A stretch of DNA of 64,000 bases from Laetiporus sulphureus 93-53 (taxonomy: Eukaryota > Basidiomycota > Agaricomycetes > Polyporales > Laetiporaceae). Within the stretch, counting starts at the first letter, position 1. Each line of letters starts with the position of its first letter. Below are positions 1 to 64,000 of this stretch, one piece after another. The notes beneath the pieces are model-generated. The model did not search any database. It was not told the origin of the DNA and worked only from the letters and a program-made list of their open reading frames with translations. The stretch is taken from NCBI RefSeq assembly GCF_001632365.1, contig NW_024468576.1:1-64000 (forward strand). The letters are read 5' to 3'. The position numbers were made by a program, and so were the translations under genes.

Positions 1-935
1 AGGGTCCTGTAGTTCACTTTGAGAATGTTGACGAAGTCTTCCCATGTGCCAAGTGCCTGCCGTGCTGCTGCTCTGGTCGCATATTCAGACATGTATGTGA
101 ACGCGCCACCTTCCAAGTGCAGTAAGGCCGTGGTAATCTTGTGTTCATCATCGTTGATCTCGTTCCACCGCATCCATATACCGAGTTGTTGGAGCCAGTC
201 CTCCAGACTTCCTTTGCCCGAGTAGTGTGGAGGTTCAGCAATTTTGATGCGTGGCTTGTGCGATTGGACCGTGCCGGATGTTTGACCTTGCATCGTAGTG
301 ACGCCGCTTGCTTTGAGCGAAGCTAGCTCATGTCGCAGCTTGACGTTAGCTGCCTTGATTTCCATCATTTCTTTGCCTGTATCGAGCATTGCCGCCTGGG
401 TTCCTGTGAGCTCGTCGTTCAAAACTGTCATATGCGCATCTTGCACAAGGATTCTATCCTTGAGCTTCTCGATCTCCGTCTGGAGCATTCCCTCCTTGAG
501 TCGGTGTTCACTCTTGTTGTTTTGGATCGTTGATTCAAAGGCTTTCTTGTGCTCGTACATCTTGTTTCCGAGCACATTGTATACCTTGGCGATCTCAGTA
601 GTGACCGTGAGCTTCATTGCGACAATTACCCATTCACGGATGTGGTCTGGGACTTCTCCAGGAGCGGATTGTCTGAGAGCATCTTCCAGGTGCTCGAATT
701 GGTGTCCATCAAACTCCCAGATGGGTGGGACGTAGGCTGGTACAAGTGATGGTGTCGGGGATGCTGGTCCTCCGACTTGTGATGCAGATTCCTGCGGTCC
801 TAGTGCAGGTTCTGGTGAATTGCGCTGCGAGGCGCGTGGGGTGCTTCCGTCGTGTGCTGACTCGACGTTTGTATGCAGAATGTCATCCATTCTTTGCCTG
901 AACGTGGATGCGTATGCACGATCGGCTCCTTCCAT
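1..935 (-). CDS. Gypsy Gag polyprotein, N-terminal 311 residues (partial)
   Basis: This is a capsid-type Gag that would package the element's RNA in virus-like particles. The ATG is at 935-933 and the frame stays open to the window edge. Residues ~1-65 are Pro/Ser-rich. Residues ~95-190 are a charged, probably coiled-coil stretch rich in Glu, Lys and Leu. From ~225 comes the retrotransposon gag core: P-H-Y-S-G-K-G-S-L-E-D-W-L, followed by an aromatic G-I-W-M-R-W and a later W-E-D-F. That core order is typical of Ty3/Gypsy Gag in Agaricomycetes. No internal stop was seen. The zinc knuckle, protease and pol would lie beyond position 1. Confidence 0.8.
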   Translation of the reverse strand, partial: MEGADRAYASTFRQRMDDILHTNVESAHDGSTPRASQRNSPEPALGPQESASQVGGPASPTPSLVPAYVPPIWEFDGHQFEHLEDALRQSAPGEVPDHIREWVIVAMKLTVTTEIAKVYNVLGNKMYEHKKAFESTIQNNKSEHRLKEGMLQTEIEKLKDRILVQDAHMTVLNDELTGTQAAMLDTGKEMMEIKAANVKLRHELASLKASGVTTMQGQTSGTVQSHKPRIKIAEPPHYSGKGSLEDWLQQLGIWMRWNEINDDEHKITTALLHLEGGAFTYMSEYATRAAARQALGTWEDFVNILKVNYRT

Positions 936-956
936 TGTGATATAGATGTAGTTAAA

Positions 957-1835
957 CTAATTGAAGATGAAGCCTAGGTACTGCTTGTCCTTAACTTTCC
1001 CAATCTCCCTGACGATCTCGTCTAACCTCTGCTGCTTTCCTATCTCCTTGAAGTTGATCCTTCCTATTTCTAGGCAGCACGTGTTGACGACCTGTTTGTC
1101 GACGAAGGTGTATTCACGAGTTCCCGTGTAGAGATCTGCGCAGACTTTGTCTAACTCCGATGCGAGGAGTTGTACCTTCTTTCGTTTGTCCTGATCAATT
1201 CTCTCCCAGAACGCTCCTAATATCGGTTGTAGTCTGAAGCGGGTAGCGGAGACCTGCTTCTTGAGTGTTTCGATGTGGAGGGTGGGCCTGACTTTGGACA
1301 GAAGAGGGCGAATGGGTCGTGCGTGTGTGTTGACCTTAACGAAGTTGGGAAGGGGTCGCACTGGCTGTGGAGCAACAATGGTGGGGGGAACGGCGTTGGA
1401 GGTGATAAGCTCTGGGGGTGGTGCCGGCTTGCAACTACCAGTGGTAAGATGCCCCTTTCTGGGCTTGTAGCATTCAAGCGGTGGGGTGTGATCGCGTGGC
1501 TTGCGGATGATTCCGCGCTTTATGATGTGTGTGGTATCTACAACCCTAGCTGCTGCTCGCTGCCTGTCTGTGGACGATGCGCCTAGTGACGCAAGTGTGA
1601 GGAGCCTTTCACGCTCCTTGTTGGTTTCCTGATGCTTGTAGTGGGCGTCGAGGTCGATCCTGGGGGTGGCCTTGCGCTTTGAGGCTTTGGGCAGCTCAGA
1701 GTCTTGCTGAGGCTCACGCCGGGTAGAGATCGGATTGGAATGTATGTCAAAAAAGCCGCGCGCTACGGCTGAAACTGCTTGCGCTGAAAATATGCGGCCA
1801 CTTGTGTTAAACACTAAGCAGGGGTGCAGAAAATG
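957..1835 (-). CDS. Long open frame without ATG, between primer site and gag
   Basis: The frame is open for about 290 codons between an in-frame TGA at 1838-1836 and a TAG at 959-957. It contains no methionine codon at all; the first near-cognate codon is GTG at 1814. The product would be basic and Pro/Arg/Lys-rich in its first half and more helical with mixed charge in its last 90 residues. It stops 21 bp before the gag ATG. I recognise no domain. It could be a leader protein translated by a non-AUG start, part of a spliced message, or a frame kept open by chance. The length and protein-like composition argue mildly against chance. Confidence 0.4.
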   Translation of the reverse strand, partial: HFLHPCLVFNTSGRIFSAQAVSAVARGFFDIHSNPISTRREPQQDSELPKASKRKATPRIDLDAHYKHQETNKERERLLTLASLGASSTDRQRAAARVVDTTHIIKRGIIRKPRDHTPPLECYKPRKGHLTTGSCKPAPPPELITSNAVPPTIVAPQPVRPLPNFVKVNTHARPIRPLLSKVRPTLHIETLKKQVSATRFRLQPILGAFWERIDQDKRKKVQLLASELDKVCADLYTGTREYTFVDKQVVNTCCLEIGRINFKEIGKQQRLDEIVREIGKVKDKQYLGFIFN

Positions 1836-1848
1836 TCAGATTGTTTCT
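1836..1848 (-). other. Self-priming primer-binding site
   Basis: Two bases after the LTR end, the minus strand reads AGAAACAATCTGA. This pairs perfectly over 13 bases with the predicted 5' end of the element's own RNA (2081-2069). In Tf1 and related sushi elements a folded-back 5' RNA end primes reverse transcription in place of a tRNA. I did not compare it with tRNA 3' ends, but a 13-bp perfect match at the correct two positions is hard to explain by chance. Confidence 0.75.
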
Positions 1849-1850
1849 AA

Positions 1851-2573
1851 TGTCACGGTAACACCGGACAAGAGATCAAAAAGACTAAAAAGGGACAGTC
1901 ACGTGGAACGTGCCGCCCTGATCCCCCTGATCCCAAAGGTATTCCCCTGAACCCTATGTGGCACAAGAGCCTGTTGACTTACTGGTCAATGTTGGCAGAC
2001 ACAGGAAAGGGTGAGAGATATATGAAGGAGCTGGTGAGCTCAGTGAGTGCTACAGGTAGTAGACGAGGAGAAACAATCTGAGGTTTCGTCCCCTACATGG
2101 CTGGTCTTATATACACGTACAGCGGGCTATCTTACCTAAGCTACCTATCTACGGGTATAAGCAAATGGCCGTACATGAAACAATAGGATGTCCGGAAGTA
2201 GAACAATAAGTGGGAAGATCGATGGTTGCCGCAGTAATGCGTGTGCGCATCGTGCCTATCTTGGTTTTCCTTTTGTTCTCCGGTGTGAACATCGTACCTA
2301 TCTAGGCTTCTGGCTAAACTAATAGGAAGCGGAAGGCCGACGCATAACAATAGTCCTTGTTCCCTTTGTTCCCAAATGGGTGCCTCTATTGTATCCTGGA
2401 ATAGACAGGTCCGACCGTATCATCCACGGGTCTGGACCATAACATGTGATGTGAACTATCACCTGATCTCTACGCGTCACGTCTGTGGCTGAGTGGCGTG
2501 AGATATTGGTGAAGCACGTGATCTGTGGTGTGGGAAAAGTCACGTGCAGACTTTGTGGCGAAAATCTGTGACA
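1851..2573 (-). repeat. 5' LTR of the Gypsy element
   Basis: The boundaries are set by an inverted hexamer: the minus strand begins TGTCAC at 2573 and ends GTGACA at 1851. The outer boundary coincides with the point where LINE RNase H homology stops. The length is 723 bp. It contains a TATA box and an R-region start (listed separately). The partner LTR lies outside the window, so identity between the two LTRs cannot be judged. Confidence 0.8.
2069..2113 (-). promoter_or_regulatory. LTR TATA box and predicted transcript start
   Basis: On the minus strand TATATAA lies at 2113-2107. About 30 bp downstream, at 2081-2069, is TCAGATTGTTTCT, which is the exact reverse complement of the primer-binding site at 1848-1836. 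The TATA-to-start spacing is normal for RNA polymerase II, so transcription should begin near 2081-2083 and place this 13-mer at the extreme 5' end of the RNA. The start site itself is inferred. Confidence 0.7.
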
Positions 2574-5500
2574 GTATGCCCGGAAACCCATAGCAGCGAA
2601 ATGTTCAAAAGTGGGTATTGCTCCATGAGAGGAGCGAGAAGTGCCCGAAAGCGAAGGGAAAAGGGCTGGCCACTGTGTGGGCGCAGCGACAGGACATTGG
2701 ACAGGGCAGCGTGGTTGTCCGTGCAGAGGTAAATGTGGGTAATCATGGGGTAGGTCGCCAGAAAACCGGCAAAGCGGCTGGCGACCGCCGCCATTGCGAA
2801 GAGTTCTGCGTCATACACCTCGGCCTGGTGACCCATGCCCCAAGCCCGCTCGTACTTTATAGCACCCTGGTGAATGATACACGCACCTGCACCTGCTCGT
2901 CAGTTCCGCGGGGTGGGGTCGGGCTGGGTGATCTGGGAGCTGTCGGTGAAGACCCATAGGGCATCGGGGAGAGGAATGGAAGAGTGCAAAAGAGGGAAAA
3001 AGAATGAATGTAGGTACTCCTTGGAGGTGTCTTTGGTAGGCGGAGGGATGCAGACGTGAACCCTCTCGTCCCACGGATGCGCAGGATCCCAGGGCGGCTG
3101 CAACCAGGGAAGAAGGCGCACCGCCCGCTGGGGCAGGGTTTGTTCGAGCACATCCACCGCACTGGTGCCGTGGCAGATAGGGATGGTGGGGTTGAGGAGT
3201 GAGAAATTGGGCGGGTGGGCAGCGCGGTTGGCCGCCAGGCAGTGGGTCACTGGGTGGGACGCCGAGAGGGTGAGAAGGCGAGCTGCGGCAAGGCCGTTGA
3301 GTTTGTCGAGCTGGTGTTTCATCGGCAGGACGCTGGATATTAGGTTGAGGACGTGGTGGGGGGTAGACCGCCATGCTCCCGTAAACCACCGCAGTGCATC
3401 ATTTTGTACCTGTTGCAAAGGTTGAAAAAGTGAGCGTGGGCCCCGCGGGTTATACCACACGGGGCTACCAAAGGTGAGAACGGGAAGGATGGTGGTAAGG
3501 TATAGCAAACGGGCTTGCGCGATTATCATGCCTCGCTGTGTGTTGGTGAGCATGCGGAAAGCGGCAACGTGGGATGAAGCCCGGGCTGCCATGACCCGAA
3601 TGTGGTGGGTGAAGGTTAGGCGTCGGTCATACCAGATGCCGAGCCAGTGCAAATATGAAGCAGGTTGAATGGTGATATCCCGCCCATCCCACTGAACCCG
3701 CAGGGGGGGTTGACGTCAAGGGAGCGTCTCGGGGAGGTAAAGTGCATAAGCTCAGTTTTTGCCATGCCAATGGTCAGCCCAAGCTGGTGAAGCGTGGTGC
3801 CCACACTAGGTAGAGTGCGTTGGATGATGGCAGTGTTCTCGTTCAGCGAGGGAGAAACAATAAGGAGGGCAAAATCGTCTACGTAGCCCACCGTAGACTG
3901 CTGGGGGTGCACGAACGGATCAAGGTTCGCATACAGCGGGGAAGAGTATATAGTAGAAAGGACTGGCGACAGAGGCGATCCCTGTGGGATGCCGAGTGCA
4001 GCGACGTGGTAAGATGGTCCCAGCTCGGAATTGAGCTTGGGCCGCATGGTGCACGAGGAAAGGAATGACATGGTCCAAAGGACCTCGTTTGTGGGAAAGC
4101 CCAAAGAAAGGAGAGCAGAGTGAAGGACGTCGTGGTGAATGTTATTGTAATAGCCTTCGACGTCCATACACAGTAAGGTAGCGGAGAAACCGTTTTCCCA
4201 TGCGGTGCGTACATGGTGCATCAGAGTGACTCCCGCATCCACGACGGAGTGTTGGCCCCACCCACCAAACTGCGAGCTGGGCACAAGATTGTGAGCACCA
4301 ATTTGAAAGTTGAAACGGGCAGCAACCACTTTTTCTAGGACCTTGCTCAGGGTTTCTAAGAGCGCTATTGGTCGGTGGAACTTGGGTGCGGTGTAATCCG
4401 CCTTGCCCGGTTTGGGCAGGTACACAACTGCCACAGCCCGAAGTGGGGCGGGGAGGTAACCCAGGTGCAAAGAAGAGGATAGAAAAAGAAAAAGAGCATG
4501 ATGCGCACCAGACCGCCAGACCCATTTTAGGAGCCGCCATGACACTCTGGAGATGCCAGGTGCTGAATAGTTAGATGCAGCCTCGATGGCAGCAGTTACT
4601 TCAGTGATAAGGAGGGGGTGGTCTGGGTGCGCTGCTGGAGGCGTAGAGGTAAAGAGAGGAGGCAGATCAGGCAAGGGCGGAGACGCCGGAAAATAGAAAC
4701 GTGTGAGTAGACGACCCGCGTCAGCAGGGAAAGAGCCAGTCTCCCCGTCCGTTCGGGTGACAGGTAGTGGGGGTGCCCTCACTCCTTTGGTCCAGGAGGC
4801 GAGCTGCCAGGGGTTGGTGTGCTGGAGTCGCGCGACTGCCTCCTGAGTCCAGTCCTTCCGAGCTTGTCGGATGATGGCCGAGAGTGTGACTTTGGCTTCT
4901 CGCCTCTCCTCACGAGTATGAGCCGCCTGGACATCTGCGCGGGCAGTGTCGCATGCATCGTTCCACCAGAGCTGGGAGGCCCGGTGAGCATGTGTGCGTC
5001 AGGGGAAGACTTCGTTGCAGGCCACGGACATTGCTCGCAGCAGAGCCTGAGCACCCGCTTCAAGGTCGTCATTGGTGGTATAGGTAGCCGGTGGTGGGGA
5101 CAGCGCCAGCTCGCGGGCAAGGCACGTGTTCCAGTCGTCCCGTTTGGACACATCGACTCGAAAGCCAAGGTCAACGTCTACGGGATGAGCAATGTGAGAG
5201 AGAGTAGAGGTTAGTAGAGCGTGATCAGATTCAAAGGATGTGGGGGTAGCAGCGACTCCGTGAACGTGAAAGTGCGCACTGGAGGTCGCGCAGACCAGAT
5301 CGATGATGGTGCCCGAGAGCAGGTCACCATTCACCATGTGGGTGGGTTGATCGAGGTCATTAAGAATTTCGAGCAACTCGCGCTCTAGCCACCCAGCGAA
5401 AGCGGTGGAGGCAGTGGAAGCAGAGCGGGAGGCCCGTCTGGTCCATGACCATAGGGGGTGGTGGAGATTAAAATCTCCGGTGACAAGGAGGTTCGCTCGT

Positions 5501-5965
5501 GGCGGGAAAGGGATATCATAGAGAGAGGGCAGAACGCGGTGTTGGGCTCGCGAGCCTTCGTTATAGCAGTTGACCACGAAGAAATCATGGGTGGGATCAG
5601 AGCGTGAAACAAAATGAAGAACGACCACATCCGGGTCCGACACCAGGTCGGTACGCATGGATATGTGATAAGTGTTTAAGAGCACGCGCTGGACCAGGAT
5701 GCTGGCTCGAGGTCACGGCAGCGCAGAGGTGGAGGGGTAATGATAGGCGTCCAGGCCGTAGGGCCGGACATTGACGTGACCAAAAACAGTAGTGCCTGAC
5801 TCAGAGCCATGGGGGGTATCGATGCCGATTTGCCCCCACCACGGTTCTTGAAGACAATAGATATCGTAGGAAGTGGAAGAAATGAAGCCGTGGATGCGCG
5901 GATTGGACCGGGCACATTCAAATGAGTGGTTGTGATATTCATAATGAGGGGTTGGTGCGTGAGAT
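2574..5965 (-). pseudogene. LINE ORF2 (endonuclease-reverse transcriptase-RNase H), broken
   Basis: The endonuclease begins near 5960 with Q-E-P-W-W and continues after a frame change near 5700 with T-G-D-F-N-L-H-H-P-L-W and S-D-H-A-L-L. An in-frame TGA lies at 5001-4999, followed in frame by a linker containing W-W-N-D-A-C. The reverse transcriptase (about 4780-3690) shows F-R-P-I-A-L-L-like, G-I-P-Q-G-S-P-L-S-P and Y-V-D-D motifs. After another shift near 3690 comes the thumb region, then RNase H with W-V-F-T-D-S-S, D-A-E-L-F-A and C-T-D-N-H. The last RNase H acidic residue is missing because the Gypsy LTR cuts in at 2573. Three frame changes and at least one stop make this a dead copy. Confidence 0.85.
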
Positions 5966-7646
5966 GGGAATGCGGTAATCTTTCCACGCAGGGCAGGTGG
6001 TGTCGGCGGCACTGTGACTGTTGATGCCACAGACCACACAGAAATAGTGGTCAGACTCGCAAGGCTGGTCAGCCGGGTGAGCCTCATGATTGCAGACAAG
6101 GCATGCCTGCCGATGCACATCGGACGTGTGGTCAGTCTTTCCACAGAAGCGGCACACAGGCGCCCGCTTCTTGCAGTGACTTTCGAGATGCGTGAGGCGC
6201 CAGCAACGAGTGCACTGACGGAAAACGGGATGATCTTTCGACTTCTTTACAGTGATGCGGGAGCCAAAGAACCAAAGGAAAGCGGCAGCATCACCGCAGT
6301 TGTCACGTCCAAGGAGGTTACGCGCACAGTAGTCGTGATGGGCATCCTCAATGGAGACGATAATCGAGGACTTCCTGAGCTGCTCGCGATGTTCCTTAGG
6401 CACAACGAAACCGGGTAGACCGTTGAAGTGAACAGACGAAAACATAGCATTACGGCATAGTTCCGCCATGATTTCCTCCTCAGTGAGTAACAATCCCATG
6501 TCGGGATGACGCAGCGGGCAGCTCGGGATGAACAGTTTCGTAACAGGAACGAGAGGGCAGAAGTCCTGTGGTGCGGATGCACGCTCATGCGGGTCTGGCG
6601 CAGGGGAGGCAGCATGCGGGATGACTCCCAACATGTGCCGTATGGGCCGGAGACACTCGCATATGAGCGAGTCAGGGGATTCGTGCGAGAAAACTGCTTG
6701 GACCTTGGTTGGTCCAGCGAAGCGGAGACCGAGAAAACGTACCTTGGCCCATGCGGGGGTCTCGCGCAGGCGTGTATGGACCTTAGCATACCATTGGGGC
6801 ATGGTACCCCCTGCCTCGATGGCGGCATGCTGCTCGGGGGTAATGAGAAGGACGTAGCACTTCTCGCGGTTCTTGGCGGCCACCTGTGCCATGGTTGGGG
6901 CATTCGGGGCCTGCGTCTCAGGCTGCGTTGTAGGCTGTGCTGCAGGGGCAGCAGCACTGGAGTTGGCGGCGGGGCACGTTGACGACCAGTACGGACTGGC
7001 GGTTGGGGTCGCAGTCCCTCGGGGCCTGAGGAGGGTGTGGCAGCGGACGCCCGCGTACTAGCTGGGCCTCGATAGCCGACAGCCGCGTGTTGATGGCTGA
7101 CGTGGCCATGCGAACGCCGTCCTCGACAGCCTTAGTCAGGGCAGCCTGCATGTCGATGCCGACAGGGAGGGCGCCTTCCGTGCGCAGGCGGGTGCGCGGA
7201 GCCTCGTCCATGAGTGCATCGTCGTCGAGAAGGACGGCTGCACTGGCGAGCTGCCAATGGAAGCGAGCCTGGTAGAGTTACATGATCCGGGCACCAGCCT
7301 CGGTGTCGATGATGAGGGGGTCACGCATGAGAGCGTTGTGGAAGTCGCGAAGGCAGGTAGAGAGCGCGACAGCGCAGTTCTCGAACTCGTCGGAGTATGC
7401 CTCGGTCTCGTAGGGGCCTTCGATAATGCACTGCACGCCGACAGCAAGGTCGCTCAGATTGTTGCGCAGAGACCTAATGGTGTCGCGCATATTATTGTGG
7501 ACCGGCGGGCGCGGGGGCGTCAGCGCTGAGGCCGACGTCGTCACGCTCGCTGGCGGTGGAGACCCTCCCGGAGGAGTTCGCTCTACACCTATGCCCTCCA
7601 TGGTCAATTCGCTGGCAGTCGCCTGTTGAGCGCTTATAGCGGACAT
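5939..7646 (-). pseudogene. LINE ORF1 (zinc-knuckle nucleic-acid-binding protein), broken
   Basis: ORF1 proteins of Tad LINEs bind element RNA. The first ATG is at 7646. After 122 codons there is an in-frame TAA at 7280-7278; the frame continues open to about 6918 with a small predicted helical segment. A +1 shift near 6900 then leads into a 317-codon frame (ATG 6892). That last part ends in cysteine clusters: C-T-R-C with later H and C, C-R-F-C-G-K with H and C, C-L-V-C with H and C, and C-V-V-C. These are CCHC-like knuckles. At least one stop and one frameshift make it non-functional as read. Confidence 0.75.
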
Positions 7647-7664
7647 GGTGGTACGGGAAAAAGA

Positions 7665-10519
7665 AGGATGAAGTTAGTATTGGCTACGCCGAAGCTCAAA
7701 GTGGTGGGCACAGTGGTGTCACTCAGAGGATGGGAGGTCGATCATGGACTCGCGAGTAAAGTCCGCAAGTGGCCAGAATGCGAGAACGTCTCAGAGGTTC
7801 GCGGATTCCTTGGGACCGCGGGGGTTGCAAGACGATGGATTAAAGGTTTCTCTCTCATTGCGAAGCCGCTAACTATTTTACTACGAGATACAGGCGAAGA
7901 TTTCATCTTCGGAGAGGACCAGAAGGCATCCATGGACGAGTTGAAGCGGCTTATCTCGGACGCACCTGTGCTCAAGAAACTCGACTATCAGCTGGCCGTG
8001 CTCATACAACCCAGAACTCGTGAGTCTACCGATGGACTGGTCATCTTGGCGGTCGATTCCTTTATCCATGGCGCTGGCTGGGTACTCTTCCAATACGAAG
8101 AGACCGTGAAACGTCCGGTGCTATTCGGTTCCTGTACGTTCAACGCGACCGAATCACGCTATTCGCAGCCGAAGGTCGAACTCTATGGTGTATTCTGGGC
8201 AATGAAGGAGTTGCGTCACCGCATCTGGGGAATATTCTTTCGTCTCGAGGTCGACGCGAAGTACTTGCATCAAATGATTAGCAACCCAAACTTACCGAAT
8301 GCGCCGATGACGCGTTGGGTTGCCTATCTCAAGCTCTTCAGCTTCGAACTCGAACATGTACCTGTGGGCAAGCATATCGCTGTGGACGGGCTGTCTCGTC
8401 GAAGACCATCATCAGATGACTCCGAAGAATCGGACGGCGAGGAGCAGCTTGATAGGATCATCGGCAGTGCGCGAGGTGACCACACAGTGCACCCACATTC
8501 CATTAATGGGCAGACGCACCTACTAGCTTTGGAGACTTCCCATCAGCGAAGGGCGAACTCCTGCATGTGGCTGCTGGTCCTGGGTATCACGGGATTGATG
8601 CAAACCTGTTCGGATCTCGACCACGCTGGTGGTCGGTGCATGAAGCGCATATCGAAACGGGCGCATCACCCAGAACTATTCCATCACCATTCCATGCCTC
8701 GTTCCTGCAGAACATGGATGACATCTCGTATATTGGGAACGAGTTCATGGTGCGAAAATGTGCGCAAACGACTACTAACATCTTTTCTCTTGAAGGAGTA
8801 TCTTCGCCTCTGCCCATCACCCACTATCGCGCCGCGTTCATCACAAATGATCTCATGGAACCTGCGGAGCAACAGGATGCGATCCACTATGCCGTCACAG
8901 CTGTCCCGAAGGCTTACAGTGCCTCGAGGACCTCGCATGTTGTCGCGCGAATGCAAGACTCCAGGTATTTTTATTACTGTCAGTCCTCTATTGTGGACAT
9001 GCAGAATCTTCCCCATCAACATCGCGTCTATGATGACGATGGTGAGGTATATTTCTGCGAGATCCAACAGTATCTCAAATTCGACGAGATGCCGCCACGA
9101 GTGCACGATGACCCTAGCGCCTCGAGAACGTTCATTCGTCGGGCAGCGGGCTTCGTTATACATGATGGGCGGTTGTGGAAAATCCACCGCAAAGCTCTTC
9201 CTCGTCTTGTGATTGCTGACAATTCTCGACGCTTGGATCTTCTCAAGCAAGCACATGACGATTGCGGCCATCGTGGACGCGATCCAACCTATCGAAAACT
9301 CGCGGACCGATATTACTGGCTGAACATGTACCTGCAGATCGCGTATTTCATTCGCTCTTGCAATGGCTGCCAATATCGCGCGCGCACACAAAACAAGACG
9401 CCGCTAACGCTTACTATATCACCCAGCATCCTTCGGTGATCCGTGCTGGACACTGTCCACATGCCGAAGGGCTATGGAGGACAGCGGTATCTTCTTCATG
9501 CTTCAGATGATGTCTCCCGCTGGCCAGAAGCACGCGCCGTTGCTAAGAACACAGCGCAGAACTGGGCCAAGTTTCTGTGGGAGGATGTATTATGTCGTTT
9601 CGGGTGCATTCCGGTTTGCATTTGTGACGGTGGTCCGGAATTCAAAGGCGCCACTCGTCTCCTACTCGAGAAGCATGGTGTCGCGGTCGTTATGAGCTCA
9701 CCGTATCATCCTCAGGGGAACGGTATTGCAGAACGCGATGGCCAAACACTTACCTGCGCGATCTTGCGATGCTGTGGACAGTCCTCAACGAAGTGGCTGC
9801 TCTTCGTTCATGCTGGGCTGCAATCCATGCGGACCACCGTATCGCGCGCAACTGGTTATACGCCCTACTTTCTGCTATACGGAAGACATTTCTTATTTCT
9901 GTTTGACCTCACTGATCGCACTTGGTATGCTCTAGATTGGGATCAAGTCAATTCTACCGAAGATCTCATCATGCTTCAGCTTCAACAACTCGCTTGAAAA
10001 GAAGAGCATATCGGCATCGCTATCGAGCATCTACGCCAGAGCCAACAATGCGCAATCGATGACTACATGCGCGTACACGAGCGGACGATCACTGCAGGCG
10101 ATTACTCACCGGGCACTTGGGTACTCGTCCACGAGACCTGGTTGGACGCGCAACACGGAAACAAAGGCGCGCTTCGCTGGTCGGGCCCATATGTCGTCCA
10201 CGAACGATACGCCTCAGGTTCCTATTGTCTGAAGGAGCTCGACGGCACCGTGCTCAAAGAGGCAGTCGCAGCTAATCGTGTCAAGCTTTTTTATTACAGG
10301 AAAATGCACCAGACCTTCCACTCTTGCATCTATCCTCAGTCAACCGATACTCGATCCATTCCGGACGACGTACTACTGACGACTTCACCGACCATCGACC
10401 TCAACGCAGCAACTTCAAAACCCCTCCATCTTCGTCTTCGTGGTCGTCACCTCTCTCTTGATACCAATGTCGCCGAACTCGCATCACTCATCGCGCAATA
10501 TTATGAGCCGCTGTGGTAG
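7665..10519 (+). pseudogene. Gypsy pol remnant (RT end, RNase H, integrase)
   Basis: The first part carries the RT-RNase H connection (W-P-E-C followed by V-R-G-F-L-G-T-A-G) and RNase H with the D-S-F-I-H-G-A-G-W motif. A frame change falls between about 8480 and 8600. Next come the integrase H2C2 zinc module (H-D-D-C-G-H-R-G-R-D, then C-N-G-C) and the DDE core, with D in L-D-T-V-H-M-P, D in C-D-G-G-P-E-F and E in G-I-A-E-R-D. The C-terminal R-W-S-G-P-Y module closes the protein. In-frame TGA codons lie at 9437-9439 and near 9995-9997, each at a place where arginine would keep the frame. The copy is not translatable as one protein. Confidence 0.85.
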
Positions 10520-10566
10520 TCTTGGGGACAAGACGCGAAGTCGACCCCTCTTGTGGAGGAGACAGG

Positions 10567-11275
10567 TGCCGGTACCGTAATTCATCCTTTTCTTTCATTT
10601 GAGACGATTCTTCTAGTGCATGCATATGATTTGTGTATCCATCGACTCTACCAGCTTCCGACGCGGGCGAACGGACGAGAGGTCAGGGAGACGTAGGCGA
10701 GGAGAGGCCCGCGGTGACGATCGCGCGTCCGAGGGTGGCGGGCTGCGACTCGTAAATTCGATCTCCCACAGGGTCCGAACTCGCCGAGACAGCGCTCCCC
10801 AGTGCCAACCATCTGGACGTACCGCGAACGAAGTCTGTCGCCGAGGACAAGGCCCCAATGATTCGGTATTTCAAAGTTTCCTTTTATGTCTGGACAGTTA
10901 CCATAGATAGTAATGTCTCACGCGATTGCATCCCCATAACCAGAAAACCCCACATCTTCTTTGCTACGCGATCCGCTGTCATGTACATGTATATTAGGGC
11001 GCCCTCCCGCCCACGAATGGAGCAGTTTATCCCCCTTGAACCAAGACTTGCGCACTCGGATCAGTATTTCGGCTGGTCACGCGCTACGTCTTCGGATAAG
11101 CCACGCGAATTAGCTCTCTCATCGAACATCCTTATCGTATTCTCGCATCGTATCTCTAGGCGACGTACATCAGCAAAAATGTCGAAGGCGGATCTGTACA
11201 TACCTACCCAAATCTGCGCAATTCTCGCAATATCTACCTCGTCTGACAGACTACATAATGCCCATGCTTATCTGT
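10567..11275 (+). repeat. Probable 3' LTR of the second Gypsy element
   Basis: The purine-rich run ggaggagacagg at 10555-10566 sits just after the pol stop and looks like a polypurine tract; TG follows at 10567. A TATA-like tgtatatta occurs near 10988. The right end is uncertain (11,255-11,280) because no second LTR is available for comparison and no clear CA plus target duplication was found. Confidence 0.45.
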
Positions 11276-11358
11276 AACCCTTTGGGGTTTGACTACCCTC
11301 ATCGGGCCAGGGCTACCACCATCGGGCCAGGACTACTGCCAGCCAGTCAGGCTATGAC

Positions 11359-11420
11359 AGGCAATTCCCTCTCCTGTCAGGCAATGTCAGGTAATGCCAG
11401 GTGAGGCCCAGGGAATGCCG
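11359..11420. repeat. Left terminal and subterminal repeats of the Plavaka element
   Basis: AGGCAATTCCC at the tip is followed by two overlapping copies of the subterminal motif, CAGGCAATG and CAGGTAATG, at about 11,379-11,396. Such arrays are the usual transposase-binding sites in CACTA-like elements. Confidence 0.65.
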
Positions 11421-11790
11421 GGCGATTTCCATCAGCTCAGGTAATGCAGGAAACCCATTGTCCAGATAGATACATTATTCACCATACAGCTTCCATTAGA
11501 ATAAACTCGATTTAATACATATTTTATTCATAATTATTACAGTGAATGCAGCAGTCATACATGCATGGAAAGAAATTTGCAATCTGTTACAAAACAGAGG
11601 TATTGGAATGAAAGGGTATGATATGCAGTACCGAGCAAAAGATTCACAAACGAGTGAGAAAGCGGACCTGTGAGCATGCAATAAAGAAAGTACAAAGGAC
11701 TGACGGTGAAATCGACACTAGTAACATAACAGTGAGCCCACAGACTCGACGGGGAAAGACAGACAACACGTACGATTTTAATCCAGTTCC

Positions 11791-13654
11791 TCAAGCTCTG
11801 AGGCTTGTACTCGCATCGACGGGCTCTTCAATCTCTGATCTACCATCCTCGCTTGACAGAGGAGGAGTGGCAACCTGCGTCATGGCACGCCTCGCAGCAC
11901 GCTGCTGCGTGAGGAGATCCAGCGAAGATGGGCCCACATATAGTTGAGCTGAGTCCTCGCTGCTTGCGCGAGGTCCCTTTCCAAATACTTCACTATAAAG
12001 AAAATATGTCAGTAACAGGCGAAGCTAATAATGGGCGAACTTACGCATTGTACCAAGCAAGTGTCTTCTCACGCCACTCGGGGTCTTCAAAGAGAGCGAG
12101 GATGAAATTGAAGAATTCTTCGCTGCAGAAGTCGTCGTCTGCCTCAGTCCATTCGGACTGGGAGTTTGCTGCAAAGCGAGCCTGCAATGAAAGTGGAATG
12201 AGATCAGGATACTAGAAATCGAAATCGTGTACCAAAGTTACAAGATACGCAATGTTGTATTCGTTGCATTCTTTCATGCGGTAATTGTAGGCGATAGGGT
12301 TATGTCCACCTCCCTTCTTGTGCTCACCAGGGACCTTGTTCCTCGGCAGTTTGCCACTGCGAGGTCTCGTGAACAGCGCTCGAAAGCACTAGATAGCGAT
12401 AAGTGTGGCAATACAGATAAACCTATCACTTACCGAAGCCAGCAGGTCACTCTTCAAGGCATTTTCATCGACAGCACACGGATTGTAACCATTCTCAGGA
12501 TAGACCATCGATGGGAGGTCTGTGGATGCAATGGGAATCTGGCCCTCGAGGACATCCTTGCAGAACCTGAAAACCTCACACTCAGATAAGATAACATTGG
12601 CAGAAAGGTGAGTAACTTCTCGGGGTCCTCATCGAAGTGTTCGCGTATTCGACGAGGGCATAAAAGACGTGCAGTCGCGAAGTGATGGAATCCTCGTGCT
12701 TCCTTCGGATGCTCAGAGTCGATGTACGGAACGTTTCTGATTGTCGGAACAAATCTTAATATGTTCTTCTTTACATTGCTGAGGTCGTCCGTGCGCGCCG
12801 AACGGGCCTTGCGAGACAGCTTGAGAAGAAAGATGTGTATTGTGAGTAATTAAATTCATAAGCTGCAGCGACTCACGAAGGTGGCGAAGTGAACAAGGTC
12901 TTCTGGCTCGTTCTCAAAGTGCGGAACAAGCTTCGCCAGGCCAGGTATGATCCTCAGGAGAGTGCTGTAATGCTCTATGAGCTTCGAAGCACTCTCATCA
13001 TCACTAAACACTTTGTAAGCACTGCATATATGCATATATATGCGCTCTGGAGTGCAGGAAATAAGTTATAATGTGATAGACTCACAGATAAGGCCAGTCG
13101 GTGAGATCCCATGCATCCTTAGCTACACCATGACATGCTATGCCGACTTGCAGAGTCTGGAGAATGTCAATGAAAGGCCCCATGGCTCGAGGGATGAAAC
13201 GGGCTGCATCACTCCATACGTCAAGCTTGCTCCTGCGTGGGACATTAGTACTGAACTCGCAACAACAAATGACTTACTTGTCTGCCTTGCTATAGTGCAT
13301 CTCACGGATGAGCTTCTCGAAATGCCTCGGCTCGATGCCATCATCCTCCTGCTCCTCGTCTTCCTGTTGATCATCTTCATCTTGCTGGTTATCTTGTCCA
13401 GTGCTGTGCGAACGCGGCCTACATGGGACATCGTCATCGAAGAGATGTTCAACTAAGCGAGTGCTCGTTTGTGGTCTAGTACGATCACGTCGAATGTCTT
13501 CCTCTTCATCGCTGTAGATTCTTGCTCGTGCCTTCTTGGGTGGTGGACGATCGTCATGGAGCTGAGGCATGGGGCGCTTTTGCAACGCTTTTGCACCCTT
13601 TGAGTGATTTTTGGACTTGCTGGAATGCTTCGCTGCGTGAGAAGAGTTGGCCAT
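11791..13654 (-). CDS. DUF6698-family protein carried by the transposon
   Basis: The function is unknown; proteins of this family accompany Plavaka-type elements in many Agaricomycetes. The ATG is at 13654-13652. Exon 1 (to 13278) encodes a Lys/Arg- and then Asp/Glu-rich tail with a likely nuclear signal (P-P-P-K-K-A-R-A-R). About seven further short exons follow. They carry motifs I expect in DUF6698: A-R-G-F-H-H-F-A-T-A-R-L-L-C-P, I-P-I-A-S-T-D-L-P-S-M-V-Y, C-F-R-A-L-F-T-R-P and F-C-S-E-E-F-F-N-F-I. The last exon ends at TGA 11793-11791. All junctions I tested keep the frame with GT-AG introns and no stop was seen, unlike the neighbouring transposase. Confidence 0.7.
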
Positions 13655-13829
13655 ATGTTGATGCCGAGGAGGCTTGGCTGAGATTGAGCTGAGAGATATT
13701 TCTTCGAGATAGAGAGTGAAATGAGATCGCATCAGTGCCTGAACGCATTTATACTTCATTCTGGCATTTGCCGTGAGCAGACTATATGCGCCTCTCAATG
13801 CACGCGTCACCCAGATTACTGAGCCCATC

Positions 13830-14485
13830 ATGCAACACCTCTCTGCACTTGATATCGAGACAATTTCTGCTATGTCTGCTGTTCCAACTGCCATCACCGA
13901 CCTTCAGCGAGTTTCATCCCGACTACACTTCGCACTGGGCAAGATCGGAACCTTTTCTAACGTCGTCACGAAGATCACTCGAGGTGCTCACCGCTCAATT
14001 GCCCATCCTCGCATCTGCTCAGCTTCACGCACTCTTATTCGGCTGGCCTCTGCCTCTATAATCCTTGCACTCTCTTTGGTTCGCCATGCAAAGGGCAATC
14101 TTGATACAAGCGAGTGCATTGGACGCTATCAGCGCATCTTGCAGGACCTGGAGAGTGCCGTAGAAGATGTGGATAAACTGGAGTATGAGGCTGAGAGGGA
14201 AGGATATATTCCTATTCCAGAGGACTTTCTTTCCGGGCCAAGGTAAGCATTCATAATGAGTACTTAAGCAATTAGAAGTCTCATGGCAGTAGGAGCGATA
14301 ACATCCGTATCTACAAAGAGTGTCAGTGTTCATGCCACCTCAAGCCACGCTCGATGCCTGTATTTCCACCTGGAAGTATATTCGGACCATCCGGCTTTGC
14401 AGGTCATGGGAGGCACGATCATCCGGTGGGCAAGATGCCAATGGAGGAGGCTGTCAAGTATTTGAAGTCCATTGGCCATGTTTAA
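13830..14485 (+). CDS. Small transposon-borne protein of unknown function
   Basis: Two exons (13830-14242 and 14293-14485) give a 201-residue protein; the intron GTAAGC...TAG restores the frame exactly. I recognise no domain. The first ~90 residues look helical and the middle is acidic (L-E-S-A-V-E-D-V-D-K-L-E). The last 50 residues contain C-Q-C-S-C-H, then G-P-S-G-F-A-G-H-G-R-H-D-H-P, then a predicted helix. The Cys/His cluster could bind a metal. It is divergent from the DUF6698 gene with 175 bp between the ATGs, so the two may share a promoter. An upstream GTG-initiated frame exists, but ATG 13830 is the first methionine. Confidence 0.55.
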
Positions 14486-14572
14486 TGCGTACATCTCGTC
14501 TTACACTAGTGTTCTTTGTAATTACTGCTTGTAATTGTCTCATTGATCTCGCCTTATAGTACTGGATTTGAC

Positions 14573-16268
14573 GATCACTTCACCTGCAAGCGAACTTAGC
14601 GCCTATGAGTAAGCGCCCGTACACAACGAATTGTAGGGCGTTACCGTCAATCGAAATCACTTCAAAAAGCTTTCAACCCTTTCATTTCACGCTGGCTTCG
14701 TACGTCGCACACCGTGGTCGCCCCGTCCGATCACTGAAACGAAGATCACCCGCTGCAAAACCAACCGCGACCGACGCGCACCATCGGACTTCAAGAACCT
14801 CCGCGCGCTGAGGACATCGCCCTGTAAGTCTCGTCCGCGCATTCGCTGCACAACGCACTCACGCCAGCCTGCGCAGACGTTCGCGCAGACGTTTCGCAAT
14901 CCCAAGGTACGTTATGGACCGACGGGCACAGCGTGACCTCACGTCGCGAGACGCATATGAATGTTTTCAGGCCATATCGAAAGATGGAAGGAGGAAATAT
15001 ATTTCGTGGACGAAGGGAATGTGAATGAGGTTAAATAGCTTGCGATGACGTACCTTGGACCGATGGGGGCATACGTGAACCGCGTTCCCGACACCCTACA
15101 ACAGAGCGTGTAGCCACGAAGGACCGACGATGCACGGGAGCGAGCTCGCAGAGTTGAGAGATGAGTACTAAACGCAATGCACGCATAGCTGAGCCGCCTG
15201 CCGGCAAAACCGCTATCGCATCTGGGTTCGTGTGTTAGAAGGACATCTATGTGAAGGCTACGCAGCTAGCGCCATCGCCGCCTTCTCTCCTTGCCTGCTG
15301 AACCCCTTTCCGCTAAGCCTGCTGATAGAGCATCCAGTGCGGTGCGTGCTGCTTGAGAGAGGAAGGGCACGGGAGTATGTCGTCGTCGCGACACGAGGTC
15401 AGTACGCGTCCAGGCTTAGCCTTTCCATGAGACGCGAGTCGGAGTTGGAGATGCGAGTGAGTAGGGTGCGCGAGCGTGAGCGATGAACGTCGACTGTAAG
15501 AGCTCAAGTAGAGATGCGTGGTTCACGTAGAGCAACTTGGCGACTCACCGCGAGCATCGCGAGCGTCAGGATCGAGCGATGGAGCGAGTGCGCGCACAGG
15601 AAAGTCGCAACGGCACGCGAGCGCTGTATTCGTGCACAAGAGGAACATCTATGTGAAGGCTACGCACCTAGCGCCATCGCCGCCTTTTCGCCCTGCCTGC
15701 CGAATCCTCTCCCACATAGAGCATCCGGTGCGGTGCGCCTCGGCCTGTTCTCATCTCACGAGCTGCCGACCGTGCTGCTTGCAGGGAGGAAGGGCACGGG
15801 AGTACGTCGTCGTCGCACCATGAGGTCAGTGCGCGTCTGGGCTTAGCCTTTCCATGAAACGTGAGTTCGACTTGGAGATGTCAGCGAGTACGTGCGCGAG
15901 CGTGAGCGATGAACGTCGACTGTAAGAGCTCAAGTAGAGATGCGTGGTTCACGTAGAGCAACTTGGCGATTGACCGCGAGCGTCAGACGTGGCCGTGAGC
16001 GTCAGGACCGAGTGATGGAGCGAAAGCGTGCATGAGAAAGTCGCAGCGGCGCGCGAGCGGTTATTCGAGAGTACATCGAGTCGACGGCGGGAAGGGGCAG
16101 AGGCCGTTTCAGCGGGGACGCGCACACAAGAGCAGTGATTGAACGCGTCAGAGGGATCACTTCACCTGCAAGCGAACTTAGCGCCTATGAGTAAGCGCCC
16201 GTACACAACGAATTGTAGGGTGTTTACCGTCAATCGAAATCACTTCAAAAAGCTTTCAACCCTTTCAT
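14573..16268. repeat. 1.5 kb insert flanked by 113-bp direct repeats inside the transposon
   Basis: The segment 14,573-14,685 is repeated at 16,155-16,268 with only a substitution and a one-base insertion near its middle. The DNA between contains no supportable gene but has its own tandem structure: a unit of about 400-425 bp occurs twice. The block with gtgaaggctacgca recurs at 15,252 and 15,654. The block with gtcgactgtaagagctcaag recurs at 15,490 and 15,916. The arrangement is consistent with a local duplication or with an insertion that used long direct repeats. It lies between the small accessory gene and the transposase and may have displaced their regulatory DNA. Confidence 0.7.
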
Positions 16269-16490
16269 GTGGCATCCATCACTCTGTCAAAATCATTTAT
16301 TTCGCTCCTGACAATGGACATCACCCGCCATGTCCGTGTCAAGGGCATTGGATGCGATCACGTGATCTAAGCCTCCACGTCGCGACACGCGTCTTGAAGT
16401 CATCAATTCAATTCTGAGCTCTCCGCTACTCACTCACTCCGCTATTCATTCTCTTTGCTGCTTCATCCACATACTCTAGAAGCTGAGACG

Positions 16491-19400
16491 ATGCCTAATT
16501 CTATCTGCTATGCCTGCAATAAGGCCTGTAAAGATGCCCGTGGACTCACACTGCACTACAAGGTCTGCAAAGCAATCAAGGCAGCTACTGTTGCCTCCGT
16601 AAAGAAGCGCGTAGCAAAGAAGGAGGCAGACAGGGCATCCAAGGTTCCAAGGCTAGCAGATGTAGAGCAGGATAGAGTGGTAATGGAAGAGCAAGTGAAC
16701 ATTGTGAGTTATAGCTAAGATTGAAGCGTGAATCCTTAATGACCTTAGTAGCCGGATGAGCCTCCTTTGGAATTTCTTGAAGGCTCATCTACAGGAATAG
16801 TGTCTCATGAAGATCCACCCATTTCTCTCAGCCGCAGTGGTCGCAGAAGACGTGCACCTCGTGCCCTTGAGGACTTTCTTCCATCCACCACATGCGGTCT
16901 ACCAGCTCATATAGCACGACCTCCAACTGCTGCTCCTTCTCACCTGAAACAAACTCATGCTGTCACTGTGGAGGAGGTTCCCGATGAATCCGACATCTCA
17001 CAGATGCCTCCAGTCACAGTACTTGAGCACGATATGATGCCAAACGTGTTTGGTGTATTCCGTCGCTATGCATCCAAGCCGACCAGTATGGCTTGTGACA
17101 TCACATCTCTCGATGACACTTGTGACTCTCCTCATCTGGCCAAGAACAAAGGCAAAGAGCGAGCGTGAGAATGGTACCACCCCTTCCAGAACCCCACTAT
17201 CGCTCGTGTTGTCATGTGGGGGAACACAGGTTCCAACCTGAAGTCCAACAAAGAGCTCAATCGACTTGTGCATGATGTCATTCTGGCTGACGACTTTAAC
17301 CCTGACGATCTTCATGGCTTTCGAGCTTCAAAAGAACTCTCTCGCTTGGATTCTACAGACTCCGGTGACAGTTTCTTCTCTGCTTCTGCAGGCTGGAGAA
17401 AGTACTCCGTCAAGATACCCGTGCCAAAAGAGAAGGTCAAGCTACCTGAGGAAAATGCTCCTACATTCGAAGTGGGAGATATTCATATGCGTCGTCTTAT
17501 CGATATCATTCGGGAGGTCTGTGAGGATCCTGATGCAAAGACGTACAACTGGCGGCCATTCAAGGAGTTCTGGCAATGTCCGAAGGATGACGGCTGCACT
17601 TCAAGAGGATCCTCAGTAGACCAGATGCCAGCTGAGACAGAGAATGTACGCATCTATAGTGAGCTCTACAATTCGGATGTGATGCTCGAGGAAGACGCAA
17701 AGATTCATGCACAACCTCGTGAACCTGGAGATCCAGATGACGTGGAGCCTGCTGTTGTTCCAATCATGCTGTAGTCAGATGCTACACATCTTGCCAACTT
17801 TGGCACAGCTTCCCTCTGGCCCATCTATGCTTACTTTGGCTTTCAGTCAAAGTATCAGCGTGCCCAGCGACACTCGCGTTCATCACACCATCTTGCCTAT
17901 ATACCTAAAGTACGTCATACTTGTTTCTCATGTCGTCTGATTGAAAAAGCTTATCGTCACCTATAGTTACCTGACGACTTTCAAGACTGGTACGAGGAGA
18001 CATATGGGGAGCCTGCAAGTGCAGATGTCCTTCGCTTTTGCAGACGTGAGCTGTATCATGTGATCTGGCTACTTCAGCTGGATCCTGAGTTTATGCATGC
18101 CTATGAACATGGAATTCTTCTTCGTTGTGGAGATGGAGTCCTTCGTCGACTATTTCTGAGGTTCTTTACATATTCTGCAGATTATCCTGAGAAGTAAGTG
18201 ATATAGGGTTTATTTTCATTATTTATTGTACTGACTTCTCACAAGGATACTTCTTGCATGCATCCGCTATCTTGCACAATGCCCGTGCCCACGCTGTCTC
18301 ATCAAGAAGGCTGACATTCCAGATATGGGTTCGCATATGGACATGCTCCGACGGGCAAAGTTTCGTGCAGATTCACACCCTGTACAGTATGATATTATGA
18401 AGACGCGACGTTGGATATTCGAGAAGGGCTATGGCCCCGGAAGCAAACACATCGCAAATGTCTTAGATCGCTACTCATTGGTGCCAAGCAGGGTACGTTT
18501 AATGCATGTCTATTATACGATCTTCGACATTGATTGTTTTATTATTTGTTCTAGAGCGCATTCTCTATTCGTTTATCAGAGTTTGACTTCTACCCAATGT
18601 TCGTAGTCGACCTCATGCATGAATTCGAGCTTGGTGTTTGGAAAGCGATCCTCACACATCTGCTGCAGATCCTCTATGCCGAGGGTAACAACACAATTCA
18701 GAGATTCAACAAGAGGCACGTATTGACTGTTCTCCCTTGCTGACTGGCTTCTCACTTTTCACTAGGTTTCGCAAGGTTCCAACGTTTGGACGAGACACAG
18801 TTCGTCGCTTAGGCAACAATGTGTCAGGCTTGAAAAAGCTTGCTGCGCGTGACTATGAAGACATCCTTCAGGTATATTTCTCTCCATTCTGCGCTCAGCA
18901 AGGCTCTAAATATGATTGTTTATGTTGCAGTGCATAATTCCGGTTATTGAAAAGCTCCTGCCAGCTCCTCACAATGAGATGATAATTGATGTTCTCTTCG
19001 AACTAGCTACATGGCATGCCCATGCGAAGCTCCGTTTACACACGTCAAAAAGTCTTCTGCTGTTCCGCCAGTCAACAAAACGTCTTGGTATGGTTGTACG
19101 CCAGTTCCGCGATACAACATGCGACGCATATCACACCATGGAGCTGCCAAAGGAAGAGGCTGCACGTGGACGTCGAGAAGCTGCGATGAGTGCTAACGTG
19201 AAGTTGTCTGCGACTCGGAAGCAAAACGCAGCTGCACCGAGGGGTCCCAAAGTGAAGAAACTCAATCTGCAGACTTACAAGTGGCACGCACTGCCTGACT
19301 ATCCACCAACCATCGAACGATATGGAACTACAGACAACTACACATCTCAAATCGTATGTACCATCATTTTTTGCGTAATATTCAAATGAATGACATGGTT

Positions 19401-20907
19401 ATCTAACTTGATAGGGTGAGGAGGAACATCGGACAGTCAAGACGGACTACAATAGGACGAACAAGAACAATGCCACAGGTCAGATAGCAAGACGGCAGCA
19501 TCATAAGATGGCATTGCACCGAATCCAGCGAAGTGACGATAGACTATCCCATGAGAAGAAGAAAAAACTACTGCGAGCCAAGAAGAAGGTCAACTGCGAT
19601 AAGGAATGGAATTCCTCAGATTCGAGGAACAAAGGAAGTTCGCTAGGCACCGCTGTGCTACGTGGAGCAACACTCGATTTTGCAGTTGACGAGCCACTTC
19701 CTTTTACATCTCCTGAAGCACACTTTCACATTTCCGACTCACAGAGGTATTCCGAAGATATTACCTCATGGCTTCAATCAAACAGAAACGACCCTGCCTG
19801 CGCAGTAAGCATTTCATCTGTCATGGGTTCTAAATGCTGACATTTTCACAGAATTTCCTTCCGCTCCTCAAGGACCACATCCTTGGTCGCTTGCGTGGGC
19901 GTCCATATGATGGCGATGAAAGAGGTTTTTCTCACCAGGATCACCACACGATGATCTTCGAGAAAAACCGAATGTATTTCCATAAGGTATTGCGAGTCAA
20001 CTACACTACATATGATATGCGCCGCATGCAAGATTCCATCAATCCACGCACCCACCCAAATATTATGGTTGCTGCACACGAAGAAGACGACGACGATAAT
20101 CCTGAGGCAAGCAAGCATCCATACTGGTATGCTCGCATCATCGGTATCTTCCATGTCAACGTAAGGCATACTGGACCATTCCGAACATCAGATGAAGTAC
20201 AACGAATGGAGGTTCTCTGGGTTCGCTGGTACGGACGAGACGTTGATGCTCTAGGAGGCTTCGAGACACGGCGTCTGCATCGCATTGGATTCGCTGACGG
20301 CAGCGATCCTAACGCATTCAGGTTTCTCAATCCTGCAGTCATCATACGAGCTGCACACATCATCCCAGCATTCGCTTATGGAAGGACAGCAGACTTGCTA
20401 CCAGCGTCGCCCTGTGCAAGACTGCCGGAGGAAGAAGATATGGACTATGAATTTTATTACGTGAATATGTGAGTTGCTCATTTTCTATGCTATGATCTAT
20501 ATTTTACTCGTCTGTTTTATCTGTTTGATAGGTTTGTTGATCGCGACATGTTCATGCGCTATCTAGGCGGTGGTATAGGACACAAAGGTACTGTCGTGCA
20601 CATACCTGTATGTCCCACAGAAGCATCCGATGAAGTCGAAGACAATGAAATGGATAGATCAACCGCGGGTTCCAATGATACATCGGCTGTGCAAGATGAC
20701 TCGGAGGGCCGCAGTGTTAGCGAAGAAGATGGGATGGAGGAGGAACTCGAAGATGAGGAGCTCGACTATGGCTACATGCTTGACGAAGATGACGACGACG
20801 ATGGTCTCGAGGCAGCGATAGTGGGAGACATTGAACCCGAAGATGGCGAGGACCTTGTGTTGGATGATGAGGATGATGATAATGACATCCCTTTTGCGGC
20901 ACTATAG
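16491..20907 (+). pseudogene. Plavaka transposase, multi-exon, two in-frame stops
   Basis: The enzyme would cut and paste the element. ATG 16491 opens with a C2HC-like finger (C-Y-A-C, later H and C). Family landmarks follow in order: L-N-R-L-V-H-D-V-I-L-A-D-D-F, S-D-A-T-H-L-A-N-F-G-T-A-S-L-W-P, C-P-C-P-R-C-L, D-L-M-H-E-F-E-L-G-V-W, G-E-E-E-H-R-T, then Y-T-T-Y-D-M-R-R and Y-Y-V-N-M-F-V-D-R-D-M. The end is an Asp/Glu-rich tail. About ten exons join cleanly with GT-AG introns, except one GC donor near 18,715. Two stops break it: TGA at 17166-17168 and TAG at 17772-17774, where the family normally has Trp before S-D-A-T-H. The rest is open, so inactivation looks recent. Confidence 0.85.
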
Positions 20908-21169
20908 TAAGTAATCATTTCTTAGTGGCGGTTTGCTCTTTTTGGGACCTGATGGTAGTACATGTACTACGTCCTTGTGTGTTTGCACGAGAGTCACACT
21001 AGGCCAGTAAATCTTAATAATATTATCTTATGCTCGTAGTTTTATTCGCATCAGTACAAGGACATCTACACTGCTGAGACTATCTGAAAAGACTCCGGAC
21101 ATGATAGAGAACGAGTGGAAAACCCGATATATACCGTGCCATTATCTGTGGATACCTGTTGAATACTAG

Positions 21170-21294
21170 TCAGATAATGCCAGACAGAGTCAGGCAATGC
21201 ATACCTGTCTGGGATAATTAGCCGGACACTATGAGACATTGCCTGACATTATCTGACATTGTCTGGCATTGTCATATTGCGGGGGGAATTGCCT
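21170..21294. repeat. Right terminal and subterminal repeats of the Plavaka element
   Basis: CATTGCCTGACATTATC and similar variants occur at about 21,236-21,275, inverted relative to the left end. A further pair of AGATAATG/CAGGCAATG copies lies at 21,172-21,200, and the perfect 11-bp tip closes the element at 21,294. The right array is longer than the left one. Confidence 0.65.
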
Positions 21295-21602
21295 ACCTAA
21301 GTCTGTGTTATCGGCCCAGATCGGTGTTCGACATTTTTGCTGATGTACTACTCTGTACTCTACTCGACCAGCGCGGTTTCTACGTCGACGACCCACCGAA
21401 CGCTGCCGCGTATCTAGGCAACAATCCCCTCTTCACCGGAGAGGCTTTGTACCTTACAGCCTTCTGATACACATGCGAGCGCCGCAACCCTTCAAAAGGT
21501 TATGAGCCTCTGCCACTCACACTAAGCCAAGAAGGGACTTACTGGAGTCGCTAACGCCTCTTCGCTCGCTTCTCGCACACATCCGCTGCACGCCGCACCA
21601 TC

Positions 21603-22616
21603 ATGTCGATCTATCCGCCGCAGAAGTGTAATTTCGGGTCCAACCGCCTCTACAACGTCCCCTTCCTCAAAGACGATGGATCCTGGTCTCGTACCCAAAC
21701 CTCTTTCCGATAGAAAAGAGGTCTGGGGCAGTTCGATAGGGACACGGGCCCCCCCTTCCGCTAAGCGCCCTCTAAGCGCCCAATTGTAACGGTCACAACG
21801 TGCTTCTTGTGCCTTGCCCAGATTCGCTTTCCAGATCAGACGTCAAGATGGTACTAGATATTTGCGGACTCTAGCCACTTGTCGATGGCTCAGAAAAGGA
21901 CCCCGGCGAATCAGACCCATTACGGTCGGACTGGGTGCAACGCAACAAGGAGGCTCACGTTCAGATCACTCTCACGTTGAAGATGAGCCTCTCAATGGAG
22001 TGCTCTACATCATCACCGCCTAGGAGGCCTGGAACAAGCTTCATGAGTGCTACGAGGGCGAGGGTAAATAAACAATGGCTTACCTGATCGCTGACTTTTC
22101 CACGGCACACTATCCGACGAAGCGCCTCTCGAGCGCAGCTCAATGCGATGCGCCAGAAGGTGTACATCCTGTCATCATCGGGTCAGCTTCTTCAAGATTC
22201 GTTGGTCGCAGTTGCTATGGTCATCTCGCTTCCCCTTTCATACTCCGTACTTTGCACGACTTTGATATCGTCGCAAGACAGGCTCTCGACGACACCATCT
22301 TCAACCAGGTCCTGATTGACTCGAGAAATCTCTTCAGGAACCTAACACACAAGTCGCGCTGCTCGCGAAGGCTGGCAAGATGAAGTCAAAGTCCAAAAAC
22401 AAGAATGACGCGAAGAAGAATGTCAGATGCACGTACGCTGCCGCGGCGTGCAAGAAGAAGAGGAATATGGAAGACAAGTGCCGCAAAAAGAAGGCGGATC
22501 TCGCGGCGAAGGCAGACAAGGACAAGGCAGGCCTTGACCGAACCGCCAAGGTCGCGACAGCCACGCGTCCATCGACAAGTCTATACAGCTTACAGCATTC
22601 CAGGAAAGCACAATGA
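21603..22616 (+). pseudogene. Copia-type Gag relic
   Basis: A decayed Gag of the Ty1/Copia type lies just outside the Plavaka right end. The fragment at about 21,955-22,100 reads as the UBN2/gag core (L-N-G-V-L-Y-I-I-T-A and Y-E-G-E-G-K, then A-Y-L-I-A-D-F). Frame changes follow. The end at 22,320-22,615 is a Lys-rich tail with a degenerate CCHC knuckle (C-T-Y-A-A-A-C-K-K-K-R then C), in which the usual Gly-His is altered. ATG 21603 is a plausible old start. No LTRs or pol were seen nearby. Confidence 0.6.
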
Positions 22617-23244
22617 GAGCACATAACGATATGTTTGTGGCACAACCGAACTGTAGTTTGGACGAGGGATCGCGATGGAAATCTCCCAGTGACCGACGGC
22701 GGCAAAGCATAGCAGAAATGGCAAGCATGTTCGCCTCCATGCATATACGCCCCAAGATCTCGCGCATTCGCGTGGAGCAAACAAACCTACGGATGACAGA
22801 GTACTTATCAGAACTTCGCTTCGCTAAACTGCTTCAGGAAAATTCATACGTATATATGCACTTATTACTCGGCAGCCATCTGAATTAAGGCATTTGCGCG
22901 GTTCAACCACTGGTACACGCGCTCGCGCTAAAAGCCGGGTTGGCCACTTTGAATCCTGAAGCCGTGTTGTCTATCACTCGGAATAATAGATAGTCTACCC
23001 TGAGTCCCTTGGTATGATTGAACAGCTGCAGATATCAGAGGGTCCTCCTGGGCCCTGGCAGATCTATCTCAACGGCGGTAGCTAGATCACTGAACAATTC
23101 AATGCAAATTCAATGGCAAGAAATGTCACGATCACGTGCATGGGCAGGAGCCGTCGCGCTTTCGCCACCGTCAACGTTCCTCCGCTCACCATCGCTCAGG
23201 CCTATCCACCGAGAAGAGGGCCTCTGACTACTGGATTGCTCCTC
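22617..23244. other. Intergenic, upstream of the INCENP gene
   Basis: No gene supported. Short open frames are unspliced and unlike anything I recognise. The last part must hold the promoter of the INCENP homologue, but no clear TATA box stands out. Confidence 0.4.
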
Positions 23245-26200
23245 ATGGAGACTCCTCACTCTGGTGAAGATGGGGTGCTAGCATGGTGCAACAGCATTCG
23301 CCTCAGTATGGCACAGGATCGCGGAAGGCAGTTTCTCGGCGAGCAGGTACAGAATACCGTGGAGTATCTCGACAGCTACTTGGACAATGTTCGATCTGGG
23401 TCGAAGATTGAGTGAGTTCTTCACTTGTTTTGTCTATCTGTTGCATGACAAGTCTTGCAGAAGTGTTGCGGACCTACTCAAGACGCCGGGGAGGAAGAGG
23501 ACTGCTCCTTCCAAGGTGCGAGTAGGAACAACTGGCACGATGAAGATGAAGCCAATGTTAGGGGTGGATGTCAAGGTACGCGAGACATCTCCATCGTAGA
23601 CTTCTAGGCAGACCGTGTGGTAGCAGGAGAATGGGCCTGAACAAGAGAAACAACCCTCGATTAACGGCTTCCACCGGGCGTTGCTCCAAGCAAAGGCAGA
23701 GGAAGATGATCCCGTCGAAGTATTTGATGACCTCAAACTCTCAGGAACCACGCAGATTGCAAAGCTGCTGAACATGTCTGCGCCGAAACGCAGCTTTGAT
23801 TCTCTCGATCCAGTAGCACCAATGTCTACTTCGCTGTCAAATCCCTCGATTACTAGTCCTTCAGATCAAGGACTGATTTCTTCTACCATCTCAGCCTACG
23901 CATTGCACTCCGACGCCATTAACAAGGAGTTATCGGTGATCGCAGAGGATGACGAGTCCGCCGAGCGCAGTCGCGCATCTCTACCCGCCCCGATATCTCG
24001 TCCTCACGATTCACCACCGGAACAAGACACACACCACGACGAAGATGACGCGGCAGATATGGATCTTGACGAGGTGGTGCGCAGCGACATCACCATCACC
24101 TCCTCACACACCTTTAACTCCATACCGCTCGATTCTCCCCGCGGTCCGTCCACACTTCGACCCTCCACGTCTGCGCCGCCAAATTATCTCTTGGAAGATT
24201 ATTACACGGAGCCTCTACCGCGCGTCGATCGCGAGCCGCTCCCACAAGACGAGACGCATGCTTTTACCGCACCGCTTCCCACCATTCTACGACCTGCAAA
24301 GGATCAGCACGCCAACGAGCTCGCCGCTCCCGCTCGAGACGGTCTGCCTACGGCTCATTCTGCACCAGTACTGTCACGCAAGCCAAGCCTCTCACAAATC
24401 GGTTTGCCTGCGCCGTTGCCGCCGCACAAGTCGACTCGGCTCACGCACGAATCATCGACGAGTGCTGCGCTTGGGCCAATGCCCTCAATTGGCAGCAAGC
24501 GCGGCTCGTGGCTCGTCAGGGCACGGGAGGTGAAAGCGGCAGAGATGACGGGGAAGCGGATGAGCAACGCGCTTGGATCGGGATCGGGCGCTGACGTTGC
24601 TCGGCCGTTCGCAATCGGCACAAAGAGGAAGAGTGGGGAGATGCTTAGTGCCGGTACGTCGGATGGGCCATCAACGGCCTCTGGTGCGGAAGCAGGACCA
24701 AGCAGTCGGGCTACAGAGGACGACGAGAGGCTGCAGAAAGTGGCCAAGGTTGCCAAAGACGATGGCGATAGCTTCTTGCACAAGCAGAAGGTAACAAGTA
24801 TGATGTCTGAAGGCCATCCGACACTACAGAAGGCAGCCTCAGCACCTACGGAAGAACCTCACCCATCCCCGCGACCGACCCGCGCGCCGTCCACCCCTCC
24901 CCGACAGTCCCCCCTCATCTTTGCTCACAAGCCTTCAGAAGACTTCACCGTCCCGCTGCGTGCCTCAGACGATGACGACGAAGTGCTGCACCAGCTCCGC
25001 CGCAAAGTGGAAGGCCTTGGCGCCCGCTCTGGCAAGAGCATGGGCAAGTCTCTGGGCGGCAATGCAGCTGCGGCGCTCGCACAGGCCCGCGCGGACGCAG
25101 AAGCGCGCGTCGCTGAGAGGAACAAAGTCAAGGGTAGCGATGATGATGCGGAGGAGCCGTCGACGCCGAACGAGCTAAATGCTCCTCAAGAAGCTGCAGC
25201 GCCTGCTCCGGTTATTGTCGAGGCGCCTTCGGCTCCATCGAACGGATCGCGCTCGGAGGATAATGACAGAAGCCTGAGTGTGTCTGCTTTGACGACCTCG
25301 AAGGAGAAGGAAAAGAAGACTACCTTGGAGAACGCGACTGCACCACCATCAACGGCTCCTCCTGTGGACTCAACGAAGCCTGTTGCAGCACAACCAGCAA
25401 ATGCAAGTACGTCCACGACGCCGCCCAGCACACCCCCGCATATCTCTGTCCCCGTGGCACATCAGGCCCCACCTCCAGTGTTCAGCAAGCCGCCGATCGT
25501 CTTCACTGCTCCTTCCGCGGCATCGTCGAAGCCTCCGCACCCACGCACAGCCACAAATGCTGGTCCAGCCAGCGAGTTCTCCTTCAAGCCACCTACGGCG
25601 CATCCTTTCTTCCTGCCGCCCCCGAAGGTAGGCAGTGGGCCCGCCCCTTCCAAGCAATTGGAACATGAACCGCCCGCGCTCTCGGCACAGTCCAGCAAGG
25701 CAAGTGTGCTCTCCGACGCGATCTTCGACAAGGCAGACAACATCCCCGCGTGGATGCCCGCGACGCAGGACACCGAGTACTCCACAGCGCTGACGCACCT
25801 TAATGACCTCGAGGACGACGACAGCTGGCGTATTGACGAGCAGCTTGCGCCGAACGAAGTGTGGACGCCGTTCACGTTCCCGCCCGGGGACAAGGATGAC
25901 ACGTGGAGCACGATGACGACAAAAAGCACTAGCCAGAAGGGCGGTGACACGGGTCCAGTCACGCAGAATTTCACCAGGACGTTCCTCTTCAAGGACGAGG
26001 GTGTGCAGGAGGGCAGTGGTCCGAGTAAGCAGCATGTCGAGCCCATGACGGCGCCTCCCGTTCCTGTCGACACTGGTGCGAGACCTGTGCGGGAGGAGAA
26101 AGACACAGCCGTTGCCGATGTAGCTATGGAGGCCGATCCGTTTGACATTGAAGGTGCTGAAGAGGCTGACAGTGAGCCGAAGGAAGACATCCCGGCTAGC

Positions 26201-27581
26201 CAGCCAATCGCTGGCCCCACTAAGGTGAGATGGCAGTGTTTCATCGTTTTCACTCTCATGATATTCATTCCTATGCGCATAGCCCAAAGCTGTTCCGAAC
26301 AGGCCTCGGAGCCAGAGTCAACAATCACTCGCATCGACGGCATCGTCGTCTCAGACACAGCTGGGCTTCTTTGGTCACGCATCGAAGCTGGTCAGCAGTG
26401 TGCTGGGCGGTAGCAAGAAGGGCAAAGCGGAGCCGCTCAAGAGTCTTCAGCTCGCCGCACAGGCCGCCAAGAAGGTCCGTGGTTACATGTAAACACTGGA
26501 AATGCTGATTTATTTATGCGTTCTGTATACAGCAACAAGAGGAAGACGATAAGAAGGCTACAAGGTTAAAGGAAATGGAGACTCGCCGTCTGCAGGTGCA
26601 GCAGAAAAAGGCAGAGGAAGATAAAGCACGGGCCTTAGAGGAAGAAAGGCGATTCAAGGAGGAAACAGAGAGACGCAAGAGGGAACGTGAAGAGCACACT
26701 GAAAAGCGGCCCCTCAAAGGCTTCATCAGAAAGGTTAGGTTAACGATGTAAGAAATGAAGGTGCTGAGCGCTGACAAAGCGCGTTGCCTTTGCAGGGTGA
26801 TGAAGACAACACGAAGAAACGCAAATTTGTCGCCGACAATGAGAAGAAGCCTGAGGCCAAGAAGCCACCGTCGAAAGATAAGAAGGATGCCATTCCGTTA
26901 CCACGCGTTGTTGCGAAGCCTGGGACCAGCAGTGCCCCAGGTTCAGCGATGAAGATAGGACCTCCGCCGAAATCGGCGTTGAAGCAGCCTAGTGCCCCAG
27001 TGAAACACACAGGAGGCACTGCGGCGGCTACCTCCTCAAAGCAAGACGGCCCGCACAAGGCGGCTCCTGCCACTGATGCTAAAATTTTAAAGACGATCAA
27101 ATCAACTCCGTCATCCAGCAGTCTTAAGCAACCCTCGGCGACGACCTCGACAGCGAAGGCCAAGGTCAGAGCGCCGAACAAAGATGAGGATGAGCGGCAG
27201 CCCACACAGAGCCAGGCGTCCAACCGTGCAAAGGCTCCGATGCAGACCCCACAGCGTCCCCCGCCGCCCGTTGCGAGCGAGAGTATCGAGCTGCCGGACA
27301 TCAACAGCGAGTACTCAGACTCGGAAGACGAAGACCGCCCGCGGTCGTTCGAGCGACCCGAGTGGGCGCAGTCACCCGAGCTGCGCCAGGCACTCCAACA
27401 GCAAAGCACGATGAACCCGGATGACATCTTCGGAGCCATTGAACCACTACGCATGGAGGACATTTTCCGCACACGCCAGAGCCGCTTCAGAGCGCGCACG
27501 AGCTCGGCGAACTGGACTGGCACGGACCAGCTCACGCAGGAAGAGGAGCGCGATTATGCGCGCAGGATGGGATTCAGGTAG
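23245..27581 (+). CDS. INCENP: Inner centromere protein (INCENP/Sli15) homologue
   Basis: INCENP is the scaffold of the chromosomal passenger complex; it anchors and activates Aurora B at centromeres and the spindle midzone. Six exons: 23245-23411, 23461-23575, 23627-26224, 26283-26474, 26533-26733 and 26796-27581, together 1352 residues with all phases consistent. The N-terminus has the helical W-C-N-S-I-R-L-S-M-A...Y-L-D-S-Y-L-D segment expected to bind survivin/borealin-type partners, then L-L-K-T-P-G-R-K. The middle is a long Ser/Pro/Ala-rich disordered region in one 2.6 kb exon. Exon 5 is a Glu/Lys/Arg-rich single-helix or coiled-coil stretch. The C-terminus is a complete IN-box: I-E-L-P-D-I-N-S-E-Y-S-D-S, F-E-R-P-E-W-A-Q-S-P-E-L and R-A-R-T-S-S-A-N-W-T-G-T-D, the Aurora-activating T-S-S region. 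Confidence 0.92.
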
Positions 27582-27695
27582 GCGGGGCTCGCGAAGGTAT
27601 AGTCTCGTTTTCTATCTACAATATAAGGCATAGAATCCAGGCGAAAAGTACCTACATAGCAGTCATGATAGTCATACTATGCGTGGACGGACAAT

Positions 27696-28560
27696 TTAGC
27701 CACTTGCTTTCGCCCTTTTCATCTCTCTGTACATCCTCACAGCCCGCACTCGTTCCTCCTCTAGCATAGCCCTCTGCGCCATAGACAGCGCTCCCTGTCG
27801 TAATGTGGTCCCACTATCCACCCCGGGTTGGTTGGCTGGACGCGCCTTCGCTCCCCGCGGTAGCTTCTTGATCTCCGGCGGTGCCTGGACGATATCGTTC
27901 AGTCGCTTCGGAGCAGCAGTGGACAGACGCTCGAAGTCTTTCAGCTTCTGTTGCTTCTCAACGACTGGTGCGCTAGGCTTTGACGGAGAGTCCGCTTGCG
28001 CAAGGGAGGCATCAGGCTTTGCGGCTTTACCCTTCGCGTTGGATCTGCTTTGAGACTTCGACATTTCTTCTTCCTTCTTCGTCTTCCGTACGATGGTAGA
28101 CGACTGCTTCACGGCAGTACGCACCGCCGAGCGCATGGAATCCTCCACTCGTCTACGACGGTCAGCAGAAGACCAGTTCGAGGCCTTCTGGAAACGCACC
28201 GGTTGAAATGTGCTATGGATTCTCCAGGCATAATCTTCATCTCCTCCTTCACAGCAGCATGCGAGCCCTTGCGCTTTGTCTTCTTCCGCGGAGCACCTCC
28301 GTGCAGGTCGTCTTTCTCCTCCTGCTCGCGTTTCCGCTTCTGTCTGTACTCTTCTTGTATCTTTGCCGCATTCAATACTCGAGCAGCTCCTTTGGGTATG
28401 TCCTCATTGTCTATAGCATGCTTTCCTGCTGGGGGCAAGTTCAGCCCACTACCAGGCTTCACAGGATCAGATAAGTTGCAAGACAGGCGCGTTGGAAGAC
28501 AACGTACGATTGCGCGCGTTTCTTCTCCCTCTCGGAGTATTTTGCCCGCTTATGCGGCAT
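27696..28560 (-). CDS. Small basic protein, CCDC137/UPF0653-like
   Basis: Three exons (28560-28508, 28448-28200, 28152-27696) give 252 residues; the 59- and 47-bp introns both restore the frame. The protein starts M-P-H-K-R-A-K-Y-S and is rich in Lys, Arg and Glu. A central stretch reads I-M-P-G-E-S-I-A-H-F-N-R-R-V-E-D, with R-S-A-V and T-K-K-E-E-E further on. I associate this pattern with fungal CCDC137/UPF0653 proteins, thought to be nucleolar, but that assignment is from memory of the pattern. It ends tail to tail with the INCENP gene (115 bp between stops). Confidence 0.65.
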
Positions 28561-29263
28561 GAGTTCGAAAGAGCGATTGAAAGAACAGGTGGAACGGAGT
28601 ATGGAACACAACTTGCGGGAGGGCTACATTGCAATCCAGCAAAGAGGACAATATCTAGAATTCATTAAAATGGTTCTCACGCCACCACTACGCATTGGCA
28701 TTGCAGAGGCCATAACCTCCGTCGCGACTTGGCGAGATGACATCCCCCTCCAAAATATCGCTGATTCGACCAAAATGAGTCTATCTACACTGCATTACTA
28801 TGTGGCGCAAGCGCATTCTGGTATTGATTACCATGACGGAATATAACGGCAGACTCAACGCAATCAGCCACTTTGATGCAAAATATACACACTTCGAACT
28901 GTTTGGTTTGCTAGAATCCGACCTCCCGTCTTTCTTATGGACAGGCGATCAGCATGTCCAGCTATAGGTTGATAGCGGGTGTCCTTCCATTGTGACATTC
29001 TCGACGACAGCGGAAGACCAATCAGCACCACCACCACATGAGTGGGATCGCTGGATGTCAGAACCTGCAGGCTGTGCGATACGCACTGGTATGTCGCGAC
29101 GTGTCTGAAGTAGACATGCAGGAAGAAATTTGATGATGAAGATATATGCGATCCATAGCTACATGTGCATGGTGATACAATTCTGGGAGGGACGATTAGC
29201 GGTGATGAACGCATATACTGAGTAAAAAGATATAGACAACTCACCTACGACATATTCTAGCGA
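28561..29263. other. Intergenic between CCDC137-like and SNF8 genes
   Basis: A 95-codon frame on the plus strand starts inside the ATG of the CCDC137-like gene (28559-28846) but has no recognisable domain. The rest is probably the 3' region of SNF8. No gene supported. Confidence 0.4.
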
Positions 29264-30019
29264 TCATTCGTCCCAATGCATCGCTGATGGTACCCAGTAG
29301 GCAACCCCATCGACTTCATCTTGCTCATCGAGCCAGCAGAGACCATCACGGAGCAGCATATTGTCTAATGCAGTCCGAGCACGCTCCACTGTCCAGCCTT
29401 TACGCTTGACCAGGAGCTCATCCGACACCCGCCCACCTTCTTCCTGAGCAACGGCCAGCACGACCGCCTGGTCAGCATCCAGCTGCTTCGGCACGCTCCG
29501 CACCATCTTCTTCCCCCCTCCGACATCGATGACCTCGTACCCCGCGCCAAGGGGCTTCAGCGTCTTGATGCTCCTTACGATGTCCTCCTCCGTAATCTCG
29601 CCGCCGCTCACGCCGCGCAGCTTGCTCACGAGGCGCACAAGCTCGCCCATCTCGATGAGCCCGCCGTTACGTTCGCGAGTGCTCACGCACACGTCCACGA
29701 TCTGCACGCCGAGCTCGTACTGCCAGTCGCCGAGGTTGAGCATCTCCGCCCACCAGCCGCCCTTGCGTGGGCCCGCGAGCGGGTCGACGCCGATCGACGT
29801 GCACATGCGCTGGAAGGCATGTCGGAATTGCGGGTCGTTCCTTATGGAGTCGCGGTGCGAGGTAGCGTAGTGGGAGAGCGAACTGCGAAATTGGGCAAGC
29901 TGCGCATGAAGGAGGTCGACTTGTCCCTGTGAGATCTCCGTCGATAGTTCAGCGAAAGAGCGTTCGTGTTGCTTCTGCCGCTCAAAGGCGGCCAGCCCGA
30001 CTCCTCCTAAACGGTGCAT
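29264..30019 (-). CDS. SNF8: ESCRT-II subunit SNF8/VPS22 (EAP30)
   Basis: SNF8 pairs with VPS36 and VPS25 in ESCRT-II, which sorts ubiquitinated cargo into multivesicular endosomes. A single exon of 251 residues begins at ATG 30019, close to the usual family length. The family start is clear (M-H-R-L-G-G-V-G-L-A-A-F). A helical segment follows with F-A-E-L-S-T-E-I-S and R-H-A-F-Q-R-M-C-T-S-I-G-V-D-P-L-A. Then come the two winged-helix domains (Y-E-L-G-V-Q-I-V-D-V-C, and later V-E-R-A-R-T-A-L-D-N-M-L). No intron is needed. Confidence 0.93.
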   Translation of the reverse strand: MHRLGGVGLAAFERQKQHERSFAELSTEISQGQVDLLHAQLAQFRSSLSHYATSHRDSIRNDPQFRHAFQRMCTSIGVDPLAGPRKGGWWAEMLNLGDWQYELGVQIVDVCVSTRERNGGLIEMGELVRLVSKLRGVSGGEITEEDIVRSIKTLKPLGAGYEVIDVGGGKKMVRSVPKQLDADQAVVLAVAQEEGGRVSDELLVKRKGWTVERARTALDNMLLRDGLCWLDEQDEVDGVAYWVPSAMHWDE

Positions 30020-30722
30020 AGTGAACGCCTGAACACGCGATGAGCAACGCGTCTCATGACCAGGCCGAATAGACCGACAGGAAGAGCTAAAGGCAGCCGA
30101 AGACGATGTGCAGATCGCGGTCCGCGGTCGAGCGACGTTCGTGGTGGCGGTTGATCAAGGATGGTTGCCCGAAATGGAAATAATTATTGGGCCACAATTT
30201 CCTCAAGCTAGCGACAGTTGCAACGTTGAATCGGACTGCACGTCTTACTTGGCCTCGCACGGAGAACGCTTGAACATTAGTTTAGAGATATGACTCCTGC
30301 TCATTGATGTTCCGCACTGCAAAAGTTGTGGACTTGTGTACTTTGATTGTCGTCCCGACTATCAGTTCGAACAAGCGACAAAAATTGTCCATGGATATCT
30401 CGTGTCTCCTAGGTATCAAAACTGGCTACATGATGCTGTCTGTGACGACAGTACTCTAGTGTGAAGCGTTGCGAATGGGGATCATGCAGGAATGAGTGAT
30501 CGTCATAGACGGCAAACTAACCTCATGCGGTAAAGGTGGACGATGATCTCAAGCAAAACTGGACGCCGACAATTCTCACCGACCCAAACCGTAATCAATT
30601 TTCACTTCGTGCGACAGCTAAAATTCACATAACCGATCAGCCACCAGGCAGCGTCACGCGCATGAGAACACACTGACCGCTGCTTCCAATTACGCCACAA
30701 GGGTAATCGCCAGCTGCGGAGC
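30020..30722. other. Intergenic, nothing recognised
   Basis: This stretch holds the upstream region of SNF8 and the downstream region of the Ser/Pro-rich gene. No gene, repeat or RNA was recognised. Confidence 0.4.
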
Positions 30723-32391
30723 CTACCGGTGAGGAACGCCCATGCTTGCTTGCAGGTGAGCTTCGCTAACGGTGTGTCTCCGGGACATCCTCTTACCCAT
30801 GCCCCCCCTCGACTCCGTGCTCACCAAAGAGCCCGGCAGCTTCGGGATGCTGAAGATTCGCTGGAAGAAAGGCCGTTTGGACCCTGAATGTGCGGACTGC
30901 GGAGAATGGGCCGATTTGGTCGTCGACGTCGCTGTGTAGATAGAAGCCGCATGAGGCACCTGAGTCAGAAGAACGTGTGAGCGCGTGCACATATCAAATG
31001 GGCGAGCCCTTTGCCGACCGTGGGCTCGCAGCACATCATGGGACCAGGACACTCACGACGATTTTGACTTTCTGGCCTGGAGTCGGCAAAACGTAGTATG
31101 TGCTTCCTGAGGTGCGACTCCCGCGCTCGCTTTCATCGTCGCTGGGTGACGAGTCGCGCGATGGCCGTGAGCGCGGACGCGGATCTGCGGGCACGTACAT
31201 GACGCTCGTCGCAGGGGTGCGAGCGTCACGGCTCGCGCTACGGCCGCTGCTGTAGCTTCTGCCGTATGGAACTAGCGCGGGCTCCTCGGCGATAGTCGGG
31301 GAAGAGTGCATGGAATGGTAAGGGGTGCTGCCATACCGAGGCCGGTGAGATAGCTGGGGAACAGGTGCAGAATGACTGTATGCAATTGTAGGCGCCTCAC
31401 GAGAGCGAGGGGCCTGGGTGGCCGACGGAGAGTACACGATCGCAGGAGGGCTGTAGTGCGACTTGGAATGCTTCGATGAAGGGGCATAGACAATTGCTGG
31501 CGGGTGGTATGCATAGGGCAACTGAGATTGTGCTGTTGCAGAGCGTGCGCTAGAGACATAGGAGGTTGGCGGGGCATGTGGGTGGGAGGGAGAACGCGAG
31601 TGAGAATAGACCATCGGTGGCAGACCAACCGGGAGAGGGACCCGTGTCTGGTCGAAAGCGCGCATTGGCGATGGCGCAACCACATCTTGCTGGGAGCCAT
31701 TGTAAGACGGCGAATGCGACGCCCGTTCGGCCGCATTCGGAATTTGCTGTGGCAGAGGAGGGAGTTCGCCTTGCAGCGACAAAGACCCTGGTGCACCTAA
31801 TGGAGATTGCGAATGCGATCTAGAGTCAGATGGGGAGTTATGAGACGGGCTTTGCGCTGCCTGTGAGCCTTCGCGAGTGGGCTGCTGGGCCTCGCTCTCC
31901 TGACGGGACGGGAGAATTATAATATTTTCTGGAGAGTGAGGAGGCGTATAGGGATCCTCTACTGGCGGCGAATTGGTAGGGTGACTCGGGTCGTACGAAA
32001 CGGATTGCGTGAAGGGTACCTGGGTCTTGGACGTTTTGCTCTGGCGGTCCTGCACATGCGATCCCGATTTCGAACGCCTATGTGTGGCAACATGCGTCTT
32101 TGATCCTGTCCGCGAGTGAGAGCCCCCGTAATCCGTAGATATGGGTATATCTGGCTTGCCGCCCCCGTAGTGTAAGACCATCCGTGGTGGCAGCGAATGG
32201 CTGCTTTCGTTGTCAGAATCCGGGCCATAGCTAGGCGCGTCCGAGTCATCGAGGATAGACGGTGGATGCGACGGTGAAAGGAACTCTGCACTCGCACCGT
32301 TTGGCAAGTGTGCATTGACCCATCGAGCGGTGCGTTCCTGGGCAGTCAGGTACTCCCGAACAGCGTCTGAGGAAGTGGTGTATTCGGTCAT
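30723..32391 (-). CDS. Ser/Pro/His-rich protein of unknown function
   Basis: Two exons (32391-31057 and 30959-30723) give about 523 residues. The ATG at 32391 is chosen because the upstream in-frame codon is GTG. Residues 1-30 form a short conserved-looking start (M-T-E-Y-T-T-S-S-D-A-V-R-E-Y-L). The bulk is disordered and rich in Ser, Pro, His and Tyr, with four loose copies of a P-P-x-I-V-Y-x-x-S unit between about residues 265 and 350. The end is structured or basic: G-S-T-Y-Y-V-L-P-T-P-G-Q-K-V-K-I-V crosses the intron, followed by K-R-P-F-F-Q-R-I-F-S-I-P-K. I do not recognise a family; a regulatory or scaffolding role is only a guess. Confidence 0.6.
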
Positions 32392-35300
32392 GGCAGCGAG
32401 CACACTGGGAGTGGTCCCGGCGGTTGGGCGATGTCAACAGACAGAAGAGAAGAGGGCATCAGCTTCGCAAGGTACTCTTATATTGTTCACAGCAAACGGA
32501 CCGCGACGGCCATCTGGAACGGGGATTACCATGGCGGTAGTCATCGGAAGACCTGAGAAAAATACAGAAAAACCTAGCATGACGTGTATTGGGCTGAGAT
32601 ATGCGCTAAATGTGAGAAAGATCCCGGCGGGGAGATCCAGGTTATCGCGGAAAACAACGTGTTGGAGGCGAGGCAAAGGAATGATGGTCAGAGGTTTGAT
32701 TCCCTCTCTCACGCGCCCAATTCTCCCAACCGCGCGCTCTTTGCAACCTGCGACCACGAAGCATCTCGTCTGCTGCTACACCGCGCTTGCTTGCTCGGAA
32801 GATTCCAGCCTGCTCCGAGTCCATATGCTCGCATACTCGTCTCCCGGTCGCTCAAACCGCAGGAACGCCCAATCACCGGCTTGGCAAGACTATAATTACA
32901 GTGCAATGATTCGTTGATACGATGCTTCAGAGCCTGCGGACAAGGCACTTCTCGACCTTCAGCCTTCTTGAGTTAGTCAAAATTACACCTTAACAGACTT
33001 CAAGACACCTGACGACTGCGCTCGTCATGGTGTGTTTCATCCTCGAACATATGCCACTATCATGATTGCAGACAGACCGTGTGAGACGGCCGAGCGCATG
33101 CCGTGAAGCTATCCGCCGGCGAGGCTCGTCCTCGGCCTCCCTAGTCTATCCTTGCGCCATTCTCAGCAGGTACCATCACGGAGGCTATGGTCTTCATGAG
33201 GCTGTGTGCCCGTAACGCAAACGCTGTGAACTGTGAGCGTGGCGCTCACGTTCGTTCGCAATTCAGGAATGATGCTTACGTTCACAGTAGTAAGGACATT
33301 GTGCCGACTCGCTGCGCTCATTACAGCAGAATGACACATCAACCAGCGCGCCCTACAAACTGCACCAGCAACTGTCGTTATCAATTAAATAGCGCTTCTG
33401 CCGGGGGCGTGCAAACACTGCAAAGGGACGAGGTCACCGAGACCTGTTAATTTCCCTGGCTTCTGACCATTCATTTACCGTTTCCGTCCGTTCAAATCCC
33501 GCTATCTGATCACTCCTGGCACCTGAACACGTCTGCAGCATCGCATATGACTCGAAACTCGTGCAAGGAAGAGCCAGAGAAGCCTTGCGATTTCTTGCTA
33601 GGATAACTCTAGCAGGTTCGGCTGCTCCGATCAGCATCCATGGGTGCGTCTCGGCAGAGGCCCGGGAACGACTCCTGTCGCTGAATGGCGGGTGTGCTGA
33701 TTGTTCGCCAGATGCGATGGGTGGCAGGACTGCTGCCGCGCTTCGGTCGCGACCCTGATGTGTTCTCAACATGCTGTGCCACACCGGTATGGACGCTCCG
33801 GTGCTACAGACAGCCGAATGCGTTCCGTATCGATTTCCCTCTCGTTGCACTTCTCGGGCCTCCTTCTGATGTACAACGTGGCAAGACATCCGGCACGAAG
33901 TCATGGTAAGTGTTCTCATGCGATACGAGGGAGAAACGCTACTTAGTGATCGACGATGATACGTTTTTGGCACAATACATACTGGCTCTGGGTTATGCAT
34001 CCTCGCAGCCCTCTGAAATACAAAGCCAACGGACTTTTGGACATTCCCACGCGTGGAAGTGCAGTGTTGCTTCTCTCAATCTTCCGCACGGATTGCGTCG
34101 TGGCGAGGCATCAACCGACCTGTCGCGACGGTCTCCTCTCCTGTGCGTCCGCCGAATGCCTCAAGGCTGCTCAATTGCTGTGTCGACGCCGCTCTCCCTG
34201 TGACCGACATCGTCTTGGCGGCAATCGTAACGCACTGTCAGCTCAGGCTTCGCTTCTGTTGCCTTTCTGTCTCAACCCACCATGCGGCGCACATCCGAAC
34301 TCCGAGTACGTACTCCATCGGATGTATCCCGCCGCAACCTTAGATATAGTCCGTACTCACCCGTGATCGTTTCGCACACATGCTTATGAGCGTCGTGACG
34401 TCCTCTGGCAACGCGGTCAATATCAGGCATGCTGCGCCCTTCAACTGCGAAGCCTACGCAATGGAGGTTATCGCCGAGTAGCGAGATGAACGACTTCTTT
34501 GCAGCAGGTGCGATGATGACGTCCCATCATTTAACATCGAGTACAATCTTCCGGCACGATGGGAGACGGTCCAGACACTCGCAGCCATCCGTTATGCACG
34601 CACCAACACTTAATGGCGACACGTTCATTGTATCTTTCATTTCCCCTGATGTACGTGCCTCGACGCGTGATGGACGGCCACGTCGCCAATAGCGTTTGCC
34701 TCGCCATCCTACCTTTGATAGCGCGTGGCTACCGCGTTGATGGGACTTCGAGATACGGGTATCGGAAACTTTGATGTTTGCGCATCTCCATTTAGATAAG
34801 GATGCGATTTTCCATCCGAGGCACTCGGGCCTAAGGATGGCATCTGTAAGGCTGTTTGCTGCCTGGAGATGGACTGACAGAGTGCGCAAATGCCCGATAG
34901 ATTCAATTCAATAACGGGTCCGACGAATCGCCTTATCCCGATATCGCTCGGAAACAGAAGTCTTGATGCACGATATTCACACCTGCATTGCGTTCGGGAA
35001 CATCAAGTAGGGCATTGTCCTTGGGAGGATGATTCCTGCACGAGGACCGTCGTCGGATGTCACGCAAAGCAAATTCCAGCAACAAAGTTCTCTCACTCCT
35101 ACAAACCTTGAGTCTCTGCATTGGCAATGTAACAAGCTTCAACGCTTGGCTACTGCGGATATGCTCTAAGCTAGCCCCCTCTGGCATCGCTGGGTCCTAT
35201 CGACATATCGCGTTCATCGAGCACCTCGCAAGCCTACCGCGCAACACCTCCCAGATCATCACAAATAGGCACAGATATCGAATCCGACTTGCTTGTCGTA

Positions 35301-37113
35301 CTCAAGGCTGAAGAATGCATCTTATCGAGCGATTCACTTCCCAATTTCATTCTGGCTGAACAAGGTTCACATTCTGGGCTGACATGCGGCCGTATAATAT
35401 CAGCAATGCGCAGGATTCACTTATGTCGTGCTGGTCCACCAGAGGAAGTGTGAAGTGATGTTTCACTTGTATGCTGGAAGTTCAAGCGAAGTCCGAATAT
35501 CATCCAGACACGGTATAATGTCGGGTTCGACGGCGAAGAGATGTCACACGAAGCTTCCGGACAACGTTGCGAATAAGGAGCATGGTATTGGTACGTAAGA
35601 AAAACGTAGGGCCCGCTCAACCACCCATCACAATCATCAGAAGGTTAAGCATACAGCTGTCGGGACATGAGGATCGTGCCTTCGGCAGCTATCTCCAAAC
35701 GAGAAGAACCATCGGTAATAGCGTCTGGAACGACATCATCTTCCTCGTCGTCATCCTGTCGTCTACGTGAAGGTGATGAATAGTGAGAGACGACAATCAA
35801 CCAGCATCGATTGTGAATGTCAAACCTTCAACGTCAATACTTCCCGGGCTGACGCAGTATGTACTATTGCATATAGCATTGTGTAGCACTAAGAAGCTGC
35901 TGCACGCAATATCTGTAACATTAATTCGGGACGAAATCGCATGCTAGCGTCAAAGCCATCGGTGTCCAGCTCCGATCGCTCACAGTGAAGGCTGGGACGG
36001 CTGAGCAGTGAGAAGGCCAAATGACTTCGTCTCAGGCGACGGTTGCAACTCAATTACGAATAACTCACCCGTTGCCACCAGCAACAGTAATCCCACAGCA
36101 ATTTCCTACGCGATCTCCTCCACTTTACAGCTGTAGAATTAAAAATAGTAATCTCCATTCGCTGTTGCTAATGGAGAGCATGCCACCTAGTGCCACATCA
36201 TTCAAATAGAACGAGTTTTCTTATCACGCTGGGATAACGGCAACTCACTCGAAAATTCGGCGAAATTCTCACTCACCGGAAGCACGACAGCGTCCATAAA
36301 AGCATTGCATAGTGATGAGCAAGTGACACCACAGATACGCTGGTCTTTCTGTTGCTTTCAACAACTTCAATCTCTTGTGAGAGTGTTAGCATGGCTTCAA
36401 TATCACCAGTACTAAGTCATATTTCAGCATTCCGGCAGTGTGTTAACGCGTATCGATGCTTCCTCAACGGTTGCGGCCAAAAGTGTCATTCGATATTACT
36501 GTGATAACGGCAGTTGTGAGGTGAACAGGAAGAAAAGATCATTGAAGCGATGTACTCACAAGATGTTATAAGGTTCATTGATGCAGCGAATGAGCTAACA
36601 TCCCGAATTGATGTGGCCGGGAACAACGCGTGAAGAGCAACGGGTAAATTTCCTTCTTCGGTCATCGTTCAGAGATAGACAGTTCGTCCCTATGACACGC
36701 TCTTGCAGCGAAAAATGTTCCGCGCAGTGCGCTCACAATACGCACATCAATCGCACAACGATCTTGCGACGTCATCTCGAGAATGAGGTGGATACGGGTT
36801 CGTGAGTTCGTGAACACCAGAAGACCTCAGATGACGCATTGCCGACGAAACATGTAACATTTGGATGCAGCTGTGTTGAAAGCGGACCCCGGAGGGATTG
36901 AGCTGAGCAGGGAGCCCTCAGGCGAGATGGTGACGCAAGGATCATGGACGGGGCATAGCAAGCGCGGGTTCCGTCTCAGTTCCAGATTGGGCGCAGTTCA
37001 CAAATAATCCTGTCCTCGACGTTTGCTCGACCTATATTTATCGTTGAAACACCTCGCCTGTCTGACACGGTGCAACTTCATGCTGGCCATTTAATTCTAA
37101 CAATTTCTAAGCA
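32392..37113. other. 4.7 kb without a supportable gene
   Basis: Open frames here are short, overlap on both strands and show no family motifs or consistent splice joins. No terminal repeats, zinc knuckles or transposase landmarks were found. It may hold old, fully decayed mobile DNA, regulatory DNA or non-coding RNA. The first 500 bp should contain the promoter of the Ser/Pro-rich gene. Confidence 0.5.
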
Positions 37114-38909
37114 TCAGATCTGCGCCTCTGCGCCTCTCTCTCTCACCTCACTAGCCTCCAATGTAGGCTTCTGCATATCAGACTTCGATGCCTCTCGCCT
37201 TCAACTCCTGCATGATTCGCTCAAAGCTTCCTTGTGCCGCACGCGTCCAACGCTCCGGCACTGTCGGGTCTTCAATCGACATGTCGCGCTCGTAAAACAC
37301 CTGCAAAAGGCATTCAAATACCTCATCTCAACATACAGCCGCATACATCGTACCTCAAATGAGAAAGGGCCTCTCCACCCCGTCTTCAACACCGCCTCAC
37401 AAACGTCCACGACCGGCAAATACCCGCCATACTTCCTCCCCACGAGCTCGTCCATATACGGCAGCGGCCGCCACGCGTTCGACCACGCGTACAATGGGTC
37501 GATGCCCTTCTTGCGCGCGCTCTGCTTCAGCTCCTCGATACCCCTCTTCCCGCCATTCGCCCCGCCCGGATGGGCGCCGTCAGAGATCTGGAAGTAAAAG
37601 ATCTTCTCGGGCGGGAGAGTGTCGGCGAGCCTGGAGAGCGAGTTGCGCAGTAACTGCGAGGCGTACTCGGTACTGAACGGGTTCGCGGAGGGGTTGGATG
37701 CAGAGAAAAGCGGCTGAAGGAGGCCAGTGGGTGAAGTGGGAGAGGCGAAAGCACGGGCTGAGGTGGTGCATAGGAATTTACGTCAAATAGGAAGATGTAG
37801 TGCTACTCACCACAAATCTGGAAGGTATCAAGACAGAGCCCGAAGTTTGGGCGGTCAACTCGCTTGCAGATGTCCCAGGTATCCTCCCAAGTGTTACTGC
37901 ATTACACTCTATCAGATATGAATATAATCCGAATCGGTGCTTACATGTGACAACCCCATGCCCACATCTCGTATGCACTGAGGATGACCCAGAATGATGT
38001 CAGTCACGGTAAGCATCCCGGATTGTGTATGGGATGCTCTCTTAACGAAGACGTCTCACAAGCAACGAGAAGGATCCAGTCAGATGCGCGCATGATAGGA
38101 CCACGTTTAGGCGCAGATATGTACTTCGCTGTAACGTATATGCGCATATGTAGTGAGACACGCAGCGGACCGAATATCCAGCAGTTAGAGCCGGCATGAT
38201 GTGCGAAATTCTTGGAGCAGGTAGCGTGTAGATGCGTGCGCGCAGGACATTCAACGAAGAAGAAACACGTACATCTTAATGGGAGGCTGTTCCTTTGCTG
38301 CAGCATCTGCCAAGTCACGCAAATCGCGCGCGATCAGGTTGCGGTCTTTGCTACTGGACGGGTCGTCTGAAGAGCTGACTTGGAGTATTTCACAGTTCAG
38401 TGCCTAGCGAGGAGGTGGAATTTATAGCCGCATTTATGCAAATGTATACTCGTGTGATTATGCACCTTTAGCACCTTGAACCATGCATGCGCACGTTCCA
38501 TTCCATGAGCCCGCTTCGCTTCGTCTGCGTATCCTTCGAGCTCGGAGAAGCTAGTTGGCGTCAGCCCCTCAATTTACTACCGAAAGAACACCTGAATGAA
38601 GATCACGCACGGATGCACTGCCAATAGCTTCACTCCTAACGAATTGCAGAGCTTCGAGATCTCGTTTGCAGCACCAATCAACTTGTCGAGGTCTCTCTGC
38701 CCTCCATCGTCGAGCTTTTTGTAGTCTGGATGGAGCTGCGACGCGTACATCTCGAGATCCGGGAATGCCACTTCGGCGAAAAGAAAGCCTGCAGCAGCAA
38801 TAGCGCGCAGTTTGTCCGGGAGGATATGTGATGGGTGCATGCCTGCCGAGTCAGTAGAGTAGGCGAGTGTCTGTGAGAGGATCTGTGCGAGGGGACTTGT
38901 CGATAACAT
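37114..38909 (-). CDS. TIM-barrel sugar-phosphate isomerase/epimerase-like protein
   Basis: The AP-endonuclease-2/xylose-isomerase-like barrel family includes hydroxypyruvate isomerases, inosose dehydratases and 3-dehydroshikimate dehydratases; the substrate here is not known. The ATG is at 38909 and TGA ends at 37114, with about seven exons. The barrel can be read in order: S-A-G-M-H-P-S-H-I-L-P-D-K-L, E-V-A-F-P-D-L-E, I-L-Q-V-S-S-S-D-D, then A-Y-E-M-W-A-W-G-C-H, N-F-G-L-C-L-D-T-F-Q, Y-F-Q-I-S-D-G-A-H-P and F-S-F-E-V-F-Y-E. The Glu, Asp, His and Glu in the last four blocks match the expected divalent-metal ligands. Joins such as C-H|I-N-T-W-E-D keep the frame, so the gene appears intact. Quinate-pathway dehydratase is one possible role. 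Confidence 0.8.
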
Positions 38910-40649
38910 GATGATTCAAGCGAGTGTCTGGAGGCAGCAAGCTCGAGATTCAAAATAGTTTAGATTTTGTACACAGAATGCCGATGTGTTGTACGGAGAG
39001 AGCGTTCGGAGAACATGACGTCAAGCGGGGCATATTAGCGCGGTTCACGCTGTCACCGCCAGCCTTTGTCCAGGTCTTCAGTTTATCAAAGTATTTTACA
39101 ACGCATATATCTTACGCTCACTAGGAGAGGAGTCGTTTTGTGAGCATCGTCTCGCCCTGATCTGCGACAGCAAGGGTGGCACTTTCCGCTAGTAGGATCG
39201 CATCAGCTGCCAGTCCGTAATGATACCTGCATGCGCAGAAGGCAAATACATAGTGCACGAAGGATGTCGCCGCACATCATGCGTCAATGTTCAACGTGTA
39301 TGCGCATGTTATAGGAAGCTTGTAGCTCTTTCAGTTGGAAGGCCAGAAGTAACTAAAGCAGAGGGCGGGGATATGACAGGCGCATTGCGGGATGTGGCGT
39401 GGGAGCCTCTATGGATGGTCACGCTTCGTCCTGACTCTCTCGCTGCCATGCGCACCGTTGTCGTTCCATCATAAACTGCTTCCTACAGTGGCTTTTCTCT
39501 AGGCCTGCGCTTAATGAGAGGTTCTACCTGGCTCGGGCTTTTTCAACGCAGGTCCTTCCGCTCGCCGCCTTCCGCTACCAGAGACAATAGAAACCGCTTG
39601 ATTGCGTGAAACGAGAGCGACTGATCGCATCCGATTCTCGTGGTGCATGGATAGGCTCGATTGCGTGTAGTGCTCCTGCGACTGCAACCTTTAGTAGGCT
39701 ATTTCTGAATTGCACTCGATTGAACTGGCCACTCATCGCCTGATAGGGTCTGCGCATCTCTCCACTGCTTCGTCTCATGCAGCAGGTCGGATGATGCGGG
39801 AAATGCACCCGACCCTTTGACTCTGGAAGGCACATTGTATGTAAAGATACATTTGAAAGATGTCAAGTATTTCCTTTTAGTGTCTTTCGTGCAAAGCCGA
39901 TCTGATCTAATAGAGCTTTACTACTCGTAACGTCAGCATGCCACAGGACCGTGCGTGCGATTGTTTCAATCTGTTGCTGATCCCATTCGGTCTTATAACA
40001 CATTCTGCCGCGTTGTATTCTTTGGAGACAGAAGAGATCATGTGTGCCCATTCACATCGAGCGTTGCGCTTTCTTTTGGGACTTTACTCGATTGAAAGTG
40101 CAAGATGGACAATGTCAGAATCTGTCTGCTCAATGCAACGTCCGGAGAATCAATTTCCACCGAACGCTGCAATATCAGACGTTTTCTGCTTATTCATCGC
40201 GGCAGTTGTACTGAGCTTCTCGAGCACTCCTTTTTGTGGCAGTCCTGTAGTATTCGCATAGAGGACGCCGAGACTCAGGAATCGGTCCCAAGTGGGGATC
40301 AAGCGTTTGAGGGTGGATCTTAGGCATTGTCGTCTGTGTCTGCATCAGGTTGAACATCTTAAGTTACTTTCGGGGATTTGGCAACGCTATCTCGAATCAG
40401 AGCGAGTGAACATGATGAGACACAAACGACAATCTGTGAGAGTGGTATAGTTTGCATCAAGCTGATGTACAAAAGCTCTGTCCCGAGCTCATCAGGCTGA
40501 GCTCTCGATACCATTGAATCCAGGCGGCTCGGTTGTTCGAGGCAGCTGTAACCGGTTCAGCTCCGTTTGGGTATATATATATTCCCAGGCGCCCCTACCC
40601 TCGTTTTCTTCTGCCCACGACAATCACTACAGTCAACAGCAGATTCAAC
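38910..40649. other. Intergenic, no gene supported
   Basis: No coding exon, repeat or RNA was recognised in 1.7 kb apart from the TATA-like site just upstream of the first PARP-like gene. Confidence 0.4.
40572..40582 (+). promoter_or_regulatory. TATA box of the first PARP-like gene
   Basis: TATATATATAT lies 68-78 bp before the ATG at 40650, in an otherwise C-rich upstream stretch. Spacing suits a short 5' leader. Confidence 0.5.
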
Positions 40650-42548
40650 ATGTGTCCCGACAGGAGCAGGAACCAGAATACACCATGCAAGTATCCAGGA
40701 TGCGAGAACACCGTCTGGAAGGACCCGGACGGTTCGTATTCGTCGTACTGTGGACTGACTCATCGCGATGCGATGGCGCAGATCACGAACAAGGACATCC
40801 CCAACTGCAAGGTCTGTGCTCGCTGTTGTCTCCCATTTGGCGATCGTGTGAGCCAATGCCCTGCTAGAGCTGCAATGTTCGGCCAGTCTACGTAGAGAAC
40901 GGGCGTAGTAGGTCTAGCAGGCATGACTGCCACGTAGTCGATGTTGAATATGTGTTATCGCGTTTGCAGAGCACGACTTCTGCGGTCTTCGGTGTGCCAG
41001 GTCTTATGGCAATGGCGGACGACGCCGTTCGAATTCCTTGACCAGAGTGCCTGCCGTCTTACCGACCAACAATGGCCGATGCCAGATCCCTGGGTGTGTC
41101 AAGCCGGCCTTCAAAAATCCAGATCAGACATTCAGCCAGTATTGTTCTAACGGACATCGGTCGTGAGTATGATGATGCTGCCCTATACACGTCGTTATTT
41201 ACGACGTGCTCTGACAGGATGGCGGTCACCAAATGTTTCGCCGAAGCTTGTCTGCTGTATGTATTCGTCGTGCAGCAGCCTGCCCTTAAGACAGCTCACA
41301 ACATCACTTCACAGCTGTGATAAATACCCTAAATCGGTACTGAATGGAAAATTGTCCGATTTCTGCTCGAGGAAGTGTGGACAAGATGCAGTGGCTGATG
41401 GTGACTAAGATAATAGCGATGTCAAGGATGGCATTTTTCTCAACATATTGTTTACAGCTCCGCGGATTTTGCATGTTCCAAGTGCTCACAAGATTTACAA
41501 TGAGGGTATGTCTTCGATGCGAGGTCAGCTGACATTGAGATTGACAGTGTGATCAGTCGAGAAGCAATTCCTTGATGGGTGGAAGCATCCGACTTCGACG
41601 AAGCCAACCATCATGAAGGTAAGGCACTCCGCCATCGTGAAAACTATCATCTGATGTGGTCGCGTAGATTTACCGCATCTACAGCGATAAGGATCACAAT
41701 GAACATTTCTGTCGGTATAGGTATGTTCTCTGCAATGCCCTGACAAAATAGTTCTCCGAATTAATGTAGGATCCCGTCAGATTGTCGGTAGAGCGCAAAC
41801 GTGGATTAGACGACGGCAACAGCAAGCGGCGCTGGCATGGAACGGTTCGTACCTGCCAATTGGGAGACAACGAGAACTTGAACCTGCGTATGTGCAACGA
41901 CGACGAGTGTTCGCTGTGCTGCATCATTCGAGTCAGTACATGGCACAGGTTGTCATTTGACCACCTAATACTGACTGCAATTGACGGCACAGTCGTCGTT
42001 CCGGCTCGCGAAGTTCGGCGCCAAAACCAACTTCGGTCGCTTTGGAGAAGGCATCTACACTTCCGCCACGTCCTCCAAGGTAAGCTATGATTCTTGCGAC
42101 ATCCTATTGATGCTGATATCCTATTGTTTGTTCTTACGTTAGGCGAACGATTATAATGACGAGCTAGGAGGTTCGCCTTACAGGACTATGCTCCTCAATG
42201 ACGTAGTTATTGGTAAGACAATCAAGTTGATGCAGGATAACGAAGATCTCAAGGCGGTGCGTTCCAATGCTGCCTGCTGAATGAGCTTATCCAATGTCTG
42301 ACGTCCAGCCGCCTGGCGACCACGACTCTGTGACTGGCGAGCCTGGAGGATCCTTGAACTATGATGAGTGTATTGGTAAGCATCTTTTGTCCGACAACAG
42401 TGCGTGAGCTGATCTGGACTTATGGTTGGCAGTGTACAAGGTGCGGTTCTCACACGCTTCGAATGCACGAATTCGAATCCATGTTTACATCACTGAACAG
42501 AACGAAGCCATACGTCCCCTTTTCCTTCTCATTTATCGAATGAATTAG
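40650..42548 (+). CDS. PARP-like ADP-ribosyltransferase with Cys-rich N-terminus (copy 1)
   Basis: About 14 short exons run from ATG 40650 to TAG 42548. Four Cys/His modules come first: C-K-Y-P-G-C...Y-C-G-L-T-H-R; C-K-S-C-N-V-R-P-V-Y-V-E-N-G...H-D-F-C-G-L-R-C-A; C-Q-I-P-G-C...Y-C-S-N-G-H-R; and C-D-K-Y-P...D-F-C-S-R-K-C-G. They probably bind zinc. Then comes a PARP-type catalytic domain: K-Q-F-L-D-G-W-K-H-P, R-R-W-H-G-T, a Cys cluster (C-x5-C-S-L-C-C), N-F-G-R-F-G-E-G-I-Y-T-S-A-T-S-S-K and Y-D-E-C-I-V-Y-K. The His of W-H-G-T, Tyr of G-I-Y-T and Glu before C-I-V-Y form the H-Y-E triad of active PARPs. Every junction I checked keeps frame, so it looks functional. Targets and chain-forming ability are unknown. 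Confidence 0.85.
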
Positions 42549-43063
42549 GGCGGAAATGCTAAAGCGCCCTTCTTTACGGAATCGAGGAAGTACAGGGTTT
42601 GATGGTGAATTGTGATCTTGTTTCTTGTACGCTTCAATGTTTGGTGCTGAGTTTTAGGGATGTATTGGATATGGATATTGCTATTGCTACGGAGGACGAC
42701 ACGGGCTTGATGCAGATCCGCTACAATCGCTAGGAAGAGCTCAATAGTATGTATGGTCCATGTATGTGGTACATAAAATGTAGTAGAGAAAAGTGCAATC
42801 GTGCGCGCAGCAACACCTAGGTCGTAGAACACCAAGTCTTGCGGGCAGGAGCAAACTCGCTGGAAACTCCCGCCAACGAGTCCGCAGCATTGGTACACCA
42901 TTGGGCCTCCGAGGACTGGTATCAAAGGCACAAGTACCAAGAGCCAGATGCAGACTGCGCTGCGACGCTTATGTGCAAACAAGCCCCAAAGCATACGCTA
43001 AACATGACTATCAGCGTAAGGATGAGAATGTGCTCCGATAGAATGCATACCTCCGGAGGGACG

Positions 43064-44021
43064 TCACAAGCGCGACTTGTTCCATCTGTCTCTGACCCGC
43101 ATGAGCGCCTTGCCGAGCTCGTTCCTGCCATTTCCGTCCCGACCAACTCCCCAGAATGAGTCGACCTGTAAAAATATATGATGAACATCACGGCCTCACG
43201 ACATAGTCAATCGATACGAGTCGATGGTCGCCAGAATCGCGATTACTCACCGGACTATCCTCGATCAATTGGCTCTCACCCGTGTCAAGGAGCATGCGGC
43301 GAAGGTGTGAGTGTTGAGTAAACTTGGCCTCGAGGATCATGTCCATGATGCCCACGTTGACGTCGAACCAGTCGGAGCGCTGCAGCCTGCGCGACCGCGC
43401 GGCTTCCTCCAGGGCGGCGCGTGCGGAAGGGAGCCGACGTATCCGCTCCGCGAGTGCTGGATCTGTGTCTAGGAACTTGTGCGCCTGGAACACTGGGATT
43501 GGGAGCCACTCTCAGCATCCGTGAGGAAGATGGAGGCTCGCATTGAAACGTACGATGTTCTGCTGTTGGATAAACCTTCCCAGCAAACTCGACAGGATGA
43601 GGAGAGAAATTCGTGAATCTGTGTATACACGTTGGTTGCGAGTGAGCATAGCCAGAACACGGTGCCACTCACTCATAATACGGTTGATCACGGTGGTAGA
43701 ACAGAATGGGTTTCACAGGCCGATGACTGCGCATACGCGGACTGGACAAATCGTGCATCTCATAGTCGGTCTGAGGAACATCCCGAGCATGTAAATTGCC
43801 ATATCTTTGGGGTCCCGCTGAGAGTAGGTGGTCAGCGCAAAAGTCAGATCCTAGTGTGTGTGCACTGTTATACCATTGGGCTCTTCGTCCACGTCCATAG
43901 GAACCGAGTCTTGACCATGATATGAGTAGGTCATGGGCCTCCTCCACGACCGGACGGGAATGATGCACCAAGCGAACACACAGGTCATGATTGCAAGAAG
44001 AGCAAAGACAACGGCAAACAT
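43064..44021 (-). CDS. NADAR-domain protein (COG3236/YbiA-like) with N-terminal membrane segment
   Basis: Five exons (44021-43874, 43817-43673, 43618-43554, 43492-43251, 43165-43064) give 233 residues. Residues 3-22 are hydrophobic (F-A-V-V-F-A-L-L-A-I-M-T-C-V-F), then R-S-W-R-R, which looks like a signal anchor. The NADAR fold follows and is complete: F-T-N-F-S-P-H-P-V-E-F, Y-P-T-A-E-H-L-F-Q-A-H-K-F-L, S-D-W-F-D-V-N-V-G-I-M-D, A-K-F-T-Q-H and F-W-G-V-G-R-D-G-N-G-R-N-E-L-G. NADAR/COG3236 proteins are N-glycosidases: some act on riboflavin-pathway intermediates, others remove ADP-ribose from guanine. It lies between two PARP-like genes, which makes ADP-ribosyl removal the more interesting reading, still an inference. 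Confidence 0.85.
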
Positions 44022-44195
44022 GCGAGCGGTGATTATGATTATATGATGAGCTCTCACACTAGATGATCAAAGTCAAATATATGTCGAAAACCGGACGTTT
44101 ATTGAATGAAGAATTAAAAGTGGGCCGTGAAAGTTGAGCTCGAAGAGTAGCACGGTTGGGCCGAGGGCTGATCAGGGCCATGCGGGAGGCAATAT

Positions 44196-45586
44196 AAAGT
44201 TACTTATTTGGCTCACTTTGTTCACTTATCGTAGCTTGCTGCCACCAAACTCGTAGAGGGCTCACTTGGGTCCACTTGAGGTTTTTCCCACGCTTCACTC
44301 GTTCCTTTGTAGCTTGTTGTACCTCGCTGCTCCTCGCACCGCTCTTCCTTGCTACATGTTGCCCTCCCTCGCTTCGTTCTCGATTCCTCGTCGTCCATTA
44401 TGGCAGCAGACCCATCGCGAGTATGACACACACAGCCTCGAGGCAGCATTTATGTGCATTTTCAGCTGTCCTCCACTCTGTCACATCAGGGCTTTCCATT
44501 ACATCAAGCCATCATTGTAGTGACATATCACCTTGACTCATATGGTGGTTGAGATTGTCTAGCTGCACGGTAAGCTGCGCGATTCATACCCAGACTTCAA
44601 GATGTCCTCCTTGCCTATCGCCTTAACACCCGCGCCACCGAAACGCAAGTCAGTGTTCCTGAGCATCTTCTCGCGATTGGCATCACCATCCTATCACCCT
44701 CCATCCGATCAATGTCAGCTCGCGCCATCTCTCATTGAGGTCCACATGCCACCGGCAACACTACTATATAGTACATGTGGCGATTCCATTCGCTTTCGCT
44801 CATTTAGCTTCCCTCACGTTCTCTCACTTATCGTCACTTATGCTCGCGTATCCTGCACGTATCGTCACTTACACTCACTTGACAGCGCGTACGTTCACTT
44901 ATGGCTGCATAGAGTTGGAATTATCCTCTATATTGAGCACTTATTCTCCTGTAGCTCACCATGCAGACACAAATGCACCGGCTTGTTCAAGGCTTCTTCT
45001 GCTGGCGCTTCCAGCCCTGCCGCCCTTTCGACCTCGCTCCAGTCACCAGTCTAGCTCGCGATGTGAGTTATCACTGCGATGGGTCACGAACACTCACATT
45101 ACAGTCAGGCCACCGCGAGACGAATCGTCGCCAAAGGCTACGTAACTGTACATCAGCGTCAGCGCATCACGAGCCATGTGAACATGCCGAGGCGGCGAGC
45201 AGAAAACTGGGCGGTTTGACGGTGATGGCGGGCTAGGTAGGTGCATAACACAGCCTTGGAGTATTTACATAGTAGCTGTCTGACTTCAATGTGGCCGATG
45301 CATAATGAATCAGCCAGTTAACAGAAGGGTCGGAGAGGAACAAATCTAGAGGATTTACCGCGACTGCTGATGCCTATTTTGCCCGGCAGGGGCCTTGCTG
45401 GGGCCACTGAGACTTGCAGGGGTTCACTTTGGGTTCACTTTTGGTCACTTGTACTCACTTGCTCAGTGGGCAACATGCAGGAAGTGTCAAGTGAGCATAA
45501 GTGAAGACAAGCGAGAATAAGCGCCCGACGTCGACAATTTCACTTGTGCTGCCAAAATAAGGTTCAAGTGAACCAAAAGTAACTTT
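44196..45586. mobile_element. Putative non-autonomous element with TCACTT-rich ends
   Basis: The left end reads AAAGTTACTT followed by TTGG and TCACTT. The right end is the inverse (AAGTAACTTT preceded by AAGTGAACC). Inside both ends, TCACTT/AAGTGA copies are numerous (roughly a dozen), for example around 44,800-44,900 and 45,420-45,480. No transposase or other gene is visible in the 1.4 kb. No target duplication was found, so the ends could be off. A hAT-like or other short inverted-repeat element is one possibility. It separates the NADAR gene from the second PARP-like gene and stops 195 bp before that gene's ATG. Confidence 0.45.
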
Positions 45587-45781
45587 TGTAAGGGATAAGT
45601 GACTAAGTGAAGTGAAATTGTGAACCGTCGCCATGCGGCAGTTTGATCGCGAGCCATACTAGCTCAAGGGAACGCGCTTCTCCCACGACCCAGCAGCTCA
45701 CTTCCCCCAGCAGCGAGTCCGACATATCTTTCTCCTGATATCGGTAGCGGTCTGAATAGCTTTTGGTGTGCTCTGACGGCG

Positions 45782-47661
45782 ATGAACAGTCAGAACATAT
45801 TATGCAGCTATCCAGGCTGCACAAGGACCGCATGGCAGGATTCCAGCGGCTCAATCTCGTTGTACTGTAGTAACACCCATCGGGACGCCATGGCTCGCAA
45901 TCGCTCTGGGATTCGTTACTGCAAGGTTGTATAGTCCATAAATACATATGTTATGGGAGCCTCACTGACGAGACAAGTGGCGATCGTAACAGAATTGCAA
46001 TTCCCGACCCGTTTATGTTGAGAATGGCCGTGGTACGTCTCTACCGCTAGGATACCTTCTGAGCGTTTGAGTGCCCCGGTGGGGGACTGAACATCCGCAC
46101 AGCTCACGACTTTTGTGGCAAGCGCTGTGCGACGAGCTTTCATATGGTCTCTGACGAGCTTCACGATCAATTCGAGCGTCTTGCACTGTCCCCGGCCGCC
46201 AACAAATCACAGGTTCCCTGTAAGTTCCCGAAGTGCCGCAGCCCTGCGTTTGTAGGTGCGGACGGGACATCGAGTGGTTACTGCTCGAACAAACATCGGC
46301 TGTACGTCTCTGTGTCGCGATGGCCATTTTTGATAGTGACGACTTAGATGTAATATCACAGCGAGGCCGTCAAGACCGGCAGAGCGGAAGCCTGTCTGTT
46401 GTAAGCACTCTCGTCCTTGATATCAAGCACATCTCAAGCCGACTATATGCTGCTAGTTGCTACAAGTGGCCGAAGGCCACCATCGAGGGTACATTGTCCG
46501 ATTTTTGCTCGAAGAAATGTGGACAAGACGCAATCCTCAACGGTAAAGGCATATAGCGTTGTTCCGACTCGTTGGAAAGTAACGTGAAAAACCTCCAGCT
46601 CCAGTCATCTTGAGTGTTCCAATGAGCCAGATCTCTTTCAAAGACGGTATGAAGTTGGTTGTGGAAGCGGTTCTGACTTGTTGACGTTGCGTGCAGTTAA
46701 GAAACAGTTTTTGGATGGATGGAAACATCCTACGGCAAAACCTACCGTTGTAAAAGCAAGCGTACACACTTCTTATGGCAGCGTAACCCACTGACGCGTA
46801 GCAACAGGTCTATAAGATCTACAGTGACCAGAACCACAACAACAACTTCATGCGCTACCGGTAAATATTCACCACCCTCTTATGCACATGGATGACTGAA
46901 GCGGACCGGGCGGATTAGGCAATCTGTGGAAAGACGCACAGGTCTGCCAGGTGGGAATAGCAAGCGTCGCTGGCACGGTACTGTCCGAGAGTGCCGGCTG
47001 GGAGACAGCGACAACGACTTGATGCTCTGCTCGATCGGAGGCTGTTCACTTTGCAGCATAATCCGCGTAGATATCTTTCTATTTTCATTTCAAGCAGGTT
47101 GATAAAGTCTACTTTGTCCGCAGTCATCGTTCTCCCTTGCGCAGGCTTACAAAAGGACGAACTTTGGCCGATTTGGTCATGGAATCTACACCTCGGCGAC
47201 GTCATCCAAGGTTCGTTTTCACTGAATGACAAGATCGATTGGTGGCTCATCATTGCATGTATCGATAGTCGAACGATTACGTAGCTGAGCATGGAGGATC
47301 GCCGTACAGGGCCGTTCTTCTGAGCGATGTCGTGTTGGGGAAGACTATCAAGCTCACGACCGGCAATACGAGCCTGAGAGAGGTGAGCAACTGAGCCGGC
47401 TTCGTTGGCCATGATTGATTTGACTCGGTTCAGCCACCGCGCGGATATGATTCGGTCGTGGGCGAACCCGGGGGCGATTTAAACTACGATGAGAGCATTG
47501 GTGAGTTCTGGCTTGTTGAGCTCACTGTTCTGTGATGCTGACAGTGTGTGTCTGCAGTGTATAAGGTGATGCACCGCATACATGCTGTACCGATGCATAC
47601 TGATGACTTTGGCTAGAACGAGGCGATACGCCCTTTGTTCTTGGTTATCTACCGTTCGTGA
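45782..47661 (+). CDS. PARP-like ADP-ribosyltransferase with Cys-rich N-terminus (copy 2)
   Basis: This is a paralogue of the gene at 40650 with the same exon pattern, ATG 45782 to TGA 47661. The Cys modules repeat: C-S-Y-P-G-C...Y-C-S-N-T-H-R; C-K-N-C-N-S-R-P-V-Y-V-E-N-G...H-D-F-C-G-K-R-C-A; C-K-F-P-K-C...Y-C-S-N-K-H-R; C-Y-K-W-P...F-C-S-K-K-C-G. The catalytic part has Q-F-L-D-G-W-K-H-P, R-R-W-H-G-T, N-F-G-R-F-G-H-G-I-Y-T-S-A-T-S-S-K and D-E-S-I-V-Y-K, again with a full H-Y-E triad. Both copies appear intact. Differences cluster in linkers and in the residue after the catalytic Glu (Ser here, Cys in copy 1). The promoter region directly abuts the TCACTT-ended insert. Confidence 0.85.
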
Positions 47662-48109
47662 GCTCATCGCCCTGAGGAAATAGGGTTCAAACGTTCATGT
47701 TTCAATGTTCCCTGCCTGGATGGCAATGTGTAAAACCAGTCTGTAAGTTGATTTCAGGTGCTCTTGTTGCTTGTACGAATTGCTATGCAGAGATTGTGAC
47801 GATCCTGTTGCTTCGCTCGATGTATATACGTGTACCAATCGTTGCTCATGCTCATGATACAAATGACAAGTTGAACTGGCGACACCATGTTCGATGAGCA
47901 AGAAGCTTTTGTGGCAACTGATACCTCGAATGCTTGAGTCCACTGATTGCCACGGTGACAGTTGCTGACTACCGTGATGAACTGAAGCTTTGGCTCAAGG
48001 TAAGATTGCGCACATCCTACTGTCAATGAATACTCGAACAGTGAAGCGACTTTCACGACTCTCTGGTTTTCTGTGGAACTGGTATATTAGGTCTAGTATG
48101 TGCCCTATT
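47662..48109. other. Intergenic, nothing recognised
   Basis: Tail-to-tail gap between the second PARP-like gene and the DUF6593-like gene; no gene supported. Confidence 0.4.
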
Positions 48110-49100
48110 TCATGCGGCCAACATCAGCTTCCGTTCAACCACCAATGCCGAGAGGAGAATTTGGTCAAAGAGTCGGTGGCCGTCCGGGAAGACAGTAAGA
48201 GTGGCATTTGGCAGTGGTGGTGACGCATCGAGTGGGGGAGGGACGAATGACGCCAGCTGCGAGGAGGAACGATCGGAACACTGAGAAACCACGCGTATGA
48301 GATCGTTTACGTAGCGGTACTATGGAAGAGGACGCACGACACACATTGGCGAGCCGTCGTCCAGTATCGTGCGACAGTCCCACCGAAGCTCGACATTCTC
48401 ATGTCGCCACCTGAATTGTCGCTGGAACATTAACAAGGTGAGCGGGATCCCAATGGGGAGGTGCCACTGTGTCGCTCACAGGAGAACGAGGATCGCTCGA
48501 GAGCATATTCTTGAGCCTCGTCGAATAATGCCCTATCGTCACCGTCGCGCGCTTGTGTGTGATGCCCATCCTACCGAGCACGAGCTAGATGAGATACGCT
48601 CGCATCAAGTCGAACCCCGCACAAACTCGCGACTCACTCAAACTCGCCAATCAGCTCGCCCTCCGCATCAGATCCTCGGTGCACTGAAGTGATGTAGGAC
48701 AGTGGGGAAAACGGATTCAGGTTGAGCTTCACGGAGATGAAGTAGAGCGCGCCACGGCCGGGGTCGACGGAACGCGGGGGCACGAGGAGCATAGACTCGG
48801 AGTTCCATGAGATGAAGGTGTAGATCAATGGCTGCGTGGGTCGCTCGATATGGAGATACCTGATCATGACGAAAAGTCAGCAGAGCACTCAACGATATGA
48901 ATTGCACAGGTGCGCACCGTGGTGGACGAGAGACTGTTGGAGTCCTTGATGCAAGGGAAACCGCTCGGACGCTGGACGTACCAGCATTGGCCCTGTAGCT
49001 GATGCACATCCTCAATCGCACCGACCATCTTGAACCGACAAAGCCTGTTTACATTGCACTCACTCGGGAAGCGTCTCGACCGTTTCAGTAGGAGAGTGCT
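48110..49100 (-). CDS. DUF6593-like protein, 5' end uncertain
   Basis: Small fungal proteins of this kind have no known role. The best-supported exon (about 48867-48635) reads P-L-I-Y-T-F-I-S-W-N-S-E-S-M, then P-L-S-Y-I-T-S-V-H-R-G and G-E-L-I-G-E-F-E. After a GT-AG intron comes L-V-L-G-R-M, then W-R-H-E-N-V-E-L-R-W-D with L-D-D-G-S-P. The last exon reads Q-L-A-S-F-V-P-P-P-L-D-A-S-P-P-L and ends at 48110. The V-P-P-P-L-D and A-L-V-V-E-R-K-L ends are those I associate with the family. The start is unclear: a candidate first exon at about 49,108 is out of phase by one base in my model, so the upstream limit is approximate. Confidence 0.55.
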
Positions 49101-49730
49101 CATCGCTGAACGGATCTGTATGAGGGCGTGAGTTGCAGGCACGTCGAGCACTCGGATTGAAAACCCGCTGCGTACCAGAGACTTGGCTGGTGTCGATTAT
49201 CATCCTCTGTTCCACGACACGAACTGTCTGACATGCTCATATACTGCGCATCAGAAACAGATGGAGGGGCTGTGTCGAACGCGCTTGATCATGAACGTCG
49301 AACGTGACGACGCGCCCACAGGCGACTTCACCACCAGCCACTACGACGTCGACGGCAGAACCACATTCATCCAGTCCATCCAACAATCGCTAGTGGCTGG
49401 TGACTGCCAGTACCTGAGCGTGTTCTTTGTTGCCTTGCGGTCAGGAACTTCGAGGCTTGTGAAGGGGATACAAACAACAACTCGGTAAGTCCTGTCAACC
49501 TTCTCTTTATTGTCTGAGTTTGACACGGCGGCCAGTGAGGAATTGTACGTCACAGCGCGAACGAGGCAGTAGAACTAAGTATGTGGCCTGTTTTGCATCC
49601 ACGCCAATCATGCCGTGGCCTCAAGGTGGTCTAAGGTTTCACTCACCGACTTGGCTATATATTGTGGGGATCCAGCATCACTGCGTCGGCCACTCTAGAC
49701 TCACATCCTCTAAGGACCAAGCAATAACTC

Positions 49731-50994
49731 ATGCCGCTGGTCTTCCTTAGCCCGCCGATCTCCATCTCTACCGCGCACGCACTCGCCGCGTTCTTCGCAT
49801 GCTCATACGTCGGTTCGCTGTACATATCAAAGAACGCGCGTCTCGTATTCAAGAACGTGAGCACAAAAGGACTACAGAATGGTCAACAACGTGCAAAGGA
49901 GGATGACGAGCGGTGGCGCGATGACCCGGACGTCATTCGCGCGAGGGTCGTCGCGGCCTGCCTGAGCACCGTGGCCAACTGCACGGTCGTGCTCTGTGTA
50001 GTGTGGAGACGCCTCAAATGGCAATGGAATGTACGTTGGTTTGCTCACTGTGCCGATGGGACAAGCGTGGTTGATGACATGCCCTCCCAACAAGGATCTT
50101 CCTACTGCCCTTGAGACGACGGTGATGCGCCTCGGAATCGACCGTGCCCCTACGCTCGCCCAGAACGTCGTTCCCTGTCTCATCACGCCCGTCCTCTTTC
50201 TCGGCCCCCTTTATGGAGCTTGGCTTGCGGGCACGTTGCCGCTGCAGCGCAACTGGAGCTGGCGCTGGAACGCGCTTCCGGTCTTTTCGACATGGCAAGG
50301 CCTGCGTAACTACATCTTCGTGCGTGCCTAATTGAGTTAGATGTTCTCAATGCTCACTCATGTGCGCAGGGCCCGCTGACGGAGGAGGTCGTATTCCGCG
50401 CATGTACGCTTGCCGTATACCACATGGCGGGCGCTTCGAGGCGCAAGATGATTTTCCTTACTCCGCTGCTCTTTGGATTCGGTGTGTTCACCTTTACTGC
50501 GGCTGTCGCTCCTACTTACCCCTGCGGCAGCGCACGTACACCATGCATGGGAGATCTTCAACCGCTACGGTCGTGGAAAGGCTGCTGCAAAGCGCGCCCT
50601 CCTTGCCACGAGTGAGTCCCGTCGCGCTCTCTCGCACGCAGAACACTGACTTTCCCCGACACGCAGCCGTGCAGCTAACGTACACGTCGCTGTTTGGATT
50701 CCACACGACGTTTCTCTTCCTGCGCACGGGCTCGCTGCTCGCGCCTCTGTCCGCGCACATCTTCTGCAACTTCATGGGCCTCCCACAGCCGAACGTAGAG
50801 CTGGCACGCTTTCCCGCTAGAAGATACGGTAAGAAGTCTTAACCAACTGAAGCGAGCGAGGCTCATTGGGATTCATAGCGATCAGAATTGCGTATCTCCT
50901 CGGGATTGTGGGATACATCTGGACGCTCGGCCGGTGGAGCCACGTCGATGACTGCTTGTACTGGCCGGTCGAGGGAGCAAAACTGTTCTACTAA
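49731..50994 (+). CDS. RCE1: CAAX prenyl protease 2 (RCE1)
   Basis: This is an ER-membrane protease that removes the last three residues of prenylated CaaX proteins such as Ras and Rho. ATG 49731 opens with a hydrophobic segment ([15 protein letters not shown]). About six exons follow: R-W-R-D-D-P-D-V-I, then several membrane segments ([15 protein letters not shown]). The active-site blocks are [21 protein letters not shown] and [10 protein letters not shown], giving the Glu-Glu, His and His-x3-Asn expected of ABI/Rce1 proteases. The last exon ends at TAA 50994. All catalytic residues are present. Confidence 0.9.
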
Positions 50995-51554
50995 ATTGTG
51001 GACTTGGACTGGGATTGTTTTCTCGGAGCGTCTTCTTGCGGAACAGTAGGATGGATTTGGTTATTTTGTACAAAGATTTATTCATGCTGTGTTCTATTAG
51101 ACTACAGGTATATCGACCTCTCATGATGAACTGTGACTCTAACAAGATTCCGCTCTCAATTGAGGTCTGCTCGAGCAGCACACCAGCATGCGCGTATAAG
51201 GTACTATCGAGTTTAGGATAACCGAGCCGAATTACCAAGCTCCCCGAGGTCACGCTTGCCGGTGGTGGCCCACCCATGACTTCAAGAATTCCTGCTGTAC
51301 TCACCTCTTCGGCGATGACGCCTTCGCCTATTCCTATGCTCTCATCTCGTTTGTAATCATCTTGGCCGCTCACGATAGTGCTACTCCCAGATGACTGTTT
51401 ATAAACGTGAGATAGATGTTCCTGCCTGTTCGCCATTCTCACCCGTTCTTGAACCTCCGTGGTCCGAATTCTTTGACCTAACACCGAACCACGGCAGGGA
51501 CGCGTGCGATAAGCACCAAACACGTCTGCAACGAGAGCGACGTCAAGAGAAACG
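50995..51554. other. Intergenic between RCE1 and the first glutathione transferase
   Basis: A long minus-strand frame (51964-50882) crosses this gap but is antisense to the transferase exons and lacks motifs. No separate gene supported; the right part holds the transferase promoter. Confidence 0.45.
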
Positions 51555-52807
51555 ATGTCTGACAGCAACGGCGCGCCCAAGCGCAAGGTCACGTCCTTCC
51601 ACAACTTTATCGAAAAGGGAGGCAAGTTTGAACCCGAGAAAGGTACGCGATCGCTCGCGAGACAGAAATTCTGACGGGAGGTTGATGGTTGGTGCGCTCC
51701 GTTGCTGCAGGGCGATACCACCTCTATGTCGCGTATTCGTGCCGTGAGTGGAAGAGCATTGCGGAAGTTGTGGTCGTACTTAATGGCGCGTTTACCAGCA
51801 TGGGCTACGCGCACCCTCATCATGCGCCAGCTGAAGGGCCTCGAGGACATCGTCGACATCAGCGTCGTGTCCCCGCGCATGGGCCACGAGGGATGGCCCT
51901 TCGCCAAAGCGGACCCCTTCCCCGGCGCGACATCCGATCCCATCCACGACTCCGCACACATCAAGGAACTCTACTTTCGCGCAGAGCCCGAATATGGGGG
52001 GCGGTTCACCGTCCCTATGCTCTGGGACAAGAAGACGGACACGGTCGTGAACAACGAGAGCAGCGAGATCATCAGGATCTTCAACAGCGCGTTCAACGAA
52101 CTGTTGCCGGCGGAGAAGGCGCAGCTGGATTTCTACCCGGGAAAGTTGAGGGGGGAGATCGATGAGGTGAATTCGTGGGTGCTCACCACCGTGAACAGTG
52201 CGTCGCGCGTAGTCGTCTTTAACCTTTGAGGACACAGCTGATGTGCTGTTGCTATGTAGGCGGTGTGTACAAAGCTGGCTTCGCTCGTACGCAGGCCGCG
52301 TATGAAGCTGCCGTCATTCCACTCTTCGAGTCGCTCGACAGGCTCGAGAAAATACTCACAGGCAAAGACTACCTCATCGGCGACCGCCTCACCGAGGCCG
52401 ACGTCCGCCTCTTCCCTACTATCGTGCGCCCCTCCCTCCTTCATTTCCGCCCATATACTCACTCGCCGCCCTTGTCCGTGCTCGTTTCTTCGCGTGCCCG
52501 CAGGTCCGTTTCGATCCCGTCTATGCCAACCAGTTCAAGTGCAACCTGCGTTTGATCCGTGACGGCTACCCGGCCCTCCACCGCTGGCTCCGCCGTCTCT
52601 ACTGGACCAATCCTGCATTCAAGGACACATGCAACTTTGAGCACATCAAGACGAACTATTACTGGTCGACTCACTTCGTGCGTCTGCAGTTGTAATGCAC
52701 CGCGAAGTTAATTGCTAACGTATGCCGTGAAGGAGCACCTTAACCCCACTCAGATCATCCCTATTGGCCCGGTGCCGAACATTCTCCCCCTTGAAGTGGC
52801 TGCATAA
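51555..52807 (+). CDS. Xi-class glutathione transferase (glutathionyl-hydroquinone reductase), copy 1
   Basis: Xi-class GSTs strip glutathione from S-glutathionyl-hydroquinones, a reaction linked in white-rot fungi to breakdown of aromatic compounds. ATG 51555 gives a short cytosolic-type N-terminus. The first intron is followed by G-R-Y-H-L-Y-V-A-Y-S-C-P-W-A, with the catalytic Cys before P-W-A. Then come [19 protein letters not shown] and the helical domain with [18 protein letters not shown] family-typical end follows, with R-L-Y-W-T-N-P-A-F and V-P-N-I-L-P-L-E. About six exons end at TAA 52807. It is tandem with a second copy 580 bp downstream. Confidence 0.9.
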
Positions 52808-53389
52808 GCCCTATGAAGGAGTCTTGGGCCCAGGAGAGCGCGAATAATCCGTGAATATTCAGTGCGACTCGGGCGGAAAGCGTGTGTACACGAGATGTAG
52901 GAATATATTTTCTCGAATGCAGGACATTTAAGCGCATTAGAGGAAAATGCTCCTGCATGCATGAAGACGCAATAACGCAGGTAGCCTCATCAATAAGCCT
53001 CTGTAGAGAAAGACAACCATTTCTCTGTGCTCACAGTGCAGGAATTTAGGGCCAATGCCTGACGAGCTTTTGTGTTTGTGGATACAGAGCACCTTGATGA
53101 TCCGCGAACATGTCCTGCGTGATTCGCTCATTATACATTCTAATGTTGGCTTGTTCCTATGTGTACTGCAGGTTCAGTGGATGCTGTATAATCTTTAAAG
53201 CGAATGAGGGATAGTCGACGTCGAAGTAGATCAATGAAACCTCCGCCGCGCGAGCGGCTGGTGAGCAAACTGCTCGGTGATGACGCCTGCTCTAATCATA
53301 CTCGTAATCGCCCTGACCGCTGCCTACTCCAAACAGTCATCTGCTTCACAGACGACCCACTATGACCGCTCATAAAGCGCACGGCGCGC
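52808..53389. other. Intergenic between the two glutathione transferases
   Basis: No gene recognised. It contains the promoter of copy 2. Confidence 0.4.
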
Positions 53390-54825
53390 ATGCTCCTTTC
53401 TCGCAACCTCATCCTTCGTCTGCCAGTGCGTGCACGTTCTCATCGCGCTGTGCTCTCCGTCGCACGCTCTGTCCACTCTCTGCGTTCGCATCACGACTCC
53501 AGCATTAGGTTCAGGCTAAGCATCCATTCGGAAACACGAGCAATGAGCACTAAGGACGTCTCCCACCAAAGCGATATTAACAAGATGACGACCGACAGTG
53601 ACGGCTCCTTCAAGCGTAAGGACTCATCCTTCCGTAGCTTCATTCAGAAGGGAGGCAAATTCGAGCCCGAGCAAGGTACGCTCCCACCGCAAGGCGGACG
53701 CCCGGACATGCGACAACTGATCGATTTCTGCGTTCTACCATCGCAGGCCGATACCATCTCTACGTCTCGTACGCATGCCGTGAGTATCCAGGCGTATATG
53801 CATGCGTGTCGCCCCTGACCGCTCATCCACCAGCATGGGCGACGCGCACTCTGATCATGCGCCAGCTGAAAGGCCTTGAGGATTTCATCGACGTCAGCGT
53901 CGTCTCACCGCATATGGGCTCCGACGGCTGGCCCTTCGCCACCGCAGATGCCTTCCCGGGCGCAACCCCCGACCCGATCCACAATTCCGCACACGTCAAG
54001 GACCTCTATCTCCGCGCGGATCCCGCATATGACGGCCGCTTCACCGTTCCTGTGCTCTGGGACAAGAAGACGGACACGATCGTAAACAACGAGAGCAGTG
54101 AGATCATCAGGATCTTTAACAGCGCGTTCAACGAGTTGCTGCCGGTGGAGAAGGCGAAGTTGGATTTCTATCCGGAGGAGCTGAAGGCCCAGATTGACGA
54201 GGTGAATGCGTGGGTATATGATACCGTTAACAGTACGTCCGTGTTTCGTAGTCTTCATGCCGTTGTGAGATCCTGAGCCACTGAATCCGTGTAGACGGCG
54301 TGTACAAGTCTGGGTTCGCGCGTACGCAGGCCGCGTATGAAGCTGCCGTCTTCCCTCTCTTCGAGTCGCTCGACCGGCTCGAGAAGATGCTCACCGGTAA
54401 AGACTATCTCATCGGCGATCGTCTCACCGAGGCCGACATTCGCCTCTTCCCCACCATCGTACGTCCTTCCCCTCCTATACTTCACGCGCATATATCCACC
54501 TATCGATACCTTGTATGTGTCCACAGGTCCGCTTCGACCCGGTCTACGTCGGTCACTTCAAATGCAACCTCCGCACGATCCGCGACGGCTATCCCGCGCT
54601 CCACCGCTGGCTCCGCAGGCTGTATTGGACGGTCCCCGCGTTCAAGGACACGTGCAACTTTGAGCACATCAAGACGCATTATTATTGGTCGCACCCCATG
54701 GTACGTGCGCCGCGTGTCCGGAGGGAAGGATACTGACGATGCGATGTGGATGGTAGATTAACCCGACGAGGATCGTTCCTGCCGGTCCGGTGCCAAACAT
54801 TCTCCCGCTTGAGGGGAAGGCGTAG
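53390..54825 (+). CDS. Xi-class glutathione transferase, copy 2, with probable mitochondrial presequence
   Basis: This is a tandem paralogue of the gene at 51555 with the same exon pattern and the same catalytic block (Y-A-C-P-W-A-T-R-T). It keeps [21 protein letters not shown] and V-P-N-I-L-P-L-E. It differs at the N-terminus: from ATG 53390 the frame adds about 51 residues rich in Arg, Ser and Leu with no acidic residue in the first ~35 ([14 protein letters not shown]). That is the composition of a mitochondrial targeting sequence. A second in-frame ATG at 53543 would give a cytosolic form, so dual targeting from two starts is possible. Substrate is inferred from the class. Confidence 0.88.
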
Positions 54826-56335
54826 ATATTCTGTTTTGCGGTTCGATGTCGCATCCTGCGAGCAGTCGGGGTTTGTAAAAATAACCGCCCGTTTCCCAGT
54901 GTTTATGTTTTAGTCACCATATCCCAAGATGCTTCCACCAGCTGTGATCATGCATCCAGTCACCACATGCATCACTATATAGATAACCCACAACCAACAT
55001 TTGCATCCACGGCCATAGGACTCTGAAAGCACCGCATCCCGTCCGATCTGCGCAGTTAACCAGAGTGCCGCCCAGTTAGTACCATGGTGGGGGACCACAC
55101 GGGAATCCTGGGTGCTGTGGTTTTTGCCCACGCACCAGACATGCATCACTTGTATCATATCGATGAAGCATCGGATTTCAAGTGCCGTCGATTAATCGTT
55201 GGACATTGACGTAATCTGATCATAGTTTCAAGCTTAAGCTCTTTGAAGTACGACCCATCCATATCTTCGTGTTGAAGTCTGTAGCAGCTGATGGCCTTTG
55301 CGTAGACGCTATCTTCGTTTCCAACTGTTGTGGCAATGCACACACCATGGTTTCTGTGCTTACGGAGCGCCCGTTAAAGCATGACTTCTGATAGCTGTCA
55401 AGCGTTCGGCTCACGCCTTGCATCTCGTCAATTTCATTATTTGAGTCGCTTGTTTCTCAACAGTATGCTGACCATCTTCGCTACACTGACACTGCCACTC
55501 CAAAAATGCCATCATCAATGTCCATAGTGGGCTTATTTGTTTCTCGTTCCTTGTCGCGTTCACGGATGATCGCAGCACTACCTCGTGAGTGTCGACCCCG
55601 TGCTCCCTCTACGTTCCGCGGGCCGCATTTTCAGATGTTTAAAAGTAATCCTGCTTTGTCTGTCCTAGCTCACCCCCATCCACTGTTGCGATTTGTGATT
55701 GGAGGGCCGCCTTCGGCGTCGGACCACCGGTTCGTTTATCCTTATACGGTATCACTAATTCCTACTTTAGCAAATGCTTTCCCCACTCAATGTTGAGCTC
55801 CCCAACGCTCATTGCCCTTCACACTCTGGACAGGAGGCATATATATATTCGTGTTGAGTACGCCGGATGCCCCAGAGGCTTTTACCCTGGTGCATCCGCG
55901 TACGTGGTTTTACCCTTAGCCCCGCTCTATACAGATGTACTTACTGGTAGCACAGTGACGCGAAAGTACGCGTCACTACAGCCCTCCGGTCATCCATTGC
56001 ACCACCGCGCCGAAGCGCATTATCCACTGTCATCAGCTGCTCATCGAGTCACATTTTCGCTCCGAGTCAACCGTCTGCAGCTATGTACGCGGGAGAGGAT
56101 GGTATGTCTAGCCTCATTCTGTCCAAGCGAAGTGTCTCTCATGATCAATACTGGAGACAACAAGCAGATTGTTTCTTCAAAGCGTGTTCCTCCCCCGAAT
56201 GAGGTCGAGAACAACGCCATCGCAATAATCGCTTCCAACAAAGCTCAACCGAGGCCGCTAGGGCCAGCGTGTTGTTACGTGAGTAAGCACATAATTTCAT
56301 GCACGATCAACATCACCCACTGATTGACGATACTA
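54826..56335. other. Intergenic, possible missing 5' exon of the aerolysin-like gene
   Basis: No confident gene. A 178-codon frame (55790-56323) ends just before the aerolysin-like exon, but its reading frame does not join to it across the obvious GT-AG intron (56276-56335). A true first exon may be hidden here. Confidence 0.4.
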
Positions 56336-57274
56336 GACGACAAGGAGCGTCGTGTCTTACTCCCTCGGTACCTGTATGCCAAAGACATCTATGGTCGATA
56401 CCTGCGCGTTCAAAAAGCTGCCACCCGCTGGGAACTCCTGACAATCGCGGCTACGGAACCGAATGCCGACTGCATCTTCGAATCGACACGTCGTGACGAT
56501 GGCAAATACAACTTCAAAGGGAACAACGGCCATTATTTCAACCATTACTCTTTTTTTAGCGAAGACCCTGACATTCTCACTTGCGACTCGACGGATTCGC
56601 ACGGTGTGCCCATGAGAGTGGTGCATGAGTCCGGCGATCAAGTACTACTGGAGCACAAACAGTGTTGGTCCTCTGCAGACAAGCACACCAGGGGCGGTGT
56701 GTGCCTCTACCCGTTCATCCAATCGAACTCGCGCTACAACATCGTCGCGGCGGCCGTACGCAAGACGTCGATCCTTGACATCGAGTATAACATCGCCAAC
56801 GCCACCGTCACCAACGTGCCCACGGTCATTCTCGACACTGTCTTGGAAAACGACACCGACGCGCCCGTGTCTAGGACTGTTCCGTTTTCTTACAACCGGA
56901 TGGTCGAGGGCACTTGGAATGACGACCGAGGCATCATGGTCGGGTTGGGCGTGACGTTTGTCATAGGTGTTCCGTACGTGGAGAACGAGAAGCTGGACAT
57001 AGCGGTCAGTCCTGCAACGCAGGCGCATGTTTGGGCGGGCACGGAAGGTGTCTCGGCAACGGTGGGCGATGAAATAACAGTCGTTGTTCCTCCCAGGAAG
57101 AAAGGGATCGTCGAGGTCGTGCTTCGCAATGCTCGCATCAAGGTTCCGTTCAAATACAAGTACAAGTCGGAATTCCTCGATGATCGGATTCAATTGGAGG
57201 AAAGGACCGGAATTTACAAGAACGTGGATATTTACGGGATTGAAGTGAAGATGAGCAATTGGGAAGACTTATAG
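56336..57274 (+). CDS. Lectin-like plus aerolysin-like pore-forming-family protein, 5' end unclear
   Basis: The open frame ends at TAG 57274 and encodes about 312 residues. The first ~150 look like a beta-trefoil (agglutinin-type) module with repeated aromatic/Gly turns. The remaining ~160 are beta-rich with alternating Thr/Val and a long amphipathic stretch, as in aerolysin/ETX-MTX2 folds. Such proteins are usually made soluble and assemble on sugar-bearing membranes; in fungi a defence role is often proposed. No signal peptide is seen. No ATG starts the frame: the codon at the expected place (56324) is TTG, and an acceptor site lies at 56335. Either an upstream exon exists or the start codon has been lost. 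Domain calls are by pattern, not by search. Confidence 0.65.
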   Translation, partial: DDKERRVLLPRYLYAKDIYGRYLRVQKAATRWELLTIAATEPNADCIFESTRRDDGKYNFKGNNGHYFNHYSFFSEDPDILTCDSTDSHGVPMRVVHESGDQVLLEHKQCWSSADKHTRGGVCLYPFIQSNSRYNIVAAAVRKTSILDIEYNIANATVTNVPTVILDTVLENDTDAPVSRTVPFSYNRMVEGTWNDDRGIMVGLGVTFVIGVPYVENEKLDIAVSPATQAHVWAGTEGVSATVGDEITVVVPPRKKGIVEVVLRNARIKVPFKYKYKSEFLDDRIQLEERTGIYKNVDIYGIEVKMSNWEDL

Positions 57275-58000
57275 ATGGTAAGCAGGCCACGTAATCGTAT
57301 CACGATGGTGTTCTTATGCGAAATGCAGTGACAACAGGATGTAGAGTGTGGAGGGAAGACGCGCGAGAATTCTTTGCGTGTAAATCAGGCATTCAACTGC
57401 CTAGAGTTCTTGTCTATCATGATATTCGTGTTCTTGTACTCTTCACGTGGTCGTTTGGGCATTCAACGTTCTATTGCCGGTGCTTCCTATTTCCATCTCG
57501 TACAGATCTAATTTTGGCGTAGGCAATTCCAGCTTCAGAGATATGGCCTGTGCTCTGTGAATTTGAATTCTTAGTATGTTATGTCGATGGCGATTTTTGC
57601 TTTTGCAACATTCGCGTGGAGGACTGCGTACGGCATTCAATTATAATTCAACACGCAGTACATGACATAACAAGCCACGACGAATGCATAAGCAATCGCA
57701 ATACATGAAGATAAGGCTACACAGTGAGGTTACAGGGCGCAAAGAAAGGAGCGAGAAGAATAGTACATGTGCGGTCCGTCCGTCTAGCGAAATCACCGCT
57801 TGTCATCCGTTTCGATTGTCGAGCCGCGTCTTGTGGATAGCGATGAGAAGTTCAATCCAAGTAAGTCCAAATCCTAGTTCGAGTCCTCTAGCCAGTTCGA
57901 GTCCAAAGCCCAGTCCGTTGTGCTGCCAGTTGATATTCACCAGATTCCTCGAGGTCCCGGAACAGCGGTGTTTTCTGTCAGCAAAATCTTGCAGCCAGTG
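57275..58000. other. Intergenic, nothing recognised
   Basis: Tail-to-tail gap between the aerolysin-like gene and the GPI-anchored glycoprotein gene; no gene supported. Confidence 0.4.
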
Positions 58001-59398
58001 CTAGAAACAGAACGCTATGCCAAGGACGACAGCACCCAGGATGACCGTAACCTGCGACATCGGACTGATGGCCGATCGTGCCCCAGAGTACGAGCTTCTG
58101 GCCAAACCGGTGGGCATGCTGCCTCTGTTTGGGGGTATGATTGTAGCTGTGGCGGTCGGACGCTGAATCATAGAATGAGTGTTAGCGGGGTGTACGCGGT
58201 GAGCGCTGAGACAAGGAGCAGAATGATCTTTTTCCTTCAAGCAAAGGAACGCAGTGCGGATGCAGAATCCGAGAAGAATACTGCATATATGCGCGATCTC
58301 ATTCAATTAAATCGAAAGGAAGCACGCACGGATATGGCAGAAGTGCCAGAGACCACCACAAGAGAGTTCGGGCTCGACGTCGTCATGATAGAAGCGACGG
58401 CCGATACGTTCGTCGCTGTCGACACGCTGCGGATGAATATCCCATTCCCAACAGTCGCGTACGTCGTGCACATCGAGGTTGGAGGCGCGGGGTGCGCCGA
58501 TGGAGTTGTAGGCTGGCCCTGTTTGAACGTCGAGGTACCGTACACGCCCATGGGCTGAAAGCATATATTACTCAAGTCCTGGAAAAAGGAGCCACCATGC
58601 ATACCTCGCCGTCATCACCTAAGCAGCGCTCGAATACGCCGGCGTCGTAGTTCCCAGGCATGTTCCAATCGCAGCCCATAACGTCATATATATGCTGGCA
58701 GTATGTGGTCGCCATCGGACCCGGCTTGCATGCACGGAAGCAGAACTGCCTGTCTGACATAAAGTTCTGCCAACACATCCGGATCAGCAAGCGCCTATAT
58801 GCGTACTGTCCACACTTACCGTCCATTCATGCAGCTGCTCGAGCTGTCCAAACGCGTTGGAAAACACCAGTCCACCAATTGGATTCCCGTTCCCGTCTTG
58901 TCCATGAGGATCGAGCTCACCACCGGTGTCGCCCGCAGGAATGTTTAGCTGCGTGAGGTCGCCGACGCCCATGACCTGGATGTAGTCGGGCGTCTGCACG
59001 AAGTGCGCGCCGGTGATACTCCCGTCAGGGATGACTCGCGTGCCGTAGCCGTCCTTGAGACACCAAGAAACCTCGATGCGTTCGGTGTCTCCGATCGTCG
59101 AGTTTGAACCTGGATAGGGTGGAGCAAATAGGCAGAAATCGTCGACGGAGTTCACTGGGGAGATCAACGTCATGAACTGATCAGAAGGCGAATACGGTGT
59201 CATTGGCTTGCTAAGCTTACGATACGCATTTTGGCACATTGACGACTGGCTAGAGCTCACACCGCAGGCATTGGTACCGTATTGGCCTTGCTGCGTGTGG
59301 TCAGGTGCGTCTGACGGCATATATGTTGCTGAATATGTCTGTGCGCCAGCTCGAGCAACGAGGCTGAGAACCAGGGAAGAGATTGCATAATAATACAT
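58001..59398 (-). CDS. Secreted, GPI-anchored glycoprotein (macrofage-activating-glycoprotein-like)
   Basis: A cell-surface protein of a basidiomycete family whose function is not established. Exons: 59398-58820, 58766 to about 58609, about 58563-58352, and a last one ending at 58001. The ATG at 59398 opens a signal peptide (A-I-S-S-L-V-L-S-L-V-A-R-A-G-A-Q). Family blocks follow: D-D-F-C-L-F-A-P-P, N-S-T-I-G-D-T-E, T-P-D-Y-I-Q-V-M-G, G-G-E-L-D-P-H-G and G-G-L-V-F-S-N-A-F. Then come F-C-F-R-A-C and Y-C-Q-H-I-Y-D-V-M-G-C-D. The final exon joins in frame and ends with a small-residue site and a hydrophobic tail (V-T-V-I-L-G-A-V-V-L-G-I-A-F-C-F), a GPI signal. Even Cys spacing suggests disulphides. 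Confidence 0.8.
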
Positions 59399-59620
59399 GT
59401 TTTTATAGTCTGAAAGAAAAGAAAATGCAAAGGAGTGGAAGGAAAGAGTGAAAGGGAGAGATGCGCTGCAGTCTCTGAGTGGTTTGAGTCGAACAAGGAC
59501 ACCTGCCAAATGCAGACACATGCCGCATCTCCGCGAAGGTCACTGCCTCGAGGCGGCTCCAATCTCTCCCTTATAGATCTCCCTGGTTACTCATTTCTCC
59601 GTCCCTCCTCCCCCCCCGCA

Positions 59621-60438
59621 ATGGCTTTGGGTCCAGCCTCCCCCTCGTCGTCGACCGTGTCGGCGACGGCCGCCTTAACCTCATCTCCCACGACCACCAC
59701 CAGCAGCTCCTCCAGTTCTTCCAGCGGTATCTTCAGCACGAACGGCACCCCCGCGCTCATCCTTGCGTTCCTCGCTGTCGGCCTCTTCGTCGGCGGGATG
59801 CTCGCCATGTTCGGCTTGCGCAGGCGCATGGCTGGACGCGGCCTCCGGCGCTGGTTCGCGGGTGGCCCTTCAGCTGGAGGCTTAGAACCGGACGCAATGG
59901 ATCTCCCCCAGATAGGAGGGGGTCGCCGTGGGAAGAAGAGGAAGTCACTCGGGAAGAAGCCGGAGTTGTGGGACGTGTATGTGCAGACCAAGGGCGTGGA
60001 GAAGGGCCTATGGAGAGAGATTATGGTGAGCGAGTATGCTGCATGCGCGATCATTCATAGCTTTGATACATCTTGTGTTTCCTTCTTCTCCTGTACTTTC
60101 CGTAGCCTATCTCTTCGAAACAATCGCCCCATGTGGCGCACACCTTCCACGAGATACTGGCTTCAGATTCAGCGATAGCTCGTGCAGAGTCACCAAGGCG
60201 GTTCACCCACTTCTTGAGACTTCCTCAGCACAACGTCGCGCCTATCGCAGTCCCAGCTCATGTACCAGAAGGACCTTTACAGGTTGCCGTCGTGATCACT
60301 ATGCCCACGCCACCCTATGCCGACTCTGATACCCTTGACTTCACGCTTGGACTTGCGTCCATGCCCTGGAAGAAAGAATACGCTGAACTCGTTGGCGGCA
60401 CTATCTTCCCCGAGCAGAATATCGGACAGGAGCCCTAG
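59621..60438 (+). CDS. Single-pass membrane protein of unknown function
   Basis: Two exons (59621-60025 and 60106-60438) give 245 residues. A Ser/Thr-rich N-terminal part is followed by one membrane segment (A-L-I-L-A-F-L-A-V-G-L-F-V-G-G-M-L-A-M-F) and then a very basic stretch (L-R-R-R-M-A-G-R-G-L-R-R), so the C-terminus is probably cytosolic. The tail contains R-R-G-K-K-R-K and K-P-E-L-W-D-V-Y-V, then a second-exon region with V-A-V-V-I-T-M-P-T-P-P and the ending T-L-D-F-T-L-G-L-A. I do not recognise a named family. It is divergent from the GPI-anchored glycoprotein gene, with about 220 bp between starts. Confidence 0.7.
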
Positions 60439-60732
60439 ATATATCCGGACACTTGCAGTACTTATTGCTCTCGGTCGCTATTACGCTTTCTGTAAAAATA
60501 CTCACGTCACTGTACCATCGCTGTAGTGTTCTATACCGCACATATGGACTTGCGCTTGTACAGTTATAATTCTTCCCACTTTTCTCCTCCGATGATACCT
60601 TCTTTGATGTGACATGGCTGGATCTCACGTCTTATCTGCTCGATTATTCCCCTAGACTGTATACCTTGCTGTACATCATTACTCTCACGCCTCAAAGCAA
60701 TGTACAACGCGATATATTCTTCCCAGCATCAA
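60439..60732. other. Intergenic, 3' ends of convergent genes
   Basis: Tail-to-tail gap between the membrane protein gene and the FMN oxidoreductase gene; no gene seen. Confidence 0.5.
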
Positions 60733-62660
60733 TCACAATAACATTCCTATGATGATACCTACCAATACACCAATCAGCCCCATCAATACCCATGCATACG
60801 AGTCCCACAGACTGTCTTCTTCTTGCCAAGGTGCAACCCACAGCCACATCCTCAGCACCGCCGCAAGCCCGCCCACACTGAAATCCACATCTTGGCCCCT
60901 CGCAATGCGCCGCATCATGACAATATGCCACGCCATGTCCGTTCCCGCGCCAACGAGCTTGGGCAGCTCTACGGGAATGCTGTCCCACAGAACGATCATC
61001 ACCCAGAGCACTGCCCTCTCGAGCTTGCTAAAAATAGATTGTCCCGAGGGAGGGACTATTCCGAGTCCTGTGAGGTCCGGCTCGGGTAGCGGCTCTGAGA
61101 GGATTGTTTTTGACATGCCGTCTTGGAGCATGCGAGGAAGCTCGGGGCAGAGGACGGCGAGTCGGCCGACCCCGAGGAGGTGTGCATGCTTGTTGGCGAG
61201 TGCTGAGGTGAGGAGAGGGAGCGTGCGCAGGCCGCCGGTCAGCATGACAAGTGGCAATGGTCTTCCATTGCATGCCGCAGAACTTAGAGCATTCCCGCCA
61301 AATTGTTCCGAAGAAGTTGATGACAACACCTGGACGGCTTCATGGGCAAAGCGTGTGAAAAGTGTTTGCCGAGAGGACTGCATCTTTGTTTTGATCATGA
61401 ATGCTTGAGAAGACTAAGCGCGAACTTTCGCGAAGGGCAAGATGGCGTCCCTTACCTGGATCTTCATAGTCGCCTCCGCTAACTTGTATGTAGTCAACCA
61501 TATTCCAAGAGGCGATTTCTCGGAGATGCTGCATAGCACGGTCTTCTTGTGCCTGACTGTAATCCGACGGATTGTCAGAGTTTTGATGTTCAACATAGTC
61601 TGAGGCGTTAAGCTTAATCCCGACCACGAAGTCGCTGGCGATAGCGCTCGATCCTCGGATTGCAGAGACGATACGGCGGAGTAATCGTAGGGGATCACTG
61701 TGCGCAGAGTATTCGTCATTCCGCAAGTTTGTCTATGAACGTGGAGACGCGGCTCTAGTGTCAATATAGGTATACCAATGCGCCAACAACACACTTTTGA
61801 AGACATGAATTGAGAAATGAGATCTAATGAGAATTCAGACGTACAACCCACGCTTCACGACGTACTCACTCACACCCGTGTGCCGCATGCAACTCAACTC
61901 CATCGAACCCGCTCTCAGCGGCAAGTCGCGCTCCCCTGACGAACGCATCGACAACCTCGTCTATATCAGCAACAGACATGCGTCGAGGAGTCTGGAAGAA
62001 AACCAAGAGCAGAATAAACGAGAGCAGCGACGAGGCAGCTGATGTCCCCGCCCGACGCGTCCGGCCAATGGGCACAGCGCTCGGCGCGAGCGGCGGGACG
62101 AACGGCCAGCGTCCGCCGAGGATATTGGCCGACTGTCGGCCGGGATGAGAGAGCTGCATGATCGCAAGCGGCTTGTTATCTCGCTCCTGTGCCTTCGTAT
62201 ACGCTTCCCCGTGGATAGCGTCTGCTAATCGCCTGAACGGTTCGACCGTCTCTGGAGTGATGTGTTCTGGAACGACCATGTCTCTCCCAAGCGTAAGGTG
62301 ATCGTTACATACTTGCACGTTTCCCGTGCAGATCATACCCCACTCTCCTTTGGACCAGCGCGAATAGAGTTCAAAATGTGCCTCGTTAGGCGGCCCTCCG
62401 TAGAGGTTGCTCATGTGCTCGTACATAGCAACCTACAATAGGTCAGAAATTCAGCGGAAACCTCTTGACCATACACAAACTCGCCTTCACCAGCCTATTA
62501 GGCACTGTACGGCCACATGTGAGTTTGATAGCCGTCAGCAGCTCTTGGGACGCATCGATGTCGGCGTCATCAGCATCTTGACCGCATTTATGAGCAGCTT
62601 GCGCAGTATCTGCCTTGTAAGGTGTCAATGCTACGATTCCAAGTGGCTTTAATGACTCAT
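60733..62660 (-). CDS. FMN-dependent NADH:flavin oxidoreductase (OYE family), membrane-anchored
   Basis: Old-yellow-enzyme proteins reduce activated C=C bonds using NAD(P)H through bound FMN. In order: T-C-G-R-T-V-P-N-R-L-V-K, an intron with a GC donor (62484-62433), V-A-M-Y-E-H-M-S, W-G-M-I-C-T-G-N-V-Q and M-Q-L-S-H-P-G-R-Q-S. Then come F-D-G-V-E-L-H-A-A-H-G-Y (the Tyr codon is split by an intron), N-D-E-Y-S, V-G-I-K-L-N, D-Y-I-Q-V-S-G-G-D-Y-E and G-R-L-A-V-L-C-P-E. These cover the FMN and substrate sites. The C-terminus is a hydrophobic segment (W-V-L-M-G-L-I-G-V-L-V-G-I-I-I-G-M-L-L) ending at 60733, so the enzyme is probably tail-anchored. No in-frame ATG was found before about 62,660, so a small first exon is likely missing. 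Confidence 0.85.
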
Positions 62661-62878
62661 CAACGAACCCATGTCCTGCATGGACAAAGTGCGGAACACG
62701 CAGTAGACACGCGGTCGACGACTGAACAAGCTTGGAACCAGCAGACGCCCGCAAACACGATCACGTGACCGGGACGTGACGCCCAAACGCGTCTCTGATG
62801 TGCAGTCGACACCCATCTCGTTGCCATTATAGGAAGTGTGCAGATTTAAAAAAAGATACAAAGTACTCGTTTAATATA

Positions 62879-64000
62879 TCATCTTCTGTTGCGACTTTGC
62901 CCACTCTGTTCCCCAGGGCCTGCTGCTGCACCTTTCCTCATCTCCTCCTCGTCCAACCCGGCCTCCGCCAAAATCTTCTCCACCTCCCGCAAAATCGGCT
63001 CGTACGAAGCTGCAAAAAATGATTATTACCACAGTTGCCTATATTGGACACGGTACCCTGCGGTGATACACTCACCATACCGCTCCTGCGCCATTGCAAA
63101 CCCATCCCTCCGAAGCTGTTTGCCTCGATTTTTGCTGGTGCCATGGGCTTTTCCTTTCCAGTACTCTCCTGCATGGGAGCGTCAATAATCACATCCTTAT
63201 AAGCGGTCGCCAGAGGTGACGTACGAGAACGAGCATAGAACATGGACAAAGTCTCGCCCGGAAGTGGGGTGCTGATGATGTCTTCCGCAGAACGTGTCGT
63301 GTCCTTGGCAACTCCCATGAATGCAGTAGCTTCCAAACGGAGGGCATCCTGATTCACAGTAGTGAGAAACCACGTAAGGCTGACCAAAGGGCCCTCACCT
63401 TCTCATCTTGGGTTATCGGATGCTCGATCTTTTCTTTGTCATCTTCATCGCACTCGTTGGAAATTGATACAGAAGCAGCTGGCTCTTCTGGCTTGCTCTG
63501 CTCGTCCTCTCTCTTGTCCTCATCATCCTCCCCCTCATCTTCATCCTCATCCTCATCCTCGTCGCTACTCTCCTCATCACCTTCAGCGGTGATAGTGATC
63601 CCGCTATCCTTAAGGCAGACATAGCGATCCAACTTGTCCAACTGCAGCAGATAGAAGTCGTCCAGCGTATATTCGCGTGAACCACGTTCGAAGATGCCTC
63701 CATAACTAGGAGCAAGCTAGGTTCAATGTCCATCGCAGAGGAAACGTAAACAGTGCTTACAGGTACAACGTGTTTCGTAATACTGCTAGCATCGCATTGT
63801 ATCGAGGCATTGGCTTCGTGAGTTCCGGATCATCTGGATCGATATCGGTGTCTGTATCCCTGACAGCGGAGGCAGGAAGAGGGACGCGCGACTTCTTATT
63901 CTGATGTTGTTCGTCGCAATCAGCTATCATCTTAACATAAGTGAAGCAAATCATATACCTCCTCTTCAATGGATAATTCAGCGTCACTGTTGGACTCATC
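62879..64000 (-). CDS. KLHDC4-like kelch protein, C-terminal part (partial)
   Basis: The gene runs off the right edge; the stop is at 62881-62879. Visible parts include a kelch-type segment (Y-T-L-D-D-F-Y-L-L-Q-L-D-K-L-D-R-Y) and a long Asp/Glu run at about 63,490-63,590. After that come V-R-A-L-W, then G-E-T-L-S-M-F-Y-A-R-S, R-E-Y-W-K-G, G-K-Q-L-R-R-D-G-F-A-M-A-Q-E-R-Y and P-I-L-R-E-V-E-K-I-L. That last series matches the DUF4110 module that ends KLHDC4/Kel3-type proteins. Human KLHDC4 is poorly characterised. Intron joins in the last 500 bp were read only roughly. Confidence 0.7.

Follow-up and report, generated by a model that had tools for sequence, protein, structure and literature searches.

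A linked PARP and NADAR gene neighbourhood in Laetiporus sulphureus, a candidate ADP-ribosylation writer/eraser unit of mushroom-forming fungi

In a 64,000-nucleotide stretch of DNA from the chicken-of-the-woods fungus Laetiporus sulphureus (Polyporales; contig NW_024468576.1, positions 1 to 64,000; hereafter the window), two genes for Cys-rich PARP-type ADP-ribosyltransferases enclose a gene of the NADAR family. We consider it probable (about 0.65) that this locus represents one copy of an ADP-ribosylation writer/eraser unit conserved among Agaricomycetes, with a PARP-type writer and a NADAR eraser. PARP and NADAR genes lie on one stretch of DNA in most comparable mushroom genomes, and therefore they probably work together, in the manner of bacterial toxin–antidote pairs. 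A first-pass annotation of this DNA had put forward the writer/eraser idea, which is now well supported because of the linkage, the intact catalytic residues and the predicted folds.

The role of eukaryotic NADARs has been described as unclear (PMC11125620). A conserved adjoining PARP partner is, to our knowledge, the first genetic handle on that role, and turns it into a biochemical question: does the NADAR erase the product of the PARP, and on what target? Should the target be a nucleic-acid base, a eukaryotic gene pair would join the bacterial toxin–antitoxin pairs in NADAR-reversible base ADP-ribosylation.

Layout of the locus and gene models

The coordinates, strands and order of the genes (Table 1) bear out the earlier description of two paralogous plus-strand, Cys-rich PARP genes around a minus-strand NADAR gene, with transferase and NADAR genes adjacent within the window. 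In addition to what was described there, NADAR and PARP2 are divergently oriented, and between them sits a multi-copy insertion with further copies on contigs C44 and C62 (96% and 94% identity). Three of the longer frames of this insertion gave no Pfam match over cut-off. Minus this insertion, the start codons of NADAR (long model) and PARP2 are 307 bp apart.

Table 1. Features of the PARP and NADAR locus (positions in the window).
Feature	Coordinates	Strand	Details
PARP1, Cys-rich PARP-type ADP-ribosyltransferase	40650..42548	+	385 aa, 14 exons; spliced model identical to deposited P0004
PARP1 exons	40650-40811, 40868-40907, 40970-41162, 41218-41256, 41315-41400, 41458-41505, 41557-41618, 41668-41720, 41781-41931, 41993-42079, 42143-42256, 42309-42375, 42433-42440, 42501-42548	+	
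PARP1, four Cys-rich zinc-knuckle-like motifs	40686-40763, 40806-40995, 41080-41157, 41234-41378	+	Regular-expression matches on spliced protein; motifs 2 and 4 span introns
PARP1 catalytic triad codons	41836..42368	+	His247 (41836), Tyr300 (42056), Glu365 (42366)
NADAR, YbiA-type	43064..44021	-	233 aa model, spliced; Pfam NADAR 1.4e-38 (from first, 244-aa model)
NADAR exons	44021-43874, 43817-43673, 43618-43554, 43492-43251, 43165-43064	-	
NADAR catalytic residues	43258..43560; Glu 43560-43558, Lys 43478-43476, Glu 43262-43260	-	From alignment to 8bau (Phytophthora NADAR) and 2b3w (E. coli YbiA)
Multi-copy insertion, 1,444 bp	44186..45629	.	Outside the unit; 9-bp direct repeat at 44177-44185 and 45630-45638
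PARP2, Cys-rich PARP-type ADP-ribosyltransferase	45782..47661	+	378 aa, 14 exons; last 342 aa identical to deposited P0001
PARP2 exons	45782-45925, 45993-46032, 46103-46301, 46362-46400, 46457-46542, 46599-46646, 46697-46755, 46808-46860, 46919-47066, 47124-47210, 47269-47382, 47434-47500, 47558-47565, 47617-47661	+	
PARP2, four Cys-rich zinc-knuckle-like motifs	45803-45880, 45920-46128, 46219-46296, 46393-46520	+	Regular-expression matches; motifs 2 and 4 span introns
PARP2 catalytic triad codons	46974..47493	+	His242 (46974), Tyr294 (47187), Glu359 (47491)

The two PARP genes have 13 introns each, identical in order and phases (one PARP2 intron being of the GC-AG type), and since their 14-exon frames are intact, a pseudogene reading was rejected. 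For PARP1, an exon 2 end at 40904 was replaced by 40907, which yields the deposited protein, while the first 36 residues of PARP2 are a prediction of the present model alone because the deposited protein covers only the remainder. The proteins are 61% identical, and identities at the three codon positions are 0.71, 0.73 and 0.36 (376 aligned codons), a pattern of the kind left by purifying selection. Both exceeded the gathering cut-off of Pfam PARP (PF00644; 26.7 bits), PARP2 with 54.1 bits (1.9e-14) and PARP1 with 52.6 bits (5.4e-14), the latter scored on a first model one junction away from the final one.

The H-Y-E triads, already called complete in the first-pass annotation, are indeed so in both proteins, and the triad was present in 109 of the 120 PARP relatives listed. 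An ART fold was predicted for PARP1, the one PARP modelled (pLDDT 87.4), with the catalytic domains of tankyrase and PARP4 as closest folds. Exactly four Cys-rich motifs were found in 32 of 47 relatives of at least 360 aa, and at most two in the control sequences (one shuffle per relative); zinc binding by these motifs in PARP1 and PARP2 is putative.

The NADAR gene was first modelled with a 23-nt first intron (244 aa), which is implausible and was replaced by one of 56 nt (revised exon 1/2 junction). Deposited protein P0123 is shorter (164 aa), its start lying downstream at 43758; with the predicted exon 1 the NADAR would gain a hydrophobic segment at its N-terminus. Family identity, as annotated at first pass, was confirmed by a Pfam NADAR (PF08719) score of 133.1 bits against a cut-off of 35.1 and by the catalytic Glu, Lys and Glu, matched to those named in PMC11543638; this score, the homologue search, the alignment with 8bau and 2b3w and the residue counts are all based on the 244-aa model. 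Both Glu and the Lys were present in 113 of the 120 NADAR relatives listed. The predicted structure (pLDDT 94.8) best matched YbiA and a Phytophthora NADAR–ADP-ribose structure, YbiA being the closest solved structure (2b3w; Foldseek TM 0.83/0.81). The last strand carries Glu in the YbiA, Asp in the BC4488 and His in the phage subfamily (PMC11125620), and at this position Glu208 (244-aa model numbering) aligns with 8bau, which places the protein in the YbiA subfamily. It scored 124.3 bits with the riboflavin N-glycosidase model TIGR02464 (cut-off 73.7). The match to NF053876, a NADAR family anti-phage protein, lay far below its cut-off, and a PADLOC match was weak.

Linkage within and across genomes

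At a second locus of L. sulphureus (contig C59, 118.4-128.9 kb), further genes of both families, PARP and NADAR, lie in a span of about 9 kb. When 999 window frames were compared with 30 kb of this contig (E 1e-4), all matching frames lay within PARP or NADAR genes; since no further common gene was detected, the idea that the entire neighbourhood had recently been duplicated as a segment was rejected. All three NADARs found in this genome with both Glu and the Lys kept are PARP-linked, and in the one NADAR found away from PARPs (contig C20) both Glu are lost, as is a conserved Trp (read by eye). Contig C17 carries a PARP with no NADAR found on that contig.

Both genes appeared among the matches listed for 29 named assemblies, which represent 28 species. 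PARP and NADAR shared a contig in 23 of these, where chance would give 0.9 (for an assumed genome of 40 Mb) to 1.4 (for one of 25 Mb), and where PARP contigs totalled at most 250 kb they did so in 11 of 13 (expected 0.11-0.18); these chance figures overstate the evidence because the species share ancestry and the matches listed are the best ones by similarity to window genes that are themselves linked, and a large shared contig does not equal adjacency. The linked species span three fungal orders. In Rhodofomes roseus, g5433 (PARP) and g5434 (NADAR) are consecutive on a 40-kb contig, in Phlebia brevispora a 22.6-kb contig carries g1676 (PARP) with g1677 and g1679 (NADAR), and one contig of Phanerochaete sordida holds at least 10 NADARs and at least five PARPs. 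No shared contig was found, among the matches listed, in Cyathus striatus, Fomitopsis betulina, Lactarius tabidus, Russula decolorans, R. dissimulans and R. vinacea. Some PARP contigs in other assemblies are likewise without a NADAR among the matches listed, and several Boletales (for example Boletus, Paxillus and Coniophora) have a NADAR and no PARP among them. The first-pass annotation had named unlinked genes in nearly all relatives as one of two outcomes that would refute a unit; the shared contigs and the second locus are the reverse of it.

From the trees of both proteins, PARP and NADAR each seem to come in two types, and PARP/NADAR pairs are largely matched in type. The window genes group with Polyporales and Russulales relatives, and the C59 and Suillus genes with a second type, one C59 gene (PARP c) departing from the match. 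Linked and unlinked genes are mixed in the NADAR tree, the unlinked ones being dispersed much as after shuffling (13 changes against a mean of 12.3 in the shuffles).

Comparison with known systems

The proposed unit would be analogous to the bacterial DarT1–NADAR and YarT–YbiA pairs, but with a PARP-type writer. DarT1–NADAR (DarTG1) resembles the mushroom locus in having a transferase gene beside a NADAR gene, with ADP-ribose added and removed. It differs in its writer, a DarT instead of a PARP (PF00644) with Cys-rich knuckles, and the Pfam search listed no DarT family for PARP1 or PARP2. Its eraser is of the Asp (BC4488) type, whereas the NADAR of the window is of the Glu (YbiA) type, sharing with the Phytophthora protein the Glu whose place Asp takes in the former; the mushroom genes are also eukaryotic and spliced. 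The myxobacterial YarT–YbiA pair shares with the mushroom locus a YbiA-type (Glu) NADAR beside an H-Y-E transferase, and there the NADAR neutralises YarT and rescues its toxicity (PMC11125620). YarT, known here by description only, is a small Rhs/Tre23-like transferase of few myxobacteria, whereas the mushroom writer is PARP-type with four knuckles, occurs in three orders, often in more than one copy, and best matches tankyrase and PARP4. The catalytic domain resembles those two in sequence, fold and H-Y-E triad, but Pfam listed no ankyrin, SAM, BRCT or VIT match for PARP1 or PARP2, which have the four knuckles instead.

Fungal PARPs have been divided into clades. For Basidiomycota, the excerpted text of Citarelli et al. 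(2010; PMC2964712) reports clades 1 and 6, for Postia placenta clade 1 only, and for Saccharomyces cerevisiae no PARPs; WGR and PRD mark clade 1 and an E2-like part clade 6. Yet P. placenta has a relative of the mushroom Cys-rich family (P0247). PARP1 and PARP2 gave no Pfam match to WGR, PRD or an E2-like domain at E 10, a threshold at which the HMMER filters drop most weak matches. Set apart by its predicted domain features, the mushroom writer, likewise a fungal PARP family protein, does not fit clades 1 or 6 as that text characterises them.

Proposed mechanism and alternatives

In the proposed unit, the four-knuckle PARP-type transferase would use NAD+ to attach ADP-ribose to a target inside the cell, and the YbiA-type NADAR encoded next to it would remove the ADP-ribose by N-glycosidic hydrolysis, making the modification reversible or shielding the cell from its own transferase. 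We infer that both enzymes are active and have a common substrate, which may be a base (guanine, from known NADAR cleavage) or another N-linked acceptor. The knuckles may bind zinc and steer the PARP to nucleic acid, and the lineage-specific expansion may reflect a role in conflict with viruses, mobile DNA or rival nuclei. The unit is opposed by the six assemblies without a shared contig, the solo PARPs, the mixing of linked and unlinked NADARs in the tree, the mismatch of PARP c on C59, the lack of a listed fusion and a NADAR that passes the riboflavin N-glycosidase model.

The last point would be explained if the NADAR, like YbiA, were an N-glycosidase with an ordinary metabolite-repair task in riboflavin biosynthesis, and the PARPs, acting on something else, were its neighbours by inherited gene order only. 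Gene order is heritable, fold and subfamily are those of YbiA, the closest solved structure, and the Boletales with a NADAR and no listed PARP fit this explanation. It is nevertheless improbable in our judgement: a housekeeping enzyme is not expected to track PARP copies, whereas the mushroom NADARs are linked to PARPs and multiplied beside them, as in P. sordida, the window and C59 have only PARP and NADAR genes in common, and it is the PARP-distant C20 copy that lost its catalytic Glu residues. Selection in the list of matches, or synteny inherited in a few close species, might also have produced the linkage, as the ranking of matches and the shared ancestry noted above would suggest; three orders, two gene types and two loci in one genome without another common gene found make this very unlikely.

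The remaining alternatives are special cases of the writer/eraser unit and concern its target and purpose. The target of the pair may be protein, or else a small ADP-ribose signal, and not nucleic acid, which we regard as quite conceivable, if short of an even chance. The PARP catalytic domain is closest to those of tankyrase and PARP4, both known for protein targets, and the possible N-terminal hydrophobic anchor predicted for the NADAR would be unusual in a DNA-repair enzyme. For viral NADARs, soluble ADP-ribose derivatives have also been proposed as substrates (PMC9503650), but in the sources consulted the de-ADP-ribosylation demonstrated for NADARs, an oomycete member included, concerns guanine bases (PMC11543638). 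On the nucleic-acid side, we tentatively envisage a eukaryotic counterpart of the ADP-ribosylation toxin–antitoxin systems, in which a zinc-knuckle-guided PARP would modify RNA or DNA bases as a defence or poison (in conflicts of fungal nuclei or against mobile elements), with the linked NADAR as cognate eraser and co-duplicated, type-matched pairs across mushroom orders. The NADARs tested in PMC11833690 were inactive on phosphate-end ADP-ribosylation, two bacterial NADARs were inactive on uracil ADP-ribose, the product of PARP10 (PMC13036486), and none of the PARPs described in the sources consulted modifies guanine; on that basis, published NADAR and PARP substrates do not yet meet. A poison–antidote element, PARP being the poison and NADAR the antidote, linked via selfish drive or fungal allorecognition, would account for the linkage, the copy-number expansion and the largely type-matched pairs and has bacterial analogues, but solo PARPs such as that on C17, and the PARP contigs without a listed NADAR, make it a rather unlikely form of the unit.

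Wider searches and fusions

No description of a fungal PARP–NADAR neighbourhood was found in the open-access literature, which omits most subscription papers; to that extent it agrees with the first-pass remark that this is not a described system. Pattern scans with one or two peptide patterns gave no relatives of the PARPs in viral contigs or bacterial and archaeal genomes. No PADLOC model matched PARP1 or PARP2, and the anti-phage and bacterial libraries yielded nothing for them but a weak ribosomal-protein match far below cut-off. A chimeric query gave no PARP–NADAR fusion among the best 120 of 187 matches. It also retrieved P0242, a PARP combined with G-alpha, and P0241, a double PARP, both of which may be gene-model joins.

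Architecture and conservation of the PARP–NADAR pair

The window spans the first 64,000 bases of C67, a contig of the 38.6-Mb genome (Basidiomycota, Polyporales), and carries two plus-strand genes for Cys-rich PARP-type ADP-ribosyltransferases, PARP1 (identical over 385 aa to the Laetiporus sulphureus 93-53 protein P0004) and PARP2 (the terminal part of which is deposited as P0001), on either side of a minus-strand gene for a YbiA-type NADAR (P0123). This arrangement was described in the first-pass annotation and is confirmed here at the same positions, together with the Cys-rich N-termini and complete His-Tyr-Glu triads that it had reported for both transferases. Each PARP gene has 14 exons, the 13 introns being identical in order and phase, and the two products share 61% identity (376 codons compared). 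Identity is 0.36 at third codon positions vs 0.71 and 0.73 at the other two which, judged from the codons, is the pattern left by selection on the protein.

PARP–NADAR is a real, conserved gene pairing. We compared the named records among the best 120 of 125 PARP matches, 120 of 281 NADAR matches and 120 of 187 matches to a PARP–NADAR chimeric query, and counted a contig as shared when both records were given on contigs of exactly equal size; for large contigs such equality is no proof that the genes are close. Unlinked genes in nearly all relatives would have spoken against a unit according to the first-pass annotation; among the matches listed, PARP and NADAR shared a contig in 23 of 29 assemblies (28 species), and these span several orders, as had been proposed for a check: Polyporales, Russulales (Artomyces) and Boletales (Suillus). 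The chance expectation is 0.9 (40-Mb genome) to 1.4 (25 Mb) with genome sizes assumed, and where the listed PARP contigs sum to 250 kb or less, 11 of 13 assemblies share a contig against an expected 0.11–0.18; these chance figures are not to be taken literally, given the kinship of the species, the ranking of the lists by likeness to the linked window genes and the large contigs. Gene numbers are consecutive in Rhodofomes roseus (g5433/g5434) and consecutive or nearly so in Phlebia brevispora (g1676/g1677/g1679). Postia placenta, whose PARP and NADAR records come from different assemblies, was excluded from the 29.

The six assemblies without a shared contig among the matches listed were Cyathus striatus, Fomitopsis betulina, Lactarius tabidus, Russula decolorans, R. 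dissimulans and R. vinacea. The PARPs listed for these three Russula species form one clade with one of R. compacta (support 100), and so may represent a single relocated copy. Both genes of F. betulina lie on contigs of less than 70 kb, possibly fragments of a single locus. Phanerochaete sordida has at least five PARPs and at least ten NADARs on one 234-kb contig among the matches listed, and such joint growth in copy number suggests conflict rather than housekeeping. P0121, P0245 and P0159 (Phanerochaete sordida, Antrodiella citrinella and Fomitopsis schrenkii) comprise NADAR proteins that carry the domain two or three times and a single RING-NADAR protein, whose record is on a contig shared with PARPs.

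The Cys-rich PARP family

PARP1 and PARP2 contain four Cys-rich motifs (CxxxxC...C...H or CxxC...C...C) followed by a PARP catalytic domain. Among the best 120 of 125 matches, 47 relatives were at least 360 aa in length, of which 32 had exactly four motifs and 10 had three; one letter-shuffle per relative gave at most two. The complete triad was kept in 109 of the same 120 relatives, the other 11 being partly short or gapped sequences and partly ones with substitutions. A PARP1 structure model based on 57 sequences from the list (pLDDT 87.4 on average and below 50 at residues 84–96) was closest to the tankyrase and PARP4 catalytic domains, likewise the best matches of the PARP2 sequence.

Listed relatives come from what we take to be the orders Polyporales, Russulales, Boletales and Agaricales (looked up for Laetiporus, Suillus and Artomyces), with further members in Thelephora, Tulasnella and Serendipita and distant ones in Balamuthia and Ectocarpus. 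No relative was found in the viral and prokaryotic collections by pattern scans. The parts consulted of an earlier survey assign Basidiomycota PARPs to clades 1 and 6, and those of Postia placenta to clade 1 only (Citarelli et al., 2010; PMC2964712), whereas the chimeric query listed a member of the Cys-rich family in P. placenta.

The NADAR protein

The window NADAR scores 133.1 bits for its domain and also exceeds the cut-off of the riboflavin-intermediate N-glycosidase family. Its structure model (45 listed sequences, pLDDT 94.8) matches the structures of Escherichia coli YbiA and of the Phytophthora NADAR with ADP-ribose. Three residues reported to line the ADP-ribose site (Glu, Lys and Glu; PMC11543638) are kept, as they all are in 113 of the best 120 of 281 relatives; some of the other seven have two NADAR domains and are possibly misaligned. 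The last catalytic residue, Glu, places the protein in the YbiA subfamily, in contrast to DarT1-linked NADARs, which have Asp. The predicted gene model includes an extra upstream exon encoding a hydrophobic segment, also present in P0147, P0131, P0136 and P0165; it passed the threshold in only 10 of 98 NADARs with sufficient upstream length (window model counted), the alignment there is weak, and it gives only a hint of membrane anchoring.

Other loci and gene types

A second PARP and NADAR locus lies on contig C59 of the same genome. When 999 window frames of at least 40 aa were compared with a 30-kb C59 stretch (E 1e-4), every matching frame, including an antisense one, fell within the PARP or NADAR genes. 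Two C59 Cys-rich genes that yielded no PARP part carry similar knuckle motifs and are interleaved with the NADARs (L026, C59:122001-132000); they are possibly adaptor or inhibitor proteins.

Features of the window and of other PARP or NADAR loci in the genome (C59 coordinates from six-frame translation, ends approximate)
Feature	Location	Strand
Retroelement frames (reverse transcriptase, RNase H and integrase domains, counted over both stretches)	3619-4998	-
Retroelement frames (second stretch)	7530-9994	+
PARP1	40650-42548	+
NADAR	44021-43064	-
Multi-copy insertion	44186-45629	
PARP2	45782-47661	+
Two adjacent frames, glutathione S-transferase N-terminal domain	51675-54273	+
ETX/MTX2 pore-forming family, weak below-cut-off match	56324-57271	+
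C59 PARP a	118.4–120.0 kb	-
C59 Cys-rich gene, PARP part degenerate-looking	120.6–121.6 kb	+
C59 PARP c	121.9–122.9 kb	-
C59 first NADAR	123.6–124.3 kb	+
C59 Cys-rich gene, no PARP part found	124.5–125.5 kb	
C59 second NADAR	126.4–127.7 kb	
C59 further Cys-rich gene, no PARP part found	127.9–128.9 kb	
NADAR-like gene (L030)	C20:249153-249608	
PARP-domain match (L031)	C9:148121-148264	

Contig C17 holds a lone further PARP, and the C20 NADAR-like gene also stands alone. By eye, the C20 translation has Leu and Val at the two Glu positions and Phe for a conserved Trp, so that it is possibly a pseudo-enzyme, and the three NADARs found with all three residues therefore all adjoin PARPs. The C9 match is outside the Cys-rich family (Cys-rich PARP queries gave no match at the sensitivity used) and is perhaps an ordinary PARP1-like protein. 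Only the best candidates were scored, making these gene counts lower bounds.

Quick trees with SH-aLRT supports and many open forks (93 and 88 rows, named records plus a few others; P0208 and P0111 omitted as too short) separated the window PARPs and their Polyporales and Russulales relatives (58 rows, support 96) from a 17-row group (support 88) that unites C59 PARP a and the C17 PARP with Suillus, Agaricales, Thelephora and Trametopsis. The NADAR tree, which has few columns, placed the C59 NADARs in a 20-row group (support 90) together with Wolfiporia P0240, Suillus, other Boletales, Agaricales and a few others. Types are thus matched in the window genes, in C59 (with PARP a) and in the two Suillus pairs. 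Contrary to this, C59 PARP c lies beside the window type, and NADARs labelled as linked or unlinked are interspersed in the tree, so that linkage does not characterize a single NADAR clade.

A putative writer/eraser unit

The pair is probably a functional writer/eraser unit and a variant of the transferase–NADAR theme; among known systems, a YbiA-type NADAR counters the transferase YarT (PMC11125620). From the family assignments, the PARP would move ADP-ribose from NAD+ onto a target recognized via its knuckles, and NADAR would take it off again. NADARs, an oomycete one among them, reverse guanine ADP-ribosylation in DNA (PMC11543638), and bacterial and phage NADARs do so in RNA (PMC11833690). 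Against carrying this picture straight over, the NADARs tested were inactive on phosphate-end ADP-ribose (PMC11833690), and two bacterial NADARs were inactive on the uracil ADP-ribose that human PARP10 produces (PMC13036486). No report of guanine modification by any PARP was found in the parts consulted of the literature on NADARs and PARPs. Together with these substrate limits, this points either to another acceptor for this PARP family or to a pair acting on protein or small molecules. The open-access literature, judged partly by titles and with most subscription papers outside it, yielded no description of a fungal PARP–NADAR pair, in agreement with the first-pass annotation; to our knowledge, this is the first eukaryotic transferase–NADAR pair whose writer is of the PARP type.

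Spacer element and neighbouring frames

NADAR and PARP2 are head to head, their starts being approximately 307 bp apart (long NADAR model) once the 1,444-bp insertion between them is subtracted. This multi-copy element is bordered on each side by a 9-bp direct repeat, and has copies on C44 (96% identity) and C62 (94%). Its sequence includes a tandem repeat resembling CTCACTTATC, and Pfam gave no match above cut-off for three of the longer frames. The ETX/MTX2-like frame further downstream is perhaps the aerolysin-like lectin known from Laetiporus.
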